The notes beneath the pieces are model-generated. The model did not search any database. It was not told where the DNA came from and saw only the letters and a program-made list of their open reading frames with translations. A stretch of DNA of 64,000 nt. Origin: Methylomonas fluvii. GTDB lineage: Bacteria > Pseudomonadota > Gammaproteobacteria > Methylococcales > Methylomonadaceae. Positions 1 through 64,000 of this stretch are shown here, piece by piece. Position 1 is the stretch's first letter, and each line of letters starts with the position of its first letter. A program made the position numbers and the translations under genes. The stretch is from positions 248,001-312,000 of the forward strand of contig NZ_JACXST010000002.1 of assembly GCF_014850975.1 (NCBI RefSeq). The letters run 5' to 3'.

Positions 1-1657
1 TTTTCACCACATCCATACCGACACCGCGCCCGGATAAATTGGTGGCTTGATCCTTGGTACTAAGGCCGGCAGCAAATATGAGATTATAAATTTCTTGTTG
101 GGACAAATCGTGATCGGGTTTAATCAGGCCGTTGGCCAACGCTTTGTTGAGTATTTTTTCGCTATTCAAACCGACGCCGTCATCGGCGATTTGAATGACG
201 ATATGCCCGGATTCATGATAGGCATTGAGTTGCACGGTACCTTGCGCCGGTTTGCCGGCGGCAAGCCTCTGCGCGGGACTTTCGATGCCATGATCAAGGG
301 CGTTGCGGATCAGGTGGGTCAATGGATCGTTGATTTTTTCGACGACCGTTTTATCCAATTCCGTCTCGCCGCCGCTGATATAAAGTTCGATGTCTTTATT
401 CAGCTCCTTACTAACATCGCGCACGACGCGCTTAAACCGGGAAAAGGTTTCGCCGATTTGTACCATGCGCAATTCCAATGCGGTATCGCGGATACTGCTG
501 ACCAAGGCATTCATGCTGGCGGCCACATCGCCGGCATCGCTGAGGCCATGCTTCTCAACAATCAAAGTCATCGCCGCACTGGAAATCACCAGCTCACCGA
601 CCAAATTGATCAAATGGCCTAATTTCGTGGCATCTACCCGGATGTAATTGGCTTCGCTTGCCAGTTTTTGTTTGGTCTGTTCTTGTTTTTTCAGCGCTTG
701 ATCGACTAAGGGCTGCTGTACAACGTGTTGCTCGACCAGTATCTCTCCCAAGGGTTTACCGGGGACAGCCTGTTCGGAATCAATATTGGCCTGCTGACTT
801 TGCAAGGCATGATTGACATCATTCTGAGTCAGCGCCCCAACCTGCACCAGCATATCGCCCAAGCGATTAACATGATTGTCATCCTGGGCATTCAACAGAT
901 TTACATATTCCTCTAGTTTGGAATTGGGCGGCAAAATTTTGATATCGCAATCGTCCGAGGCAAAATCAAATACCGCCTCTATCGTCTGTTTATTCGCGTC
1001 GCTCTGAAAAGCAATTTTGAAATGCAAATAGCAGCTTTCCGGGTCCATATCGTCACCGGCCGGCATTTCCGAGGCTACGGTAAGAATTTGTTTGATCTCA
1101 CCCAAGGTGCGCAGATAGCGAATAAACGACAAGGGATCCATGCCGTTTCTGAAGGCGTCTTTCTGAAACTCTAATGAAATTAGCCAGTTATCGTCCACCG
1201 ATATTTCACCGCCACCTTCAATTTCCAGCTGGGCGCTATCGTCGCTCTGCTGCATGTCGGTAGTTTGCCGTCCGGTCAATTGCCGGATCAAACGCTCTCC
1301 GTCCGCCGCCAAACTTGCCGGTAATGCAGCGTCTTTCTGCGTCAAACAATGTTCGATCAATTTAGCGGTGTGATCCTTACTATTCAATAAGACAGAAATC
1401 AATTCCGCGTCGATACCGCGTTCGCCGTTACGCACTTTATCCAGGACCGACTCCGCTTCATGGGTAAAACCGACAATGGCGTTAAAACCAAACAATCCGG
1501 AAGAGCCTTTGATGGTGTGCATGGCCCGGAATAAACTATTGATGGTTTCGCTATCGTCCGGTTTGCTCTCCAGAGACAACAAAGCGTCTTCCATATCCGT
1601 TAACAACTCTTCAGCCTCTTGGGCGAAAACCGTTAAAGCCGCATCTAATTCGCTCAT
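1..1657 (-). CDS. cheA: Chemotaxis histidine kinase CheA (3' end outside window)
   Basis: Autophosphorylating kinase of the chemotaxis array, which passes phosphate to CheY and CheB. About 552 codons are visible. The N-terminal Hpt domain has the phospho-acceptor His at about residue 47 (AMHTIKGSSG). The GHKL ATPase N-box (LTHLIRNALDHGIE), G1 box (DDGVGL) and G2 box (GRGVGMD, at the very edge) follow. The CheW-like regulatory domain must lie beyond the left edge. The start ATG overlaps the stop of the upstream STAS gene as ATGA, indicating translational coupling. It belongs with the STAS, CheY and MCP genes in one minus-strand operon. Assignment is secure from the Hpt plus GHKL order. Confidence 0.97.
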   Translation of the reverse strand, partial: MSELDAALTVFAQEAEELLTDMEDALLSLESKPDDSETINSLFRAMHTIKGSSGLFGFNAIVGFTHEAESVLDKVRNGERGIDAELISVLLNSKDHTAKLIEHCLTQKDAALPASLAADGERLIRQLTGRQTTDMQQSDDSAQLEIEGGGEISVDDNWLISLEFQKDAFRNGMDPLSFIRYLRTLGEIKQILTVASEMPAGDDMDPESCYLHFKIAFQSDANKQTIEAVFDFASDDCDIKILPPNSKLEEYVNLLNAQDDNHVNRLGDMLVQVGALTQNDVNHALQSQQANIDSEQAVPGKPLGEILVEQHVVQQPLVDQALKKQEQTKQKLASEANYIRVDATKLGHLINLVGELVISSAAMTLIVEKHGLSDAGDVAASMNALVSSIRDTALELRMVQIGETFSRFKRVVRDVSKELNKDIELYISGGETELDKTVVEKINDPLTHLIRNALDHGIESPAQRLAAGKPAQGTVQLNAYHESGHIVIQIADDGVGLNSEKILNKALANGLIKPDHDLSQQEIYNLIFAAGLSTKDQATNLSGRGVGMDVVK

Positions 1658-1985
1658 GATGATTTCCAGTCTGCGGAGATTACGATAGGGTCGCCGAAAT
1701 GCTTACTCAGGTTGAGCAGTTCCAGCACTTCAACTACCGCCTCGCTGTGCTGAGTAAGACTAAAGCCGATCTCGCGGCTGACGGCTTCCTGCTTCAGAAA
1801 CATCAGGAGTTGCAAACCGGCACTATCGATTTCGGTGACATTGGCAAGATCGATTTGCACGTCTTTAGCCGAGCTTAGATACTGAGATAGTGCTTGTTTA
1901 TGTCCAGCACCGAGTAGATGGTCAATTCACCCTGAATGGCTAGATGGGTGACACCCTTTTTTTGTTGTTTCAGGTGGATAGCCAA
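1654..1985 (-). pseudogene. STAS-domain protein with a one-base frameshift
   Basis: Small STAS domain (anti-sigma-antagonist fold), a common partner of CheA/MCP operons. The C-terminal part VQIDLANVTEIDSAGLQLL through to the TGA is in one frame. The N-terminal part (QQKKGVTHLAIQGELTIYS, then VLDINK) is in another. Adding one base near 1893-1898 (an AACAAG run on the coding strand) would give a normal 110-residue STAS protein beginning at a TTG (1985) preceded by an AGGGGAG ribosome site. As written, the upstream frame stops just after the shift, and only a 68-residue product from a GTG at 1860 would be made. It may be a true mutation or a base-calling error in a short A run. Confidence 0.75.
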
Positions 1986-2016
1986 GGTTTTCTCCCCTTG
2001 TGCAACGGAGTTGTTT

Positions 2017-2385
2017 TTAAGGCAACACCAATTTGGACACCGCGTCGAGTAAAGTGGGGGCTTGAAATGGTTTGGTCAGCCAGGCTTTCGCGCCCGCCGC
2101 CTTGCCAGCCTGTTTTTTATCGTCGGCGGCTTCGGTAGTCAGCATCATCATCGGGGTGAATTTGTAAGCCGGTAGTTTTTTGGCTTCCGTAACAAAGGTT
2201 ATGCCGTCCATATTCGGCATATTCACATCGGTAATGATCAGATTGATTTTTTGTCCGGTTAATTTACTCAGCGCATCCCTGCCGTCGCTGGCTTCGATCA
2301 CATCGTAGCCAGCGCCTTTAAGGGCAATGCCGACAACCTGTCGAATGGATGCCGAGTCATCAACAATCATGATGGTTTTAGCCAT
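2017..2385 (-). CDS. cheY: CheY-like single-domain response regulator
   Basis: A 122-residue stand-alone receiver domain. It has the acidic pair D9-D10 (MIVDDSASIR), phospho-acceptor D53 (ITDVNMPNMDG), T84 (MLTTEAADD) and the switch lysine K105 (LTKPF), all expected for an active receiver. There is no output domain, so it should act by protein contact, on the flagellar motor or on another machine. It lies between the MCP and the STAS/cheA genes on the minus strand. Whether this system drives flagella or another output such as pili cannot be told from the window. Confidence 0.95.
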   Translation of the reverse strand: MAKTIMIVDDSASIRQVVGIALKGAGYDVIEASDGRDALSKLTGQKINLIITDVNMPNMDGITFVTEAKKLPAYKFTPMMMLTTEAADDKKQAGKAAGAKAWLTKPFQAPTLLDAVSKLVLP

Positions 2386-2405
2386 TAGTCAATCCTTCAT
2401 TAAAT

Positions 2406-3614
2406 TTAGAAAAATGTAATCTCATCGTTGGCGGAAGTGCTTTGGTGACTCACTGCCGTTCCGGAAGAGTGATTCAATAATTCTTCCGGCATCGTGTAAC
2501 TAAGCTCCATTCTCGACAAGGTAGCACCGACATCGAGGCTATTCGCTTGGCGTTCACCGCTGTTACGTGTGGCGTCTACCGCAGTTTGCAAGCTGTTTAG
2601 ATTATGTTCGACATGCGAAAGCATTTGGCTGACCCGATCCTGGAACTGGAACGCCGTCAACACCGAGAAAATCTCGTCGCGAATTTGCGCGCTATTACCG
2701 CGCAGCTGGTCCGCATCGTTTCTGAACATATCCAAAGCCACCCGTAAATCGTCCAAAGCGGTGCGGATGGCGTGTTCGGCATCGCGGATCGCTTTGTCGT
2801 CGGAAGAGCCTGATGCTTCGGACATTTTCAACGTCGAGGCCATGGCTTTGTTGATATCGGCAATCGCGTGGCTGATCTTTTCACCGGTAGATGAGGAGAA
2901 TCCGGCCAGTTTTCGGACTTCGTCGGCCACAACCGCAAAACCGCGGCCGTTTTCGCCGGCGCGGGCGGCTTCGATAGCCGCATTCAGCGCCAATAAATTG
3001 ATTTGTTCGGCGACCTTACGCACTTCCTGCGCCATGGTGTCCAGTTGACCGGTATGCGCGGACAGTTTACGAACCTCGTCGACTACCGCGTGCTCAACGT
3101 CTTGAATTTGACTTAAAACTTTTAAAACCGCAGTCAAGGCATCCCGGGTTTCGCCGAACAACACGTCGACACTACGGCCCTGACGGCTCTGCGCGCCGCC
3201 GGAAATCAGCCTCTCCAATTGATTGACCATAGCGGCGAAACGGCTGGTCAGCACGGTGATTTCTTGCTCGGTATGCGTTCTGGATGTTTGTACTTGTCTG
3301 AGCAGAATGGGCACTACTTGCAGAAACAACCGCTCCAGCTCGATGGCATATGCTTCAAGATCTTGCAGCTTTAAGTCTTCGTCGCCACGCCAAGCTTTAT
3401 TGGCCTCATTCAGCACGGCTTGCTGTTTGTTGTACAAAGTAGACCCAATCAGGACACCGGCAAAACCAAGCGCGGCGGTGGCACCCATGCTGATCAAACT
3501 GAAACCGGTTTGCACGCAAGCCAATAATCCACCTATCACTCCCAGCCCAACAGTCAAAGCATAAAAACCAAGTGGACCGGGGCTTTTGGCTACAGGATAA
3601 GGTTTTCGAAGCAT
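2406..3614 (-). CDS. Methyl-accepting chemotaxis protein
   Basis: A 402-residue transducer with two closely spaced hydrophobic segments near the N terminus (about residues 15-62) and no large periplasmic sensor domain. The cytoplasmic hairpin tip is clear: [17 protein letters not shown], then [16 protein letters not shown]. The lack of a periplasmic domain suggests sensing of membrane state or of a soluble partner. It is the first gene of the minus-strand che operon (MCP, cheY, STAS, cheA) and is divergent from cheR across about 170 bp. Confidence 0.93.
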
Positions 3615-3781
3615 GGGAATTCCGTTTGGGTTTTGGGTATGCTAAGGATAGTAGAGAGTTTTAGAGTTGCATTCAACCCAGTACCATCTTAGGTTTTTCG
3701 TTAATGTTAAGTCCTCAGCAATTCATGTAATTAATTGCTGACATAATTACCTGGCAAATCCTTACTAACGGAGAAAATTCT

Positions 3782-4588
3782 ATTAGCATTGCCCCTATCA
3801 CGACCGAAGAATTCGAACGCTTCAGACGTCTGATTTACGACCATGCCGGCATCGCTCTGACGCCGGAAAAGAAAGTCATGGTAGCCAGCCGGCTAGCCAA
3901 AAGGCTCGACTACTATCAGCTAGAGCATTACGGCGAATACTACCAACTGGCTATCAGTCCCGATTACCCCCATGAATTTCAAACGCTGGTCAACATTCTG
4001 ACCACCAATGAAACGTATTTTTTTCGGGAGCCAAAGCACTTCGAATTTTTTCAACAGCACATTCTTAAACCCTGGCGCGGCGAGCACTTCAGGGTTTGGA
4101 GCGCGGCTAGTTCGACAGGAGAAGAAGCCTATACTTTGGCAATGGTTTTAGCGGAGAACCTAGGCACGCGCAATTGGGAGATTTTCGGTTCCGATTTGAG
4201 CACGCGAGTGCTGGAAGTTGCCCGCCATGGCGTCTATCCACTGGATAGGCTGGACCACATGGATAAACGCCTATTGGAAAAATACTGTTTGCGCGGTGTG
4301 CGTAGCCAGGAAGGTTTTTTTCGCGTGGACAACAAACTGCGCAGCCGAGTCAAATTTGATCAGGTCAATTTGATGAGTTCACTGCCACCGGCATTGGGTA
4401 GATTCGAAGTGATTTTTCTGCGGAACGTTCTAATCTATTTCGACCAAGACACCAAAAAGCAGGTTGTCGAACGACTGATTGGCGCCCTGAAGCCTGGCGG
4501 GCATTTCATCATCAGTCATTCGGAAAGCCTGCACCGGGTCACCGAACAGTTACAAATGCTCAAACCTTCCATATACCGGAAACCATGA
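3782..4588 (+). CDS. cheR: Chemotaxis protein methyltransferase CheR (probable ATT start)
   Basis: S-adenosylmethionine-dependent methyltransferase that methylates MCP glutamates. The N-terminal helical domain (EEFERFRRLIYDHAGIAL) is followed by the SAM-binding core (VWSAASSTGEEAYTLA) and the conserved FLRNVLIYFD. The first in-frame ATG (3878) would delete about 32 residues of the N-terminal domain. The reading frame is open from 3731 but holds no ATG, GTG or TTG upstream of it. The best start is ATT at 3782, eight bases after GGAG (3770-3773), giving 268 residues, close to the family norm. Its stop overlaps the cheD start (ATGA). Confidence 0.9.
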   Translation: MSIAPITTEEFERFRRLIYDHAGIALTPEKKVMVASRLAKRLDYYQLEHYGEYYQLAISPDYPHEFQTLVNILTTNETYFFREPKHFEFFQQHILKPWRGEHFRVWSAASSTGEEAYTLAMVLAENLGTRNWEIFGSDLSTRVLEVARHGVYPLDRLDHMDKRLLEKYCLRGVRSQEGFFRVDNKLRSRVKFDQVNLMSSLPPALGRFEVIFLRNVLIYFDQDTKKQVVERLIGALKPGGHFIISHSESLHRVTEQLQMLKPSIYRKP

Positions 4589-5181
4589 AAATCCTGCCCT
4601 TCCGAGATACCCAGCGTATCGTCATCGACCCGGGCGAGTTCTATGCCTCCCGCCAGCCGGAAGTCATTTCTACGCTGCTAGGCTCTTGCGTAGCTGCCTG
4701 CCTATACGACCCGACCAATCGGGTATTTGGCATGAATCATTTTTTGCTGGCTTATCGTTCCTACTCCAACAACATGCCTATCATCGAATCCGACGAGGGC
4801 CGTTACGGCATTTATGCGATGGAATTGCTGATCAACGAGATGATGAAACTCGGCGCCAACCGGCTCAATCTACAAGCCAAATGCTTCGGTGGCGGCAACG
4901 TGTTAAAACTGCGAGAGGACAAAAACCGCAAGGAAACCGTGGGCGAAGTGAATGTTTTATTCATCAAAGAGTTTTTAAAAAAAGAAAACATTCCTATGCT
5001 TAGTGCCTGTCTAGGCGGCAATATCGGCAGAAACGTGCATTTCGTCGGTACTGATTATTCGGTGTTTATCAAAAAAATCGACCACAATCAGCAACTGTCT
5101 CTTGAAAACGAAGAGCGCCGCTACTGGAAGAAAAATATCGACGAACATGAAAAATCCAGAAGCAGTGCCGAATTCTGGTAA
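4585..5181 (+). CDS. cheD: Chemoreceptor glutamine deamidase CheD
   Basis: Deamidates specific MCP glutamines and modulates adaptation. The protein has 198 residues. The conserved catalytic region [14 protein letters not shown] carries the nucleophile Cys, followed by the His in GMNHFLL. The conserved AKCFGGGN motif comes later. The gene overlaps the cheR stop by four bases and is followed 38 bp later by cheB, so cheR-cheD-cheB form one operon divergent from the MCP/cheA operon. The C-terminal extension after about residue 160 is charged and less conserved in type. Confidence 0.95.
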
Positions 5182-5219
5182 ACCATCCAAGACCATTAAC
5201 AGGCAACCCCAAAGACACT

Positions 5220-6314
5220 ATGACAGACACAAAAGTATTCATTGTCGACGACTCCGCCGTGGTCCGGCAGGTATTAACCGGATTGCTCGATAGCCTGCCT
5301 GGCGTCAAAGTGATCGGTGCTGCGCCGGACCCCATCTTTGCCTTAACCCGCATGGAAAAAGACTGGCCGGATGTCATCATCCTGGACATCGAAATGCCGC
5401 GCATGGACGGCATCACGTTCCTGAAGAAGCTGATGCACGAACATCCCACGCCAGTGGTGATCTGTTCGACGCTCACGGCCAAGGGCGCGGAAGTCACTAT
5501 GCAGGCCATGAGTGCCGGCGCCGTTGACATCATCACCAAACCTACCGTCAACCTGAAAGGCTTTCTGCAAGATTCGAAAACACTGCTGGCGGATGCCATT
5601 AAAGGCGCTGCGCATGCCAGAATGCGAAAATCGGCAGCCCCAACCGGCAAACCTTTGGATGGCAGCCCGAAATTAACTGCGGACGCCGTCATTTCCCCTA
5701 CCAGCCTGATCTCGATGACGGAAACCACCGACCGCGTCGTCGCCATCGGCACGTCAACCGGCGGCACCCAGGCTCTGGAATACGTATTGACGCGATTACC
5801 CCGCACCACACCGGGTATCGTCATCGTGCAGCACATGCCCGAGGCATTTACCGCAGCGTTTGCCAAACGACTGGACAGCCTCTGCCAGATCACCGTCAAG
5901 GAAGCCGAGCAAAACGACCGGGTCATTCCCGGCCTGGCTTTGATTGCTCCGGGTGGCAAACACATGCTGTTGCGCCGCAGCGGCGCCCAATACCGGGTGG
6001 AAATCAAGGACGGCCCGTTAGTCAGCCGCCATCGGCCATCGGTGGATGTACTATTTCGCTCGGCCGCGCAAGCTGCCGGCAAAAACGTACTAGGCATCAT
6101 CATGACCGGCATGGGCGATGACGGCGCCCACGGCATGAAGGAATTGCACGATACCGGCGCGCTGTGCATCGCCCAAGACGAAGCCAGCTGCGTGGTTTAC
6201 GGCATGCCCAAAGAAGCGGTGAAACTGGGCGGCACCGACGGTGAACTCCCGTTATCGGCCATCCCTAACTTGATCATTCAATCGCCGAACCGGGCAAAAT
6301 TCTTGAAAGGTTAA
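5220..6314 (+). CDS. cheB: Protein-glutamate methylesterase/glutaminase CheB
   Basis: Removes methyl groups from MCPs when phosphorylated by CheA. The 364-residue protein has an N-terminal receiver with acidic residues D10-D11 and phospho-acceptor D56 ([11 protein letters not shown]). A linker follows, then the methylesterase domain with catalytic Ser in AIGTSTGG (about S179), His in VQHMPEAF (about H205) and Asp in [11 protein letters not shown] (about D300). It is the last gene of cheR-cheD-cheB. It converges on the sugar transporter gene, with only 13 bases between the two stops. Confidence 0.97.
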
Positions 6315-6316
6315 AG

Positions 6317-6338
6317 GCCGGTTTTATCTACAACCGGC
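6317..6338. terminator. Short stem between convergent cheB and sugar transporter genes
   Basis: A 7-bp stem (GCCGGTT at 6317-6323 pairing with AACCGGC at 6332-6338) sits exactly between the two convergent stops. A short T run lies in the loop and none follows the stem, so function as a bidirectional terminator is plausible only from its position. Confidence 0.35.
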
Positions 6339-7584
6339 GACAGCGGTAGCCGTAATAAGCGATATACAAGTAGCAAAGAACAGGGATAAAAAAGGCTTGC
6401 TGTATACCGATATGATCCGCAAACGCCCCTTGCAGCAACGGTAAAATAGCCCCGCCGACAATGGCGGCGCACAATATGCCGGAGCCTTGGCCGGTATGCC
6501 GGCCCAAGCCGGTCAAAGCCAGCGAAAAGATGGTGGGAAACATGATGGAATTGCACAATCCCACTGCCAGTATCGTTATCATTGCCAGTGTGCCGCTACC
6601 CAACATCGTTGCCAATACCAAAGCCGCTGCCGCCAAGGCATTAAACGCCAGCACCTTGCCGGGATGGATTTTTTGCATCACCGCCGAACCAATAAACCGG
6701 CCGACCATCGCCCCGCCCCAATAAAACGACACGTATTTGCCGGCCTCTTGTTCCGCCAAACCGGCAATATCCGGCTCGCCGAGGAAGTTGACCAGAAAGC
6801 TGCCGATAGACACTTCGCCGCCGACGTATACAAAAATAGCCACCGCACCCAACACCAGATGGGAGTAGTGCCAGGCGCTGCCATCCTCTGCATTAGGGCC
6901 AGTTGCCTCGGCTTGCTGGTTAATCTTAGGCAACTTCAACATCGCAAACACTGCCGCCATGAAAAACAATACTGCCGCAAGAAAGAGATACGGATTCTGC
7001 ACCGCCGCCGCTTCCGCCGCTTGATACGCCGTGAGTTGATCGGCATCGAGCAGTTTTATCTCATCAACGCTTTTCACCGCATTCGACAAAATAAACAAGG
7101 CACCAAAATACGGCGCCAACGTGGTCCCCAAAGAATTGAAAGCCTGGGTCAAGGTCAAGCGACTCGACGCAGTGTGCGGATCGCCCAACACCGTCACGTA
7201 AGGATTGGCAGAAACCTGTAGCAAGGTTATCCCGGACGCCAGCACAAAAAACGCCCCCAAAAACAAGGGATAGGAATGTAGACCGGCAGCCGGATAAAAC
7301 AATAAACAGCCGCCACCGGCAATCGCCAAACCGACGATGATGCCGCCTTTGTAATCGATTTTTTCCACCAGATAGCCGCTGGGCACCGACATCAAAAAAT
7401 ACGCAGTGAAGAAACAAAACTGAATCAGCATCGCCTGGGTATAGCTCAGCGTGAACACCGCCTTCAAATGCGGAATCAGAATGTCGTTAAGACAGGTGAT
7501 AAAGCCCCAAATAAAAAACAGCGAAGTCAGAATAGCTAACGAGCCCGCATTAGACTGTCTACCCAGGTGTTGTTGATCCGGCAT
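6328..7584 (-). CDS. Sugar MFS transporter, FucP/GluP type
   Basis: A 418-residue inner-membrane protein with about 12 hydrophobic segments. It matches the fucose:H+ / glucose-galactose symporter branch of the MFS: an N-terminal [19 protein letters not shown], a following [15 protein letters not shown], then [12 protein letters not shown] and [14 protein letters not shown], all typical of FucP-like proteins. It lies 21 bp downstream of a GH3 beta-glucosidase on the same strand, which suggests uptake of a monosaccharide released in the periplasm. The exact substrate (glucose, galactose or fucose) cannot be read from sequence. Sugar uptake would be notable if the host is an obligate methanotroph. 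Confidence 0.9.
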
Positions 7585-7605
7585 AAGCTAATCCTGCAAA
7601 TCGAT

Positions 7606-9855
7606 TTAGGGTTTAACGACCTGGAAACGCGCAACTTCGTTTCCGACCATCACCTCAAACTCGCCCGGCTCGACGATACGCCGCATATCCACGCCGATGA
7701 AAGACATATCCTGCGGCGTTAAGCTAAATTGCAAAGTCTGCTCCGCGCCGGGTTTTAACTCGACTTTTTTAAACGCCTTTAGCTGTTTTACCGGCCTTGA
7801 TACCGAGGCTGCAACATCGTGTAAATACACCATGACGGTTTCCTTACCAGTCAGCGCGCCGGTGTTTTTCAGCTTAACGGTCACGTCGATATTCTCGCCC
7901 ATCCCAATCTTGTCTTGGCTCAGTTGCAGGCCGCTGGTCTGGAAAGTGGTGTAGCTTAAACCGTGTCCAAACGGATACAAAGGCCGATACTGATTGCTCT
8001 CAAACGCCTCTATCGGCTTGTGATCGTACATCACAATATCGTTAACATCGCGCGGATAGGAAATCGGCAGCTTACCGCTGGGATTGGTGTCGCCGAACAA
8101 AATATCGGCCATCGCCGCCCCGCCTTCCATGCCCGGCAGAAAGCCCAACACCACCGCCTGCGCCTTGTTGGCAATCTCGGTAATAATGCGCGGCCGCCCG
8201 CCGAACACGACTAAAACCACCGGCTTGCCGATTTCAAATATCGCTCTGGCCAATTGCAACTGCACCGGGTCCAAATGCAGGGATTCGATATTGCCTTCGG
8301 TTTCGGTATAGGTTTTTTCGCCCAGCGCCAAAATCACCACATCGTGCTGCCGGGCTTGCGTTACCGCCTGCTCGATATTGATTTCATCGCTAAAATTTTT
8401 ACCGCCAACATACGTGACCTTACCGCTGGTTTTTTGCTGAATGGCTTGCAGCAAGGTGGGCTTGTCTTTGGGGTACAAATGCTCGGCGGCGCCCTGCCAC
8501 GTGATAGTCCAACCGCCGTTCATTACGCTCAATAAGTTCGCGGTCGGCCCGGTGACTAGGATGCTGGCCTGCTTACTCAAGGGCAAAATATGCTGATCAT
8601 TTTTCGCCAGAATGATGGCTTCCCGCGCCGCTTGCTGATTCGCGGCCACAGCGTCTTCAGTGACAAAGTTACCTTTTGCCGCCAGCGCCGGTTCGTGTCT
8701 GTCAAACAAACCGCTTTGATATTTCACCCGCAAAATACGCGACACCGCTTCGTCGATGCGGGTCATCGGCACTTCGCCGGTTTTGGCTAAATCCAGCAAC
8801 AAGTCGTAAAACGAGTAATCGAACGGCACCATGCTCATGTCCACGCCGGCCATCACTGCCATTTTTACTGCTTCGCGCGGCGAAGCCGCCAGTTTGTCAC
8901 GGGTATATAAACGGCTGATGTCCGCCCAATCGGAGACGGTGAAGCCCTTAAAGCCCATTTCGCCGCGCAAAATGGTGTTCAGATAATGATGATTGACGTG
9001 GCCGGGAATGCCGTCCACTTCCGAGGAGTTGATCATTACGGTCGGCGATCCGGCTTTCACGCCCGCTTCGAAGCTCGGCAGAAAATATTCACGCAAGGCT
9101 CGTTCCCCTATCCAGGCCGGGGTGCGGTCCTTGCCGTTTAAAGGATAGCTGTAGCCAACATAATGCTTCAAACAAGTCGGGGCTTTGTCGGCGTCCGCAA
9201 AATTGTCGCCTTGATGCCCTTGGATATAAGCGCTGCCCATCGTCACCGCCAAATGCACGTCCTCGCCGTAAGTTTCCCACAAGCGCGGCCACAACGGTTG
9301 CCGGCCGATGTCCATCACCGGCATGAAATTCCAGTCCAAACCCGACGCCTTGACTTCCCGCGCGGTCACTTCGCCTTCCTTGAAAGCTAAATCATGATTA
9401 AACGTCGCCGCCATGCTGATGGCTTGCGGAAACAGCACTGCGTTTTCGGTATAAGTAGCACCATGAATCGCGTCGATACCGTACAGCACCGGAATTTTCA
9501 GCCGGCTTTTTGCCGCCACCTCACGTATCGCTTGAGTCATGCGCCGCCATTTTTCGATGGGCTGAGTTTGATTATTCGGCGTCGTGGGCGTGTTCAGTAT
9601 TGAACCGATATGCCGGTTTAAGATGGCGTCTTCGAGTTTGGCCTGATCGATGGGATTGTCGGCTACCTCGCCATTCACGACCGAAACCACGCTGAAGTCG
9701 ATCTGCGTCATCTGCCCGACTTTTTCTTCCAGGCTCATTTGCGCCAATAAGGCCTGGACCTGCGCTTCAACATTGTCGTTTGTTTCTTCTGCACTCACGC
9801 CGGACTCCAACACCACAAATAAGGAAAGAATTAAAAAAGCTAATTTTGTTTTCAA
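7606..9855 (-). CDS. bglX: Periplasmic beta-glucosidase, glycoside hydrolase family 3
   Basis: Hydrolyses terminal beta-linked glucose (or xylose) from oligosaccharides in the periplasm. The protein has 749 residues. A Sec signal peptide (about residues 1-22) is followed by the GH3 barrel with the substrate-binding KHYVGYS and the catalytic nucleophile Asp in GFTVSDW (D309). The GH3 C-terminal alpha/beta sandwich and a fibronectin-III-like domain (VTVKLKNTGALTGKETVMVYL) complete the BglX layout at full length. It is the upstream gene of a two-gene operon with the FucP-like transporter. The enzyme class is certain; the natural substrate is not. Confidence 0.94.
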   Translation of the reverse strand: MKTKLAFLILSLFVVLESGVSAEETNDNVEAQVQALLAQMSLEEKVGQMTQIDFSVVSVVNGEVADNPIDQAKLEDAILNRHIGSILNTPTTPNNQTQPIEKWRRMTQAIREVAAKSRLKIPVLYGIDAIHGATYTENAVLFPQAISMAATFNHDLAFKEGEVTAREVKASGLDWNFMPVMDIGRQPLWPRLWETYGEDVHLAVTMGSAYIQGHQGDNFADADKAPTCLKHYVGYSYPLNGKDRTPAWIGERALREYFLPSFEAGVKAGSPTVMINSSEVDGIPGHVNHHYLNTILRGEMGFKGFTVSDWADISRLYTRDKLAASPREAVKMAVMAGVDMSMVPFDYSFYDLLLDLAKTGEVPMTRIDEAVSRILRVKYQSGLFDRHEPALAAKGNFVTEDAVAANQQAAREAIILAKNDQHILPLSKQASILVTGPTANLLSVMNGGWTITWQGAAEHLYPKDKPTLLQAIQQKTSGKVTYVGGKNFSDEINIEQAVTQARQHDVVILALGEKTYTETEGNIESLHLDPVQLQLARAIFEIGKPVVLVVFGGRPRIITEIANKAQAVVLGFLPGMEGGAAMADILFGDTNPSGKLPISYPRDVNDIVMYDHKPIEAFESNQYRPLYPFGHGLSYTTFQTSGLQLSQDKIGMGENIDVTVKLKNTGALTGKETVMVYLHDVAASVSRPVKQLKAFKKVELKPGAEQTLQFSLTPQDMSFIGVDMRRIVEPGEFEVMVGNEVARFQVVKP

Positions 9856-10111
9856 GAGACTGATTTAAGGTTTGATCGATGCCCACGCAATCGTTGTATC
9901 AACCTGCCAGCCACACGGCAAAAGTCCGGCCAACGATAGCAAGGCACTCGCAGTTATCGGTAAAAATCGGCACAAGATAGCCGGTGACAAATTCGGTAAT
10001 GTCGGCGGCACGCGCCCATCAAGCACCCGGAATAGTTTATCCAGACCTGAGGATGCTGTCTTATATTTTAAGAACAGCGGCGACATGCCGGATAAACCAA
10101 TCTCAGGATTG

Positions 10112-11014
10112 TCATTCCGGAAACAACTTACCCCGCGCATTCTCCAAAATCGCGGTCACGGCCGGATGCTTGAGTTTACGGCGCATGGTGATAGCGTAAA
10201 AACGCTCATGCACCGAGTCGATACGGCCGATGGCTTGCACGCCATATTGGCTTTGAATTTCCGCTTCGACATTACTCGGCGCGACAAACAATCCCACCCC
10301 GCCGCCGCCAAAAGTTTTAATTAACGCACTGTCTTCAATTTCAGCCCGGATAGCCGGGCTAATGCTTTCGGCGTCGAACCATTGATCCAGCGAACGCCGC
10401 AGCGAAGTGTTGGCGGTGGGCAGCAGGAACGGTGCGCCGCTCAAGCAGCGCGGGAAATTTTGCCTATAGGTCGCGGCCAAAGCCGGCGTGCCGAACACGG
10501 TAACACCGCATTCGCCCAGCAGATGGTTAAATGCTTTGGCGCCACTGGTTGGCGTCAGCGGCGCATCGGACAAGACTATATCCATCCCTTGCATCACCAT
10601 CTCACTCAAAAGTCGCTCGGTTTTGTCCTCGTAACACAGAATCTGCACCGACTCCGGTAATCGGAACGCCGGCGCCAGCAAGCGGTAAACCACCATTTTC
10701 GGTAACGCATCCGCCACGCCCACCACCAGACGCAGAGCCCTGCCGGTCGGTCGGCCTTTCAAGGTGTTACTGAGTTCTCTGCCCAGCGAGAAGATTTCTT
10801 CCGCGTAATTAAATACCACCCGCCCGGTGTCGGTGAGCACCAGTTTACGGCCTTGTTTATAAAATAGTTTTTCGCCAATTTGCTTTTCCAGCACCGCTAG
10901 TTGACCGCTGATGGTCGGTTGCGCCAAATGCAGTTTCTCGCAAGCGCGAGTGATGCTTTCTTCACGCGCGACATTCCAGAAATAAAACAAATGTTGGTAG
11001 TTGATACGTTCCAT
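10112..11014 (-). CDS. nhaR: LysR-family regulator, NhaR-like
   Basis: DNA-binding regulator of about 300 residues. The N-terminal winged helix-turn-helix (YQHLFYFWNVAREESITRA, then KLHLAQPTISGQLAVLEKQ) is followed by a LysR effector domain. The opening NYQHLFYFWNVA and the HLLGECG region resemble NhaR, the activator of the Na+/H+ antiporter gene nhaA in enterobacteria. No antiporter lies nearby. It is divergent from ppc, with about 110 bp between starts, so local control of ppc is possible. I prefer ATG at 11014 over a TTG nine bases upstream. Confidence 0.85.
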   Translation of the reverse strand: MERINYQHLFYFWNVAREESITRACEKLHLAQPTISGQLAVLEKQIGEKLFYKQGRKLVLTDTGRVVFNYAEEIFSLGRELSNTLKGRPTGRALRLVVGVADALPKMVVYRLLAPAFRLPESVQILCYEDKTERLLSEMVMQGMDIVLSDAPLTPTSGAKAFNHLLGECGVTVFGTPALAATYRQNFPRCLSGAPFLLPTANTSLRRSLDQWFDAESISPAIRAEIEDSALIKTFGGGGVGLFVAPSNVEAEIQSQYGVQAIGRIDSVHERFYAITMRRKLKHPAVTAILENARGKLFPE

Positions 11015-11126
11015 AGCACTCAATGTATAGGAATTTACGATGCATTAATTCTAAACATTCTATTTAACAATATCAAAATGCTGCGTTAGGCTATCAGGTA
11101 ACCCTAACCCACCCTGAGAACTGCAC

Positions 11127-14048
11127 ATGCAAAAGCTAAAAGCACTGCACAGCGAAGACAACGCTCCAAGTACCGGATCCGCATTAGCGGAGTACGACAA
11201 GTCAGCGTTTGAATTGGATAACCTCAGCGCCAGCCAAATCCTCAGTGATCGCTTATCGGATGCTCACGGCGACGACAAAGAATTACGCAGTTCGATACGC
11301 CTGCTCGGTTCGATCTTGACTAAAGTGCTCACCGCCCAAGCCAAACCGGAAGTAGCGACCGCCGTTGCACAGTTACAACGCAAGTTTGCCAGCTTGATCC
11401 GAGAGGGCAGCGCCAATCGCCGCCGCCAGTTTATGGAGATTCTGGAAGGCCTGGATGCGGAAGAAATCGGTGAAGTGGTGCGGGTGTTTAACGGCTATTT
11501 CAGCCTGCTCAATATCGCCGAAGAATCGCATAACCTAACTTTACGCCGACAAAACCAGACCGGCCGCTATTGGCCCGGCTCGTTTCATGACACGCTGATC
11601 AAATTACGCGACAGCGGCGTCAGTGCCGATAAATTGCAGGTGTTACTGGACGAAATGCTGTATTTGCCGGTGATGACCGCTCATCCCACTGAAGCCAAAC
11701 GCCGCACGGTAAAGAGCGCTTTGCGCAATGTATTCCTTAGCCAGGAGGCCTTGGACGATCCGCGCTTACGTAGCCAACAACGCAGCGAGGCCTTGGACAA
11801 ACTACAAGCACAGATTCAATTGCTGTTAAAAACCGACGAAGTGCGCGCCCGTAAACTGGGCGTGGCCGACGAAATCGACGCCGGTTTGTTTTATTTTTCA
11901 CTGTCACTATTTCAGGCTACCACCTTGGTTTATCGGAACTTACAACGGGCGCTTAGCGATGTGTTCGGCGCCGACGTGGCTAGCCAAATCCGCATCCCCA
12001 GCTTCCTGCGTTTTGGTTCCTGGATAGGCGGAGACCGCGACGGCAATCCGAATGTGAAGCCGGAAACTACCGAGCTGGCTTTGCGCATGCAGGCGCAAAC
12101 CATCATGCAGGAATATCTCGCCCGCCTGGATCAATTGCGCGGCCAGTTGTCGCATTCTTATGGACTTTGTGACTTGACTCCGGAATTTATCGACAGCCTG
12201 CACGCCGACCGCGCCATGCTGGGTGCGGCAGTCGCGGACTTGGAAAAACCCTATTTGCAGGAACCTTACCGGCACAAACTGATATTAATGAAATATCGCA
12301 TGCAATCCACCTTGCAGCGCGTACAACAACAGTTACAGGGCCAAGCGGAACAAGCCAATCGCCTTGCGTATGCCAGCGTCGCCGAGTTTTTACAAGACCT
12401 TCGATTGATCGATGCGTCTTTGCGCAGCCACGGCGACGCCAATATCGCCGAGCTGGAATTAGCCGATCTGATCCGCTTGGCCGACGTGTTCGACTTTCAC
12501 TTGATGCAACTCGATGTCCGGCAAGAATCGACTCGCCACAGTGAAGCAGTCGCAGAAATCTTGGCGGCCGCATTGAACATCGACTACCTGGCACTAGACG
12601 AAGCGCAACGTATCGCCTTATTAGCCGAGGCTATTGCCGCACCGGGTGGCTTGATGTTCGATGCCACCGCGCTGACGCCAGCTAACCGCGAAACGCTGGA
12701 GTTGTTTACGGTGATGGCGAAAATGCGTCGGGAAATAGGCCCGAATTGCTTTGGTAAATATGTAATTTCGATGACCCATTCCGCAAGCCATGTCTTGGAA
12801 GTCTTGCTACTGGCCGCTCAGGCCGGCCTAGTCGGCAAAATTGGCGGACATTGGCATTGTCATATCGGCGTCAGCCCCTTGTTCGAAACCATCGACGATT
12901 TAAACCGCATTGCCGACGTGCTGACGCAATTGTTCGATACCGATTGCTATCGGGAGCTATTGCGCGTCAGTGACGACCGGCAGGAAATCATGCTGGGTTA
13001 TTCGGATTCCTGCAAGGACGGCGGCATCCTGGCGTCGGCCTGGGGCTTGTCGCGCGCGCAACGGCAAATTATTGCGATCAGCGAGCGTTATGGTTTGAAA
13101 TGCCGCTTATTCCATGGCCGCGGTGGCACCGTCGGTCGCGGCGGCGGCCCAACGCACGAAGCGATTCTGGCCCAGCCACCCGACACCGTGCGCGGCCAGA
13201 TCAAATTTACCGAGCAAGGCGAAGTGCTATTTTATCGGTATAACAACATGGAAACCGCGGTCTACGAATTGACCATGGGCGTTACCGGCTTACTGAAAGC
13301 CAGCGTCAGCCTGGTGCAAGCCGTACCGGCGGATCATTCGGAAGATCTGGCAGTCATGGACGAATTGGCGCGGATCGGCGAGCAAAGTTATCGCGACCTG
13401 ACCGAACGCACGCCCGGCTTTTTGGATTATTTCTATGAAGCCAGCCCAGTCGGCGAAATCGGCGGCTTGAATATCGGTTCCCGGCCTTCGCACCGCAAGA
13501 AACTGGATCGCTCGAAAAACTCGGTGCGGGCAATCGCCTGGGTGTTCGCCTGGGCGCAATCGCGGCAGACGTTTCCGGCTTGGTACGGCATCGGTTTCAG
13601 TTTGGCCAGCTGGTGCGCCGGCAAACCTGAACGCCTGGAAACGTTGCGCAGAATGTATCGTGACTGGCCATTTTTCCGCAACCTGCTCAGTAACGCGCAA
13701 ATGGCGCTGAGCAAGTCGGACATGAACATCGCCCGCGAATACGCGCAATTGTGCAACGATCCGGAAACCGGCAAACGTGTTTACAACCTGATAGCCGGCG
13801 AGCATCAGCGCTGCGTGGAGTGGATACTTGAGATAGCCAACGCCGACCATTTGCTGGCGGAAAACCCGGCTTTGGCCGCGTCCTTGCAACGCCGCGATGC
13901 TTATCTGGGGCCGCTAAACTACCTGCAAGTATTTTTGATCCGGCGACTGCGGGAAATGAATACCGAGAATCCAGTGGACAGCCCGTGGATGAAGCCTTTG
14001 TTGCGCAGTATCAATGCAATTGCTGCAGGTATGCGCAATACCGGTTGA
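11127..14048 (+). CDS. ppc: Phosphoenolpyruvate carboxylase
   Basis: Carboxylates PEP with bicarbonate to oxaloacetate, an anaplerotic entry to the TCA cycle and, in one-carbon users, a route for C4 acid supply. The 973-residue protein is full length. The catalytic His region is VMTAHPTEAKRRT (H186). The substrate-binding GSWIGGDRDGNPNV follows, and the mobile-loop FHGRGGTVGRGGGPTH lies around residue 665. The family C-terminal end MRNTG is present. It stands alone after a divergent LysR gene; a partial MITE-like repeat begins just after its stop. Confidence 0.98.
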   Translation: MQKLKALHSEDNAPSTGSALAEYDKSAFELDNLSASQILSDRLSDAHGDDKELRSSIRLLGSILTKVLTAQAKPEVATAVAQLQRKFASLIREGSANRRRQFMEILEGLDAEEIGEVVRVFNGYFSLLNIAEESHNLTLRRQNQTGRYWPGSFHDTLIKLRDSGVSADKLQVLLDEMLYLPVMTAHPTEAKRRTVKSALRNVFLSQEALDDPRLRSQQRSEALDKLQAQIQLLLKTDEVRARKLGVADEIDAGLFYFSLSLFQATTLVYRNLQRALSDVFGADVASQIRIPSFLRFGSWIGGDRDGNPNVKPETTELALRMQAQTIMQEYLARLDQLRGQLSHSYGLCDLTPEFIDSLHADRAMLGAAVADLEKPYLQEPYRHKLILMKYRMQSTLQRVQQQLQGQAEQANRLAYASVAEFLQDLRLIDASLRSHGDANIAELELADLIRLADVFDFHLMQLDVRQESTRHSEAVAEILAAALNIDYLALDEAQRIALLAEAIAAPGGLMFDATALTPANRETLELFTVMAKMRREIGPNCFGKYVISMTHSASHVLEVLLLAAQAGLVGKIGGHWHCHIGVSPLFETIDDLNRIADVLTQLFDTDCYRELLRVSDDRQEIMLGYSDSCKDGGILASAWGLSRAQRQIIAISERYGLKCRLFHGRGGTVGRGGGPTHEAILAQPPDTVRGQIKFTEQGEVLFYRYNNMETAVYELTMGVTGLLKASVSLVQAVPADHSEDLAVMDELARIGEQSYRDLTERTPGFLDYFYEASPVGEIGGLNIGSRPSHRKKLDRSKNSVRAIAWVFAWAQSRQTFPAWYGIGFSLASWCAGKPERLETLRRMYRDWPFFRNLLSNAQMALSKSDMNIAREYAQLCNDPETGKRVYNLIAGEHQRCVEWILEIANADHLLAENPALAASLQRRDAYLGPLNYLQVFLIRRLREMNTENPVDSPWMKPLLRSINAIAAGMRNTG

Positions 14049-14051
14049 TGT

Positions 14052-14137
14052 TATTAGCCCGGCCCTGAAATACCGGCCGTCCTGAACGGGTCGAAGGACG
14101 CGCCCCCTGAAAAGGGGAAAGGGCTTTTCGGCAGACT
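14052..14137. repeat. Partial copy of the TTAACCCGGCCC MITE-like element
   Basis: It starts a few bases after the ppc stop with TTAGCCCGGCCCTGAAATACC, close to the terminal repeat of the copies at 33622 and 34576. It contains GGGTCGAAGGACGCG, matching the inner part of the copy at 34576 (TCGAAG and GGCGCGTCC). The right end is decayed. A hairpin GCCCCCTGAAAAGGGG may act as a weak terminator for ppc. Confidence 0.6.
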
Positions 14138-14155
14138 CTAAAAGGGAGGAGAACC

Positions 14156-14596
14156 ATGCAATACGCCTACGCATTGGCACACTGGTTTAGAGTAATCATC
14201 ATCAACACCGGGCGCTGGCTGTTTGAAAACAAGCCTGCTATGGCAATCTTGACCCTGATTTTTTTGTATAAATTTGGCGACACCTTGCTACCCTTTCTAT
14301 GGCACATTCTGCACCTGGCCATTGAGGTGGTCGAGATGTTGTTCGAGCATTTTTTGGAACATGTGTTTGGGGTAACGCCGCGCCAAGCCGAGTTCATTGT
14401 ATTTTGGACCGGTCTGACTGTGCTCGGTACTATGGTTTGGCGCTTGTCATATAAAGCTTATCTCGTGATCGTGCGAGCATGCGAAACTGCTTGGCAGAAC
14501 TGGTGTGAAAAAGCCGGCCCGGCCAAATTACTTGCAACCCTTAAGCTGACGCTTTTGCTGAGCATACTCGGCAAGACCATGCTGTTATTCGTTTAA
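14156..14596 (+). CDS. Small integral membrane protein of unknown function, export operon
   Basis: I do not recognise the family. The 146-residue protein has about four hydrophobic stretches (roughly residues 28-55, 78-105 and 122-146, with an amphipathic N terminus). There is no signal peptide and no catalytic motif. A good ribosome site (AGGGAGGAG) precedes the ATG. It lies 21 bp upstream of the ABC exporter and is very likely co-transcribed with the ABC-HlyD-TolC genes. It could be an accessory membrane subunit of that machine. A role is inferred only from position. Confidence 0.75.
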   Translation: MQYAYALAHWFRVIIINTGRWLFENKPAMAILTLIFLYKFGDTLLPFLWHILHLAIEVVEMLFEHFLEHVFGVTPRQAEFIVFWTGLTVLGTMVWRLSYKAYLVIVRACETAWQNWCEKAGPAKLLATLKLTLLLSILGKTMLLFV

Positions 14597-14617
14597 ACCG
14601 ATAGGATTTCGTTACGT

Positions 14618-16711
14618 ATGAGCACCACTGCTGGAAACAAGGAACACCCGCATAGAAAACAGTCAACGCAAACCTTGCTGGGATTCTTATTCGACCTGCT
14701 GGAAATCCCCAGTCAAGTCCAAGGAATCCGGGAGCGTTTGCTGGAGTCAGCCGGCGACGACAGCCAGGCAGCGCTGAGCAGCATCGGTGACCATTTGGGT
14801 TTGAATATGGAGTGTGCACTGCTTACGCCCATTGCGGCCGCCAACGCCTCTTCCCCGCACACGCCGCTGCTAACCAGCCTCTCCGATGGCTGCGGCTGGC
14901 TGGTGTTGTGCGGATTTCGCGGCGGCAAAGTCAGAGTGGCCCTTGCCCAAGGCGAAGTTATCGAAGAGCGCCACGTCAAACCGGCTGACATCGCCGCACT
15001 ACTGGGCCGAAGCGACGCCGGCATCAGCGAGTGGCTGTTAGTACAAGCCCAGGCGCCGCTGGAGAATGCCGTCAGTCAAGACCATCATGCGCACATGCCG
15101 CCATTTAGCCGCTTGCTGGAGCTGTTACGCGCTGATCGCCACGATCTCTGGTTATTGTTGGGCTTGGCTTTGGGCTCCGGATTGCTGGCGCTGGCTTCGC
15201 CGGTGGCGGTGCAAGCACTGGTCAATACCGTGGCGATGGGCGGCATGGGCCAGCCTTTAATCGTATTGGCGACCATCCTGTTTTTCTTTCTAAGCTTCGG
15301 CGGCGCGGTCTATGTGCTGGAATCTTATCTGGTTGAAATCGTGCAGCGGCGGATTTTCGTGCGCCTGGCCGCCGACCTGGCCTATCGCTTGCCCAGGGTG
15401 CGCAGCGATGCCTACGATAGTCAAAACGGCGCGGAACTGGTCAATCGCTTTTTCGATGTATTGACCTTGCAGAAAGCCGGCTCTGCGCTGCTCTTGGACG
15501 GTTTGAGCACCGTGGTGCAAACCTGCGTCGGCTTAATCATGCTGGCTTTCTATCACCCCTTCCTGCTGGCCTTCGATGTGGTGTTGCTGTTGTCTATCAC
15601 TGCCATCGTATTTTTGTTGGGCCGCGGCGCGGTCACCACAGCGATTCAGGAATCGATCAGCAAATATGCCTTGGTCGCCTGGCTGGAAAGCGTTGCCGGG
15701 AATATTCAAACTTTTAAATTCGGTAACGGTGCGCTGATGGCCGCCAACCGTACCGACCGTCTGTCGCTGGACTATTTAACCGCCAAACGCCAGCATTACC
15801 GCGTGCTGCTGGGCCAAGTCATCGCCTCAGTAGCGCTGTATGCCATCGCTAGCACGGCCTTGTTGGCTATCGGCGGCTACTTGGTCATAGACGGCCATTT
15901 AACCTTGGGGCAATTGGTGGCGGCGGAACTGATCGTCTCGTCAGCTTTGCTAGCCTTGATCAAATTCGGCAAACATCTGGAGGGCTTTTACGACTTGATG
16001 GCCGGCACGGACAAAATCGGTCATTTACTGGATTTGCCCTTGGAAGAGTCAGCAGAAGTGGACGCAGAATTTAACGGCCCGGCGTCGCTGACAGTCAGCG
16101 GCTTAAAATTCGGCTTCGGCGCACAGCGGCCATTGTTCTCGGATTTTGCGCTGCAAATTCAACCCGGCGAAAAAGTCGCGATTTTCGGCGGCCCCGGTAG
16201 CGGTAAAACCGCGTTGGTCTCGCTAATCAGCGGGACGCGGCAAGCACAAGCCGGCCAAATACAAATCAACGGCCAGGCACTGGATGAATTGCGCCTGAGT
16301 ACCTTGCGGCAGAACATCGCAGTAGTCAGCCGACTGGAGATTTTTCACGATAGCCTGCTGGAAAATGTCAGGCTTGGCGATGCGAACCTGAGCGTTGCCG
16401 ATGTCCAGCGGGCCTTGGCCAAAGTCGGCTTAACCGACTTGGATTTGGATACCGTCATGAGTCCCGGCGGCTCCCCGCTTGCCCATAGCCAAGCCATACA
16501 AGTCATGCTGGCTAGAGCCATCATCGCCCGGCCCGCCTTGTTGATCGTGGATGGCATACTCGATGGCTTGGATAGCGGATTACAGCAGCAGTTGGCATCC
16601 GCATTATTTGCCGCTGACGTGCCCTGGACGCTATTGTTGCTCACCGGATCGAAAGAATTGGCCGCACTTTGCGGGCGCGAGATCACTTTGCCGGGAGCCG
16701 CCCATGACTGA
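14618..16711 (+). CDS. ABC exporter (type I secretion-like) with a degenerate ATPase domain
   Basis: A 697-residue fused permease-ATPase of the HlyB/PrtD architecture. Residues 1-165 are a soluble N-terminal domain with no recognisable C39 Cys-His peptidase motif. The transmembrane domain (about 175-450) is followed by the nucleotide-binding domain (about 490-690). Walker A is intact (GGPGSGKT, 524-531). The Q-loop Gln is Arg (VVSRLE, R572), the LSGGQ signature is replaced by PLAHSQ (about 620-625), the Walker B glutamate is Gly (LLIVDG, G646), and the H-loop His is absent (LLTGSKE). The domain may bind ATP but hydrolysis by the usual chemistry looks impaired. The stop overlaps the adaptor start. 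Confidence 0.9.
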   Translation: MSTTAGNKEHPHRKQSTQTLLGFLFDLLEIPSQVQGIRERLLESAGDDSQAALSSIGDHLGLNMECALLTPIAAANASSPHTPLLTSLSDGCGWLVLCGFRGGKVRVALAQGEVIEERHVKPADIAALLGRSDAGISEWLLVQAQAPLENAVSQDHHAHMPPFSRLLELLRADRHDLWLLLGLALGSGLLALASPVAVQALVNTVAMGGMGQPLIVLATILFFFLSFGGAVYVLESYLVEIVQRRIFVRLAADLAYRLPRVRSDAYDSQNGAELVNRFFDVLTLQKAGSALLLDGLSTVVQTCVGLIMLAFYHPFLLAFDVVLLLSITAIVFLLGRGAVTTAIQESISKYALVAWLESVAGNIQTFKFGNGALMAANRTDRLSLDYLTAKRQHYRVLLGQVIASVALYAIASTALLAIGGYLVIDGHLTLGQLVAAELIVSSALLALIKFGKHLEGFYDLMAGTDKIGHLLDLPLEESAEVDAEFNGPASLTVSGLKFGFGAQRPLFSDFALQIQPGEKVAIFGGPGSGKTALVSLISGTRQAQAGQIQINGQALDELRLSTLRQNIAVVSRLEIFHDSLLENVRLGDANLSVADVQRALAKVGLTDLDLDTVMSPGGSPLAHSQAIQVMLARAIIARPALLIVDGILDGLDSGLQQQLASALFAADVPWTLLLLTGSKELAALCGREITLPGAAHD

Positions 16712-18014
16712 TTTACAGATTAGGCTGTCCGCGCTATCGGCGGCCCATACCCCTCGCCTGGTCAGCAGTCTAGCGCGGGCTTGCGTCTGGCTATTTCTGT
16801 TGACCCCTCCAGCCCTGCTACTGACACCGTGGCAACAAAACATCAACGGTATCGGCCGGGTCTCCGCCTTTGCACCACTGGAACGCCAACAGAATTTGGA
16901 TGCGCCGGTTTCCGGCCGCATCGTCAGTTGGCATGCTAAAGAAGGCGCCAAAGTGAAGGCCGGCGATTTGCTGATGGAAATCACCGATGTCGATCCGGAA
17001 TTGCTGGAACGCTTGCAACAACAACGCGCGGCAGCCGCGGCGAAATTGGCGGCCAAGGAAGACGAACTGCGGGCGTATCGCCTGCAAATCGACAATTTGA
17101 TTGCGACCCGCGATTTACAAGTAGCTACCGCGCAATACCGGCTGGATGTGGCTCGGCAACGCGCGCGCTCCGCCAGTGAAGCCATTGCCTCCGCCCGTGC
17201 CACGCTGGAAACGGCCAGCGTGCAAACCCAGCGGCTGCAACGCTTGATAGGCGACGGCTTGGTCTCGCAGCGCGATTACGAGGTGGCGCAACGCGACGGC
17301 ATCGTCGCGCAACGCAGTCTGAACAGCGCGCAAGCCAGTCTGGAAGGCGCGCTGGCCGAACAACGCGCCGCCGAAGCGGAAATCGGCCGAATTCGCGCCG
17401 ATGCCCAGGCGCGTATCGACTCGGCGACGGCCTCTGCCAACAAAACTCAAAGCGAACTGGAAGACAGCCGCAGCAGCCTGTTAAAGAGCGAAGTGGACGT
17501 TTCCCGCCAACAATCCCAACAAATCAGAGCGCCGCGCGACAGCAGCATCCTCAGGCTGCTGGCCAATCCGCAGAGCGATATTGTCAGACAAGGCGACCCG
17601 TTGCTGGTATTGGTGCCGGATATGGATGTAAAAGCCGTGGAACTGTGGGTAGACGGCAACGATGCCGTATTGATCACCCCAGGCCGGCATGCGCGTTTGC
17701 AATTCGAGGGCTGGCCGGCCTTGCAATTCGCCGGCTGGCCGGAAGTCGCCGTCGGCACCTTCGGCGGCTTGGTCGCCTTCGTGGATTCTACCGACGACGG
17801 CAAGGGTAAATTCCGGGTGCTGATCGTGCCCGATCCCAACGACCGCCCCTGGCCGACAGAACGCTTCGCCCGCCAAGGCGTCAGAGTAAAAGGCTGGGTG
17901 TTGTTGAACCGGGTAACGATGGCTTACGAACTGTGGCGGCAACTGAATGCCTTTCCGCCGCAAATGACTATGGAAGCGCCGGCGACCGATTTGGTCAGGC
18001 AAAAACTGAAATAA
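16704..18014 (+). CDS. HlyD-family periplasmic adaptor (membrane fusion protein)
   Basis: Adaptor bridging the inner-membrane exporter to an outer-membrane channel. The protein has 436 residues. A single N-terminal transmembrane helix (about 23-42) is followed by a lipoyl-type half (LDAPVSGRIVSWHAKEGAKVKAGDLL), a long alpha-helical coiled-coil hairpin (about 95-290, rich in Ala, Gln, Arg and Glu) and a beta-barrel C-terminal region. The ATG at 16704 overlaps the ABC gene stop by eight bases. The preceding and following genes make this a canonical three-part export operon. Confidence 0.9.
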   Translation: MTDLQIRLSALSAAHTPRLVSSLARACVWLFLLTPPALLLTPWQQNINGIGRVSAFAPLERQQNLDAPVSGRIVSWHAKEGAKVKAGDLLMEITDVDPELLERLQQQRAAAAAKLAAKEDELRAYRLQIDNLIATRDLQVATAQYRLDVARQRARSASEAIASARATLETASVQTQRLQRLIGDGLVSQRDYEVAQRDGIVAQRSLNSAQASLEGALAEQRAAEAEIGRIRADAQARIDSATASANKTQSELEDSRSSLLKSEVDVSRQQSQQIRAPRDSSILRLLANPQSDIVRQGDPLLVLVPDMDVKAVELWVDGNDAVLITPGRHARLQFEGWPALQFAGWPEVAVGTFGGLVAFVDSTDDGKGKFRVLIVPDPNDRPWPTERFARQGVRVKGWVLLNRVTMAYELWRQLNAFPPQMTMEAPATDLVRQKLK

Positions 18015-18020
18015 GCGCTT

Positions 18021-19832
18021 ATGAATCGTTTTGCATCCCATCAACACCCATCAGGGGCTACGGCCAAACACTTGCAAGCCTGCCGGCGGCGTATCGGCGC
18101 AATCTTGCTGATACCTTTGCTGGTCAGTTGCGGCCAATATCTCGACACCAGCCCCGACCGGAAACTGGTTAAGCGCGTGGAAGAACGCCTGAAACCTGAT
18201 GAGGGTTTGCCGTTGCCGGCCATCTCGCAGCTGCCGCCGCAGACCGTCGAACAGGCCTTGCCCAAGTTTAAGGAAGGCCGGCCCAAGTCGGCGACTATTC
18301 TGCCACCGCCCAGCGCGACCAAGCCGGAATTACCCAAGGCAGCACCGGAAGCGAGCAAGCAGTTGTCCATCGCGGCGGTGCGCAGCATGGCTTTGGAAAA
18401 CAATCTGGATTTAAAAATTGCCCAGGCCGACCCGAAAATTGCCGCCACTGCGGTCAGCGAGGAAGAAGCCAAGTTCGATGATTTGATCTTTGCCAAAGCC
18501 AAATACGGCAAGAAAAACACGCCGGCGCAAAATCTGGATGTCGTGAGTTTTACGCCGGTTGACCCCAGTTCGCCGCTGAAAAATGAAATCGACAAACTCA
18601 CCGCCGTGCCGCAGGAAACTGAAGTGCTGGATATGGAGGCCGGGATCGTGATTCCGTTGCGTACTGGCGCCAAAGTAACGCTCAGTTCACCGTTCGACGG
18701 CAAACGGCAGTTTCGCGGCGTCGCTTCGGACCAGTATCAAAACGCGCTGCGGTTTTCCATCAGCCAGCCGTTACTGCGCGATGCCGGGATTTCCAATAAC
18801 GTGGCAGGCATCCGCATCGCCCGTTACGAACAACAAGCCGTCGACGTCAAAACCCGCTTGCAGGCGATTCGGGTGTTGGCGATGGTCGAGCGGGCGTATT
18901 GGAGCCTGTATGTGGCTTGGGGCGAATTGGACGTGCGCCGCCAGCAGTACGAAAACGCCTCCAACAATCTGAGTATGGTCAGGAAGCGCGTGGCAGAAGG
19001 CTTGACCGCCAGCATCGAAATCAACCGGGCGGAAATCGGCGTGGCCGAACGCCTGGAGTCTTTGATCATCGCCGAAACCAGCTTAAAAACTCGCCAGCGC
19101 CAGTTGAAGTTGTTATTAAACGCGCCCGGCCTGGACCTGGATTCGCAAACGCTGCTGATTCCCGAGACCTCACCGACCCTGCTGGAGTTTAATCTGGACC
19201 GCGAGCAACTGGCGCAACGCGCGCTGGACGGCCGCTTGGAATTGCTGGAGCTGGAATTGAAACTGGCCGCAGACTTAACCAAAATCGACTACCTCAGCAA
19301 TCAAACCCTGCCGATGTTCATGCTGGATTACAACTACGCCGCACTGGGCCGCGATACGTCATCCTACGGTGGCGCTTTTGATCAGACCTTGAGCGGCAAT
19401 TATTCAGATTGGTCGGTGGGCGTGCGCATGGAAATCCCCCTCAGCAACGAGCTACGCCGCGCGCGTCTGGATCGGGCCGTGCAAGAGCGCATGCAACGCC
19501 TGACCACGCAACAACTTAGGGAATTGAGCGTACGCCGGGAAATCTACGACTCGCTGGATCAAATGAGCCAGAACTGGCAGCGGATTTTAGCCACCCGGCA
19601 GAACGTGGTGCTGGCCGGTTTGAATTACGACGCCGAACTGAAACAATTTAAAGAAGGCTTGCGGACGATGACCGAGGTATTGGAAACCCTGACCCGGCTC
19701 GGTGAAGCGCAATTACGCGAAGTACGCGCCATCGGTGATTATCAAGCGTCGATGATAGACCTGGCGTTTGCTACCGGCACCTTGCTGGGGCATAGCAGAG
19801 TGGATTTGGGCCTTAGCGCGAGTGCTCAGTAA
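18021..19832 (+). CDS. TolC-like outer-membrane efflux lipoprotein
   Basis: Outer-membrane channel subunit of the export operon. The 603-residue protein has a hydrophobic signal ending in the lipobox LLVSC, lipid-modified at about C37. A proline-rich linker (about 55-115) follows, then two OEP repeats of long helices and beta segments, typical of TolC/NodT proteins (AYWSLYVAWGELDVRRQQYEN trimmed: AYWSLYVAWGELDVRRQQ). It starts six bases after the HlyD stop. The linker is unusually long for the family and may span the periplasm. Confidence 0.88.
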   Translation: MNRFASHQHPSGATAKHLQACRRRIGAILLIPLLVSCGQYLDTSPDRKLVKRVEERLKPDEGLPLPAISQLPPQTVEQALPKFKEGRPKSATILPPPSATKPELPKAAPEASKQLSIAAVRSMALENNLDLKIAQADPKIAATAVSEEEAKFDDLIFAKAKYGKKNTPAQNLDVVSFTPVDPSSPLKNEIDKLTAVPQETEVLDMEAGIVIPLRTGAKVTLSSPFDGKRQFRGVASDQYQNALRFSISQPLLRDAGISNNVAGIRIARYEQQAVDVKTRLQAIRVLAMVERAYWSLYVAWGELDVRRQQYENASNNLSMVRKRVAEGLTASIEINRAEIGVAERLESLIIAETSLKTRQRQLKLLLNAPGLDLDSQTLLIPETSPTLLEFNLDREQLAQRALDGRLELLELELKLAADLTKIDYLSNQTLPMFMLDYNYAALGRDTSSYGGAFDQTLSGNYSDWSVGVRMEIPLSNELRRARLDRAVQERMQRLTTQQLRELSVRREIYDSLDQMSQNWQRILATRQNVVLAGLNYDAELKQFKEGLRTMTEVLETLTRLGEAQLREVRAIGDYQASMIDLAFATGTLLGHSRVDLGLSASAQ

Positions 19833-19850
19833 CAACGGTAGAGAGTGAAT

Positions 19851-19883
19851 GTAAGCGATAAAAGCAGCGCGTTTATCGCTTAC
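19851..19883. terminator. Bidirectional terminator between TolC-like and FKBP genes
   Basis: A perfect 12-bp stem (GTAAGCGATAAA at 19851-19862 pairing with TTTATCGCTTAC at 19872-19883) with a 9-base loop, placed between two convergent genes. There is no long T run, but the A/T ends of the stem and its location support a terminator role. Confidence 0.65.
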
Positions 19884-19907
19884 CGGTTTGCGGCTAGGGA
19901 AAGATTA

Positions 19908-20384
19908 CTAGTGATGGCAGCCTGAACCGTGGATATGACCGTGAGCCACTTCGTCGGCTGTGGCAGGTCTGACATCCATCACTTCCACGTCAAACGTCAA
20001 ATCTTCGCCGGCTAAAGGATGGTTGCCGTCGATGGTGACATCGTCGCCGTCGATCTCGACGATGGTAATAATGCCCGGGCCGTGGCTGACATCGGCGTGA
20101 AATTGCATACCAATTTCAATATCCATCCCGTCGAACATTTTCTTGGAAACGACTTGAATCATTTCTTCGGAGACTTCGCCGTAGGCTTGATCGGCGGCTA
20201 TAGTGACGTTGAATTTGTCACCGGCTTGCTTGCCGAGTAAAGCCGCTTCCAAACCCGCAATAATGTTGCCCGCGCCATGCAAATACAACAAGGGTTCCTC
20301 ACCTCTGGAGCTATCCAGCTGCTCCCCGTCTTGGTTGGTTAAGGTATAATGAATGGAAACAGCCGTTTTATCTGTGATTTGCAT
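19908..20384 (-). CDS. FKBP-type peptidyl-prolyl isomerase, SlyD/FkpB-like
   Basis: Proline isomerase and chaperone of the short SlyD class, about 158 residues. Motifs include VSIHYTLTNQDGEQLDSS at the N terminus, YLHGAGNIIAGLEAALLGK in the FKBP core and the insert-in-flap region containing VVSKKMFDG. The C-terminal tail HGHIHGSGCHH is His-rich, as in metal-binding SlyD proteins, but much shorter. I prefer ATG at 20384 (or 20390); longer versions to 20489 would overlap greB and add an unlikely leader. It is convergent with the TolC-like gene and divergent from greB. Confidence 0.9.
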   Translation of the reverse strand: MQITDKTAVSIHYTLTNQDGEQLDSSRGEEPLLYLHGAGNIIAGLEAALLGKQAGDKFNVTIAADQAYGEVSEEMIQVVSKKMFDGMDIEIGMQFHADVSHGPGIITIVEIDGDDVTIDGNHPLAGEDLTFDVEVMDVRPATADEVAHGHIHGSGCHH

Positions 20385-20442
20385 ATGCATCTTCGCTGGA
20401 TGAAAAAAAGCCGACATCATATAACCTTTTCCCCGAAAAAAC

Positions 20443-20934
20443 ATGTCACGCTGGCGACCGCCCCGCCCTAAATCTTCACCGTACATCACCGCCGAAGGCT
20501 ATCGGACCCTGGAAGCCGAGTTGAAACAGCTCTGGGAACGGCGTAAAGATGTCACCATCGCATTGTCAGCCGCCGCTGCGGAAGGAGATCGGTCGGAGAA
20601 CGCTGAGTACATCTACCGCAAGAAAGAATTGCGGGAAATCGACAGGCGCATTCATTATCTGCAAAAGCGCTTGCCGTCCTTGACCGTGGTGTCTGAGAAG
20701 CCGGCTAATCGCAATCAAGTATTTTTCGGCGCCTGGGTGACTTTAGAAACCATTGACGGTGAGGAAATCACTTATCGCATCGTCGGTGCCGACGAAATCG
20801 ATACCACGGGCGGATTGATCAGTCTGGACTCGCCTTTGGCGACAGCCTTATTGAAGAAGATGCTGGACGACGAAGTGACAATCCGCCATGCCGAGCAGGA
20901 AACGCGGTATTACATTACCGCGATCCGTTATTAA
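20443..20934 (+). CDS. greB: Transcription elongation factor GreB
   Basis: Binds the RNA polymerase secondary channel and stimulates cleavage of backtracked RNA. The protein has 163 residues. The N-terminal coiled coil carries the acidic tip motif EGDRSENAEYIYRKKEL, and the C-terminal FKBP-like domain contains FFGAWVTLE and ISLDSPLATALL. The basic N terminus (MSRWRPPRPK) is typical of GreB rather than GreA. It is the first gene of a tight operon with the small membrane protein, the GGCT-like gene and dtd. Confidence 0.96.
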   Translation: MSRWRPPRPKSSPYITAEGYRTLEAELKQLWERRKDVTIALSAAAAEGDRSENAEYIYRKKELREIDRRIHYLQKRLPSLTVVSEKPANRNQVFFGAWVTLETIDGEEITYRIVGADEIDTTGGLISLDSPLATALLKKMLDDEVTIRHAEQETRYYITAIRY

Positions 20935-20935
20935 A

Positions 20936-21100
20936 ATGAATACGCACGCCACCTTTACTCGGTTCAAATGGTTCGTGATCATTCTGCTGCTGACCATTGT
21001 CGAAATCGGCCCCTTTCCGCTGATGGGTTTGACGCTGCTTTATATCGTCGCCTTCCGCCCACGCTGGTTCAAGGCATTGGTCGATCAGATCTATTCATGA
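20936..21100 (+). CDS. Small inner-membrane protein, 54 residues
   Basis: I do not recognise the family. It begins one base after the greB stop and ends with a TGA that overlaps the next ATG, so translational coupling on both sides supports it as a real gene. It has one or two hydrophobic stretches (WFVIILLLTIVEIGPFPL and MGLTLLYIVAF) and basic residues near both ends. No function can be assigned. Confidence 0.7.
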   Translation: MNTHATFTRFKWFVIILLLTIVEIGPFPLMGLTLLYIVAFRPRWFKALVDQIYS

Positions 21101-21507
21101 AGCACGCGCAATACCTGTTTGTCTACGGTACGCTGTGCAGACACCCGGACGATCAAACTCAACACCCATTCCTGGACGATTGCGAGTACATGGGCCATGC
21201 GTTTATGCACGGCAATTTGTATGAAATCGACAGCTATCCAGGCGCTGTCACCAGCTGCACAACGCAGATCAAAGGCGAACTGTACTTACTTCGCGCGCCG
21301 GAACGAACGTTGTCGGTATTGGATATTTACGAAGAATGCACTGCGGATTTTCCGCAGCCACATGAATACATCCGCCGCCAACTTTTAGTAAACCTGCCCG
21401 ACGGACAAAGCGTTTTTGCTTGGACCTATCTATACAACCGTCCGGCGACCGGTTTGCAGCGGATCTTAAGCGGCGACTATATTCATCATCTCAAGGACAA
21501 ATCATGA
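21097..21507 (+). CDS. Gamma-glutamylcyclotransferase-like family protein
   Basis: A 136-residue protein of the GGCT/AIG2-like fold. The N terminus LFVYGTLCRHPDDQTQHPF contains the family YGTL signature, followed by GNLYEIDSYPG and an acidic Glu in the DIYEECT stretch. Members cleave gamma-glutamyl amides or have unknown substrates. It overlaps the upstream small gene (ATGA) and the downstream dtd gene (ATGA). The substrate cannot be predicted. Confidence 0.88.
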   Translation: MKHAQYLFVYGTLCRHPDDQTQHPFLDDCEYMGHAFMHGNLYEIDSYPGAVTSCTTQIKGELYLLRAPERTLSVLDIYEECTADFPQPHEYIRRQLLVNLPDGQSVFAWTYLYNRPATGLQRILSGDYIHHLKDKS

Positions 21508-21950
21508 TCAGCATTATCCAGCGTGTGACCCAAGCCAAAGTCACGGTCAACGGCAACGACATCGGCGTGATCGGCACCGGGATTATGGCGCTGGTGGCTG
21601 TCGAGAAAGCCGACACCCCCAAGCAAGCTGACCGCTTGCTGGAGCGGATTTTGAATTACCGCATCTTTGCGGATGCAGACGACAAAATGAATTTGAGTCT
21701 GCGCGATATTCAAGGCGGCCTGTTGCTGGTGCCGCAATTTACCTTGGCGGCCAACACCGATACCGGCAACCGACCCAGTTTTGCCTCTGCCGCGCCGCCG
21801 GCAATGGGCCAGGAATTATTCGCGTATCTGCAAAAGCGCGCGCTGGAGATCTACCCGACCAGCCAGTTCGGCGAATTCGGCGCCGATATGAAGGTAGCGT
21901 TAATCAACGACGGCCCGGTGACTTTTACCTTACGTTGTCTGGAAAAGTAA
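21504..21950 (+). CDS. dtd: D-aminoacyl-tRNA deacylase
   Basis: Hydrolyses D-aminoacyl-tRNA to recycle mischarged tRNA. The full-length 148-residue protein begins MISIIQRVTQAKVTV. The two active-site motifs are close to consensus: LLVPQFTLAANT (usual SQFTL; here Pro replaces Ser) and LINDGPVTFTL (the cross-subunit NxGPxT). It is last in the greB operon. The Ser-to-Pro change precedes the catalytic backbone and deserves a check, although it occurs next to an otherwise normal motif. Confidence 0.95.
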   Translation: MISIIQRVTQAKVTVNGNDIGVIGTGIMALVAVEKADTPKQADRLLERILNYRIFADADDKMNLSLRDIQGGLLLVPQFTLAANTDTGNRPSFASAAPPAMGQELFAYLQKRALEIYPTSQFGEFGADMKVALINDGPVTFTLRCLEK

Positions 21951-22263
21951 TCTGCATACCTTGTGGATATTTGAATCACTGCCTCACCGATCACACAGTC
22001 GAATTAGCAACCCGCCCCTCGAACATTATCGCTCCCGCAAAGGCGCAAGCCCAGCAGCTAGACTAGATTCGCCGTAACGTTCAACGGCTCAAGTCTTCGC
22101 GGGCGCGACGAACCTGAGAAAATTAAGGAACGGCTTGGCAAAAACTGTTAAACCTGTGCGCTCGCCATTAAATTATTCTGTGTTAAATAACACAATTTTA
22201 TTTGCCTAACGTGCATCTTAACCCTACAATTGCGCCTCCTTTATCACCCACAGAGAAATACCT
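21951..22263. promoter_or_regulatory. Intergenic region with a perfect palindrome upstream of the His/Cys lipoprotein
   Basis: A 313-base non-coding stretch. It contains TGTGTTAAATAACACA at 22179-22194, a perfect 7-bp inverted repeat with a 2-base spacer, 70 bases upstream of the lipoprotein ATG. Size and symmetry suit a homodimeric repressor or activator. The cognate regulator is unknown. I see no other gene or RNA in the stretch. Confidence 0.5.
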
Positions 22264-22830
22264 ATGAAAATTCAACATTTGCTAATCGCCTTAACCTTGC
22301 CGGCTTTGCTGACCCTGACAGGCTGCGAATCCGCAAAACCGGTCGAAGCAACTGCTGAGCCTGCGGTAGTGACGCCTGTAACCGCTGCACCGGCTGAAAC
22401 TGCAGCCCCCGCGCCAGCGGCACCCGCCATGTCTCCGGAACATTGCGCTAAACACAAAGCCTATGCCGCAGCACATAACTGCGTCGAGCATTGCGCCAAA
22501 CACAAAGGTAAAAAAGGCAAAGCCTGCCTGAAACATTGTGCCGACAAAGCCGCAGCCGAACACGATTGCGCGAAACATTGCGCCGACCACCCAGGTGCTA
22601 AAGACAAAGTCTGCGCCCAACATTGCGCACAAGATGCCAATGCCAGCGCCCACCAATGTGGTGCCGAGCATTGCGCCCATCACGAAGCCGCCGCTGCCGC
22701 CAATTGCAGCAGCCACCATTGCGCCCATCATCAAGGCGGCGCAGCCCATGATTGCAGTGCGGATCATTGCAAAAAACACGGCGGCGACATGGCCGATTGC
22801 TGCGGCTCCGCGCATAAATGCGATAAGTAA
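22264..22830 (+). CDS. Predicted lipoprotein with His/Cys repeats (HCAxH), probable metal-binding
   Basis: Not a family I can name. The 188-residue protein has a lipoprotein signal (LLTLTGC, lipid Cys at 21). An Ala/Pro/Thr/Val linker (22-56) follows, then a body with about eight units of HCxxH or close variants (HCAKH twice, HCADK, HCADH, HCAQD, HCAHH twice, HCKKH) and extra CC and CD pairs near the end. Units are separated by about 10-17 residues rich in Ala, Lys and Asp. Such spaced His/Cys pairs suggest binding of Cu, Zn, Ni or Fe at the periplasmic face. It is monocistronic with its own palindrome upstream. Confidence 0.8.
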   Translation: MKIQHLLIALTLPALLTLTGCESAKPVEATAEPAVVTPVTAAPAETAAPAPAAPAMSPEHCAKHKAYAAAHNCVEHCAKHKGKKGKACLKHCADKAAAEHDCAKHCADHPGAKDKVCAQHCAQDANASAHQCGAEHCAHHEAAAAANCSSHHCAHHQGGAAHDCSADHCKKHGGDMADCCGSAHKCDK

Positions 22831-23023
22831 TCTGTAATTTCAGATCCGATTGGGCCAACTGCGGTCACTACATCATCCGCAGTTAGGCCCGATCACATCG
22901 CCCTCTCGAAAAGTCCAATACCGCTCGCCTTCACGCGGCTATATCCAGCCAGCTCCCCCCCATTTTATTCCGTAGCCGATAAGCGCATCTTTTAGATTGC
23001 CGAATCGCTTAAATCTGCGCTAA

Positions 23024-23242
23024 ATTCTGAACTGTGCCACCTCAGGCGGCCGGACATTTTTATCGAGAAGTGGCAATCTGATCGGGCAAATCCTGACTTA
23101 CGATTCCACCGCACAGTTCCAAAACGGCTGGGTATCGAAAGGCAATTGTTCCGGCACGGTAACGCCGAACGGCGCGAAGATTACCGCAACCTGCACCGAT
23201 ACCATCATGGGCACCTATGTGTCGGCAGGCGTGCGGCAGTAA
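23024..23242 (+). pseudogene. Possible coding remnant with no start codon
   Basis: This frame is open for 73 codons with protein-like composition: GQILTYDSTAQFQNGWVSK, then GNCSGTVTPNGAKITATC and TDTIMGTYVSAGVRQ before the TAA. It has no start codon or ribosome site, and upstream sequence is closed by a stop. It resembles the C-terminal end of a secreted, disulphide-bearing beta-rich protein. It may be the tail of a lost gene or a chance frame. The rest of the 22831-23303 gap shows nothing I can name. Confidence 0.3.
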
Positions 23243-23303
23243 GACAGGACAAGAGGCAGACAACCACCCCAGGGGATGGCGGTCTACTCTTGAACTAAAA
23301 CAT

Positions 23304-23699
23304 CTAGCGAATGGCTAACAACGCTCTTAACACATCAACGCGGCTAATCATGCCGACAAACTGATCATTTTGAAAAACCGGGAAACTCCTGGTTGGCGAT
23401 TCCTGAAATTTGCTGGCGACATCCACCAGACTGGCATCGGCACTCACAAACTGCGGGTCTTTGCTCATGAACTCCCCCACTTTTCCAGCCATGCTTTGGT
23501 TGTAAGCGGATTCGACAAACACCTTCATGCCGTCTTTTTCGGAAAATATCCCCACCAACTTACCATCTTGGTCTACAACCGGCACGCTAGTCACTTTGTG
23601 GTCCAGCAAAATCTTAACTGCCTGAGAAATTTCTGTATCGGGGGTAACGGTAACGATTTTGGTCGACATGTAATCGACTACAGCTATTTTGGCTAGCAT
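23304..23699 (-). CDS. CBS-domain pair protein
   Basis: A 131-residue stand-alone Bateman module: two CBS motifs (YMSTKIVTVTPDTEISQAVK at the N terminus and FMSKDPQFVSADASLVDVA later), each ending in a VGIFSEKD or VGMISRVD strand-helix. Such proteins bind adenine nucleotides or related ligands and regulate partners. A GGAGGTAC-type ribosome site lies just upstream of the start. There is no obvious partner gene nearby; it stands alone, divergent from the PilZ-MCP gene. Confidence 0.9.
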   Translation of the reverse strand: MLAKIAVVDYMSTKIVTVTPDTEISQAVKILLDHKVTSVPVVDQDGKLVGIFSEKDGMKVFVESAYNQSMAGKVGEFMSKDPQFVSADASLVDVASKFQESPTRSFPVFQNDQFVGMISRVDVLRALLAIR

Positions 23700-24112
23700 G
23701 GTGTACCTCCTGTTATTATTTTTTATTCTACGCTTGGGCAGCCACGGGACTGACCGGTTCAGGGGCCAGGCGACTTCTGCCCTATGCGATTATTATAAAA
23801 ATTCCCCACACTAGCTAGCTTTATTATTCCAAAGCAGCCGCGACCGAAATACCTGATGATTTCGGCGTCGGCCACCCATTCCGGGCTAACAGATTAATGC
23901 TCAATCCCCCCACCCGCCAACTCCTTGTAACGGCCATTTTCAGGAATGTAGGAATTTTCTGCCAGGCCGTTGGGATTTGCGTTCCCGGCCGTGCGGGTAC
24001 GACGACATTCAACGGCCGGCTTTGTAAGTTGCAAAATGACTATGCAACGCGCGTATCAGTCTAAACTTGTGAAACCGCACATTGACGTTTCTGCTGAAAA
24101 TGGATACTGCTT
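23700..24112. other. Intergenic stretch between CBS and MCP-PilZ genes
   Basis: 413 bases with no supported gene. Short open frames on both strands lack ribosome sites and family motifs. It must hold the promoters of two divergent genes. I see no convincing repeat or RNA. Confidence 0.4.
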
Positions 24113-26143
24113 ATGCTTGATCTCCTTAGTAATCATTCTGGACCCCAGGATTTTTCCTTACGCAAACTGCTGACCATACTGACCGCCACGGTGGCTTTAC
24201 TGCTGATAGTTGGCAATCTGTTTGTTTGGCTTAGCCATAGCAAACTGGAAACAGCGGAAGCCGAAAAACAGCGTCTGATAAACGCGACGCTGGCGTTTAA
24301 AAATGTTCGCTATCACGTCGTACAAATCCAGCAATTTCTCACCGATGCGTCAGCGGTAGGCGAAGACGATTACAGCGACGCCCTGGCGGAAAAAAACGCC
24401 GCTCACGCGGAACTGACGAGTTTACTGGCGATGATGCCGGACATGAAACCGGCAATTAAAGACGCCGATAACGCCGTGACTGAGCTTTATGCCACCGGCG
24501 AACGCATGGCCAACGCTTATTTTCAGCAAGGCCGTGAAGCCGGCAACCTGATCATGAAAGCGCCGGAAAATGGCTTCGACGCGGCTTCGGAAATTCTGGC
24601 CAACAAACTCAATCAGCTTGCCGGCACCTTGGAACAACAAGCCAACGCCGCCTCGCAGCAGCAAAATCAGATGCAAAGCCAAATGTTTACGGTCAGCGCC
24701 ACGGTTGCCGGCCTAGCTTTGCTATTGATCGTGTCCGCCAATATCTGGCTGACGCGAAAATTATTTCGCGTGTTGGGTGGCGAACCCAGCTATGCGTCGA
24801 AAATTGCCGGCAGTATCGCCAAGGGCCAATTAGACATCAAAGTCACCACAGAGAAAAACGATACCAACAGCCTATTGGCAACTATGAAGCTCATGGGCCA
24901 GGAACTAACCAGCCATATGCGCGAGATCAACGCGGTTAGCAAGCAAATCGGTCAGTCTTCCTACCAAATATCCAATATTTCCGGCGGTATTTCCAATGCC
25001 AACCGCTCGGAACAGGCGAGATCTTCCGAAGTAAAAACCGCTACCGAACAATTACGTACCACCACCGAAGAAGTCGAACGCTTTTCCGTTGAGATTCGCC
25101 ACCGCACCCAGGAAACGCAAAACACGGCACAAAAAGGCATCGTCGCCGTCAACGAAAATCTTGACGAAATGCGCCGGGTTGTGAAGGAAGTGGAAAACGC
25201 GGAAGCTAAAACCGTGGCGCTTCGCCAAGCCAATCGGCAAATTCAGGATATTACCACCACCATCCGCAACATCACCGAGCAAACCAATCTACTGGCCTTA
25301 AACGCTGCCATCGAAGCCGCCAGAGCCGGCGAATACGGCAGGGGTTTTGCGGTGGTAGCCGATGAAGTGCGGAAACTGGCGCAAAACGCCTCCAGCGCGA
25401 CCGCCGAAATCGCCAGCATAATTGGCGAATTAACCAAAATCATCGAAGAAAATACCCTGGCGATGGGCTCGATCATCCAGACCACCAAACAAGGTATGGA
25501 AAAAGCCGAAACCACCAGCATAGTCATCAACGAGATTGTGGGTCAGATAGCAGAAAATGCGGGTACGGCGCAACAAATCTCCCAGGTGTCCAAATATCAA
25601 CTTGATAACGTCAACCAATTGCAGACGCGGGTGGAAGCGTTATTCGACGCACTGGGCCAGAACGAATCCAAAGTGCACATCACTCGAACCATCAGTGATG
25701 ATCTTTACGTGGTGACCGAAAAAATGCGCACTATGCTGGAACACTTCAGCTTCGATGCGCAGTGGACAGCGACACCCGCCGCCAACGAGAATCGCAAATT
25801 TCCGCGCAGCAGCCATTACTTGCTGGCCCATATCGAAATCGCTGACTTGGTTCTCGACGGCGTCACCGCTGATTTCAGCATGTCCGGCGCCTGTTTGCGT
25901 CTGCCTTTAGAACTGCCCTGCCCGCTGAACAGCTCGATTGCCATTCAGCTGCGCATTCCGTACGACAATATTCAGCAATATGAATCGCAACTACCGCTGG
26001 AACTGGTGTGCAGCATAGTGTGGTACAAGCCTATCGATGGCGAGCACCACTACGGGGTTAAATTCAACGAATTCATGCCGCCGGAAACCGCGCAGAGCTT
26101 AAAAGCCTGTTTTGCCTTTTTCAACCACTCCGCAACCTACTAG
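24113..26143 (+). CDS. Methyl-accepting chemotaxis protein with C-terminal PilZ domain
   Basis: A 676-residue transducer. TM1 (about 19-41) is followed by a periplasmic helical region (about 42-188), TM2 (about 190-212), a HAMP-like region and the MCP signalling hairpin ([17 protein letters not shown], then [16 protein letters not shown]). The C-terminal 110 residues form a PilZ domain with the cyclic-di-GMP motifs RKFPR (RxxxR) and DFSMSG (DxSxxG). This suggests that c-di-GMP tunes receptor signalling or location. The gene is monocistronic and far from the che operon at the left end. Confidence 0.93.
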
Positions 26144-26173
26144 CCGCGGCTTGGAACTACTTGGCTCAAAAAT

Positions 26174-26530
26174 TCACGCGAAGGCGTTGCAGCAAGGGCA
26201 TTGCCAATCGACATCCGCTGGCCGCGTCGGGTGCACGTGATTCAGCAGTTTTTTCGAGCCGCCGAAATCATGATAGTTTTGGCAGACTTTTTCGAATGCG
26301 GCCTTGGGCGACGCGGCATAGCTAAACTTAAATTTGGGATACCTGCCGACATGTTGCTTCAAGCGGGCGTTTAGGTCGGTTTCCGAACGACCGACGTATT
26401 TGACGACAAATTTATTGGTTTTTTGATTAATAATGCCCAAGGCGTAATTGCCCTCAGCGCTTTCGGTGATTAATTCGTTGATTTTGGCATTGCTCAAATC
26501 GTAAGCCCCTTGCATATCAAGTGAAGCCAT
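26174..26530 (-). CDS. GIY-YIG-like small protein
   Basis: A 118-residue protein. The central YALGIINQKTNKFVVKYVGR and then SETDLNARLKQH resemble the GIY-YIG nuclease core (YxLG, then YVGR and an Arg/His helix), and Glu and Asn residues follow in AFEKVCQNYHDFGG and LLNH. The C terminus ends CPCC, possibly a small metal site. The catalytic set is not complete enough to claim nuclease activity. It is convergent with the PilZ-MCP gene. A ribosome site GGAGGA lies just upstream of its start. Confidence 0.65.
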   Translation of the reverse strand: MASLDMQGAYDLSNAKINELITESAEGNYALGIINQKTNKFVVKYVGRSETDLNARLKQHVGRYPKFKFSYAASPKAAFEKVCQNYHDFGGSKKLLNHVHPTRPADVDWQCPCCNAFA

Positions 26531-26738
26531 AGTTCCTCCAGTAGCGTCTAGCTATTCTTATAATCAAGTCGTAGGTCTGGCAAATATGCCTGATGACAGG
26601 ATAATACTCTCATCTGGGCCAAGTATTACTTTAAATATTGCAAGTTCAGTCCGACGCATTTGTAAGGCGCTACTCGACCGGACAGAATATAGCGCTTGGG
26701 ATTAGTGAATTTTACAGGTGCCCACACCAGGAGTCAGG

Positions 26739-27908
26739 ATGCATCGCTTGATATTTTCGTGGGGTTTGATAAGTGTGGTGAGTTGGCTGCTGGCCTTTCC
26801 AGCGCAGGGCACCGAATGGCAAGTCGGCCCGCAGCGCGCGCTTAAACTGCCTAGCGCTGCTGCAAGTCTGGCCAAAGACGGCGATGTCATCAGCATTGAT
26901 GCCGGGCTATATCAGGGCGACGTCGCTAGTTGGCCGCAAAAGCGGCTGACCATCCGCGGACTGGCAGGCGGCGCCCACCTGGATGCGCTCGGCAAGTCAG
27001 CAGAAGGCAAAGCAATCTGGGTGCTAAAAGGCAACGACACGGTCGTTGAAAATATCGAACTTTCGGGGGCCACCGCGCCGGCTCTAAACGGTGCCGGCAT
27101 CCGCTTCGAAGGTACTCATCTGACGCTGAGAAACTGCCATTTTCATCATAACCAGATGGGTATCTTGACCGGCGTTAACCCCGACAGCGACATCCTGATC
27201 GAAAACTCGGAGTTTAACGACAACACCGTCGATTATCCGCGCTACGGTAAACTCGGCCATAACATCTACATTGGCAATATCCGCCGTTTTACCCTGCAAA
27301 ATTCTTATGTGCACGATGCCAGCACCGGCCATAACGTCAAATCGCGAGCCCGGGAAAACTATATTCTTTACAATCGCATCACCGACGAGCGTAACGGCTC
27401 CAGCTATTTGGTGGATTTACCGGATGGCGGTGCCGGCTACTTGATTGGCAATCTGTTTCATCAAGGCGCCAACACCGAAAATGCCGCGATGCTGGCGTTT
27501 GCCGCCGAACACAACCAAACCCAGCCGAATCAACAGCTATATCTGGTGCACAACACTTTCGTCAACGATCACCCCGGCGGCTCGTTTCTGCATAATCACA
27601 GTATTGCCACCGCGATGTTGATCAACAATCTGTTGATAGGCCAAGCCACCGCAATGATTGGTCCCAACCTGGAAAACCACGACCTAAAGGCCACGACCAA
27701 CGTGTTAAATAATCCAGCAAGTTACGATTACCGCCTGAAACCCGATGCGCAGGCAATCGATCAAGGCGTCGCCCCCGGATTCGCCGCCAACGGCTTACTG
27801 CTTAATCCGCAATTTGTCTACCGTCATCCGCGCGGCAGCGAAAAACGCCGACAACAAGGACCGCTTGATGTGGGCGCCTACGAATTTATCGCCAAACAGC
27901 CCGATTAA
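26739..27908 (+). CDS. Secreted right-handed parallel beta-helix protein
   Basis: A 389-residue exported protein with a signal peptide (about 1-25, ending PAQG). It has regularly spaced repeats of the parallel beta-helix type (TVVENIELSGA, LTLRNCHFHHN, ILIENSEFNDN, FTLQNSYVHDA), as in pectate-lyase-like and polysaccharide-processing proteins. No lyase triad is obvious. I use ATG at 26739, preceded by CAGGAG; the GTG 21 bases upstream is less likely. It converges on the OFA small-subunit gene. A role on an exopolysaccharide is possible but unproven. Confidence 0.8.
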   Translation: MHRLIFSWGLISVVSWLLAFPAQGTEWQVGPQRALKLPSAAASLAKDGDVISIDAGLYQGDVASWPQKRLTIRGLAGGAHLDALGKSAEGKAIWVLKGNDTVVENIELSGATAPALNGAGIRFEGTHLTLRNCHFHHNQMGILTGVNPDSDILIENSEFNDNTVDYPRYGKLGHNIYIGNIRRFTLQNSYVHDASTGHNVKSRARENYILYNRITDERNGSSYLVDLPDGGAGYLIGNLFHQGANTENAAMLAFAAEHNQTQPNQQLYLVHNTFVNDHPGGSFLHNHSIATAMLINNLLIGQATAMIGPNLENHDLKATTNVLNNPASYDYRLKPDAQAIDQGVAPGFAANGLLLNPQFVYRHPRGSEKRRQQGPLDVGAYEFIAKQPD

Positions 27909-27911
27909 ACT

Positions 27912-28040
27912 TTAGCCGAACAAAGCCAAAGCCTTTTTCAACGTAGACCACACGCCCCAACTGAGCGGGATCAGCACATAAAGCCAGAAGACCGCCAACA
28001 GCCAGGGGCTGGAAGATTTACTCGATGCGGAGTTATTCAT
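27912..28040 (-). CDS. OFA transporter small subunit, 42 residues
   Basis: Single-pass peptide (SPWLLAVFWLYVLIPLSWGVW) located 19 bp downstream of the oxalate/formate-type MFS transporter. Short peptides of this type, with a W-G-V-W-x-T-L-K-K-A end, are known as the MFS transporter small subunit beside OFA-family carriers. It begins at ATG 28040; a longer reading to 28103 would overlap the transporter and is rejected. Confidence 0.75.
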   Translation of the reverse strand: MNNSASSKSSSPWLLAVFWLYVLIPLSWGVWSTLKKALALFG

Positions 28041-28059
28041 AAAAAGTGCCCTGCCTTGC

Positions 28060-29466
28060 TTAATGTTCGGCTTCGTCAGCCGGATAAATACCGTCCAGCT
28101 CATCGAAATCGCCGTGTTTCATATGATGTTTCTCGTGCACCGGCCGGATCGATAGATTGGCAATAAAGCCCACTACCAAGAGTCCGGCCATGATGTACAT
28201 GGTCACGTTGTAGGCATCGGCCTTAGCCACGCCCTGGCCTATTTGATATTCGCGGATGTAATTCACCAATACCGGCCCCAACACGCCGGCGGTTGACCAG
28301 GCGGTCAGCAATCGGCCATGGATGCCGCCGACAAAACGGGTGCCGAAAATGTCCGCGAGATACGCCGGAATCGTCGAAAACCCGCCGCCGTACATACTCA
28401 TGATCAAAGCGTACAGCAACACGAACAGCGCCATATTGCCGGCCATGCCCATGCTTGGAATGGTCGCGTACAAACCTGCCCCAACGACGAAGAAAATAAA
28501 ATAAGTATTTTTACGCCCCAGATAATCCGACGCCGACGACCAGAAAAACCGCCCGCCCATATTGAACAAACTCAACAAGCCCACGAAACCGGCCGCCGAG
28601 GCCGGGGTTACCGAGCCTTTAAACATCTCTTGTATCATCACGGAGGCTTGCCCCAAAACACCGATGCCGGCCGTCACATTCAAGCACAACACCAGCCACA
28701 GCAAATAAAATTGCGGTGTTTTTAAAGCTTGGTCGATATGTACATGCTTATCGGTGATCATTTTGTTTTGCACCAGCGGCGGCGTCCATCCCGCAGGCTG
28801 CCAATCAGGCGGCGGGATGCGGATGGTCAAGGCGCCTATCATCATCGAACAAAAATACAAGCCGCCCATCACCAAAAATGTTTGCACTACGCCAACCGAT
28901 TCGGCCGATTTGAACTGGTCCATCAGCAACACCGATAAGGGTGCGCCTATCATCGCCCCGCCGCCAAAACCCATGATAGCCATACCGGTCGCCATACCGC
29001 GCCGATCCGGAAACCATTTGATCAACGTCGATACCGGCGATACATAGCCCAAACCCAAACCGATACCGCCAATCACCCCGTAACCCAGATAAATCAGCCA
29101 GATTTCGTGCAGGTGTACACCCAAGGCCGAGATCAAAAAACCGCCGCCAAAACAGCAAGCCGCGACGAACATCGTCAACCTCGGCCCGACTTTTTCCAGC
29201 CATTTGCCGCCGAACGCCGCCGACAAACCTAAAAACACAATCGCCAGGCTGAAAATCCAGCCCAGCGTCGTCAGCTTCCAATCCTCCGGCGCGGAGCTAC
29301 CGACGCCTATCACCCGAGTTAATGGATCGTTGAACACACTGAACGCATAGGCTTGGCCGATGCACAGATGCACCGATAAAGCCGCCGGCGGCACCAACCA
29401 ACGGCTATATCCGGGCTGCGCGACGCTATGTTGTTTGGAAAAAAATCCCGACATGCTTGAATCCAT
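28060..29466 (-). CDS. OFA-family MFS transporter (oxalate/formate antiporter type)
   Basis: A 468-residue, 12-helix carrier. The N terminus contains HLCIGQAYAFSVFNDPL and the conserved GIGLGLGYVSPVSTLIKWFPDR loop, then FGGGAMIGAPL, all hallmarks of OxlT/YhjX-like carriers. Substrates in the family include oxalate, formate and pyruvate; the one here is unknown. The start may be 29466 or 29454 (MSGFFSK); neither has a clear ribosome site. It is operonic with the small subunit downstream and divergent from the TonB receptor. Confidence 0.9.
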   Translation of the reverse strand: MDSSMSGFFSKQHSVAQPGYSRWLVPPAALSVHLCIGQAYAFSVFNDPLTRVIGVGSSAPEDWKLTTLGWIFSLAIVFLGLSAAFGGKWLEKVGPRLTMFVAACCFGGGFLISALGVHLHEIWLIYLGYGVIGGIGLGLGYVSPVSTLIKWFPDRRGMATGMAIMGFGGGAMIGAPLSVLLMDQFKSAESVGVVQTFLVMGGLYFCSMMIGALTIRIPPPDWQPAGWTPPLVQNKMITDKHVHIDQALKTPQFYLLWLVLCLNVTAGIGVLGQASVMIQEMFKGSVTPASAAGFVGLLSLFNMGGRFFWSSASDYLGRKNTYFIFFVVGAGLYATIPSMGMAGNMALFVLLYALIMSMYGGGFSTIPAYLADIFGTRFVGGIHGRLLTAWSTAGVLGPVLVNYIREYQIGQGVAKADAYNVTMYIMAGLLVVGFIANLSIRPVHEKHHMKHGDFDELDGIYPADEAEH

Positions 29467-29774
29467 ATATTTAGCTAAATTTTCGATAGTGGCGTTTTAC
29501 CGCAGCGCCGGCCTGATCAACATTTTAGCATTGCCGGCCGGCAGGCTTTAAGTCCAATATCCGCTGAGGCGCATGCCGATCCTTACTGACCTGATCAGCG
29601 CCAAGCCGGCGAAACCAGCCATATACCGCGAACCGGCCCATTTAACTAACATAGATTAATTAAAAAACTCGCACCTTATAGTCCGCAACCCCCGCCGTGT
29701 TGGGACTTCCGTTCCCGGCACACTAATTGCTGTCACCGAAAAGCCTTCTAACTTCTAAATACCTGATAAAAACA
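29467..29774. other. Intergenic region between OFA transporter and TonB receptor
   Basis: 308 bases holding two divergent promoters. I searched for a Fur-type GATAATGATAATCATTATC box before the receptor and found none. An AT-rich stretch near 29650-29670 is the only obvious promoter-like part. Confidence 0.4.
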
Positions 29775-32126
29775 ATGAAAAAAACCAAGTTACAGGATTT
29801 TCCAGTTGCCCAAACCGGCCAACTAGCAGGCGTCGCCGCCTTGCTGTTTTCGCTGCACGGCATCGCACACGCCGCCGAGCCGTCGCCAACCGAGGATCTA
29901 AAAACCAGCGAAACCAACAGCAAAACCAAAACGGCCAGAACCACTAGCCAAAGCCAAACCAGCGACACCGCCACTACACTGGATACGGTCACCGTAGCGG
30001 GAACAGCTCCATTTAATCCACCCAACCAAAAACCGCAACTGGATACCGAAGCCGCTACCGGTAGCCGCTTGGGCCTGACGCCTCGCGAGACACCGGCTTC
30101 GATCACCATCATTGACCGGGCAACTTTCGAAAAACGCGGCGCACAAACTACTCAGGAAGCTTTGGAAAAAGCCCCAGGCATACTGGTATCGTCGCAACCC
30201 GGCTCGGCCGGTTCTGTATCGATGCGCGGCTTTACCGGCGCGCAAATCACGCAGCTGTTTAACGGCATTACCGTGCAATACGATGTCGTTGCCGCACGCC
30301 CCATCGACAGTTGGCTCACCGATAGGGTTGAGGTATTGGGCGGACCGTCCACATTTTTATACGGCCAAGGCGCAGTAGGCGGCTCGGTCAACTACGTCAG
30401 CAAAATCGCCCACCGCGGCCCGGATGAACATCACGGATTGGTCTCGCTGGGTGAGTACTTGAATCGCCGTGCGTCCTACGGTTTCAACGGCCAGCTAGGC
30501 AATACCGATAACTGGCTGCAAGCCGACATCAGCTATTTGGGTTCCGAGGGCTACATCGACAACACGGAAGCCGATTCCGGCGTGATGTCGTTTTCCTTGT
30601 TAAGCGACATTACTTCCAAGCTCTCGCATACAATCGCTTTTGAACACCAAATGGAAGACCGCGATTCTTACTGGGGTACCCCGGTACTGAATCCGGTGGT
30701 CAACGGTAGAATCGTCCCCTGGGGTACCGCTGGTTTAGGGCCCCAGGAAGGCCAGATAGACCCAAAAACCCGCTTTAAAAACTATAACGCCACGGGTTCG
30801 GTATTTGATCAGCAGGTGTTTTGGTTACGCGATATTGTCGATTATCAACTTTCCGATAATACCCAATTCAAAAACACCTTTTATTATTACAAGGCTGATC
30901 GACAATACTTAAACGTAGAAGGTTACGACTGGAACAACACTAATTCCTTGATCACCCGCAACCAGTCTTTCGCGGTCAATCACGACCAAGCCTTGGTTGG
31001 TAACCGCTTCGAAATCGTCCATAGCAGTAATTGGTTTAGTCTGCCGTCCAAGATATCCGCCGGCGTCGATATTGCCTACAACAAGCAGACGCGCGCGCCA
31101 AGCATGGAAAATGGGGCCACCACGGTCAGTGTCGTCAATCCTTATAATTTCAGCACCGGCACTTACTACGACAACCCTCTGGCTACCGGGCCAATCTCCA
31201 ACGCCCGCAACGAGCTGTATACCGTCGCGGGCTATGCCGAAAACCGGCTGACCCTGGTTCCGGATTTGAATCTGATCACCGGCGTGCGGGTAGACGATAT
31301 TCGCCTGGATGCAAAAAATCTGCGTACTTCGTTTGTGCCACCAACCGCCACCAACCCCGCCGCTTTCGGCCGCCGCTGGACCGCGGTCACTTGGCGAGCC
31401 GCGTTGATGTACGACATTACCTCCACTTTTAATGTGTACGCGCAATACAGCACGGCGGCCGATCCGCCATCCGGTATTTTGACTACAGGCACGTTTGATG
31501 CACTGCGGGACTTCGACCTGACCACAGGCCGTCAAGCCGAAGTGGGCACCAAATTCGATTTTTGGGATGGCAAAGGCTCGGCGACATTGGCCGGTTATTA
31601 CATCGAACGTAAAAACCTGTCGATGACCGACCCGGAAAACCGCAACCGGCAATTGCCCATCGGCGCACAATCCTCCGGCGGTGTCGAAGCCAATATCGGC
31701 GTGCAACTCACCGATCAATGGAGCGTACAAGGCAACATGGCTTATGTAGATGCTCAATACGACAAATTCCTACAAACAGTGGCGGGCACGATAGTATCCA
31801 GAAAGGGTAACCGACCAGCCAACGTGGCAAAATGGGTGGCAAACGCCTGGCTGACCTGGGACTTTGATCCGGACTGGCAATGGAATTTCGGCTCGCGTTA
31901 CGTGGGCGACCGCTATGTAGACCCCGCCAACCTAGTCAAAACCCCAGCCTATGCGGTCTTCGATACCCAACTGTCCTGGAAATTTAATCCAAAAGCCACG
32001 GTTACAGCGCGGGTTAAAAACCTGTCCGACGAGCAATACGTCGAGTGGGGTAGCGGCGGTAGCGCCCCGTTATTCTTTGTCGCGGCGCCGCGTACTTTCA
32101 TGATGGAATTGAAAGTAGACTTTTAA
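29775..32126 (+). CDS. TonB-dependent siderophore receptor
   Basis: A 783-residue outer-membrane receptor. A signal peptide (ending about HGIAHA) and a Thr/Ser/Lys linker precede the plug domain (LTPRETPASITIIDRATFEK, then MRGFTGAQITQLFNGI and RVEVLGGPSTFLYGQGAVGG), then a 22-strand barrel ending in the terminal Phe (MMELKVDF). The domain order matches the TonB-siderophore subfamily (FhuA/FpvA type). ATG at 29775 is chosen over a TTG 48 bases upstream. It overlaps the PepSY gene as TAATG, typical of siderophore-uptake pairs. Confidence 0.94.
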   Translation: MKKTKLQDFPVAQTGQLAGVAALLFSLHGIAHAAEPSPTEDLKTSETNSKTKTARTTSQSQTSDTATTLDTVTVAGTAPFNPPNQKPQLDTEAATGSRLGLTPRETPASITIIDRATFEKRGAQTTQEALEKAPGILVSSQPGSAGSVSMRGFTGAQITQLFNGITVQYDVVAARPIDSWLTDRVEVLGGPSTFLYGQGAVGGSVNYVSKIAHRGPDEHHGLVSLGEYLNRRASYGFNGQLGNTDNWLQADISYLGSEGYIDNTEADSGVMSFSLLSDITSKLSHTIAFEHQMEDRDSYWGTPVLNPVVNGRIVPWGTAGLGPQEGQIDPKTRFKNYNATGSVFDQQVFWLRDIVDYQLSDNTQFKNTFYYYKADRQYLNVEGYDWNNTNSLITRNQSFAVNHDQALVGNRFEIVHSSNWFSLPSKISAGVDIAYNKQTRAPSMENGATTVSVVNPYNFSTGTYYDNPLATGPISNARNELYTVAGYAENRLTLVPDLNLITGVRVDDIRLDAKNLRTSFVPPTATNPAAFGRRWTAVTWRAALMYDITSTFNVYAQYSTAADPPSGILTTGTFDALRDFDLTTGRQAEVGTKFDFWDGKGSATLAGYYIERKNLSMTDPENRNRQLPIGAQSSGGVEANIGVQLTDQWSVQGNMAYVDAQYDKFLQTVAGTIVSRKGNRPANVAKWVANAWLTWDFDPDWQWNFGSRYVGDRYVDPANLVKTPAYAVFDTQLSWKFNPKATVTARVKNLSDEQYVEWGSGGSAPLFFVAAPRTFMMELKVDF

Positions 32127-33625
32127 TGCTCAACGGGCTCAAGCGCTATCTATACCTGAGCCATCGCTGGCTCGGTATAGTGTTATGCCTGTTCATGGCT
32201 ATGTGGTTCGTGTCCGGCGTCGTGATGATGTATGTCGGCTACCCCAAACTGACGCCACAGGAAAAGCTGAGCGCCTTGCCTGGCTTGGCGGCTGAGCGTT
32301 GCCGGGTCAGCCTGGCGCAAGCCTTGGCAGCCGGCGGCCAAGTCAAAAGCCCGGATAGCATTCGCTTGACCAGCGTAGCCGGCGCGCCGCGTTATGTATT
32401 TATTTACGGCAAAACACCAATCGCCGTGGATGCCGAAACCGGGAACCGTATCGATCAGGTGACGCCTGCCCAGGCCTTGGCGTCAGCCGACAGCTTTCTG
32501 GCGACGGCTGACGGCTATTATCTGGATCGCATCGACGAAGATGCCTGGACGCATTCCAAAGCGCTGGACGAACATCGGCCGCTGCACCGCGTGCAAATGG
32601 CCGACGAGCAAGCCACGCTGCTTTATATTTCCAACACTACCGGCGAAGTGGTGCGCGATGCCAATCGCCACGAACGCACCTGGAACTGGCTGGGCGCCTG
32701 GATTCATTGGTTGTACCCGTTTCGCGGCGGCGCATTGGATCGTTACGCGGCGGACATTGTCATTTACACCGCTCTGGCCGGTTCGGTATTAAGTTTGCTT
32801 GGCTTAATCGTCGGCATACTGCGCTGGCGTTTTCAGGGCCTTTACAAACATGGCACAAAAACCCCATACCGCGAGGCCTGGATGCGCTGGCATCACCTGC
32901 TGGGATTGGGCTTTGGCGTAATCGCCTTCACTTGGATACTCAGCGGCTTATTTTCGATGAATCCGTGGAAAATATTCGACTCCACCGCCGCCAAACCCAA
33001 GCTCCAGGCCTACATGGGCGGAGACATTTCGCCGCAGTATTTCCCCTTGTCTGTAGCGGAGGCCTTGGCGCGTTTTCAAAATACCGGGTTTCAGCCACGG
33101 GAAATCGAATGGCGCGTATTGAACGGCCAAGGCTATTACATTGCTTTTGATAGCCAGGGCCACAGCCGTATTCAGACGGCGCAGACTGATAGCCGGGTTT
33201 TCGAGACATTCGACTGGTCGGCACTGCAAACCGCAGCCGAACGGCTCATGGCTCCGAATAAAATTGCCAGGCAAAGCGTGTTAAACGAATACGACTTTTA
33301 CTACTACAGCCGCGCCACGCATACCATGACCGGGCACATCGACAAACGCTTGCCTATCCTGCGTTTGGAATTCGCCGACGCAGACAGCACCTGGCTGCAT
33401 CTCGATCCTTACACCGGTAACTTCAGTAAACTCGATGCCGGTAGGCGCGTCAGCCGCTGGCTATTTGCTTTTTTACACAGTTGGGACTGGCTGCATTTAC
33501 TGAACAATCGGCCAGTCTGGGATGTTTTGTTGATAGTGTTCAGCACCGGCGGCTTGTTGATTAGCGCAAGCGGCATCGTCATCGGCTGGCGACGTGCGAA
33601 GCGCAAGCTGGCTATTCATTATTAA
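32126..33625 (+). CDS. PepSY-associated transmembrane protein
   Basis: A 499-residue inner-membrane protein with four or more helices. The N-terminal helix LSHRWLGIVLCLFMAMWFVSG and the HHLLGLGFGVIAFTWILSG helix contain the His-bearing pattern of PepSY-TM ferric reductase-like proteins. A C-terminal helix pair starts at about residue 440. Such genes typically follow TonB siderophore receptors and are thought to reduce or release iron. The stop codon TAA lies inside the terminal repeat of a MITE-like element, so its 3' end may have been set by the insertion. Confidence 0.88.
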   Translation: MLNGLKRYLYLSHRWLGIVLCLFMAMWFVSGVVMMYVGYPKLTPQEKLSALPGLAAERCRVSLAQALAAGGQVKSPDSIRLTSVAGAPRYVFIYGKTPIAVDAETGNRIDQVTPAQALASADSFLATADGYYLDRIDEDAWTHSKALDEHRPLHRVQMADEQATLLYISNTTGEVVRDANRHERTWNWLGAWIHWLYPFRGGALDRYAADIVIYTALAGSVLSLLGLIVGILRWRFQGLYKHGTKTPYREAWMRWHHLLGLGFGVIAFTWILSGLFSMNPWKIFDSTAAKPKLQAYMGGDISPQYFPLSVAEALARFQNTGFQPREIEWRVLNGQGYYIAFDSQGHSRIQTAQTDSRVFETFDWSALQTAAERLMAPNKIARQSVLNEYDFYYYSRATHTMTGHIDKRLPILRLEFADADSTWLHLDPYTGNFSKLDAGRRVSRWLFAFLHSWDWLHLLNNRPVWDVLLIVFSTGGLLISASGIVIGWRRAKRKLAIHY

Positions 33626-33738
33626 CCCGGCCCCTAAATACCGACCTGAAGGGTATTGAGTTTATCGACGGGCGCACCAGCCTGGGCTTCGACGAACCCA
33701 GCGCGAACGGAGTACCCGTGACAAAAGGGCCGGGTTAA
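33622..33738. repeat. MITE-like element, full copy with TTAACCCGGCCC ends
   Basis: A 117-bp unit bounded by TTAACCCGGCCCCT and AAGGGCCGGGTTAA, a 12-bp perfect terminal inverted repeat. The interior (GGGCTTCGACGAACCC) only partly matches the copy at 34576. It lies against the PepSY gene, supplying its stop codon. No transposase is encoded, so mobility would need an enzyme acting in trans. The remainder of 33739-33928 shows nothing else. Confidence 0.75.
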
Positions 33739-33928
33739 TAAACCGTCCGATGAGTACCGGCGCTTCCGCGCTGGCCGGAGCTATCCATCCCTTATGAGCG
33801 CTGGCAAAGCCTGATCGGCTTAATCGTTAGAAAACTTCAGCCAAAACGCTTATTCTGTAGCGGCACGCTTAACCTCGCTGGGTAATCCCCTTCTACTGAA
33901 ACGCCAAAATACTGCGGATACTAAAACC

Positions 33929-34453
33929 ATGAACGACTCAAGAACCCGCCTGGATAAAATCAATACCCGGATTAGAAACAACCCGGTGCTGTCATTGTTG
34001 CTTGCGGTCAGCACGCTGGTTATTGGCCTTTCGACGTTTACCAACGCCACCCGCAACCTGCTGGATCTGTTCAGCGGCGCGGAGCAGCGACCGGCAATCA
34101 GCGGATTATGGCAAGCCCAAGTCAGCTATGACTGGCCCAATGCCCATTATCAAGAGCGATTCGATTTCGCCGGCAGCGATAGGCAGTTGTATGGCAGTGC
34201 TACATTTACCGGCAGCCCAAACGGCATTTTGGAAGGCGAGATTGCCGGAGATATCTTGCGTTTTATTACCAAAACCCCGGAATCGCTCGGTTCAGGCCCG
34301 GTACAAGAGACCATTCATCGTTATCAAGGCAAACTTATCGGCGATGAGATTAAATTTGTGATGCAAACCGAAGGCGGTTATTCGCCACATGTACCTGTTG
34401 AGTTTACCGCTAAAAGAACCGGCAATCCGCCGCTTCAGCCGGCAGCCAACTGA
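33929..34453 (+). CDS. Membrane-anchored protein of unknown function
   Basis: I do not recognise the family. The 174-residue protein has a short basic N terminus, one transmembrane helix (VLSLLLAVSTLVIGLSTF, about residues 25-44) and an outside domain of about 110 residues with alternating polar/apolar strands (ISGLWQAQVSYDWPNAHYQE, then LYGSATF), lipocalin-like in rhythm. It sits between two MITE-like elements, at 33.6 and 34.6 kb, but its base composition matches the neighbours. Confidence 0.65.
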   Translation: MNDSRTRLDKINTRIRNNPVLSLLLAVSTLVIGLSTFTNATRNLLDLFSGAEQRPAISGLWQAQVSYDWPNAHYQERFDFAGSDRQLYGSATFTGSPNGILEGEIAGDILRFITKTPESLGSGPVQETIHRYQGKLIGDEIKFVMQTEGGYSPHVPVEFTAKRTGNPPLQPAAN

Positions 34454-34575
34454 GGTTTGCACAGAACATGCTTCGCGCCGCTGACCCTGGCGACATCCCC
34501 AAGTAGACACGACGATCCGGTGTTTGTGATCTACAAAATATGATCTGCGTTGATTGGCTCGGCTCGGCAAATTTA

Positions 34576-34687
34576 TTAACCCGGCCCTGTTTAACACTGG
34601 TTCACCGTTCGGGCTGAGCCTGTCGAAGCCTGATGTGGCGCGTCCTTCGACAGGCTCAGCCCGAACGGTATTTAAGGGCCGGATTAA
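34576..34687. repeat. MITE-like element with 24-bp internal perfect stem
   Basis: A 112-bp unit with terminal repeats TTAACCCGGCCCT and AGGGCCGGATTAA (12 of 13 paired). Inside, 34605-34628 and 34645-34668 form a perfect 24-bp inverted repeat (CCGTTCGGGCTGAG.../...CAGCCCGAACGG) around a 16-base loop. Related copies lie at 14052, 33622 and 51032. The element is upstream of the Nit1C leader, and its hairpin could end transcription entering from the left. Confidence 0.8.
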
Positions 34688-34861
34688 CAATGAGTTGGTG
34701 AAATGTAACCATAACAGTTGTGCGCTTTTTCAAGCCATACAGATTGCTTTTAGCTAATTCTGTACTTAAAAATTAGGCCATAAACTGAATCTGTTTGGCT
34801 TTTTCCTTCGTTAGTAAAGTATTCACCGTCGACCAGGCAACGCTGGCGGCCAGAAATACGT

Positions 34862-34896
34862 CCCTGTATCCATCCCACCGATGCAGGGCATTTTTT
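34862..34896 (+). promoter_or_regulatory. Terminator-like hairpin in the leader of the Nit1C operon
   Basis: CCCTGTATC (34862-34870) pairs with GATGCAGGG (34880-34888; one G-T pair). It is followed by CA and six T residues, ending about 10 bases before the AGGAGAG ribosome site of the first gene. The form is that of an intrinsic terminator used for attenuation or as a riboswitch expression platform. The leader upstream (34690-34861) can fold locally but matches no riboswitch class I know. Confidence 0.55.
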
Positions 34897-34917
34897 ACTA
34901 ATATCCAGGAGAGTTTC

Positions 34918-35400
34918 ATGCCCGCAGTCACCGCACCGGCCCATCAAAAAGGCGATTGTTTTGTCGATTTCGAAGAAAAAGTATTTGAAGACGTCAAAGC
35001 CGAGCCCGGCCAGAAAGCCTTGGTCAAATTCCATACCGTCGCCTTCGAAGGATCAATCGGCTTTGTCAATTTGTTGCAAGCAACCCGATTGCAACGCAAA
35101 GGCTTCGAAACCTCCATCCTGCTGTACGGTCCTGGGGTGACATTGGGTTTGCAACGCGGTTTTCCGCGCCTGGGTGACGAATCATTTCCCGGCCATCAAA
35201 ACTACGCCAATCAGATTGCCAAATTCATCGAGGAAGGCGGCAAAGTCTATGCCTGCCGCTTTGCACTGCAAGCTTTGTACGGCCATGGCGAACCGAGCCT
35301 ATTGCCGGGCATTCGCCCGATCAGCCCATTGGATGTGTTAGATATTGTATTGATCCATCAGCGCGACAATGCTTTTATCTTGGACACTTGGACGCTGTAA
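34918..35400 (+). CDS. nitB: Nit1C protein, MSMEG_0572/Sll0783 family
   Basis: First gene of the cluster, 160 residues. It belongs to the conserved MSMEG_0572/Sll0783 family described as a nitrogen-starvation-response protein; its chemistry is unknown. The body resembles a DsrE-like fold, with [20 protein letters not shown] and the phrase [16 protein letters not shown]. There is no signal peptide. AGGAGAG precedes ATG 34918. A terminator hairpin separates it from nitC, so it may be made in excess over the rest. The letter names follow the nitBCDEFGH scheme of Nit1C as I remember it. Confidence 0.88.
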
Positions 35401-35421
35401 ATCCTCCAGCCATCAGCACTC

Positions 35422-35448
35422 GCCCGAATCCAGGTTCGGGCTTTTTTT
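35422..35448 (+). terminator. Intrinsic terminator between the first and second Nit1C genes
   Basis: Stem GCCCGAA (35422-35428) with TTCGGGC (35435-35441), loop TCCAGG, followed at once by seven T residues. It has the complete features of an intrinsic terminator 22 bases after the nitB stop and before the nitC ribosome site. It may attenuate expression of the downstream genes. Confidence 0.75.
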
Positions 35449-35471
35449 GACTCGCAGCAGGAGATTGCGTT

Positions 35472-36467
35472 TTGATCACGTCCACTATCGTCAGAGCCGC
35501 CGCCGTGCAAATTGCGCCGGTGTTCGAATCCGCCACCGCCACCGGCGACAAGGTGTGCCAGGCCATCAGCGACGCCGCCGCGAAAGGTGCGCAAATCGTG
35601 GTGTTTCCGGAAACCTTCGTGCCGTATTACCCCTATTTTTCCTTCGTGCTGCCGCCGGTCAGCCAGGGCCGCGAGCATTTGAAGCTTTACGATTACGCGC
35701 CGACGGTGCCGGGACCGATTACCGAGGCTGTCGCGGCGCAAGCCAAGGCGCACGGCATTGTGGTGGTGTTGGGGGTTAATGAGCGCGACCACGGCAGCTT
35801 ATATAACACCCAACTGATTTTCGACGAAACTGGCCGGCTGGCGCTGAAACGCCGGAAGATCACCCCGACCTATCACGAACGCATGATATGGGGTCAGGGC
35901 GATGCTTCGGGCTTAAAGGTCGTGGAAACCGGCATCGGCCGTATCGGTGCGCTGGCCTGCTGGGAACATTACAACCCGCTGGCCCGCTATGCGTTGATGG
36001 CCCAGCACGAACAAATCCATTGCAGTCAGTTTCCCGGCTCTTTGGTTGGGCCGATCTTTGCCGAACAAATTGAAGTGACAATCCGCCACCATGCGCTGGA
36101 ATCCGGTTGCTTCGTCATCAATGCCACCGGCTGGCTTAGTGACGAGCAAATTGACTCGGTGACCACCGACCCTGGCCTGCAAAAGGCTCTGCGCGGTGGT
36201 TGCTGTACTGCCATCATTTCGCCGGAAGGTCAACATGTCGTCGAACCGTTACGGGAAGGCGAAGGCATCCTGATCGCCGATCTGGATATGAATTTAATCA
36301 CCAAACGTAAACGGATGATGGATTCGGTCGGCCATTACGCCCGGCCGGAACTGCTCAGTTTGCGCATAGCCGACAGGCCGGCGGTACCGATGTTCAGCGA
36401 CCTGCCAGCCGTTTCAACTCAACCCATCCAGGAGAGCGACTGCAATGACGCTGGCAACACATACTAA
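35472..36467 (+). CDS. nitC: Nitrilase Nit1 (Nit1C cluster), TTG start
   Basis: Carbon-nitrogen hydrolase of the Nit1 branch, 331 residues. The catalytic triad is visible: E47 (VVFPETFVP), K129 ([12 protein letters not shown]) and C163 ([11 protein letters not shown]). CWEHYNP identifies a true nitrilase rather than an amidase. The Nit1C cluster is genetically tied to cyanide assimilation in Pseudomonas and others. The start is TTG at 35472 with AGGAG eight bases upstream; no ATG lies at the right place. It overlaps the next gene by 23 bases. Confidence 0.95.
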
Positions 36468-37557
36468 AACCGGTGTGGCGGAGCTGATCGCCGATCTGCA
36501 ATCCTTAGGCTTACGCCTGGAAGGCAGCGAAATAGGCATCTCAGGACGCCGCGGCGGCGCCGGACCTTCCGATCACAAAGCCGTTAACGTGGCCGGCCGC
36601 ACAGTGATGATACCGATTGCCACGGTTTCGGCTTGCGAATCGCCGTTCGTCGCCAGTCGGCCGAACGCACACGGCATCAGCGAGATTCGTCGCGATGGCG
36701 CTGTGGTTAGCCAGGTTCAATTCCCACGCCAACCACGCTTTTATGATTTGCAGACGGCCGACGGCATTCCGTATTCGCAGATTGCCACGCTGCATTCAAG
36801 GGATGTGCTGGCGACCACGCTGCTGCAATCGTGTATCCGTTACGGCAAGCGCAAAACCTCCTGCCAGTTCTGCGCCATCGGTCAGTCGCTGGCGGCGGGC
36901 AAAACCATCTTGCGTAAAACGCCCGCACAACTGGCCGAGGTCGCGAAAGCGGCGGTGGAACTGGATCAGGTCAAACACATGGTCATGACCACTGGCACGC
37001 CGAATCTGACCGACAGAGGCGCGGCACTGTTGTGCGAAAGCGCTGCATCCGTCAAAGCGGCTGTCGATCTGCCGATTCAAGGCCAATGCGAGCCGCCGGA
37101 TGACGACCTCTGGTTTGAGCGCATGAAAGCCGCCGGCATAGACAGTTTGGGCATGCACTTGGAAGCGGTCATGCCGGCAGTACGCGCCCGCATCATGCCC
37201 GGCAAAGCCGGCGTGCCGCTGGAACGTTACATGGCTGCCTTCGACGCTGCGGTGGCGGTGTTCGGTCGCGGCCAGGTGAGTACTTATATCCTGGCAGGTT
37301 TAGGCGATACGCCGGAAGCGATTCTGTCGGTCTCCGAGCAGTTGATAGCGAAAGGCGTTTACCCCTTTGTCGTGCCGTTCGTACCCATTACCGGCACACC
37401 GTTGCAAAACCATCCGGCGCCGACACCGGCCTTCATGGCGCAAATCCTGCCGCCTTTGGGTGCGATGCTGAAGCAGGCAAATCTGCTATCCCAAGACATG
37501 AAAGCCGGCTGCGCCAAATGCGCCGCCTGTTCGGCACTGGCCAGTTATGAGGTGTGA
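36445..37557 (+). CDS. nitD: Radical SAM protein, MSMEG_0568 family (Nit1C)
   Basis: A 370-residue radical SAM enzyme of unknown reaction conserved in Nit1C. The cluster-binding cysteines C130, C140 and C143 have spacing Cx9Cx2C ([17 protein letters not shown]) rather than CxxxCxxC. A C-terminal group C356, C359 and C362 (GCAKCAACS) could bind a second FeS cluster. The SAM-barrel region includes [16 protein letters not shown] and IQGQCEPP. It overlaps nitC and is followed one base later by the acetyltransferase gene. Confidence 0.92.
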
Positions 37558-37558
37558 G

Positions 37559-38101
37559 ATGTGGAGCAACGACTTTAAACCGTTTTTTGCCAACGCTTAC
37601 CTGATCAAATTCGTCACCGAGGATTGGGAACGCAAACAGATGCGGGCGCTGCGCCAAGCCGTGTTCTGTGAAGAACAAGGAATCTTCGCCGGCAACGACC
37701 TGGACGACATCGACAACATCGCCACCCCCATCGTGGCTATCGCCTGCGTTGCCGGCCTGCCGGATAGGGTTGTCGGCACCGTGCGGATTCATCAGGAACA
37801 ACCCGGCATTTGGTGGGGCTCGAGATTGGCGGTGGAGCAAGACTATCGCAAACAAGGCAGTCTCGGCGCGGCGCTAATCAAGCTAGCCGTCACTTCAGCG
37901 CACGCTCAGGGTTGCACCCGCTTTCTGGCGCAGGTGCAAAGCCGCAACCAATTGCTGTTTCGCCGGCTGCACTGGAAATCGTTGCAGGAAATTTCGGTAC
38001 ATGGCCGGCCGCATTATCTGATGCAAGCGGACCTGGCTTGGTATCCGCCTTATGCCGATGGAGCTATCGGTTTTGTTACCACGAATCGGGTTGCCGCATG
38101 A
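37559..38101 (+). CDS. nitE: GNAT acetyltransferase, MSMEG_0567 N-terminal half (Nit1C)
   Basis: GNAT-fold protein of 180 residues. Motif A lies around GSRLAVEQDYRKQGSLGAAL (acetyl-CoA pyrophosphate loop R/QxxGxxG/A), and the central VVGTVRIHQEQPG strand pair precedes it. In many genomes this domain is fused to the AIR-synthase domain encoded by the next gene; here the two are separate and overlap as ATGA. The acyl acceptor is unknown. ATG 37559 follows a GAGGTGTGAG ribosome site. Confidence 0.9.
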   Translation: MWSNDFKPFFANAYLIKFVTEDWERKQMRALRQAVFCEEQGIFAGNDLDDIDNIATPIVAIACVAGLPDRVVGTVRIHQEQPGIWWGSRLAVEQDYRKQGSLGAALIKLAVTSAHAQGCTRFLAQVQSRNQLLFRRLHWKSLQEISVHGRPHYLMQADLAWYPPYADGAIGFVTTNRVAA

Positions 38102-39171
38102 CCTGGCTGGCCGATTTGACTCTCGACATCCGCCAAGGTTTGGGATTGGCGCATAAGCGGGATATTGCCCAGGTGATGAAATACTTATCGCCGCATTCCG
38201 CTGAGAAGATTCATTGTTCCCACGGTCTCCGTGGGAACCCCGCTCTGGACGCTCCAGCGTCCCGAACCGCAGAGCGGTTCAGTCTGCATTCCCACGCGCA
38301 GCGTGGGAACGATGTACCGATCGGCGACGATTGCGCGGCGATAGCCGATGCCGACGGCTATCTGTTGTTGGCCTGTGAAGGCTACCTGAATCACTTCGTC
38401 GCCAGCCAGCCCTGGTTTGCCGGCTATTGCGGGGTGATGGTCAACGTCAGCGACATTTATGCAATGGGTGGTCGGCCTATCGCCGTGGTCGATGCGATCT
38501 GGAGCGACGGTGAACATCAAGCCAAACCGATTCTGGAAGGCATGGCGACTGCCGCGCAAGTCTACGGTGTGCCGGTGGTTGGCGGCCACAGCAATCTGCG
38601 CAACGATCGCCCGCAATTATCGGTCGCCATCCTGGGGAAGGCGCAAAAACTATTGAGCAGTTTTGCCGCCAAACCGCGACAACAACTGCTGGCAGCCATC
38701 GATTTACGCGGCCACTTCCGTGAACCTTATTTATGGTGGGACGCCAGCACTGGCGCACCACCCGAACGCTTGCGCCAGGATTTGGAAGTCCTGCCGACAC
38801 TGGCGGAAACCGGCCTATGCGCGTCGGCCAAAGACATCAGCAATGCCGGAGTAATCGGCACCTTATTGATGCTGCTGGAATGCTCCGGTTTAGGGGGCGT
38901 GATCGACATTAACGCCATACCGCGTCCAGCCGACATCGATTTGGCAAGGTGGTTGCGCTGCTTTCCCAGCTACGGCTTCGTGCTGAGCGTGGATGAGATT
39001 AATAGCGAAGCGGTGATTGAACTGTTTAGCCGGCGCGACATTGGTTGCGCAGCCATCGGCAAAACGGACGACAGCGGCCGGCTGCGGCTTAAAGCAGGCG
39101 CCGAAGAACAACTGCTCTGGGATTTAAATAGCGAAGCCCTGATCGGCTGCGGCCCAAACCGGCAGGATTAG
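38098..39171 (+). CDS. nitF: AIR-synthase-like protein, MSMEG_0567 C-terminal half/Sll0787, with in-frame repeat insertion
   Basis: A 357-residue PurM/AIRS-like ATP-binding protein. Family motifs are VPIGDDCAAI (phosphate-binding GDD), MVNVSDIYAMGGRPIAVVDA and VVGGHSNLR; ISNAGVIGTLLMLLE matches the C-terminal half. Between about residues 39 and 72 the chain runs IHCSHGLRGNPALDAPAS and TAERFSLHSHAQRGND, the product of a palindromic DNA repeat at 38212-38314 that keeps the frame. The insertion precedes the ATP-binding GDD and may or may not be tolerated. The start overlaps the nitE stop. Confidence 0.9.
   Translation: MTWLADLTLDIRQGLGLAHKRDIAQVMKYLSPHSAEKIHCSHGLRGNPALDAPASRTAERFSLHSHAQRGNDVPIGDDCAAIADADGYLLLACEGYLNHFVASQPWFAGYCGVMVNVSDIYAMGGRPIAVVDAIWSDGEHQAKPILEGMATAAQVYGVPVVGGHSNLRNDRPQLSVAILGKAQKLLSSFAAKPRQQLLAAIDLRGHFREPYLWWDASTGAPPERLRQDLEVLPTLAETGLCASAKDISNAGVIGTLLMLLECSGLGGVIDINAIPRPADIDLARWLRCFPSYGFVLSVDEINSEAVIELFSRRDIGCAAIGKTDDSGRLRLKAGAEEQLLWDLNSEALIGCGPNRQD
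38212..38314. repeat. Palindromic repeat inserted in frame in the AIR-synthase-like gene
   Basis: About 103 bases made of four consecutive hairpins: GTTCCCACGG/CCGTGGGAAC, CGCTCTGG/CCAGCG, CCGCAGAGCGG and TTCCCACGC/GCGTGGGAA. The outer ends CATTGTTCCCACG and CGTGGGAACGATG are inverted copies. It looks like a REP/BIME or RIPS-like mobile palindromic unit. It contributes about 34 codons without a stop. Confidence 0.8.
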
Positions 39172-39173
39172 CG

Positions 39174-40349
39174 ATGCATAGATTACGAATTGCCATGCTG
39201 ACCCATTCCGTCAACCCACGCGGCGGCATGGTGCATGCGATGCAATTGGCGGAGGCTTTGCAGGATTTGGGACACGACGTGACCTTGATCGCCGCAGCGG
39301 AACCGGGCAAAAATTTCTTTCGCGACGCGCGCAGCCAGACAACGCTGATACCGCTACCCAGATTGAGCAGCGAATTGGTCGACGCTGTCGGTCAACGCAT
39401 TCAGGCTTATATCGATTACTTCAACCAGCCCGATACTGAAGCATTCGATATTCACCACGCCCAAGATGCCATCAGCGGTTGCGCGATGGCCGAACTTAGC
39501 GAACGCGGCATCATCGATGGCTTTGTCCGCACCGTGCATCATCTGGATAGTTTCGACGACGCTTCATTGGCGAATTGGCAAAATCGCTCGTTCCTGGCCG
39601 CCCAACGAGTCTTGTGCGTCAGCCTTGATTGGCGGGACAAATTGCACAAGCAGCATCGGATTGCCGCCACCCAAGTCAATAACGGCGTCGATACTCAGCG
39701 CTATTCGCCCACGCCGCAAGCCCATGACGAAACCCTGCGCCAGTCGCTGGGTTTGACGCGTGGCGGGCCGATCTTCCTGGCGGTCGGCGGCATCGAGGCG
39801 CGCAAAAACACTTTGCGCATCTTCGCCGCATTCCGCCAAGTTTTGCAGCACCGCCCCAATGCGCAGTTGATCATCGTCGGCGGCGCAAGCTTGTTAAATC
39901 ATCACGCATATCGTCAACACTTCAATACCGCCGTCGCCGAGAGCGGTATTCAGGATGGCCACGGCCAACCATTGATAATCACCGGCCCATTGCCCGATGC
40001 CGACATGCCGAGTTTGTTCCGTCTGGCTGACGCACTGGTGTTTCCATCATTGACCGAAGGTTTTGGCCTGGTGGTGCTGGAGGCCATTATCTCCGGCACG
40101 CCGGCCATCGTTTCGCTACGGCCGCCGTTTACCGATTATTTGCAAGATCAGGACTGCATCTGGACCGACCCGGAAGACAGCGCAGCGATCGCAAACGCGA
40201 TGCTGACGGCCGTCGATGATTTCCCCACGGATAGCTTGCCAGCTATTGCTAAGCGTTTAAGAGAGCAATTTTCCTGGGCGCAGTCGGCCCATACCCATCT
40301 TGAAATTTACCGTTCATTCATCAACGCCAAAGGAACCCACTATGCCTGA
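39174..40349 (+). CDS. Glycosyltransferase, MSMEG_0565 family (Nit1C)
   Basis: GT4-type glycosyltransferase of 391 residues with the GT-B fold. The N-terminal acceptor domain has SVNPRGGMVHAMQLAEAL. The C-terminal sugar-nucleotide domain has the AVGGIEARKN segment and the EGFGLVVLEAIISGTPAI motif (EX7E). Members of this subfamily recur in Nit1C clusters. The product (possibly a glycosylated metabolite) is unknown. It overlaps the next gene by eight bases. Confidence 0.92.
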   Translation: MHRLRIAMLTHSVNPRGGMVHAMQLAEALQDLGHDVTLIAAAEPGKNFFRDARSQTTLIPLPRLSSELVDAVGQRIQAYIDYFNQPDTEAFDIHHAQDAISGCAMAELSERGIIDGFVRTVHHLDSFDDASLANWQNRSFLAAQRVLCVSLDWRDKLHKQHRIAATQVNNGVDTQRYSPTPQAHDETLRQSLGLTRGGPIFLAVGGIEARKNTLRIFAAFRQVLQHRPNAQLIIVGGASLLNHHAYRQHFNTAVAESGIQDGHGQPLIITGPLPDADMPSLFRLADALVFPSLTEGFGLVVLEAIISGTPAIVSLRPPFTDYLQDQDCIWTDPEDSAAIANAMLTAVDDFPTDSLPAIAKRLREQFSWAQSAHTHLEIYRSFINAKGTHYA

Positions 40350-40629
40350 AATGCGCTTCCGCGTCCGCTGGCCGGACCAAACCGAGAGCCTGTGTTATTC
40401 GCCGTCACTGGTCATTAAGGATTATTTCCAACCCGGACAAAGTTATCCCTTGCCGGAATTCGTCAAGCACAGCCGCGAAGCGTTGGAAATAGCCAGCGAG
40501 CGAGTGCGGCAAAAATACGGCTACACCTGTTCCAGCGCGATGAGCCAACTGGCGGAAATCGAAGCCAAGGCCAGCCAATTTTTGGAAAGCGACAGCCCCC
40601 AGGTCAGTGTCATCGAATTCATAGAATAA
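40342..40629 (+). CDS. nitG: MSMEG_0570 family nitrogen starvation response protein (Nit1C)
   Basis: A 95-residue acidic protein of the MSMEG_0570 family, named for nitrogen-starvation response; its biochemistry is unknown. It begins MPEMRFRVRWPDQ, continues with SLVIKDYFQPGQSYPLPEFV, and has a helical C terminus. It overlaps the glycosyltransferase stop, so translational coupling is likely. No domain beyond the family itself is visible. Confidence 0.88.
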   Translation: MPEMRFRVRWPDQTESLCYSPSLVIKDYFQPGQSYPLPEFVKHSREALEIASERVRQKYGYTCSSAMSQLAEIEAKASQFLESDSPQVSVIEFIE

Positions 40630-40663
40630 GCCAACACCCCCCACTCAAATAGACGAGGACGAC

Positions 40664-41935
40664 ATGAAAGAAAAATCAGAAAACACCCGCCTGCACTATG
40701 ACACGATTATCGTCGGTGGCGGCCAGGCCGGTTTGTCCGTCAGTTACCATCTGCAAAAGCAAGGCATCAGCCATATCATCTTCGAAAAAAACCGCATCGG
40801 CCATTCCTGGCGCAACGACCGCTGGGACAGTTTTTGTTTGGTCACCCCAAACTGGCAATGCCAACTGCCGGACTTTCCCTATCAGGGCGACGATCCGCAA
40901 GGCTTTATGCTGAAAGACGAAATCGTCGACTATATCGAGGCATTCGCCAAAAAAGTGAATCCACCGATTATGGAAGGTGTCGCGGTGAATCGGGTCTGGC
41001 GTGGCGAGCAAGGCAAGCTGCATGTCAGCACCTCAGCCGGCGAGTTTTCGGCCAACCATGTCGTGGTAGCAACCGGCGGATACGATGTTCCTATCGTGCC
41101 GGACTATGCACACAGCTTGCCCAAGCACATCACCCAGATTCATTCGGTCAATTACCGCAATCCGGATCAACTGCCGGCAGGCGAAGTGCTGGTGGTCGGC
41201 ACTGGCCAATCCGGCGTGCAGTTAATGGAAGACTTGCATCTGGCCGGCCGCAAGGTGCATCTGGCCGTCGGTAGCGCCCCGCGTTCGCCGCGCATGTATC
41301 GCGGCCGCGAAACCACGGAATGGTTGTTTGATCTGGGCTTTTATCAATTGACCATCGACCGCCATCCCTTGGGCGACGAAGCCAAGCACAAGACCAATCA
41401 TTACCTGACCGGGCGTAGCGGCGGCCATGAAATCGACTTGCGCCAGTTTGCCTTGGAAGGCGTGAAACTTTACGGCAGCATGGCCAACATCGACGGCAGC
41501 CAATTGGAGTTTTTACCCGATTTGACCAAAAACCTGGACGATGCCGACGACATCTACGTCAATATCCGCAACGACATCGACCGCTATATCGTCGAAAATA
41601 ATATAGCTGCACCGGTCGAACCGCCGTTCCGCAAAGTATGGGAACCCGAGTTCGATCCTACCCGCATTGATGCGGATGCCGAAAACATCACCAGCATTAT
41701 CTGGGCAATCGGTTTTAGACCGAACTACCGTTGGATAGAACTGTCCGCCTTCGATGGCCGCGGCTTCCCGCAATATGATCGCGGTGTCAGCAACGTGGAG
41801 GGGCTGTATTTTATCGGTCTGCCCTGGCTGCATACCTGGGGGTCCGGACGGTTTCTGGGGATTGCCGACGATGCCGAGTATTTGGCGGATGTGATTCAGC
41901 GTAAATTGGCGGCTAAGGCCGTGGCTGAGGTGTAA
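40664..41935 (+). CDS. nitH: FAD-dependent oxidoreductase, MSMEG_0569 family (Nit1C)
   Basis: Flavin-containing monooxygenase-like protein of 423 residues. It has an FAD Rossmann motif (IIVGGGQAGLSVSYHL), an NADPH Rossmann motif (VLVVGTGQSGVQLMEDL) and the FMO-like HSWRNDRWDSFCLVTPN and IIWAIGFRPNY segments. It is the last gene of the eight-gene Nit1C array, after a 34-bp gap with its own GAGG site. A monooxygenase step on a nitrogen-containing metabolite is inferred from family membership only. Confidence 0.93.
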   Translation: MKEKSENTRLHYDTIIVGGGQAGLSVSYHLQKQGISHIIFEKNRIGHSWRNDRWDSFCLVTPNWQCQLPDFPYQGDDPQGFMLKDEIVDYIEAFAKKVNPPIMEGVAVNRVWRGEQGKLHVSTSAGEFSANHVVVATGGYDVPIVPDYAHSLPKHITQIHSVNYRNPDQLPAGEVLVVGTGQSGVQLMEDLHLAGRKVHLAVGSAPRSPRMYRGRETTEWLFDLGFYQLTIDRHPLGDEAKHKTNHYLTGRSGGHEIDLRQFALEGVKLYGSMANIDGSQLEFLPDLTKNLDDADDIYVNIRNDIDRYIVENNIAAPVEPPFRKVWEPEFDPTRIDADAENITSIIWAIGFRPNYRWIELSAFDGRGFPQYDRGVSNVEGLYFIGLPWLHTWGSGRFLGIADDAEYLADVIQRKLAAKAVAEV

Positions 41936-42010
41936 TCGTTAATCGGTGTTGCAAGACGAGCATAGGCTTCACTCTATAATGGCGGTTCTTGATCCAACCA
42001 AAACCAGCGA

Positions 42011-43483
42011 ATGCTCGGCGCAGACGCATCGATTGACCTGGATAAATGCATGAAACACTTATACGAAACCGTCGCGGATACGGTGATTGCGCATATCGAG
42101 CAGGGTGTTTACAAGCCAGGCGAAAAACTGCCCGGTGTCAGGAAGCTGAGTCAGCAATTGAATGTCAGTATCTCAACCGCACTGGAAGCCTATCGTCTGT
42201 TGGAGGACAGCGGCAGGATTCAGGCCCGCTTGCGTTCCGGCTACTATGTCAGCAGCTTTCGCCGGCAGGCGATTGTGGAGCCAAACATTTCCGATGCGCC
42301 GGTCACGCCAGCCAAAGTCACCGGCCAGTCGCTGACCCGGCAAATCCTCCGCGCCGCCAAAGACCCGTACCAGATCAACCTGGGTTCGTCGGTACCGCAC
42401 GCCGATTTCTTACCCACTCATGCGCTGCAACAAGCCACCGGCAAGGTGGCGCGCAGCTTTGGCAAACGCTGTTTTGACGCCGACGAACTATTGGGCAATC
42501 AGGAACTGCGCCGGCAAATCGCCAAGCGCATGGTGGAACTGCAATGCGCCGACAGCCCGGACGATATTGTGGTTACCCACGGCGCGCGCGAAGCGGTCAG
42601 GTTAGCGTTAATGGCTATTTGCGAACCCGGCGATTTGATTGCCATCGAATCGCCGACCTTTTACGGCTTATTGCAAGTCATCGAATCCTGCGGCATGGAA
42701 GCGCTGGAGATTCCCACGCACCCGCGCGACGGTTTGTCGTTGGATGCCTTGCAAATGGCCATCGAGCAATGGCCGATCAAAGCCTGTTTGCTTGTTTCCA
42801 ATTACAACAACCCGCTGGGTTCGTGCATGAGCGACGAGCGCAAGCAAGCCTTGGTGGCCTTGCTGGAACGACATCAGATTCCTCTGGTCGAGGATGATGT
42901 TTACGGCGACTTGGGCTTTGGCTTGCGGCGGCCTTCGGTCTGCAAAGCCTGGAGCCGAAACGGTCAGGTGTTGTATTGCAACTCCTTCGCCAAGACGTTA
43001 TCGCCGGGCTTGCGGGTGGGCTGGCTGGTACCGGGACGCTATATGGCGCAGGTGGAAAACTTGAAATACATGAAACACCAGGCCGTGCCGACCCTGAATC
43101 AGCTGATCGTCGCGCAGATGTTGGAGCAAGGCGGTTACGACCGCTATCTGCGGCATGTGCGTCAGGACTATGCCCGCAATGTTGCATTGACCGTGAAGGC
43201 TGTCAGCCTGTTGTTCCCGGAAGGCACCCGCGTCACTCAACCGGAGGGCGGCTTTGCCTTGTGGGTGGAATTACCGACCGGGGTCGATGCTATGGCACTG
43301 CACCGCCGGGCCAGCCAGGAAAATATTATTATCGCCCCCGGCCCCTTGTTCTCGGCCACGCAAAAGAAATACAGCAACTTCATCCGCTTGAGTTGCGCCG
43401 TGCCTTGGAACGACAGGGTAGAAAAAGCGCTGAAGACGTTGGGGGATATTGCCGGGGATTTGCTGACACAAAATCGCCAGTAA
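42011..43483 (+). CDS. MocR/PdxR-type GntR regulator with aminotransferase-like domain
   Basis: A 490-residue regulator. The N-terminal winged helix (GVRKLSQQLNVSISTALEAYRLLEDSG) is followed by a fold-type I PLP-binding aminotransferase-like domain with the Schiff-base lysine in NSFAKTLSPGLRVGW and the preceding VSNYNNPLGS. Such regulators sense an amino compound or vitamin B6. It lies 75 bp after nitH on the same strand, so it is a good candidate to control the Nit1C genes. The start may be ATG 42011 or 42050 (MKHLYET). Confidence 0.92.
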   Translation: MLGADASIDLDKCMKHLYETVADTVIAHIEQGVYKPGEKLPGVRKLSQQLNVSISTALEAYRLLEDSGRIQARLRSGYYVSSFRRQAIVEPNISDAPVTPAKVTGQSLTRQILRAAKDPYQINLGSSVPHADFLPTHALQQATGKVARSFGKRCFDADELLGNQELRRQIAKRMVELQCADSPDDIVVTHGAREAVRLALMAICEPGDLIAIESPTFYGLLQVIESCGMEALEIPTHPRDGLSLDALQMAIEQWPIKACLLVSNYNNPLGSCMSDERKQALVALLERHQIPLVEDDVYGDLGFGLRRPSVCKAWSRNGQVLYCNSFAKTLSPGLRVGWLVPGRYMAQVENLKYMKHQAVPTLNQLIVAQMLEQGGYDRYLRHVRQDYARNVALTVKAVSLLFPEGTRVTQPEGGFALWVELPTGVDAMALHRRASQENIIIAPGPLFSATQKKYSNFIRLSCAVPWNDRVEKALKTLGDIAGDLLTQNRQ

Positions 43484-43602
43484 CTGCTGTTAATTTTAGA
43501 CTGTCGGTACAGTGTCTCGCCTATTGAAAAATTGGATAGTGACCGCGGCCGGCGGGTTTGTGCTGCTCGTAACCAATCCATTAGCTCTTGCACTCAAACA
43601 GA

Positions 43603-43852
43603 CTAGCGCCCAGCCATATCGGCTTTGTGTGCAATCATTTTGTCGGCCAGCGCATGGGTACCGCCGCTGTCAAGAATGACTTGGCGGATTTCATGCCCGA
43701 GCTGCGGCACTTTTAGGGCTTTGAGCTCCGCGGGTTCGACTAGTGTCAACACCAGCTTTGCTCCCCAGGTGGCGATGGCGTCCAAGCGACGAGTGCGCAC
43801 GCACCTCTGCAATCTGCAGCGGGTGTGTATGGCTGGTCCGCACCATTGTCAT
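43603..43852 (-). pseudogene. Remnant of a CDKN3-like dual-specificity phosphatase gene
   Basis: Two pieces of one protein family lie in different frames. ATG 43852 starts MTMVRTSHTHPLQIAEVRAH, like the N terminus of bacterial CDKN3-type phosphatases. After a frame change, DAIATWGAKLVLTLVEPAEL and KALKVPQLGHEIRQ match the next conserved block of that family. The part between, and the catalytic HCxxGxGR loop, are missing; the tail VILDSGGTHALADKMIAH is unrelated. It is a decayed gene. The rest of 43484-43950 shows no other gene. Confidence 0.65.
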
Positions 43853-43950
43853 ATTGCCGTCCTGACGAAATAGTTCACGATGGTTTATTGCTTGAATGCA
43901 GGTTTTAGGTATTTTTTATCTAAAGCCTATGTAGGTCGAATAAATTCGGC

Positions 43951-45027
43951 CTACAGTGAATTGGCTGAGTTTTTAGAATTGAGTTGTCCACACGCGGCCA
44001 ATACGTCGTCGCCTTTAGTGCCTCTTATTAAAGTCGGGATTCTAAAGGTATCTAAAATTGCTTTAAAGTTTTCGACTTCATTCAGATCAGGACTCTCGTA
44101 ACGTGAGCCAGGGAAAGCATTAAATGGAATTAGGTTTATATAGGCTCTTTTGCCTGCCAGTAACGCGCCCAATTTTTTAGCATCATCCGCAGTATCGTTT
44201 AAGCCTTTTATCAGAATATACTCATAAGTAATAAATTGTTTCTTTTGCAAAGGTATGGCGTCAATATAGGTTAATACTTCAGCTAGCGGATATTTTTTAT
44301 TAATCGGAATAAGTTCATTCCGTTTTTCAGTGAACGGTGAATGCAACGATAAGGCCAGATTCACTCCAGGAACTTCCTGGAGCCATCTTTTCAGTCCGGG
44401 AATATAACCTGCCGTTGACACCGTAATTTTTTGTACGCCAATTGACGTACCACGTTGCGATAAAAAAATTTCACAGGCTTTTTTAACGCCGTCAAAGTTA
44501 TGTAAAGGTTCGCCTTGTCCCATGAAAACAATATTTAAAATCCGTTCTTCTCCTGGCCTGTTGCTTGCCAACCAACGCCAAGCCTGCAGAAACTGCCCAA
44601 CCATTTCACTGGTAGTCAAATTCCGTTTAAGCCCTTGTTCTCCGGTAAAACAAAAAGAGCAATTCATTGCGCAGCCAACCTGCGATGACAGACAAATAGA
44701 ATATTTATTGTTAAACGGAATAAGGACAGTTTCGACTTTGTGCTTGTCTTTTAGCTTAAATAGAAACTTTACTGTTCGATCTTTTGACGACTCTTGCACG
44801 GTATCGATTTCCGGCAAGGAAAAATCGAAATGTTTTTCAAAAAACGCCAATGAGGATTTTGAAATATTATCGCGACATTGAATGCTTTCTTTTTTCTTAT
44901 AATGCCAATTAAATAGAATGCCTGCTACCGATTGATTTAAATTATTCTGCTTTATAACTGCTTCTAAATCAGAATAATTTAAGTCGTAAAAAGATTTTTT
45001 CAAAATTTCTCCTGGCAATGCCGACAT
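43951..45027 (-). CDS. RlmN-like radical SAM rRNA/tRNA adenine methyltransferase, divergent
   Basis: A 358-residue enzyme of the RlmN/Cfr family. The radical SAM motif is CAMNCSFC (C119, C123, C126). GQGEPLHNFDGV, STAGYIPGLKRWL and NLALSLHSPFTEKRNELIPI follow, and the conserved methyl-carrying Cys lies near the end in AACGQL (C346). The ICLSSQVGCAMNC context favours RlmN over Cfr. The N-terminal domain is poorly conserved and the gene is visibly AT-rich against its neighbours, suggesting transfer and a second paralogue. ATG 45027 is chosen; the longer frame overlaps the copB end. Confidence 0.85.
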   Translation of the reverse strand: MSALPGEILKKSFYDLNYSDLEAVIKQNNLNQSVAGILFNWHYKKKESIQCRDNISKSSLAFFEKHFDFSLPEIDTVQESSKDRTVKFLFKLKDKHKVETVLIPFNNKYSICLSSQVGCAMNCSFCFTGEQGLKRNLTTSEMVGQFLQAWRWLASNRPGEERILNIVFMGQGEPLHNFDGVKKACEIFLSQRGTSIGVQKITVSTAGYIPGLKRWLQEVPGVNLALSLHSPFTEKRNELIPINKKYPLAEVLTYIDAIPLQKKQFITYEYILIKGLNDTADDAKKLGALLAGKRAYINLIPFNAFPGSRYESPDLNEVENFKAILDTFRIPTLIRGTKGDDVLAACGQLNSKNSANSL

Positions 45028-45094
45028 TTTACCTATCCCTATAGGCTTGAAAAATTGGGTATTATTTTCCGATTGTACGCAGGTCCGCAACGCC

Positions 45095-45796
45095 TCAATA
45101 CCATACCCGCACCCCCACGACACCGCGCAAACTGTGTTGGTGTTCGCGGAGTGATTCTTCCTCGACATAGTCCATACCCACGTAAGGCGCAAATTCGCGT
45201 TCGATTTCGTAACGCAAGCGAAAGCCGGCTTCAAATTCGGTTATTCCGGCTTTAACGCCGCGATTTTTTATATCTTCAGCCGCTACATTTACTTCCACCC
45301 GCGGTTGCAGAATCAGGCGCTGGGTCAAGAGCATTTCGTAACCCAGCGTCAAACGCCCCAGCACGTTGCCTTTCTCGTTAATGAACATCGCACTGTCCAC
45401 TTCAATAAAATACGGCGCCAGCCCTTGAAAGCCTATCACTGCATCAAAGGTGCGTTCCGGTTCTATCGCTCGCCGCGCACCGATTTGAAAGTCCCAAAAC
45501 GTATCAATATTTCGGCTATACAGCACTTGCAAATCGGCGCGGCCAAAGATGTTTTGATCGGCGGAATAGTCGCCTTCCGATTTCAACCACAGTTTATTTT
45601 CGTCGGTACCGGTCCAGTTTTGCACATCCCATTTGAATAGATGCAAGTCTTGATTACCTTCGTACTCCAGTCTGTCGGCCTTGAAATGATTAAAAATCAT
45701 CGAACTATCGTGCGCGGTAGCGGCAGAACAATACAGCGCCAGCAGCAGACAGAACCAAACATTTATATGTCTATCAAGCGAGACCTTAGAAGTCAT
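45095..45796 (-). CDS. copB: Copper resistance protein B (CopB-like outer-membrane protein)
   Basis: A 233-residue protein with a signal peptide (LLLALYCSAATAHD). The CopB hallmark runs through FNHFKADRLEYE and LFKWDVQNWTGTDENKLWL, then AELE-like FGRADLQVLYSR and QIGARR. The terminal VGVRVWY is that of an outer-membrane beta barrel. It lies downstream of copA. A longer frame to 45910 would add VIPAKAGIQ, which is merely the translation of a REP palindrome, so ATG 45796 is used. The usual Met/His-rich N-terminal region of CopB is absent. Confidence 0.92.
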   Translation of the reverse strand: MTSKVSLDRHINVWFCLLLALYCSAATAHDSSMIFNHFKADRLEYEGNQDLHLFKWDVQNWTGTDENKLWLKSEGDYSADQNIFGRADLQVLYSRNIDTFWDFQIGARRAIEPERTFDAVIGFQGLAPYFIEVDSAMFINEKGNVLGRLTLGYEMLLTQRLILQPRVEVNVAAEDIKNRGVKAGITEFEAGFRLRYEIEREFAPYVGMDYVEEESLREHQHSLRGVVGVRVWY

Positions 45797-45828
45797 CGTT
45801 CCCGTGCAGAAGCAAGCCCAGTCGTCAC

Positions 45829-45858
45829 ACTGGATTCCCGCTTTCGCGGGAATGACGA
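45829..45858. repeat. REP palindrome between copA and copB
   Basis: An 8-bp stem ATTCCCGC/GCGGGAAT with a four-base loop (45834-45853), flanked by CTGG and GACGA as in widespread bacterial REPs. It sits in the copA-copB spacer and may stabilise the upstream copA transcript or attenuate copB. Confidence 0.85.
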
Positions 45859-45896
45859 CCATGGAGTACTTACGGGTCATCGTGGAGAACCAGGCC

Positions 45897-47663
45897 TTAC
45901 TGATGCTCATGTTTCGCCTTTTCTACGATTAATTTACGAAACATGCCGGTATCCATGTGATACAGCAAATGACAATGAAAGGCCCACTCGCCTTCCGCAT
46001 CTGCCGGCACATCGACGCTGACCGTCTGACCGGGCTTGACGTTGATCACATGTTTTTTCGGGTTGTACATGCCATTCCCATTGTCCAGGTACTGCCACAG
46101 ACCGTGGATATGGATGGGATGATTCATCATGGTTTCGTTTATATAAGTAAAACGAATTCGCTCGCCAAATTTGACTCGAATCGGCTCTGCATCGGCAAAT
46201 TTAGTGTCGTCGAACGACCAGATATAGCGCTGCATATTGCCGGTTAGCCTGAGTTTGATTTCTCGGTCCGGCGGCCCCATTAGCGCATGGTTTGGTTGCA
46301 CGGCGATTAACTGGCTATAGCTCAACGGTTTGGCGGTATCGCTGGCATCCGCCACTGGCATTACATGGCCGGCATGCGGATTCGGAGGGGCATCGGCAGT
46401 GGCATGCTGATGGCCGCTGTGCTCTACCATGGTGGAGTCTGGTGCAAGCGCGCGTTCTGCGTGCGAGTGGTCAACTTCCGCAGTAACCGCTGGTTCATCC
46501 GGTGCTTGATGAGCAGAATGGCCGGCATGCTCGCCTCCCATATCCGCCAAGGTCAACAAAGTCATGGGCCGCAATGCAGGCAATTCGGCATGCAGGTCCG
46601 CGCGCGGTGTCAACGTCGCGCTGACATAACCGCTGCGATCCATCGCTTCGGCAAAAATGCTGTAAGCCTGCTCGGTTTGCGGCTGAACCAAGACGTCATA
46701 AGTTTCCGCCACGGCAATGCGGAATTCCTCTACATCTACCGGCTCAACCGGCTGACCGTCCGCGGCAATCACCGTCATTTTTAGACCCGGCAGACGCACA
46801 TCAAAATGCGTCATTGCCGATGCGTTGATAAAGCGCAAACGCACTGTTTCGCCAGGCTTGAACAGATAGTGCGGTTTCGCTTCCGCAGTTTTGCCGTTGA
46901 TCAAAAACCGGTAATTGGCGCCGGTCACATCGGCCAGATCGGTAGGCTCCATACGCATTTCGCCCCAGGCCAGCCGATCAGCTATGGTTTCCCAAAAACC
47001 CAAGCGTTGAATATCGGCGAAGAAATCACCCACTGTGCGTTGTTGAAAATTGTAATAGTCGCTTTGTTTTTTTAAGCGGGCCATGGTCCGCTGCGGATCG
47101 GCACGCGGCCAGTCGGACAGCATCACCACATAATCGCGATCTACCGTTTGCTGCTCCTGTTGCGGGGCGATGATCAGCGCACCGAACAAACCCTGTTGCT
47201 CCTGCATGCCGGAATGGCCGTGATACCAGTAGGTGCCGCTTTGCTTGACTTTAAACCGGTAGGTAAAGGTCTGGCCGGGTTCAATGCCGTCGAAACTGAT
47301 GCCCGGCACGCCGTCCATTTGGTAAGGCAGAATGATGCCGTGCCAGTGAATTGAAGTGGATTCTTTGAGTAGATTCGTGACTTCTAAGGTCACGTCCTCG
47401 CCTTCCCGCCAATGCAAGGTGGGCGCTGGCAAAGCGGCATCCGCCAGCACGGCCTGCTGAGTTTCGCCGATTAGATTGATCGACTTTTCCGAAACCGACA
47501 AACGATAAACATCGGCCTGCGTCAGGCTGGGCAGCAAATTTGCCAGCATCAGCCATGCAATAGCATATCTATCGACCCGCCCCTTAAACTTCCTGCGCTC
47601 ATGATGTCCTACGATTGCTTTAAGGGCGGGATTGATAGGGTGGGAAAATACCCAATAGCGCAT
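45897..47663 (-). CDS. copA: Copper-resistance multicopper oxidase CopA
   Basis: Periplasmic multicopper oxidase of 588 residues. The four copper-ligand motifs are present: HWHG, WYHGHSG, HPIHIHG and HCHLLYHMDTGM. Between them (about residues 380-450) is a His-rich stretch (HAGHSAHQ, HSHAE, HSGHQH, HAGH), suited to extra Cu(I) binding. AGGGG precedes ATG 47663. The first 31 residues (INPALKAIVGHHERRKFKGR) are encoded by an inverted-repeat unit at 47576-47630. ERRKFKGR followed by a hydrophobic segment ending SLTQA could pass for a twin-arginine signal. First gene of copA-copB. Confidence 0.94.
   Translation of the reverse strand: MRYWVFSHPINPALKAIVGHHERRKFKGRVDRYAIAWLMLANLLPSLTQADVYRLSVSEKSINLIGETQQAVLADAALPAPTLHWREGEDVTLEVTNLLKESTSIHWHGIILPYQMDGVPGISFDGIEPGQTFTYRFKVKQSGTYWYHGHSGMQEQQGLFGALIIAPQQEQQTVDRDYVVMLSDWPRADPQRTMARLKKQSDYYNFQQRTVGDFFADIQRLGFWETIADRLAWGEMRMEPTDLADVTGANYRFLINGKTAEAKPHYLFKPGETVRLRFINASAMTHFDVRLPGLKMTVIAADGQPVEPVDVEEFRIAVAETYDVLVQPQTEQAYSIFAEAMDRSGYVSATLTPRADLHAELPALRPMTLLTLADMGGEHAGHSAHQAPDEPAVTAEVDHSHAERALAPDSTMVEHSGHQHATADAPPNPHAGHVMPVADASDTAKPLSYSQLIAVQPNHALMGPPDREIKLRLTGNMQRYIWSFDDTKFADAEPIRVKFGERIRFTYINETMMNHPIHIHGLWQYLDNGNGMYNPKKHVINVKPGQTVSVDVPADAEGEWAFHCHLLYHMDTGMFRKLIVEKAKHEHQ
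47576..47630. repeat. Inverted repeat within the 5' end of copA
   Basis: CCCGCCCCTTAAA (47576-47588) is the inverted copy of TTTAAGGGCGGG (47619-47630), with one extra C in the left arm. Partial symmetry extends outward (TATCGA on the left, ATTGATA on the right). The unit is read through by the copA frame and encodes the section before its signal-peptide core. Confidence 0.7.
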
Positions 47664-47751
47664 AACACCCCTAAAATCCGGTTAACAGGTGTTTACTCTA
47701 ACATTTTTAAAAGAATCGATACTTCTGAGCGCCAACGGGGGGATTACGGCC

Positions 47752-48159
47752 TTAATCGTCCAGCACAAAGTCGCGCGAATCGCGCATACCTTCCAGAAAA
47801 TTAAACAAGCGTTGCGGACTGATCAGACAGCCAGCCGCCGCTTTTCGGGGCATGATTTCTACTAATACACCCTGTGCGGTCAGCTTGTTCAAGATTTGAT
47901 ACATGAAAAAATCCAGCGTTTCCGCCACACCTATCATATTTTCCCATTCGCCGACCGCTGCCTCGTCGGCATAACGCCGGTACGGCCAGACCGGCAAGGT
48001 TTCGTGACCGTCCACCACCCGCAAGATCCATTGCCGGCTTTCCTTCAAGCCCCAGACTTCGTCCATTTCTACGATACGATACATAAAATATTCCAACAGA
48101 TCTTCATCGCTCATGGATTGAGCCGCATCATATTCTTCTTGGTAGGGTTCGTAGCGCAT
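47752..48159 (-). CDS. DUF2750-like protein
   Basis: A 135-residue soluble protein. Family features are the N-terminal helical DEDLLEYFMYRIVEMDEVWGL, the SRQWILRVVDG strand and the LPVWPYRRYADEAAVGEW motif, then a C-terminal VEIMPRKAAAG strand and helix, as in the DUF2750 family. Function is unknown. ATG 48159 is preferred; an extension to 48264 contains a CDYCCKVVFHYRIG stretch that could be genuine, so the start is uncertain. Confidence 0.75.
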   Translation of the reverse strand: MRYEPYQEEYDAAQSMSDEDLLEYFMYRIVEMDEVWGLKESRQWILRVVDGHETLPVWPYRRYADEAAVGEWENMIGVAETLDFFMYQILNKLTAQGVLVEIMPRKAAAGCLISPQRLFNFLEGMRDSRDFVLDD

Positions 48160-48300
48160 AGTACCGATCCGGTAATGGAAAACCACTTTGCAGCAATAAT
48201 CGCACCACGCTAATCGGCCTTCGCGAGCCCACCAAATTCGGCGAATTGTTGGGTTTACGCGCAAATAAGCCCTATCGCCACGCGTTGACTAAGCGATTTA

Positions 48301-48318
48301 TTGTCGCGTAAGCGACAA
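48301..48318. repeat. Short hairpin upstream of the RRM gene
   Basis: TTGTCGC pairs with GCGACAA around a GTAA tetraloop, followed by AAAA. It sits in the 254-base gap between the divergent DUF2750-like and RRM genes. It may be a structural element or a weak terminator. Confidence 0.4.
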
Positions 48319-48413
48319 AACCTCAAGCAATTGCCGCACAGCGCGTATTTAGCAAAAAAGCCTAATCCGATAAGTTGTATAGTTGCGGGCCTTTAGCATA
48401 AACAAGTAAACCT

Positions 48414-48677
48414 ATGAAATTACTGATACGCAATCTTCCCCGCACCACCACCGAAGCCGAATTGCGGGCCATGTTCGCGGAACACGGCAGCGTGCAGTCT
48501 TGTTCGCTGGTGATGGACAAAGACACCCATAGCTCGAAAGGCTTTGGATTTGTAGAGATGCCCAAAGCCGGCGAAGCCAAGGCCGCCATCAAAACCCTGA
48601 ATGGTTTGGAAATAAACGGCAACCGGATTCGCGTGAAAAAGGCCGAAACCAACGTTGGCGAAGCTGCCGATGACTAA
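48414..48677 (+). CDS. RNA-binding protein with a single RRM
   Basis: An 87-residue RNA-recognition motif protein with RNP2 [10 protein letters not shown] near the N terminus and RNP1 KGFGFVEM at about residues 42-49, in the correct beta-alpha-beta order. Such small RRM proteins are often cold- or stress-induced. The 3' end overlaps the next gene by eight bases, so the two are translationally linked. Confidence 0.94.
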
Positions 48678-48903
48678 ACCCGGCAAGCAAGATCCATTGC
48701 ATGGCATCACGCTGGAAAACCTGCTGACCCGTTTGGTAGAAAAATATGGCTGGGCAGAATTGGCCAGCCGCATCGACATCAACTGCTTTGCCAAAGACCC
48801 CAGCATTAACTCCAGTCTGAAGTTTTTGCGTAAAACACCGTGGGCACGGCAAAAGGTTGAGGCGCTTTATTTGCAGAGTTCGTGGGTGGAAGATACCGAT
48901 TAA
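48670..48903 (+). CDS. VF530-family small DNA-binding protein
   Basis: A 77-residue protein of the VF530/DUF2132 family with conserved [21 protein letters not shown], then [31 protein letters not shown]. The family structure is a small helical DNA-binding fold. It overlaps the RRM gene, and a joint role in nucleic-acid handling is suggested only by position. The ATG at 48670 is used rather than a TTG five codons upstream. Confidence 0.92.
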
Positions 48904-48940
48904 GGAGAATTGCATCCCAGCAATTGCAGGCAATATTTGT

Positions 48941-49669
48941 TTAATGCCAATAAATACCCACCAATCCCACCCAATGATCGCCGGCATAGACATTGGGCCG
49001 CTGAACGCCCAACCCCAATCGCCAGTCGCCGACGACGGGATAAAGCAATTTGACCGTCGCCGCCCCCAAAGCATTGCTGCCGGATAAGTAATCGCCATTG
49101 ATCCGCCACTTGTCGAACAACGGCGCTTCCATATTCACATGCAGACCCACGCTCTGAAAGCCCGCCAAAGCCGCATTGGCGTAATACAGACCTGTATCCA
49201 GATCCGTGTCCCAGTTCGGCAAATGTCGCTGATATTCCAGGTAGGAAAAACTCATAAATACGGTAGCTTGCGTCAACAAGCCAAGACCGCTCTGGGTACC
49301 GGCGATGATTTGCATATCGTGCGCCAGCCAATGTTTTTCCACGTTCAGCATCACGTCAGGCTGAAATGACACTGAAGACGCGGCAGTGGACGCAAATTGC
49401 CCGTTCAGCAAACTCAAGCCCAAGTCCCAACCGGATGCCAAACCGTAATTTGCCGACAGATTAGCAACGGCTGCCGAGCCGAAGATATTAGTCTCTTGTT
49501 CTATATCGATAGTCCCGACATCGGTAACATCGATGTCCGGCATATTGCGCACCGGCTTTTTATGCTGACCAGCATCGGCGCGCTCTTTTGCCGGCAGATT
49601 GGCGGCAAACACCACCGAAAGCATCAAACTTGTTACCGCGATTTTTGCTTTGCAGCCGTCGTTAACCAT
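48941..49669 (-). CDS. Outer-membrane beta-barrel protein, unknown function
   Basis: A 242-residue exported protein with a signal peptide (MLSVVFAANLPAK region). It has an acidic N-terminal stretch and a body of alternating strands with aromatic girdles (GLASGWDLGLSLLNGQF, VFMSFSYLEYQRHLP, DTGLYYANAALAGFQ). The chain ends VGIYWH. It looks like a small porin-like barrel. I do not recognise the family. It is divergent from the small secreted protein at 49836, and a large palindrome lies between them. Confidence 0.65.
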   Translation of the reverse strand: MVNDGCKAKIAVTSLMLSVVFAANLPAKERADAGQHKKPVRNMPDIDVTDVGTIDIEQETNIFGSAAVANLSANYGLASGWDLGLSLLNGQFASTAASSVSFQPDVMLNVEKHWLAHDMQIIAGTQSGLGLLTQATVFMSFSYLEYQRHLPNWDTDLDTGLYYANAALAGFQSVGLHVNMEAPLFDKWRINGDYLSGSNALGAATVKLLYPVVGDWRLGLGVQRPNVYAGDHWVGLVGIYWH

Positions 49670-49781
49670 ATTCCTAAACCCAGGGCCAAATGTTCGGCAG
49701 CTTGGCTATTTTGGAGGATTGGGCAAGCCAGAAACAGTCTAAGCTTGTTCTCGCACCACCCTCATAAAAACTATTTGCACA

Positions 49782-49820
49782 ATAAATATTGTATCGATAC
49801 TATATCGATACAATATTTAT
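49782..49820. promoter_or_regulatory. Perfect 18-bp inverted repeat in a divergent intergenic region
   Basis: The bases 49782-49799 (ATAAATATTGTATCGATA) are exactly inverted at 49803-49820 around the spacer CTA. The ATG of the small gene follows 16 bases later, after CAGGGGAG. It may be a repressor site for both neighbours or an mRNA hairpin over the ribosome site. AT-rich with the core GTATCGATAC, it does not look like a terminator because no GC-rich stem or T tail is present. Confidence 0.75.
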
Positions 49821-49835
49821 CCAGGGGAGTCAGCG

Positions 49836-50063
49836 ATGCGCAAAATAATTATAATAACCGGCATTTTGATGTTGAATTTACTTAGTGCGAATGGCGTTAA
49901 CGCTCAGCCGCAGTCATTTTCAGAAAACGGAATTCTCGCCAATACCTTGCCCGTGCTGCATACCAAAACCTCCGAGCAGTTTGACAACCTGAAAACCGAA
50001 TTGAGCATATATTCCTTGATTGCCGGGATATATGCGCTGTATTGGCTCAAACAACGAGCCTAG
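49836..50063 (+). CDS. Small secreted or membrane-attached protein
   Basis: A 75-residue protein with a signal peptide (IIIITGILMLNLLSANGVNA, then QPQSFS) and a C-terminal hydrophobic segment (YSLIAGIYALYWLKQRA). A strong GGGGAG ribosome site precedes it. I do not recognise it. The close palindrome upstream suggests tight regulation, for example in stress or signalling. Confidence 0.6.
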   Translation: MRKIIIITGILMLNLLSANGVNAQPQSFSENGILANTLPVLHTKTSEQFDNLKTELSIYSLIAGIYALYWLKQRA

Positions 50064-50100
50064 ATCAAGCGCGCCTTACCCGGGAGCCCTATCTGCCAGG

Positions 50101-50910
50101 TCAACGCAGATTGTCGATCTTGTCAGTGGCGTGAACAGCGGTTTGCAAGTCGATCATGCTCTGCTGGCTCACCCGGATTACGCCTCGATAGGGTCGGTCC
50201 AAATCCAGAATAATGAACACCATGACCACAATCAGCCAGACCATGATGTAAGTGACGAACGATGTGCGGTGCCCGGCCAGACCGTTGGTATAACCCACCA
50301 GCGCGCCGCTCATGACAAAGGTGATGTACAACAAGCCCAGCACCAACTCGGGTACATGCCGCTTCACCTCGGCATCGCGTTTGCCAAAATTATCGATCAA
50401 ATCGTTCAAGGCGGGGATAAACAAACCGGTGGTCACCGGACTGGGTGCAAGTTCATTCGCTTGCCGGGCGTAATCCCAAAGCTTCGCTTGCATGCGTCCG
50501 GCCTCGGCGATCAGCGTTTCCCTCTGCCCACGCTGGGTTAGATCGACAGTGCCGGTTCTTACCCGCAAATCCACGTAGTCACGTATCAGACTACTGACTT
50601 CTGCACCGACCGACTTCGGCAATAATTGGGCGCGCAAATAAGCTGTACCAATGGCATTGGCTTCGTCGACCACCGCCTCGCTACGACTATCGTAACGCTG
50701 TAAGGACAAGGAGAACGTAAACCCCAGCAGCAATGCCAGAATGCCGAGTAAAGATCCGGAGATCGAATTGACATGGGCTTTGAAATTATCATCCACCTTA
50801 GGTTTAATCCGTAAACCCAAGCGATAACCGAGTTCTATAGTCAGCGCCATGGATCCCAGCAACACACAGGCGATCAATAAACTATCGATGTCGTAAGTAA
50901 TCTCGTTCAT
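50101..50910 (-). CDS. DUF4239-type membrane protein (bestrophin-like)
   Basis: A 269-residue integral membrane protein. The N-terminal helix SLLIACVLLGSMALTIELGY precedes the family block SGSLLGILALLLGFTFSLSL, then RYDSRSEAVVDEANAIGTAYLRA, and two C-terminal helices (LVLGLLYITFVMSGALVG and FVTYIMVWLIVVMVFIILDLDRP trimmed to its core). This is the DUF4239 pattern; no activity is known. ATG 50910 is used over a GTG at 50931. Confidence 0.85.
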   Translation of the reverse strand: MNEITYDIDSLLIACVLLGSMALTIELGYRLGLRIKPKVDDNFKAHVNSISGSLLGILALLLGFTFSLSLQRYDSRSEAVVDEANAIGTAYLRAQLLPKSVGAEVSSLIRDYVDLRVRTGTVDLTQRGQRETLIAEAGRMQAKLWDYARQANELAPSPVTTGLFIPALNDLIDNFGKRDAEVKRHVPELVLGLLYITFVMSGALVGYTNGLAGHRTSFVTYIMVWLIVVMVFIILDLDRPYRGVIRVSQQSMIDLQTAVHATDKIDNLR

Positions 50911-50994
50911 GATTTGAATTGGCGAAAGCACCTGACAGAAAATTTGGGCAAACTTGCCGTTGCTTGATTATGGAGGACAGTTGAAAATTTGTCA

Positions 50995-51012
50995 TTCCGG
51001 CATATGCCGGAA
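50995..51012. repeat. REP-like palindrome TTCCGGCATATGCCGGAA
   Basis: A perfect 18-bp palindrome preceded by GTCA, as in common methanotroph-type REPs. It lies in a 297-base gap between the divergently read DUF4239 gene start and the MerR gene end, next to the partial MITE at 51032. Confidence 0.7.
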
Positions 51013-51031
51013 GCGAAAAAGTCCTTAAGCT

Positions 51032-51113
51032 ATTAAACCGGCCTTGTTTAAAACGGGTACACCGTTCGGGCTGCGTCTGTCGAAGCCTGATTTGGCATGT
51101 CCTTCGACAGGGC
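51032..51113. repeat. Partial MITE-like element (left end and loop region)
   Basis: ATTAAACCGGCCTTGTTTAA matches the left terminal repeat of the copy at 34576, followed by ACCGTTCGGGCTGCG, TCTGTCGAAGCCTGAT and GTCCTTCGACAGG with several changes. The right terminal repeat is missing. It is a decayed fourth copy. Confidence 0.65.
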
Positions 51114-51207
51114 TCTCCTGATCGCAGCCGAAAAGCTCAGATACTAAGGCGCAAGCGAAGATCGGTAAGCAGCCTCGCGAGTCCGCTGTCTGAGTTTAAC
51201 CTGTCAT

Positions 51208-52110
51208 TCAGTTGGACAACTGCTGTTGCTGGGCCTTGGCGTTGAAATGATCAATATCGGTAATCAACTCGCAGTTGCTTAAATCATTTTGCAATTGCGT
51301 GTAATAAAAATAAGCGCCGCTGCCGCCCAACCATACCTGGGTGGGCTCACTGCTGACCGAATCTATGATTAGCTGCAATTCGTCGAGAGTTAATTGCTCC
51401 GGCGGAGTCTTGACCAAGCCCATGACTATGACGTCCGGCTTTAAATGCTGGCAAGCCTCGATAATATCTTTGGCTGGCAGATCGGCACCTAAGTAGTAAC
51501 AGTTGTATCCCTGGTTAGCGGCAATCAGACAGCTCACCAAAATGCCAAACTCATGCGGGTCGCCGCTCGGCGTGGCGAACAGCATGCCCGGATTGTTTTT
51601 CGAGTGGTGGTGCAAATTGTTCACCATGCTCAACACAATCCGCTTGATACAGCTGGAAAACATGTGTTCCTGGGCGATGTTCAACTTTCCGTCATGCCAA
51701 AGCTCTCCCACTGTTTGCAAGGCAGGCAACAAAATGTCTCTGGCGTAGTCCAACGGCTCGGCAGCAATCAGAGCCTTCTTCAACAACTGTTCGCAGCGTT
51801 CGATTCTGTATTGTTTCAACGAATCGATGATCTGCGCCAATAGCGGGGACTGTTCTTTCGCCGGTTGTACGCTGACTTGCTTCTGAAAGTCTTGTAGTTG
51901 CTGGTTGTCCAGGGTCGCCAGCTTGCCGATGGGATGGCCCTTTCGGGTCAGATTGACCAATAGCGTCAATTTTTCCAAATCCTGTTGCGAATAGAAACGC
52001 CGACCCGTGCTGTTCCGCGCCGGCATGATGCAGGCGTAGCGACGTTCCCAGGCTCTTAGTGTTTCCGCTGTTAATCCGGTTAAGGAGGTAATCGCTTTAA
52101 TTGAGTACAT
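51208..52110 (-). CDS. MerR-type regulator with cobalamin-binding domain (CarH/LitR-like photoreceptor)
   Basis: A 300-residue light- or B12-responsive repressor candidate. The MerR helix-turn-helix is TGLTAETLRAWERRYACIMP. The helical cap has the signature W138-x9-E148-H149 (LWHDGKLNIAQEH). The Rossmann-type B12-binding domain has DPHEFG (D184, H186 as cobalt ligand, G189) and GADLPAKDI. In CarH, AdoCbl binding makes a DNA-binding tetramer that light breaks. It is divergent from the sigma factor gene across 91 bp. No carotenoid genes lie in the window. Confidence 0.93.
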   Translation of the reverse strand: MYSIKAITSLTGLTAETLRAWERRYACIMPARNSTGRRFYSQQDLEKLTLLVNLTRKGHPIGKLATLDNQQLQDFQKQVSVQPAKEQSPLLAQIIDSLKQYRIERCEQLLKKALIAAEPLDYARDILLPALQTVGELWHDGKLNIAQEHMFSSCIKRIVLSMVNNLHHHSKNNPGMLFATPSGDPHEFGILVSCLIAANQGYNCYYLGADLPAKDIIEACQHLKPDVIVMGLVKTPPEQLTLDELQLIIDSVSSEPTQVWLGGSGAYFYYTQLQNDLSNCELITDIDHFNAKAQQQQLSN

Positions 52111-52157
52111 TGTTCAACTTTTGTATAGAAAATACTTTGACAAACATTCTACATTCT
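52107..52157. promoter_or_regulatory. Candidate CarH operator repeats between the MerR regulator and the sigma factor genes
   Basis: Tandem 11-bp units resembling nTnTACAnnnn. On the plus strand they are TTTGACAAACA (52136-52146) and TTCTACATTCT (52147-52157); on the minus strand CTATACAAAAG (52128-52118) and TTGAACAATGT (52117-52107). Two of the four are exact and two have one mismatch. The minus pair overlaps the regulator start codon. A consensus TTGACA (52137-52142) is embedded in the plus pair, so bound protein could block a -35 element. Confidence 0.5.
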
Positions 52158-52201
52158 AGTAAGTTATTTGCCAACAACTTAAATAACCAAGTGAATTGAT
52201 T

Positions 52202-53461
52202 ATGTCCAACTTAGCCGCATTGCCAATTGATAGCGAGATGGATTCGATAACAGAATCCCAACCTAACTCACTTGCCGTTCAAGTTGAACAGGCCAGGCAG
52301 ACTTTGTTAGGGTTGTTACTGGAAAATAAACAAACCAACATATTGATAATTAACAGGTTCTTGAACGACCTCAACTCCGGAGTCGATAGCTCGGATTTGA
52401 TCGTCGCCAAGAACTCAGACGACTACAAAAGGCTGCTGCAATTACTAGTCAACAGCCAGGCGGTATATAGAAATACCGCAGGCCTTGATGGTGAGAATAA
52501 CGGACAGGACAAAGTTGTACAAGCTGAGAATGTTGTACAACTTATGGGGTCGGAGTTTGCACAACAATCCCTGATAGCCCGCTCAGTCAATCGCTTGTTG
52601 TACAGCCTGCACTTGTTACCGGTATTTTTGATGGACAGTGCGGCACAAGCAGACAGCATATTGACTGTGGACACCGAAGATGGCGCCGATTTCAAAAAAC
52701 GCTTGGGCAAAGCCAAACGGGAATTGAGAAGCTTGCGCCAGGAAATGATCTCCGCTAACACAGGCTTGGTGGCGTTCGTGGCCCACAAGTACAAAACCAG
52801 TAACCTTAGCTTTGAAGATTTGATGCAAGAAGGCCTGGTCGGGCTCATTAAAGCAGTAGACAGATTCGATCCGGATCGCGGCATCTGCTTTTCCACTTAC
52901 GCTATTTATTGGATCAGGCAGGCTATATCCCGTCTGATAGTCAAACAAGAAAAAATTGTGCGTTTGCCGGTGGCTTTGGCCGAAAAAGCCGCCACCGTAT
53001 TCGAAGCTATGCGCAGTTGCTACCTTAGATATGAGCGCTGGCCGAGCATCGCCGAATTAAAACTGGCTTGCGATTTATCCGAGCAAGAGATTAAAACCAT
53101 CAGCAGCTACTATCAGGCCACCCATTCTTTGGATGCGTCTATAGGCGATGATGACGATAACCTGGAATTGATGGCAAAAATGCAGCAGCATCAATTCAGT
53201 CTGCCACTCGATGAACTAATTGATCAGGATCTGGCTCAATATGTCGACAAAGCAGTTGCTTCGCTACCGGAAAAACAGGCGGCGATCTTAACCATGCGTT
53301 TCGGTCTGCGCGATCACACGGAAATGACCTTGCAGGCAGTAGCGGATCAGCTGCATGTTACTCGGGAGAGAGTCAGGCAAATTCAAAATGAAGCTTTAAA
53401 AAAACTGAAACAACAATTTGGCTTTGACCTTATGCTATTTCTCGAACCCAAGGACGGCTAA
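52202..53461 (+). CDS. RNA polymerase sigma factor, sigma-70 family (group 2/3)
   Basis: A 419-residue sigma factor. Region 2 is VAFVAHKYKTSNLSFEDLMQ, then GLVGLIKAVDRFDPDRGICF and STYAIYWIRQAISRLI. Region 3 follows, and region 4 has the helix-turn-helix TLQAVADQLHVTRERVRQIQN. The N-terminal 170 residues do not look like region 1.1 of RpoD and are not similar to a factor I know. It is divergent from the CarH-like gene and upstream of hflK. A perfect inverted repeat lies inside the gene at 52512-52543. Confidence 0.93.
   Translation: MSNLAALPIDSEMDSITESQPNSLAVQVEQARQTLLGLLLENKQTNILIINRFLNDLNSGVDSSDLIVAKNSDDYKRLLQLLVNSQAVYRNTAGLDGENNGQDKVVQAENVVQLMGSEFAQQSLIARSVNRLLYSLHLLPVFLMDSAAQADSILTVDTEDGADFKKRLGKAKRELRSLRQEMISANTGLVAFVAHKYKTSNLSFEDLMQEGLVGLIKAVDRFDPDRGICFSTYAIYWIRQAISRLIVKQEKIVRLPVALAEKAATVFEAMRSCYLRYERWPSIAELKLACDLSEQEIKTISSYYQATHSLDASIGDDDDNLELMAKMQQHQFSLPLDELIDQDLAQYVDKAVASLPEKQAAILTMRFGLRDHTEMTLQAVADQLHVTRERVRQIQNEALKKLKQQFGFDLMLFLEPKDG
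52512..52543. promoter_or_regulatory. 11-bp perfect inverted repeat inside the sigma factor gene
   Basis: AAGTTGTACAA (52512-52522) and TTGTACAACTT (52533-52543) are exact inverted copies around a 10-base spacer. It encodes KVVQAENVVQ. Each half contains TTGTACAA, itself a palindrome with a TACA core as in the intergenic repeats. Candidate internal operator or mRNA hairpin. Confidence 0.4.
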
Positions 53462-53511
53462 CAATAACAATCATTGACCCAGGTCAGGCTAACACTACAA
53501 GAGGAGTGATT

Positions 53512-54675
53512 ATGTCATCAGAAAAACAAAACACCAGTAAGCAAACGCCGCAGTCCGACTGGAAGTTGGAATTGGATAAGCAGTGGAAGCACGTCTCTAC
53601 CAAAGCGGGCGACTTCTTCAACGATCATAAAAGTATGTTTTCGTTAACCAACATCGCCGCCGCCGTGGGTGGCACGTTGACCGTCGTCTGGCTGGCCAGC
53701 GGGGTTTATATCGTGGACCAAGGTAATCGAGGCGTGGTAAGCCGCTTCGGCGCCTATTCGGAAACCACCCTACCCGGCCCACACTGGCATATCCCGGCGC
53801 CTATCGAAAGCGTCGCCAATGTCAACGTAGAACAACAACGCTTCATCGAAGTCGGCTACACCGACTCCAGCCGGGTTAACAAATCGTCTGTTATTCCACA
53901 GGAATCGCTGATGCTGACCGCCGACGAAAACATTATTACCGTGCGTCTGGCAGTGCAGTATCAAATTAACAACGCTCGCGACTACCTGTTTAACGTCAAA
54001 AACAACGAAAACACGTTGAAACAACTGACTGAAAGTGTCGAGCGGGCGGTAATCGGCCGCAACAATATGGACTTCGTGTTAACCGAAGGCCGCAGCCAAA
54101 TCGTCGCGGAGATTAAAGAACAAATTCAGGAAGCGATGGATGGTTACAAAGCCGGCATCAGCATTGCCAGTGTCAACTTGCAGGATGCACAACCGCCCGA
54201 AGAAGTGCAAGGCGCATTCGAAGATGCGATTCGGGCCAGAGAAGACAAGCAACGTTTGATTAACGAAGCCGAAGCCTACAGCAACGAAGTGATTCCTAAA
54301 GCACGCGGCGCGGCATCCCGGATTATTCAAGAAGCGGAAGCTTACGAAGCCGAGAAAGTAGCCAAAGCCAAAGGTGAAACCGAGCGTTTCGATCAATTGC
54401 TGGTGGAATACGAAAAAAGCCCAGCCATCACCCGTAAGCGTTTGTACCTGGAAGCCAAAGAAAAACTGTACAGCAGCACCAATAAAATCATGCTGAACGA
54501 AGATCAATCCAGCCCGATGATGTATATGCCCTTGCCGCAAACAATGACTCAACATGCGCAACCCGCCGCCAGCCATACGGAACCGGAAATTAGTGCTGAA
54601 CCGCACAACGGCGACAAAAACGGCGTTCGCAAATCAACCGGCAACGAATTACGTCCTAGCAGGAGCAAACCATGA
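53512..54675 (+). CDS. hflK: HflK, subunit of the FtsH-regulating membrane complex
   Basis: SPFH/prohibitin-family inner-membrane protein of 387 residues. One transmembrane helix (about 45-65) follows a short cytoplasmic segment; the SPFH domain begins GVYIVDQGNRGVVSRFGAYS and the coiled coil EDAIRAREDKQRLINEAEAY then EAEKVAKAKGETERFDQLL. It is usually paired with HflC around FtsH. GAGGAG precedes ATG 53512. The gene follows the sigma factor gene by 50 bases. Confidence 0.95.
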   Translation: MSSEKQNTSKQTPQSDWKLELDKQWKHVSTKAGDFFNDHKSMFSLTNIAAAVGGTLTVVWLASGVYIVDQGNRGVVSRFGAYSETTLPGPHWHIPAPIESVANVNVEQQRFIEVGYTDSSRVNKSSVIPQESLMLTADENIITVRLAVQYQINNARDYLFNVKNNENTLKQLTESVERAVIGRNNMDFVLTEGRSQIVAEIKEQIQEAMDGYKAGISIASVNLQDAQPPEEVQGAFEDAIRAREDKQRLINEAEAYSNEVIPKARGAASRIIQEAEAYEAEKVAKAKGETERFDQLLVEYEKSPAITRKRLYLEAKEKLYSSTNKIMLNEDQSSPMMYMPLPQTMTQHAQPAASHTEPEISAEPHNGDKNGVRKSTGNELRPSRSKP

Positions 54676-55538
54676 GCAGCAAAACCACCCAAGTTTTAAT
54701 TCCGGCCGGTTTGACCCTGTGTGTACTGGCCTATATGTCGGTTTTTTACGTCAAAGAAAACGAAAAAGCCATTCTGTTTCGTCTCGGAGAGATGGTGACA
54801 TCCGATTACACTCCCGGGCTACATTTCAAGACCCCTATCATCAATAATGTCAGCACATTTGATGCGCGTGTGCTGACCTTGGATGCCAAATCCGAGCGTT
54901 TTCTTACCTCCGAGAAGAAGAACGTTATTGTTGACTCATTCGTCAAATGGCGGATAGGTGATGTGGGTCTTTTTTACACCACGGTCGGCGGCGACGAGTT
55001 TCAAGCCAATCTGCGCCTGGACCAAATCATGAAAGACGCGATGCGTAGCGAGTTTGGTGTGCGGACCATCAAGCAATTGATCTCCGAAGACCGCAACGAA
55101 CTAAGACAAACCTTGCTGGCCAAATTGGCACCCACTGCCGAAAAATTCGGTATCGAATTAATCGACATCCGCGTTAAACGCATCGATTTGCCGCCTGAGG
55201 TCAGCAGCTCGGTGTATCAACGCATGCGGGCCGAACGGGAGCGGGTCGCCAGAGAATTCCGTTCGCAAGGGGCCGAAAGTGCCGAGCAAATCAGCGCGGA
55301 AGCCGATAAGCAAAAACACGTGATAGTTGCCAATGCCCAGCGCGATGCGGAAAGCATTCGCGGTCGCGGTGATGCGCAATCAGCGGAAATTTACGCAAAA
55401 AGCTACGGTAAAAACCCCGAGTTTTATGCGTTCTACCGCAGCTTGCAGGCATATCAAACGTCATTTGAAAAAACTCAGGATACTTTGGTGTTAAAACCAA
55501 ACTCAGACTTTTTCAAATACTTCTCCAGCGAAAAGTAA
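54672..55538 (+). CDS. hflC: HflC, partner of HflK
   Basis: A 288-residue SPFH protein. One N-terminal helix is followed by NEKAILFRLGEMVTSDYTPG and the family core FVKWRIGDVGLFYTTVGGDE, then IDIRVKRIDLPPEVSSSVYQ and RMRAERERVAREFRSQGAE. It overlaps hflK by four bases (ATGA). HflK and HflC form the large ring complex that restrains FtsH in the periplasm-facing membrane. The two genes here directly precede ftsH. Confidence 0.96.
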   Translation: MSSKTTQVLIPAGLTLCVLAYMSVFYVKENEKAILFRLGEMVTSDYTPGLHFKTPIINNVSTFDARVLTLDAKSERFLTSEKKNVIVDSFVKWRIGDVGLFYTTVGGDEFQANLRLDQIMKDAMRSEFGVRTIKQLISEDRNELRQTLLAKLAPTAEKFGIELIDIRVKRIDLPPEVSSSVYQRMRAERERVAREFRSQGAESAEQISAEADKQKHVIVANAQRDAESIRGRGDAQSAEIYAKSYGKNPEFYAFYRSLQAYQTSFEKTQDTLVLKPNSDFFKYFSSEK

Positions 55539-55555
55539 GTTAGGAGACAGCTATC

Positions 55556-57460
55556 ATGAAAAAAATGTTTATTTTTCTATCCATCCTGATCGTAGCGGGG
55601 TTGGTGGTGTCGGCGGTGATGAACCGCAACATGCCGCAATACGATCCGCATTATGAAATCTCGTACTCCGACTTTATCGAAGACGTGCGTAATAAAGTGG
55701 TTACGGAAGTGGTGATTGACGGCAACTACGTCGACGGTCAGCGTCAAAACGGCACGCGCTTTGCCACCTATAACCCCAACGACTCCAGAATGATTGACGA
55801 GTTGCTGGAATACGGCGTGAAAATTAAAGTCGAGAAGCCCCAACAACCCTCCACTTTGATGAATATTCTCATCTCTTGGGCGCCTACCCTGCTGCTCATC
55901 ATGGTGCTGGTATATTTCATGCGCAAGCAGGCAGCGATGGGCGGCCGCGACGGTCAGATGGGTTTCGGTAAAAGCCGCGCCAAGTTAATGGCTGAAGACC
56001 AAATCAAGGTGCGATTCACCGACGTGGCCGGCGTGGAAGAAGCCAAGGAAGACGTCGTGGAAATGGTCGACTTCCTGAGAGAACCGGGCAAATACGAAGC
56101 TTTAGGCGGCAAGATTCCGCGCGGCGTGTTGATGGTTGGACCTCCCGGTACTGGTAAAACCTTGTTAGCCAGAGCGATTGCCGGAGAAGCAGGCGTACCG
56201 TTCTTCTCCATCTCGGGTTCGGATTTCGTGGAAATGTTCGTCGGTGTCGGTGCCTCCAGGGTCAGAGACATGTTTGAACAAGCCAAAAAGCGCGCACCAT
56301 GTATCATATTCATCGACGAGATCGACGCAGTTGGCCGGCAACGTGGCGGCAGCGGTATCGGCGGCGGTAACGACGAACGCGAACAAACCCTCAACCAATT
56401 GCTGGTGGAGATGGACGGTTTCAGCGGCAACGAAGGCATTATCGTCATCGCCGCTACCAACCGCGCTGATGTACTGGATAAGGCTTTGTTGAGACCGGGC
56501 CGTTTCGACCGGCAAGTTCAAGTGGGTTTGCCGGACATCAAGGGCCGCGAGCAAATTTTGAGAGTGCATGGTGCCAAAGTCCCGCTGGCCGAAGACGTCA
56601 ACATCAACGATCTGGCCCGCGGCACACCCGGATTTTCCGGTGCGGAGTTGGCTAATCTGATCAACGAAGGCGCTTTGTTCGCTGCTCGTAACAAAAAGCG
56701 CATAGTCACGATGAACGACTTGGATAAAGCTCGCGACAAAATGATCATGGGTGTGGAAAAACGCACCATGGTCATGACCAAAGAAGATTTGTTGATGACT
56801 GCTTATCATGAAGCCGGTCACGCCATTGTCGGTCGCAACGTGCCTGAGCATGATCCGGTCTACAAAGTCAGCATCATGCCGCGCGGTGGCGCGTTGGGTA
56901 TCACCATGTTTTTACCCGAGCGCGACCAATACAGTGCCTCCAAGGATAAGCTGGAAAGCCAGATCGCCAGCTTGTTCGGCGGCCGGGTAGCGGAAGCCTT
57001 GATTTACGGTAAAAACAAGGTTACCACCGGCGCTTCCAACGACATCATGCGAGCCACGCAATTGGCTAGAAACATGGTCACCAAGTGGGGCTTGTCGGAT
57101 CGTTTAGGCCCCATGGATTACGGCGACAGCGAAGGCGGCTATATGGGCCCGCAGTCTAAACCAATGTCCGAAAAGATGGCCCAAACCATAGATGAAGAAG
57201 TACGGGCAGTCATCGACGCGAACTACAACCGCGCCGAAACCATCCTGAAAGAAAACATCGAAGTGTTACACAACATGGCTCAAGCCTTAATGGATTGGGA
57301 AACCATCGATAAATTTCAGATCGATGAATTACTACAAGGCAAAAAACTTGCACCACCGGAACCCGAAGTAGAAGAACCAAAATCGTTTGAAGAGATTGAA
57401 GACTCAATAAACGAAGAAACCGGCGGTCACCTGGATCAAGGACAAATATTGGCGTCCTAA
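55556..57460 (+). CDS. ftsH: ATP-dependent zinc metalloprotease FtsH
   Basis: Membrane-bound AAA+ protease of 634 residues for quality control of membrane and regulatory proteins. Two transmembrane helices (about 4-22 and 105-121) precede the AAA domain with Walker A GPPGTGKT (195-202), Walker B IIFIDEID and the second region of homology [20 protein letters not shown]. The zinc motif HEAGH (418-422) is intact. It starts 17 bases after the hflC stop. An hflK-hflC-ftsH set in one operon is unusual, and a second ftsH probably exists elsewhere. It ends at a strong terminator. Confidence 0.97.
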
Positions 57461-57475
57461 AAGTCCTCCTCTATG

Positions 57476-57513
57476 TACCCTCCAAACGCTGTACTCTTGG
57501 AGGGTATCTTTTT
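57476..57513 (+). terminator. Strong intrinsic terminator after ftsH
   Basis: A 10-bp stem TACCCTCCAA (57476-57485) with TTGGAGGGTA (57497-57506), loop of 11 bases, followed by TC and seven T residues. It cleanly ends the hflK-hflC-ftsH transcript, and the next gene starts 15 bases later with its own signals or by read-through. Confidence 0.9.
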
Positions 57514-57528
57514 TTCAGAGGTAGCAAT

Positions 57529-57948
57529 ATGCATACTCAATCGATAACCACAAAAACCATGAATTTCCTGCAATTGTTGTTGCAGATTAATTTTAATGCA
57601 GCAGTGATTTTATTATTGATCAGCGGTGCAGCCACCATATTCGGCAATACCCTGTTTTTTGAAGATAGCAGCGATCTGTACGGTCCATTGGCAAACAATA
57701 TGCGGTTAATGATGTTTTATTTGTGCTTAATTCAAATCGCAGCGTACAGCTTTTATAAATTAAGCAACAGCCCTGAAGCATTGGCCGCGTTAGGAGTTTT
57801 TCTGCTGTTATTAATCGGTTCGCTGGAGTTTTACTGCTCGATTAATCAAATTGAAATCGACGAAAACTACCGGCAATTATTTATTTATTCGGGATTATCG
57901 CACCTGCTTTATGGCGGCTGCGCGGCCATGCGCCACCAGCAAAACTAG
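57529..57948 (+). CDS. Small integral membrane protein, unknown
   Basis: A 139-residue protein with four predicted helices (AAVILLLISGAATIFG, LMMFYLCLIQIAAYSFY, ALAALGVFLLLLIGSLEFY, LFIYSGLSHLLYGGCAAM). I do not recognise it. CAGAGG lies a few bases before the ATG. It sits just beyond the ftsH terminator and may depend on read-through. No function can be given. Confidence 0.65.
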   Translation: MHTQSITTKTMNFLQLLLQINFNAAVILLLISGAATIFGNTLFFEDSSDLYGPLANNMRLMMFYLCLIQIAAYSFYKLSNSPEALAALGVFLLLLIGSLEFYCSINQIEIDENYRQLFIYSGLSHLLYGGCAAMRHQQN

Positions 57949-58260
57949 GGATTGGTAATTTTCCGTAACAAAGTGGTCTAGAATTAGACACTAAAGTATT
58001 TATCTCTACTATTATGGACTTTGCTTCGCACAGGTGTTAAAGCAAATTGATATTTTTTAAAACTCATTGTAATCCACTGTTTAGCTATACGACCATCTCT
58101 AAATCGACACCATCGAGGTATACTGAGTCAATACACAAAAAGCCGAACCGCCTGACAGCAATTTAATTGTCTAGATTTAAATAAGGTTTTATCGGCTTTA
58201 GGTGTCCAGAAAAATAATAACAACGCTGAGCAGAAAGCTCCGCGAGGGGGGAAACATCAA
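57949..58260. promoter_or_regulatory. Intergenic region before the SRPBCC-LOV gene group
   Basis: 312 bases without a gene. It holds GTCTAGAATTAGAC (57976-57989), a small palindrome, and a long-range stem AAAGCCGA (58138-58145) / TCGGCTTT (58192-58199). The promoter of the 58.3-59.2 kb genes should be here. I could not identify a clear sigma-70 or ECF promoter. Confidence 0.4.
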
Positions 58261-58746
58261 ATGCACATCAAATTTCCGTTTGACTCACATAAGCCCATTG
58301 CCGGCGAGGCCTGCATCGATATAGACAAACCTGTTGACGATGTTTTTCAGTATGTTGGTGAAAATTTTTTTGAGAACTATCCGAAATGGGCTGTGGAAAT
58401 AGTCGATTTTGAACCTCTCGATGGCAAGGAAGTATTCATCGGCGCCAAGGCCAAGCAAATTCGTAACGACAACAACGGCGAAATAGAGTCTGTTTTTGAA
58501 ATTACTGAATATCAACCCAAATCCAAGCTGATCTTTCAAGGATTGACTCAGCCTTATAAGCACAGCTATCTGCTTGAAGCCATTCAAGAAGATCGCCGAC
58601 CTACCCGCTTGACGTTTCGCTTTGAGTTTTTGGAGTTGGAGGTATTTATGCGGCCTTTTGAAAAATTAATTCGTTGCGCGATCGAAGACGGTGCGGAAAA
58701 CACCGTCGAAAACATCAGGAATTTAATATTAGTTGAATGCAACTAG
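58261..58746 (+). CDS. SRPBCC-fold protein
   Basis: A 161-residue protein of the START/Bet v 1-like fold. The N-terminal strand GEACIDIDKPVDDVFQYVGE and the YPKWAVEIVDFEPLDGKEVF turn match the polyketide-cyclase-like SRPBCC pattern, and FRFEFLELEVFMRPFEKLIR ends in the long C-terminal helix. Such proteins bind hydrophobic ligands. The preceding GAGGGGGGAAAC looks like the ribosome site. It lies 42 bp upstream of the LOV gene, so the pair may share a function. Confidence 0.8.
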   Translation: MHIKFPFDSHKPIAGEACIDIDKPVDDVFQYVGENFFENYPKWAVEIVDFEPLDGKEVFIGAKAKQIRNDNNGEIESVFEITEYQPKSKLIFQGLTQPYKHSYLLEAIQEDRRPTRLTFRFEFLELEVFMRPFEKLIRCAIEDGAENTVENIRNLILVECN

Positions 58747-58788
58747 CATATAAAAACTCATAATTATTATAAAACCCGGAGTTTAACC

Positions 58789-59244
58789 ATGGCTTTTATT
58801 GTTGAAAAAGATAGCGGACTGATTCCGCAAGTACTTTCCGCTATTTTGGACGAATGCGTAAACGGCGTGACGCTAGCCGACCCTGACATTGAAGATGCGC
58901 CGATTATCTACGCCAACAAGGCATTCGAACGCTTAACCGGTTACAGCCATGACGAGATAATCGGCCACAACTGCCGGTTTTTACAAGGCGAAGACAGAGA
59001 GCAAGAAGCGCGTTTTAAAATTGTTGAGGCTATGAAAAACCACGAAACTGTGGAAGTCACCTTAAGAAATTATAAAAAAGACGGCACGTTATTCCACAAT
59101 CATTTGAAAATAACCCCCTTATTGGATAAGAAAAATCGAGTCATTTATTATTTGGGCGTGCAATACGATATTACAGAACAAATAAACGCCAACAACGAAA
59201 TAAAGGAATTGACAACTTTGCTAAACGCTATTCAAGGGAATTAA
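58789..59244 (+). CDS. Short LOV-domain blue-light photoreceptor
   Basis: A 151-residue single LOV domain with short flanking helices and no effector domain. It contains the flavin-adduct motif GHNCRFLQGEDR with the photoactive C62, the preceding ANKAFERLTGYSHDEIIG and the later conserved NYKKDGTLFHNHLKITPL, then YYLGVQYDITEQ. FMN binding and a blue-light photocycle are expected. C-terminal helix DITEQINANNEIKELTTLL may mediate dimerisation. It stands between SRPBCC and fatty-acid-hydroxylase-like genes. Confidence 0.95.
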   Translation: MAFIVEKDSGLIPQVLSAILDECVNGVTLADPDIEDAPIIYANKAFERLTGYSHDEIIGHNCRFLQGEDREQEARFKIVEAMKNHETVEVTLRNYKKDGTLFHNHLKITPLLDKKNRVIYYLGVQYDITEQINANNEIKELTTLLNAIQGN

Positions 59245-59275
59245 CAATCCTTACGACAAATTATTGGGGACTTCC

Positions 59276-60106
59276 ATGAATACCACTGCAAATAGCCCGG
59301 GCGACAGTAGTCTGTTTTTTAACGAAGCCTTATTCGGCTTAGCGATACTCGCTTTCGTGTTGTTGCTGGTCATAGAGAAAACCAAACCTTATCGTCCATT
59401 CCCGGCCAAAACCTATAAAGAGTCGTTTGTTACCAATACTACGGCTTTCTTGGTCAACAATTTAATTTTAACCGCACTTAGAGCCTCATCCTTATTTCTG
59501 GTAGCCCAACAATTCGCCAGTTACGGCTTATTAAGCGGTCTGAGTAACGGTCCGCTTAAATGGGTTCTGGCATTTGCATTTTTCGATTTAGCCATTTACC
59601 TGTGGCATTACGCCAGTCATCAGTCCGAATATTTATGGCGATTTCATAAAATCCACCATAGCGATAAATGCTTTAACGTTTCCACCGGTTTTAGGTTTCA
59701 TGTTTTCGATTTATTTCTTGAAATAATTTACAAATGTATATTCGTGGTGGTAATCGGGGTGGATGCTTACCTAGTGCTTTCCATCGAAATTATCGAGTTA
59801 TTTTTCATCTTTTTTCATCATGGAAACATCCGCGTACCCAAGGAAGCTGCAATTTCTCAAATAATTATCACCCCTTCCCTGCACCGTACTCACCATTCCA
59901 CTTTGCGCTCGGAACATGACAGCAATTACGGCATAGTTTTGGCGATTTGGGATCGGATGTTTGGTACCCGCAAGGAACTGGTACCCGCTAATATAGGATT
60001 GGACTTGATTGAAGCCGAGAATTTTATTCAATTGTTTTCTCTGGCATTTATTACCGAACGTAAAATCCGCCAATTGATGGGCTGGATTCCGAAAGGCAAA
60101 AAATAG
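59276..60106 (+). CDS. Fatty acid hydroxylase/sterol desaturase family protein
   Basis: A 276-residue integral membrane di-iron enzyme. Three His clusters are visible: LWHYASHQ, RFHKIHHSDKC and LHRTHHST, on a frame of about four helices. The family hydroxylates or desaturates lipids, sterols and carotenoids. The substrate is unknown; membrane lipid modification under light stress is one possibility. ATG 59276 is preceded by GGGGA; a TTG 12 bases upstream is less likely. Confidence 0.92.
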   Translation: MNTTANSPGDSSLFFNEALFGLAILAFVLLLVIEKTKPYRPFPAKTYKESFVTNTTAFLVNNLILTALRASSLFLVAQQFASYGLLSGLSNGPLKWVLAFAFFDLAIYLWHYASHQSEYLWRFHKIHHSDKCFNVSTGFRFHVFDLFLEIIYKCIFVVVIGVDAYLVLSIEIIELFFIFFHHGNIRVPKEAAISQIIITPSLHRTHHSTLRSEHDSNYGIVLAIWDRMFGTRKELVPANIGLDLIEAENFIQLFSLAFITERKIRQLMGWIPKGKK

Positions 60107-60141
60107 TGGGACTTCTTCTATAAGTTACCGGTAATCAAGCC

Positions 60142-61098
60142 ATGATTATAAAAACAATAAAAAATATCCCCGGCAGTGAAATTACCGATCCCCTGGTTTT
60201 TCAGCAACGCCGTACCCTCATCAAAGCGATGGCGGCGATGATGCTGACCGGCACCAGCATCCGCAGCGGCTGGGCTGACGACTCAAAACCAATTTGGAGC
60301 GCGGTATCCAAGAGCCCGTTCTCGGCGCCTGAGTTAACGGTGACTCCGGCGGCAGCCGCAAAAAATTACAATAACTACTACGAATTTGCCTTCAACAAAG
60401 AAGACCCGGCCAGTCTGGCCCAAAGCCTGCGCATAGATCCCTGGTCCGTGGAGATCGGCGGTGAAGTAGAAAAACCCGGCACCTACCAGTTGGAAGATAT
60501 TCTGAGCCGGCACACGCTACAGGAGTACATCTATCGTTTCCGGTGCGTCGAAGCCTGGTCCATGGTGGTGCCCTGGGTGGGCTTTTCGCTGGGCGATTTG
60601 CTGAAAACCGCAAAACCTCTATCGAACGCCAAGTTCGTGAAACTCACATCGGTTCAACAACCGGACACTATGCCCAAGCAACATACTAAGGCTATGCTGG
60701 ACTGGCCCTATATTGAGGGCTTGCGTATCGACGAAGCCATGCATCCCTTGACGATACTGGCTGTGGGTATGTACGGCGACATTTTGCCTAAGCAAAACGG
60801 CGCGCCGCTACGTTTGGTGGTGCCTTGGAAATACGGTTTTAAAAGCATCAAGGCCGTCGTCAAAATAGAACTGCTGAAAAGACCGCCAATTAGCAGTTGG
60901 AACAAATTTGCCCCCAATGAATACGGCTTTTACGCCAACGTCAATCCGGACGTACCGCATCCGCGTTGGAGCCAAAATAGCGAGCGACTATTGGGCAGCG
61001 GCTTCTTTACCCCGCGCCGGCAAACCGAATTATTTAATGGTTACGGGGAACAGGTGGCTCACCTGTATCATGACATGGATTTGAGGCATTTTTTCTAA
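60142..61098 (+). CDS. msrP: Periplasmic methionine sulfoxide reductase, molybdopterin subunit
   Basis: MsrP (YedY), 318 residues, reduces methionine sulfoxide in periplasmic proteins. A twin-arginine signal QQRRTLIK (R23-R24) marks Tat export of the folded Moco protein. The Mo-ligand Cys is in YRFRCVEAW (C135), and the family's WPYIEGLRIDEAMHPLTILAVG is split across the substrate region. The stop overlaps msrQ as TAATG. The pair repairs oxidised periplasmic proteins, fitting an oxidative or photo-oxidative stress role. Confidence 0.96.
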   Translation: MIIKTIKNIPGSEITDPLVFQQRRTLIKAMAAMMLTGTSIRSGWADDSKPIWSAVSKSPFSAPELTVTPAAAAKNYNNYYEFAFNKEDPASLAQSLRIDPWSVEIGGEVEKPGTYQLEDILSRHTLQEYIYRFRCVEAWSMVVPWVGFSLGDLLKTAKPLSNAKFVKLTSVQQPDTMPKQHTKAMLDWPYIEGLRIDEAMHPLTILAVGMYGDILPKQNGAPLRLVVPWKYGFKSIKAVVKIELLKRPPISSWNKFAPNEYGFYANVNPDVPHPRWSQNSERLLGSGFFTPRRQTELFNGYGEQVAHLYHDMDLRHFF

Positions 61099-61739
61099 TG
61101 ATTATGCAAATGAATAATTTGCGGCCTTTAACCATCGCGGTTTCTATTATCCCGCTGCTTTGGATAGTGTTCGATATTGCCTTCGACAATCTGGGCCCAA
61201 ATCAAATGCAGGCCTTGCATATTCGTTTAGGCGATTGGGCCTTGCGATTTCTATGGATAACCTTAGCCATTACTCCCGTGCAAACCGTCACAAAATGGCG
61301 AGGCATGACCGAGTATCGGCAACTATTCGGTTTATTCGCTTTTTTTTACGCCAGCCTGCACATCCTGGTTTATTTAGCGGTAGACCAAGTTTTTGCCTGG
61401 CGAATGATAGGTATCGATATTCTCGAAAGCTCGTATATCTGGTTTGGATTAATTGCCTATATGATTGTTTTTTCATTGGGGATTACCTCCTCCAAAGCGT
61501 CCAAAAAACTCTTGGGCAAGAGCTGGAAAAAACTGCATCGATTTATTTACATAGCAGCCGGTGCGGCAATGATTCATTATTTCTGGCAGCTTAAAGGTAA
61601 CCTAGCCGAGCCTTTATTCTATTTGCTCCTGATATTTATGCTGCTGGGTTTTCGCGCAGTAATCTGGATTAAAAACAAGCAGTTAAGCCAAATGATGATC
61701 CCAAAAGGCCGCACTTCCACCGATACCGAAGCCGATTAA
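61098..61739 (+). CDS. msrQ: Heme-binding membrane subunit MsrQ
   Basis: MsrQ (YedZ), 213 residues, six helices. It receives electrons from the quinone pool and passes them to MsrP. Conserved helices include LGDWALRFLWITLAITPVQT, LFGLFAFFYASLHILVYL (heme-ligand His) and LHRFIYIAAGAAMIHYFW (further His). Translation may begin at ATG 61098 or at 61104. It overlaps msrP by one base. Confidence 0.94.
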   Translation: MIMQMNNLRPLTIAVSIIPLLWIVFDIAFDNLGPNQMQALHIRLGDWALRFLWITLAITPVQTVTKWRGMTEYRQLFGLFAFFYASLHILVYLAVDQVFAWRMIGIDILESSYIWFGLIAYMIVFSLGITSSKASKKLLGKSWKKLHRFIYIAAGAAMIHYFWQLKGNLAEPLFYLLLIFMLLGFRAVIWIKNKQLSQMMIPKGRTSTDTEAD

Positions 61740-61797
61740 CCCTGCACTCCCAATAAGCGGGTGGAGTTGGATCTCTGTAGTTTCCGGAGCAAAACTT

Positions 61798-62709
61798 ATG
61801 AATACAAACTCGATTTTAATCAGCGGCGGCACCGGCTTCCTGGGCAGTGCGCTGACCGAACTGCTTATACAAAAAGGCTATGCGGTGACGATCCTCAGTC
61901 GTAGCCGCGAAAAAGTCGCCGCTAGTTTCGGCAACAGCGTGCAAGCGATCAGCACCGTGGCTGATTTGCCGGATGCCGGCACGTTCAAAGCGGTGGTCAA
62001 TCTGGCGGGTGCTGGCATTTTCGACCAACGCTGGACTGAAGTGCGCAAGCAGTTGCTGCGCGATAGCCGGATTAAACTGACCGAACAGCTGGTAGCCTGG
62101 ATCGCCTCCTCCACGCAGCCCGCCCCGGTGCTGGTAAGCGGTTCGGCTATCGGCATCTACGGCGATCAAGGCGATAAGTTCCTCACTGAAAATAGCGCGA
62201 GCATTGCCGATTTCTCCCAATATTTGTGCGCCGATTGGGAATCGGCAGCCTTAGAAGCGGAAAAATTCGGCAGCCGGGTCTGCCTGATACGCACCGGCTT
62301 GGTGCTGGGTGATAATGGTGGCATACTGAAACGCATGTTGTTGCCGTTTCGTTTGGGATTAGGCGGCCGCATGGGGAATGGCAAGCAATGGATGTCCTGG
62401 ATTCATCTGCATGACTGGCTGGCTATTGTCGAAGCGATGATAGAACAACCGGCAATGCGCGGCCCATACAACGCCACAGCCCCAGAACCGGTCAGCAACC
62501 AACAATTCAGCGCCAGCCTGGCCAGCGTACTTAAGCGGCCGCAGCTAATGCCGATGCCGGAAGCAGCCCTTAAATTATTGCTGGGCGAAATGGCGGCTCT
62601 GGTCTTGGGCAGCCAACGCGTGTTGCCGGAGCGCTTACTGGCCCAGGGCTTTGCCTTTAAATATTCACAGCTGGATACCGCATTGCGCGATATTTTGCAT
62701 AAACCCTAG
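61798..62709 (+). CDS. TIGR01777-family NAD(P)-dependent epimerase-like protein (YfcH type)
   Basis: A 303-residue short-chain/epimerase-fold protein. The nucleotide-binding ISGGTGFLGSALTELLIQKG is followed by VVNLAGAGIFDQRWTEVRK and WESAALEAEKFGSRVCLIRT, then ALVLGSQRVLPERLLAQGF at the C-terminal DUF1731 end. Genes of this family are often in singlet-oxygen or light-induced regulons next to photolyase. The reaction is unknown. ATG 61798 lies after an AGCAAAACTT stretch with weak Shine-Dalgarno. Confidence 0.92.
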   Translation: MNTNSILISGGTGFLGSALTELLIQKGYAVTILSRSREKVAASFGNSVQAISTVADLPDAGTFKAVVNLAGAGIFDQRWTEVRKQLLRDSRIKLTEQLVAWIASSTQPAPVLVSGSAIGIYGDQGDKFLTENSASIADFSQYLCADWESAALEAEKFGSRVCLIRTGLVLGDNGGILKRMLLPFRLGLGGRMGNGKQWMSWIHLHDWLAIVEAMIEQPAMRGPYNATAPEPVSNQQFSASLASVLKRPQLMPMPEAALKLLLGEMAALVLGSQRVLPERLLAQGFAFKYSQLDTALRDILHKP

Positions 62710-62729
62710 ATTTAAAACCGGGCATCTTT

Positions 62730-63239
62730 ATGTTGATCGACAGTCTTTCCTTGCTATTTGCCTTTACCTCTTTCGTCACCTGGTACGAAGCGCTGTTGGT
62801 GGCGCTGGCATTGGGCTGCTTGGTATTTTATCTGACACCCTCCCCCGCCCAGGAATGGGAAGAACGTACGCCGGCGACGCTGTATTTTTACCTACAATGG
62901 AGCTGGCTGGGTTATCTGCGCTTAAAAGACGCGTTCTATCCGTTTTTTATCCTGTACAACGCCGTATTATTTTTCATCGACTACCGAATTAACGAAGGCA
63001 ACTTCACCGTCGCCAGCTGGGTGACCATCCACATTATCATGGCGATGCCCCTGATTTACTGGACCGGCGCCGTGTGGCGCTGCTCCGACAAAGGCGCCAG
63101 CAGAATTTGGGCCGCAGTGGCGCGCATGATGACGGTAGCGGCGTATTTCGATTTGCTGCTGCGCTGGGTGATTTATCAGTATTACCCCAATATCCTGTTT
63201 AATTGCCAACAAATGATTATTCATTGGGGCGACTGCTGA
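62730..63239 (+). CDS. Integral membrane protein in the light-response gene group
   Basis: A 169-residue protein with four to five helices (ALLVALALGCLVFYL, AFYPFFILYNAVLFFIDY, VTIHIIMAMPLIYWTGAVW, MMTVAAYFDLLLRWVIYQY). It is rich in Trp and Tyr and its family is not known to me. It lies between the TIGR01777 gene and the photolyase gene, four bases upstream of the latter, and so is likely co-expressed with it. Confidence 0.75.
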   Translation: MLIDSLSLLFAFTSFVTWYEALLVALALGCLVFYLTPSPAQEWEERTPATLYFYLQWSWLGYLRLKDAFYPFFILYNAVLFFIDYRINEGNFTVASWVTIHIIMAMPLIYWTGAVWRCSDKGASRIWAAVARMMTVAAYFDLLLRWVIYQYYPNILFNCQQMIIHWGDC

Positions 63240-63243
63240 GCCA

Positions 63244-64000
63244 ATGGCGAAAAAACGCTACAAAACCTCACTGTTCATTTTCCGCCGCGATTTACGCCTG
63301 GACGATAACACGGCTCTCAACGCCGCGCTAAACGATTCCCGGCAAGTCATCGCCTGCTTTATCTTCGATCCCAGGCAAATCCAAACGCATCCTTACCAAA
63401 GCACGCCGGGCTTGCAATTCATGTTGGAGTCGCTGAGTGATTTGCAGCAACAACTGCAACAGCAAGGCGCCCTGCTCTATATTTTCAACGACCAGCCGGC
63501 GCACCTCCTCGCGCCATTGAAGCAGGATCTAGGCATCGAAGCGGTATTTGTCAATCGCGACTACAGTCCATTCAGCCGGCAACGGGACAACGAACTGCGC
63601 GAACAATGCGAAACACTGCATCTGGCTTTTCACAGCCAAGCCGATTTGCTGCTGACCGAACCGGAGCAAGGTTTAAGAAGCAACGGCAAGCCTTACCAAG
63701 TATTCACCGCGTTTCATCGGCAAGCCCGGCTCCAGCCGGTATCGGCTCCGCAGCGCTTGGCACCCGGTAAACTATCGGCAACAGCCTATGCCGGCCACAA
63801 ACCGGAGCTGCTACAGCAACTGCAACAGCCCCACCAAAACGCGTTGCCCGGTGGCCGACAAGCGGCGTTGGCCCGATTAGCCATTATCGGCAGCTGCAAA
63901 AACTACCTTGCGGTCCGCGATTTTCCGGCCATGGCCGCCACCAGCCAACTGTCGGCCTATTCAAAATTCGGCTGTTGCTCGGTACGCGAGATTTTTTACA
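63244..64000 (+). CDS. phrB: Deoxyribodipyrimidine photolyase (partial, runs off the right edge)
   Basis: Repairs UV-induced pyrimidine dimers with FADH and light. The N-terminal antenna-binding domain is visible: SLFIFRRDLRLDDNTALNAAL in outline, CFIFDPRQI and FVNRDYSPFSRQRDNELREQ, then GKPYQVFTAFHRQAR. The FAD-binding helical domain lies mostly outside the window. The reading frame stays open to the end. It could also be a cryptochrome-like relative, but the N terminus favours a class I photolyase. Confidence 0.93.
   Translation, partial: MAKKRYKTSLFIFRRDLRLDDNTALNAALNDSRQVIACFIFDPRQIQTHPYQSTPGLQFMLESLSDLQQQLQQQGALLYIFNDQPAHLLAPLKQDLGIEAVFVNRDYSPFSRQRDNELREQCETLHLAFHSQADLLLTEPEQGLRSNGKPYQVFTAFHRQARLQPVSAPQRLAPGKLSATAYAGHKPELLQQLQQPHQNALPGGRQAALARLAIIGSCKNYLAVRDFPAMAATSQLSAYSKFGCCSVREIFY

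Follow-up and report, generated by a model that had tools for sequence, protein, structure and literature searches.

The nitF-like gene of Methylomonas fluvii carries, in frame and shortly ahead of its GDDCAAI motif, a palindromic element that is dispersed in Methylomonas and Methylobacter, and with a probability of roughly 85% we explain this finding overall by the tolerated in-frame insertion of a non-autonomous palindrome. The element has been located within a contiguous stretch of 64,000 nucleotides (hereafter the window) at positions 38212-38313 of the forward strand (HCSHGLRGNPALDAPASRTAERFSLHSHAQRGND), delimited by the family consensus. Its 102 bases form 34 stop-free codons, which correspond to residues 39-72 of the protein, and align gap-free to the family consensus with 90 of 102 positions identical. 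A preliminary description had proposed a unit of about 103 bases in the nitF frame that adds about 34 residues before VPIGDDCAAI, and this is borne out with an exact length of 102 bases.

Four hairpins have been found in the element, at 38216-38238, at about 38246-38263, at 38264-38280 and at 38289-38309 (all +), the first of which pairs with the fourth as inverted ends. When folded as single-stranded DNA, the hairpins stand in tandem (-35.4 kcal/mol, z -6.9, equalled by 0 of 200 shuffles), whereas in the RNA fold the end hairpins may open and combine into one long stem around the two inner hairpins (-55 kcal/mol, z -5.25). Of the four nested hairpins described before, the number has thus held, and the nesting applies to the RNA fold and not to the tandem ssDNA fold. 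Allowing 3 mismatches at most, the window matches the hairpin pattern TTCCCACGCNNNGCGTGGGAA twice, both times within the element, versus an expectation of 0.05. An alignment of 102-bp copies, taken from genomes of Methylomonas and of Methylobacter-like bacteria, comprises 39 of 45 candidates, six having been excluded. In it, 91.6% of the cells are paired as four local hairpins, a value reached by 24 of 500 shuffles, and the covariation of these local hairpins is barely above that of the shuffles. The 26-bp inverted ends are paired in 85.6% of the cells and show 27 double-sided changes versus 11.0 in shuffles (1 of 500 as high), where two column pairs supply 22 of the 27 changes and the shuffles ignore the relatedness of the copies. 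No Rfam family has been matched within 38000-38500 up to an E-value of 1.

The host gene (38098-39171, +, start ATG at 38098-38100) encodes a protein of 357 amino acids including the element, which matches the profile of the sll0787 family AIR synthase-like proteins (TIGR04049) with 449 bits versus a cut-off of 321.3. It is the AIR-synthase-like member of an eight-gene nitrilase cluster, whose type we take to be Nit1C, as we take the gene to be nitF. The neighbours, all on the forward strand, encode an MSMEG_0572 family protein (34879-35400), a Nit6803 family nitrilase (35472-36467), an MSMEG_0568 family radical SAM protein (36445-37557), a GNAT N-acetyltransferase whose stop codon overlaps the nitF start (37559-38101), an MSMEG_0565 family glycosyltransferase (39174-40349), an MSMEG_0570 family protein (40342-40629) and an MSMEG_0569 family flavin-dependent oxidoreductase (40664-41935). 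Directly past the element lies the GDDCAAI motif (38323-38343, +), which is invariant in 13 of 13 aligned homologues and presumably binds ATP/Mg in the PurM/ThiL/HypE fold. A second nitrilase cluster of the same genome (contig C3, 59411-66418, equivalent to 1412-8419 of locus L052) holds a nitF-like gene without the element together with all seven other cluster genes. An AlphaFold2 model of NitF is poor over most of the chain (mean pLDDT of 51, about 28-31 in the insert and below 50 throughout residues 15-187), so that the surface loop of the preliminary description is conjectural, and the solved structures related to nitF are distant only (PurL, ThiL, HypE, SelD). Close to the start of the nitrilase cluster, at 34605-34668, the window also contains an inverted pair of CTTCGACAGGCTCAGCCCGAACGG, a palindromic repeat of a different type.

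In what follows, G-numbers designate genomes (G000 being that of the window) and L-numbers loci. A search of the own genome has given 18 matches at E ≤0.001, five of which, the nitF copy among them, span at least 96 of the 141 query bases, and the same repeat is therefore present elsewhere in the genome, as the preliminary description had expected of a mobile unit. Within the genus, a 260-base query has found matches in 32 of 37 genomes, where 158 of the query bases are nitF flank and some matches, at least that of G022, are by flank only. An exact 24-base pattern has been recovered from GTDB contigs, a set from which the own genome is possibly absent, in 14 stretches of 13 records (eight Methylobacter, four Methylomonas, one Methylococcaceae and one 'uncultured proteobacterium'), and the 34-residue peptide of the nitF frame (E 1e-6) has been detected across 15 of the 50 genera of the order (49 of 311 genomes). 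Each of the 13 copies located in nitF, NrdA or HypF measures exactly 102 bp, and the lengths of the 55 other measured copies vary between 98 and 122 bp, with 33 divisible by three (68 of 72 records; one duplicate and three records below 55 bits were excluded). This uniformity is suggestive only, because the 13 copies descend from about three insertion sites.

At E 1e-40, the genus has yielded 12 nitF homologues in 10 of 37 genomes, five of which are filled (the C2 gene of G000, copy a of G048, and those of G049, G002 and G012) and seven empty. With G034 from another family counted, the empty homologues comprise the C3 paralogue of the own genome and seven more, and the absence of the segment from homologues, suggested beforehand, has thus been confirmed by alignment. 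SPHSAEKI-(34 aa)-VPI-GDDCAAI of the window corresponds to SPHSAEKI-AM-GDDCAAI in the nearest empty gene, that of G014, so that the filled version is longer by a net 35 residues. The occurrence of the same segment in homologues had been named beforehand as evidence against an insertion; it is found in four others, yet these sit among empty homologues and are no refutation, because the segment may be shared via descent, recombination or re-insertion. That the element could be an assembly or sequencing artefact is next to inconceivable and is refuted by independent genomes, as it has been found in nitF of five genomes with differing flanks and likewise in four NrdA, four HypF and four CobN genes.

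In an rpoB tree of 20 genomes, G048 and G049 are sisters and G014 is distant, whereas the nitF host tree, calculated with the insert removed, does not recover this arrangement, and because of this disagreement the nitrilase cluster has probably moved between species. The gene of G049 is furthermore a mosaic: in three 200-column windows around and just past the element its identity to G002 is 88-94%, but starting roughly 1 kb downstream it falls to 60-76%, with 82-96% to G000/G048. In the respective locus (L089), about 500 bp around the element are G002-like and the remainder is G000/G048-like, which is a sign of gene conversion. Instead of a single insertion followed by deletion, loss and recombination, the element might have hit the same spot twice, once in the G000/G048 lineage and once in the G002/G012/G049 lineage, which would be compatible with a tolerated insertion and which we hold to be somewhat less likely than not. 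Two classes of 5' junction speak for such a double hit, one with the linker kept and the net gain of 35 residues (G000/G048), the other with eight linker residues missing ahead of the element (G002/G012/G049; net gain of 27 in G049 and G002), and so do element trees without flanks, in which the nitF copies have remained ungrouped in 3 of 3 runs at low support. The identical 3' junction GGGAACGATGTACCG in G000, G048 and G002, however, points to one event, as does a tree of 68 copies with 5-base flanks that places the five nitF copies together, although these flanks bias the grouping and supports are low; forced grouping of the nitF copies has not been rejected (AU 0.37).

Regarding the consequences for the enzyme, the preliminary description had left the choice between a neutral insertion and a damaged pathway, and the sequence comparisons favour the former, a tolerated linker insertion and not a wrecked pathway; the NitF enzyme is thus probably not damaged. 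Purifying selection acts on the host codons, with a mean dN/dS of 0.136 between filled genes (range 0.113-0.186, 10 pairs), 0.098 between empty genes (0.069-0.160, the 16 of 28 pairs with dS <1.3) and 0.123 between filled and empty genes (0.064-0.242, 25 of 40 pairs). Damage to NitF, by which the gene would be an incipient pseudogene and the genome would depend on the element-free C3 copy, is improbable. It would agree with the slightly higher dN/dS of the filled genes, with the empty second copy present in both G000 and G048 and with the complete set of other genes in the C3 cluster, but the filled gene is the sole copy detected (E 1e-40) in G049, G002 and G012. The filled genes moreover contain no stops, keep a dN/dS of 0.11-0.19 and an intact GDDCAAI, and the length differences flanking the insert are whole codons. 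A point against tolerance is that, at 188 columns that are invariant in the eight empty genes, G012 deviates 12 times (the other four filled genes three to four times); in a leave-one-out comparison the distant empty genes of G022 and G034 deviate at 16 and 21.

Within the insert of nitF, dN/dS amounts to 0.34-1.61 versus 0.11-0.19 in the host (10 pairs, few substitutions), and its amino acids therefore look free to change. This bears on a recruitment of the added peptide for a function of the host protein, e.g., regulation or partner binding, which we consider a shade less probable still than damage: the peptide frame does persist across several species in nitF, NrdA and CobN, but besides the high insert dN/dS of nitF, the insert dN of HypF exceeds the host dN in 6 of 6 pairs, and the hosts belong to unrelated families in which element-free homologues exist. 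The synonymous divergence adds a further feature, as dS is lower inside the insert than in the adjacent host codons in nitF (0.08-0.27 vs 0.28-1.23) and HypF (0.00-0.16 vs 0.47-0.90) and, in a milder form, in NrdA (0.04-0.47 vs 0.05-0.81). Orthologous copies that share a presumably untranslated locus are likewise rather alike, with 85.6-95.2% identity (15 pairs from six genomes). The low dS values do not fit plain neutral drift since a shared insertion, and they could be caused by later arrival, by gene conversion among copies or by hairpin-templated repair.

The preliminary description had further regarded translated repeats in conserved enzymes as rare, which is not supported in this order, where the element stands in frame in about ten unrelated proteins. 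In NrdA, the large subunit of ribonucleotide reductase, it lies in the tail before DCEACQ in four of nine genes. At this position the nearest solved structure (5im3) shows another stretch of slightly smaller length, so that the linker is variable anyway. In HypF of G000, G013, G048 and G049 the element is read from its other strand and separates the zinc-finger from the YrdC domain; as for nitF and NrdA, empty homologues exist beside the filled ones. Thirty HypF loci have been fetched and 27 tried, of which 24 have a readable linker. Fourteen of these linkers measure 29-34 residues; the four that contain the element measure 61-63, and the six that hold other, unrelated inserts reach 73, 85 or 100. 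The linker of G018 (34 residues) contains one single hairpin of the element. The unrelated inserts have been seen between CPxCGP and KGLGGF in different Methylomonas genomes (loci L184-L210), and the HypF interdomain linker is possibly a landing hot spot. The insert of G007, G012, G021 and G042 looks like another palindromic repeat, of which no dispersed copy has been found at E 0.001 in seven genomes. The G024 insert, a long inverted repeat, recurs in short partial copies at other places of G024 and in G011 and G000.

Further hosts in the nitF frame are CobN of four genomes (one assigned by family match and three through the agreement of their flanks, the copy of G149 being degenerate in its first part), an NRPS adenylation and an NRPS condensation domain, where the paralogous domain of the same protein is empty, a PRTase_2-TRSP protein, an RT-Cas1 fusion, a DnaE intein and a methylase-specificity protein, with CobN and the last four assigned by frame and domain matches only. 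The choice of these order-wide hosts followed frame length, with the longest open frames of the 100 matches listed being taken and shorter frames being mostly unexamined, and of 15 further long-frame loci among the same matches 10 are in-gene. Long open frames that we judged to run antisense to or upstream of genes, or that lack a Pfam match (L039, L040, L135, L151, L152, L157, L169, L271, L275-L278 and L307-L311) have not been counted as hosts. From 56 ORFs that overlap other copies, 20 have been scanned with Pfam, giving three matches with the element outside the domain in each.

Among the 72 copy records of the genus, 52 have an open nitF frame, and this frame is used at nine of the ten gene sites found, i.e., at eight besides nitF, with HypF as the exception. 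With a GRAVY of -1.42 it is the most hydrophilic of the five frames open in the consensus, compared to -0.04 for the HypF frame. The HypF-frame peptide has been found in 42 of 311 genomes of the order, where open frames above 300 residues are confined to HypF of G000, G013 and G049 and to a locus of G203, in which the element seemingly lies upstream of a gene. As two of the six frames (nitF and HypF) have been searched order-wide and all six at the 72 genus records, the preference for the nitF frame may partly be a search effect.

Taken as a tolerated insertion, these observations suggest the following course. A non-autonomous element with few stop codons and usually 102 bp in length, resident in Methylomonas and Methylobacter, would presumably have been transposed into the variable linker that joins the N-terminal segment encoded by a nitF gene to GDDCAAI. 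The reading frame would have stayed open because the length is divisible by three and a very hydrophilic frame is available, and NitF would have gained a 34-residue spacer that is probably unstructured and exposed. The allele would have survived because the enzyme tolerated the insert, presumably with its catalytic activity retained, and may have spread from species to species as the cluster moved horizontally and, in G049, by local gene conversion. Landing would be wide, with readings that are 3n long, stop-free, hydrophilic and situated in linkers persisting as the survivors, and such survivorship may be the cause of the frame preference.

The search for a mobilising enzyme has covered the Y1_Tnp family, of which three matches occur in the own genome; mobilisation by a RAYT has been ruled against, since no element lies within 1.5 kb of any of the three. 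No parental transposase has been found in this Y1_Tnp search and no clear target duplication for the core; many copies have TA-like ends, and the pre-insertion sites are not exactly fixable. In G045 the four-hairpin core is contained in a larger MITE-like unit with inverted, imperfect ends TAAGGATTTCGTCAGAAATAACTTCC and GGGAAATTATTTTCAACCAAATCCTTA (loci L138, L134, L143, L150, L155, L160, L162, L167 and L156); judging by this nesting, some copies may be carried by a DNA transposon.

Translated palindromes are best known from Rickettsia, i.e., from obligate intracellular bacteria with small, decaying genomes, and were reportedly treated by Ogata et al. in 2000 and 2002. The element described here resembles that type in being a short dispersed palindrome with inverted ends that lies in frame in unrelated proteins, with empty homologues for nitF, NrdA and HypF and an empty paralogous domain for the two NRPS domains. 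In the literature, the Rickettsia palindromic elements (RPEs) measure 105-146 bp and occur in 19 reading frames of Rickettsia genes (PMC2229807), and a guanylate kinase bearing one is still active with a changed substrate affinity (PMC2229807, PMC10969869). By description, RPEs and the present element are alike as palindromic repeats in the range of about 100-150 bp whose frame is open and which are read through in unrelated conserved proteins. In contrast to RPEs, the hosts here are free-living methanotrophs, and the unit has four hairpins and is exactly 102 bp long in nitF, NrdA and HypF.

Hairpin repeats inside ORFs are also known as intragenic GTAG and CGTC REPs, which one report places in Rickettsia conorii, Opitutus terrae and Thioalkalivibrio and argues to be tolerated since inactivated genes get lost (PMC3733652). 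Unlike the GTAG REPs, the element and its near flanks are free of GTAG and CTAC (the tag GTAG is absent from both strands of 38201-38330) and no RAYT stands beside it; unlike in CGTC REPs, the CGTC at 38258 is part of the stem of hairpin 2 and not unpaired at an end, and each unit comprises four hairpins. A third comparison concerns MITEs with ORFs, which include the 107-bp form of Correia, ERIC and the QMITEs of Coxiella (PMC2229807, PMC5896051, PMC10969869), the last being ORF-bearing (PMC5896051). By these accounts they are likewise short and non-autonomous, with inverted ends and frames that fuse to host ORFs; inverted terminal repeats are present in our element, for whose core the Y1_Tnp search has given no parental transposase and the copy ends no clear target duplication. 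The repeat has not turned up in searches of the open-access literature on Methylomonas, Methylobacter or methanotrophs, so that, within the scope of these searches, the kind is known and the family, its hosts and its range of proteins are new.

In Rickettsia, the tolerance of translated palindromes could be attributed to weak selection. Their presence in large genomes of free-living methanotrophs, in enzymes of core metabolism such as NrdA and in many protein families, argues for the in-frame capture of selfish palindromes as a general route to new linkers. We tentatively suggest, at slightly less than even odds, that Methylococcales hold RPE-like selfish palindromes which have grown protein-compatible and seed the linkers of unrelated proteins, some of these linkers, as in HypF, being repeated landing sites. 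With the same reserve, the unit may be pictured as 34 stop-free codons read nearly always in the most hydrophilic frame, in hosts as diverse as a reductase, a chelatase, an NRPS, an RT-Cas1 fusion, an intein and a methylase; equally provisional is the notion that HypF-like linkers take up unrelated inserts, at least one other of which would be palindromic. If true, new disordered protein segments would keep arising in free-living bacteria in this way. Methylomonas and Methylobacter, harmless hosts of which some are cultured, offer natural filled and empty pairs of one enzyme, even within a genome, which would let neutrality be measured directly. Elsewhere in the window, at about 45641-45910, ORF translations contain VIPAKAGIQ and DSRFRGNDD, which we take to be typical of another widespread, translated-looking repeat.
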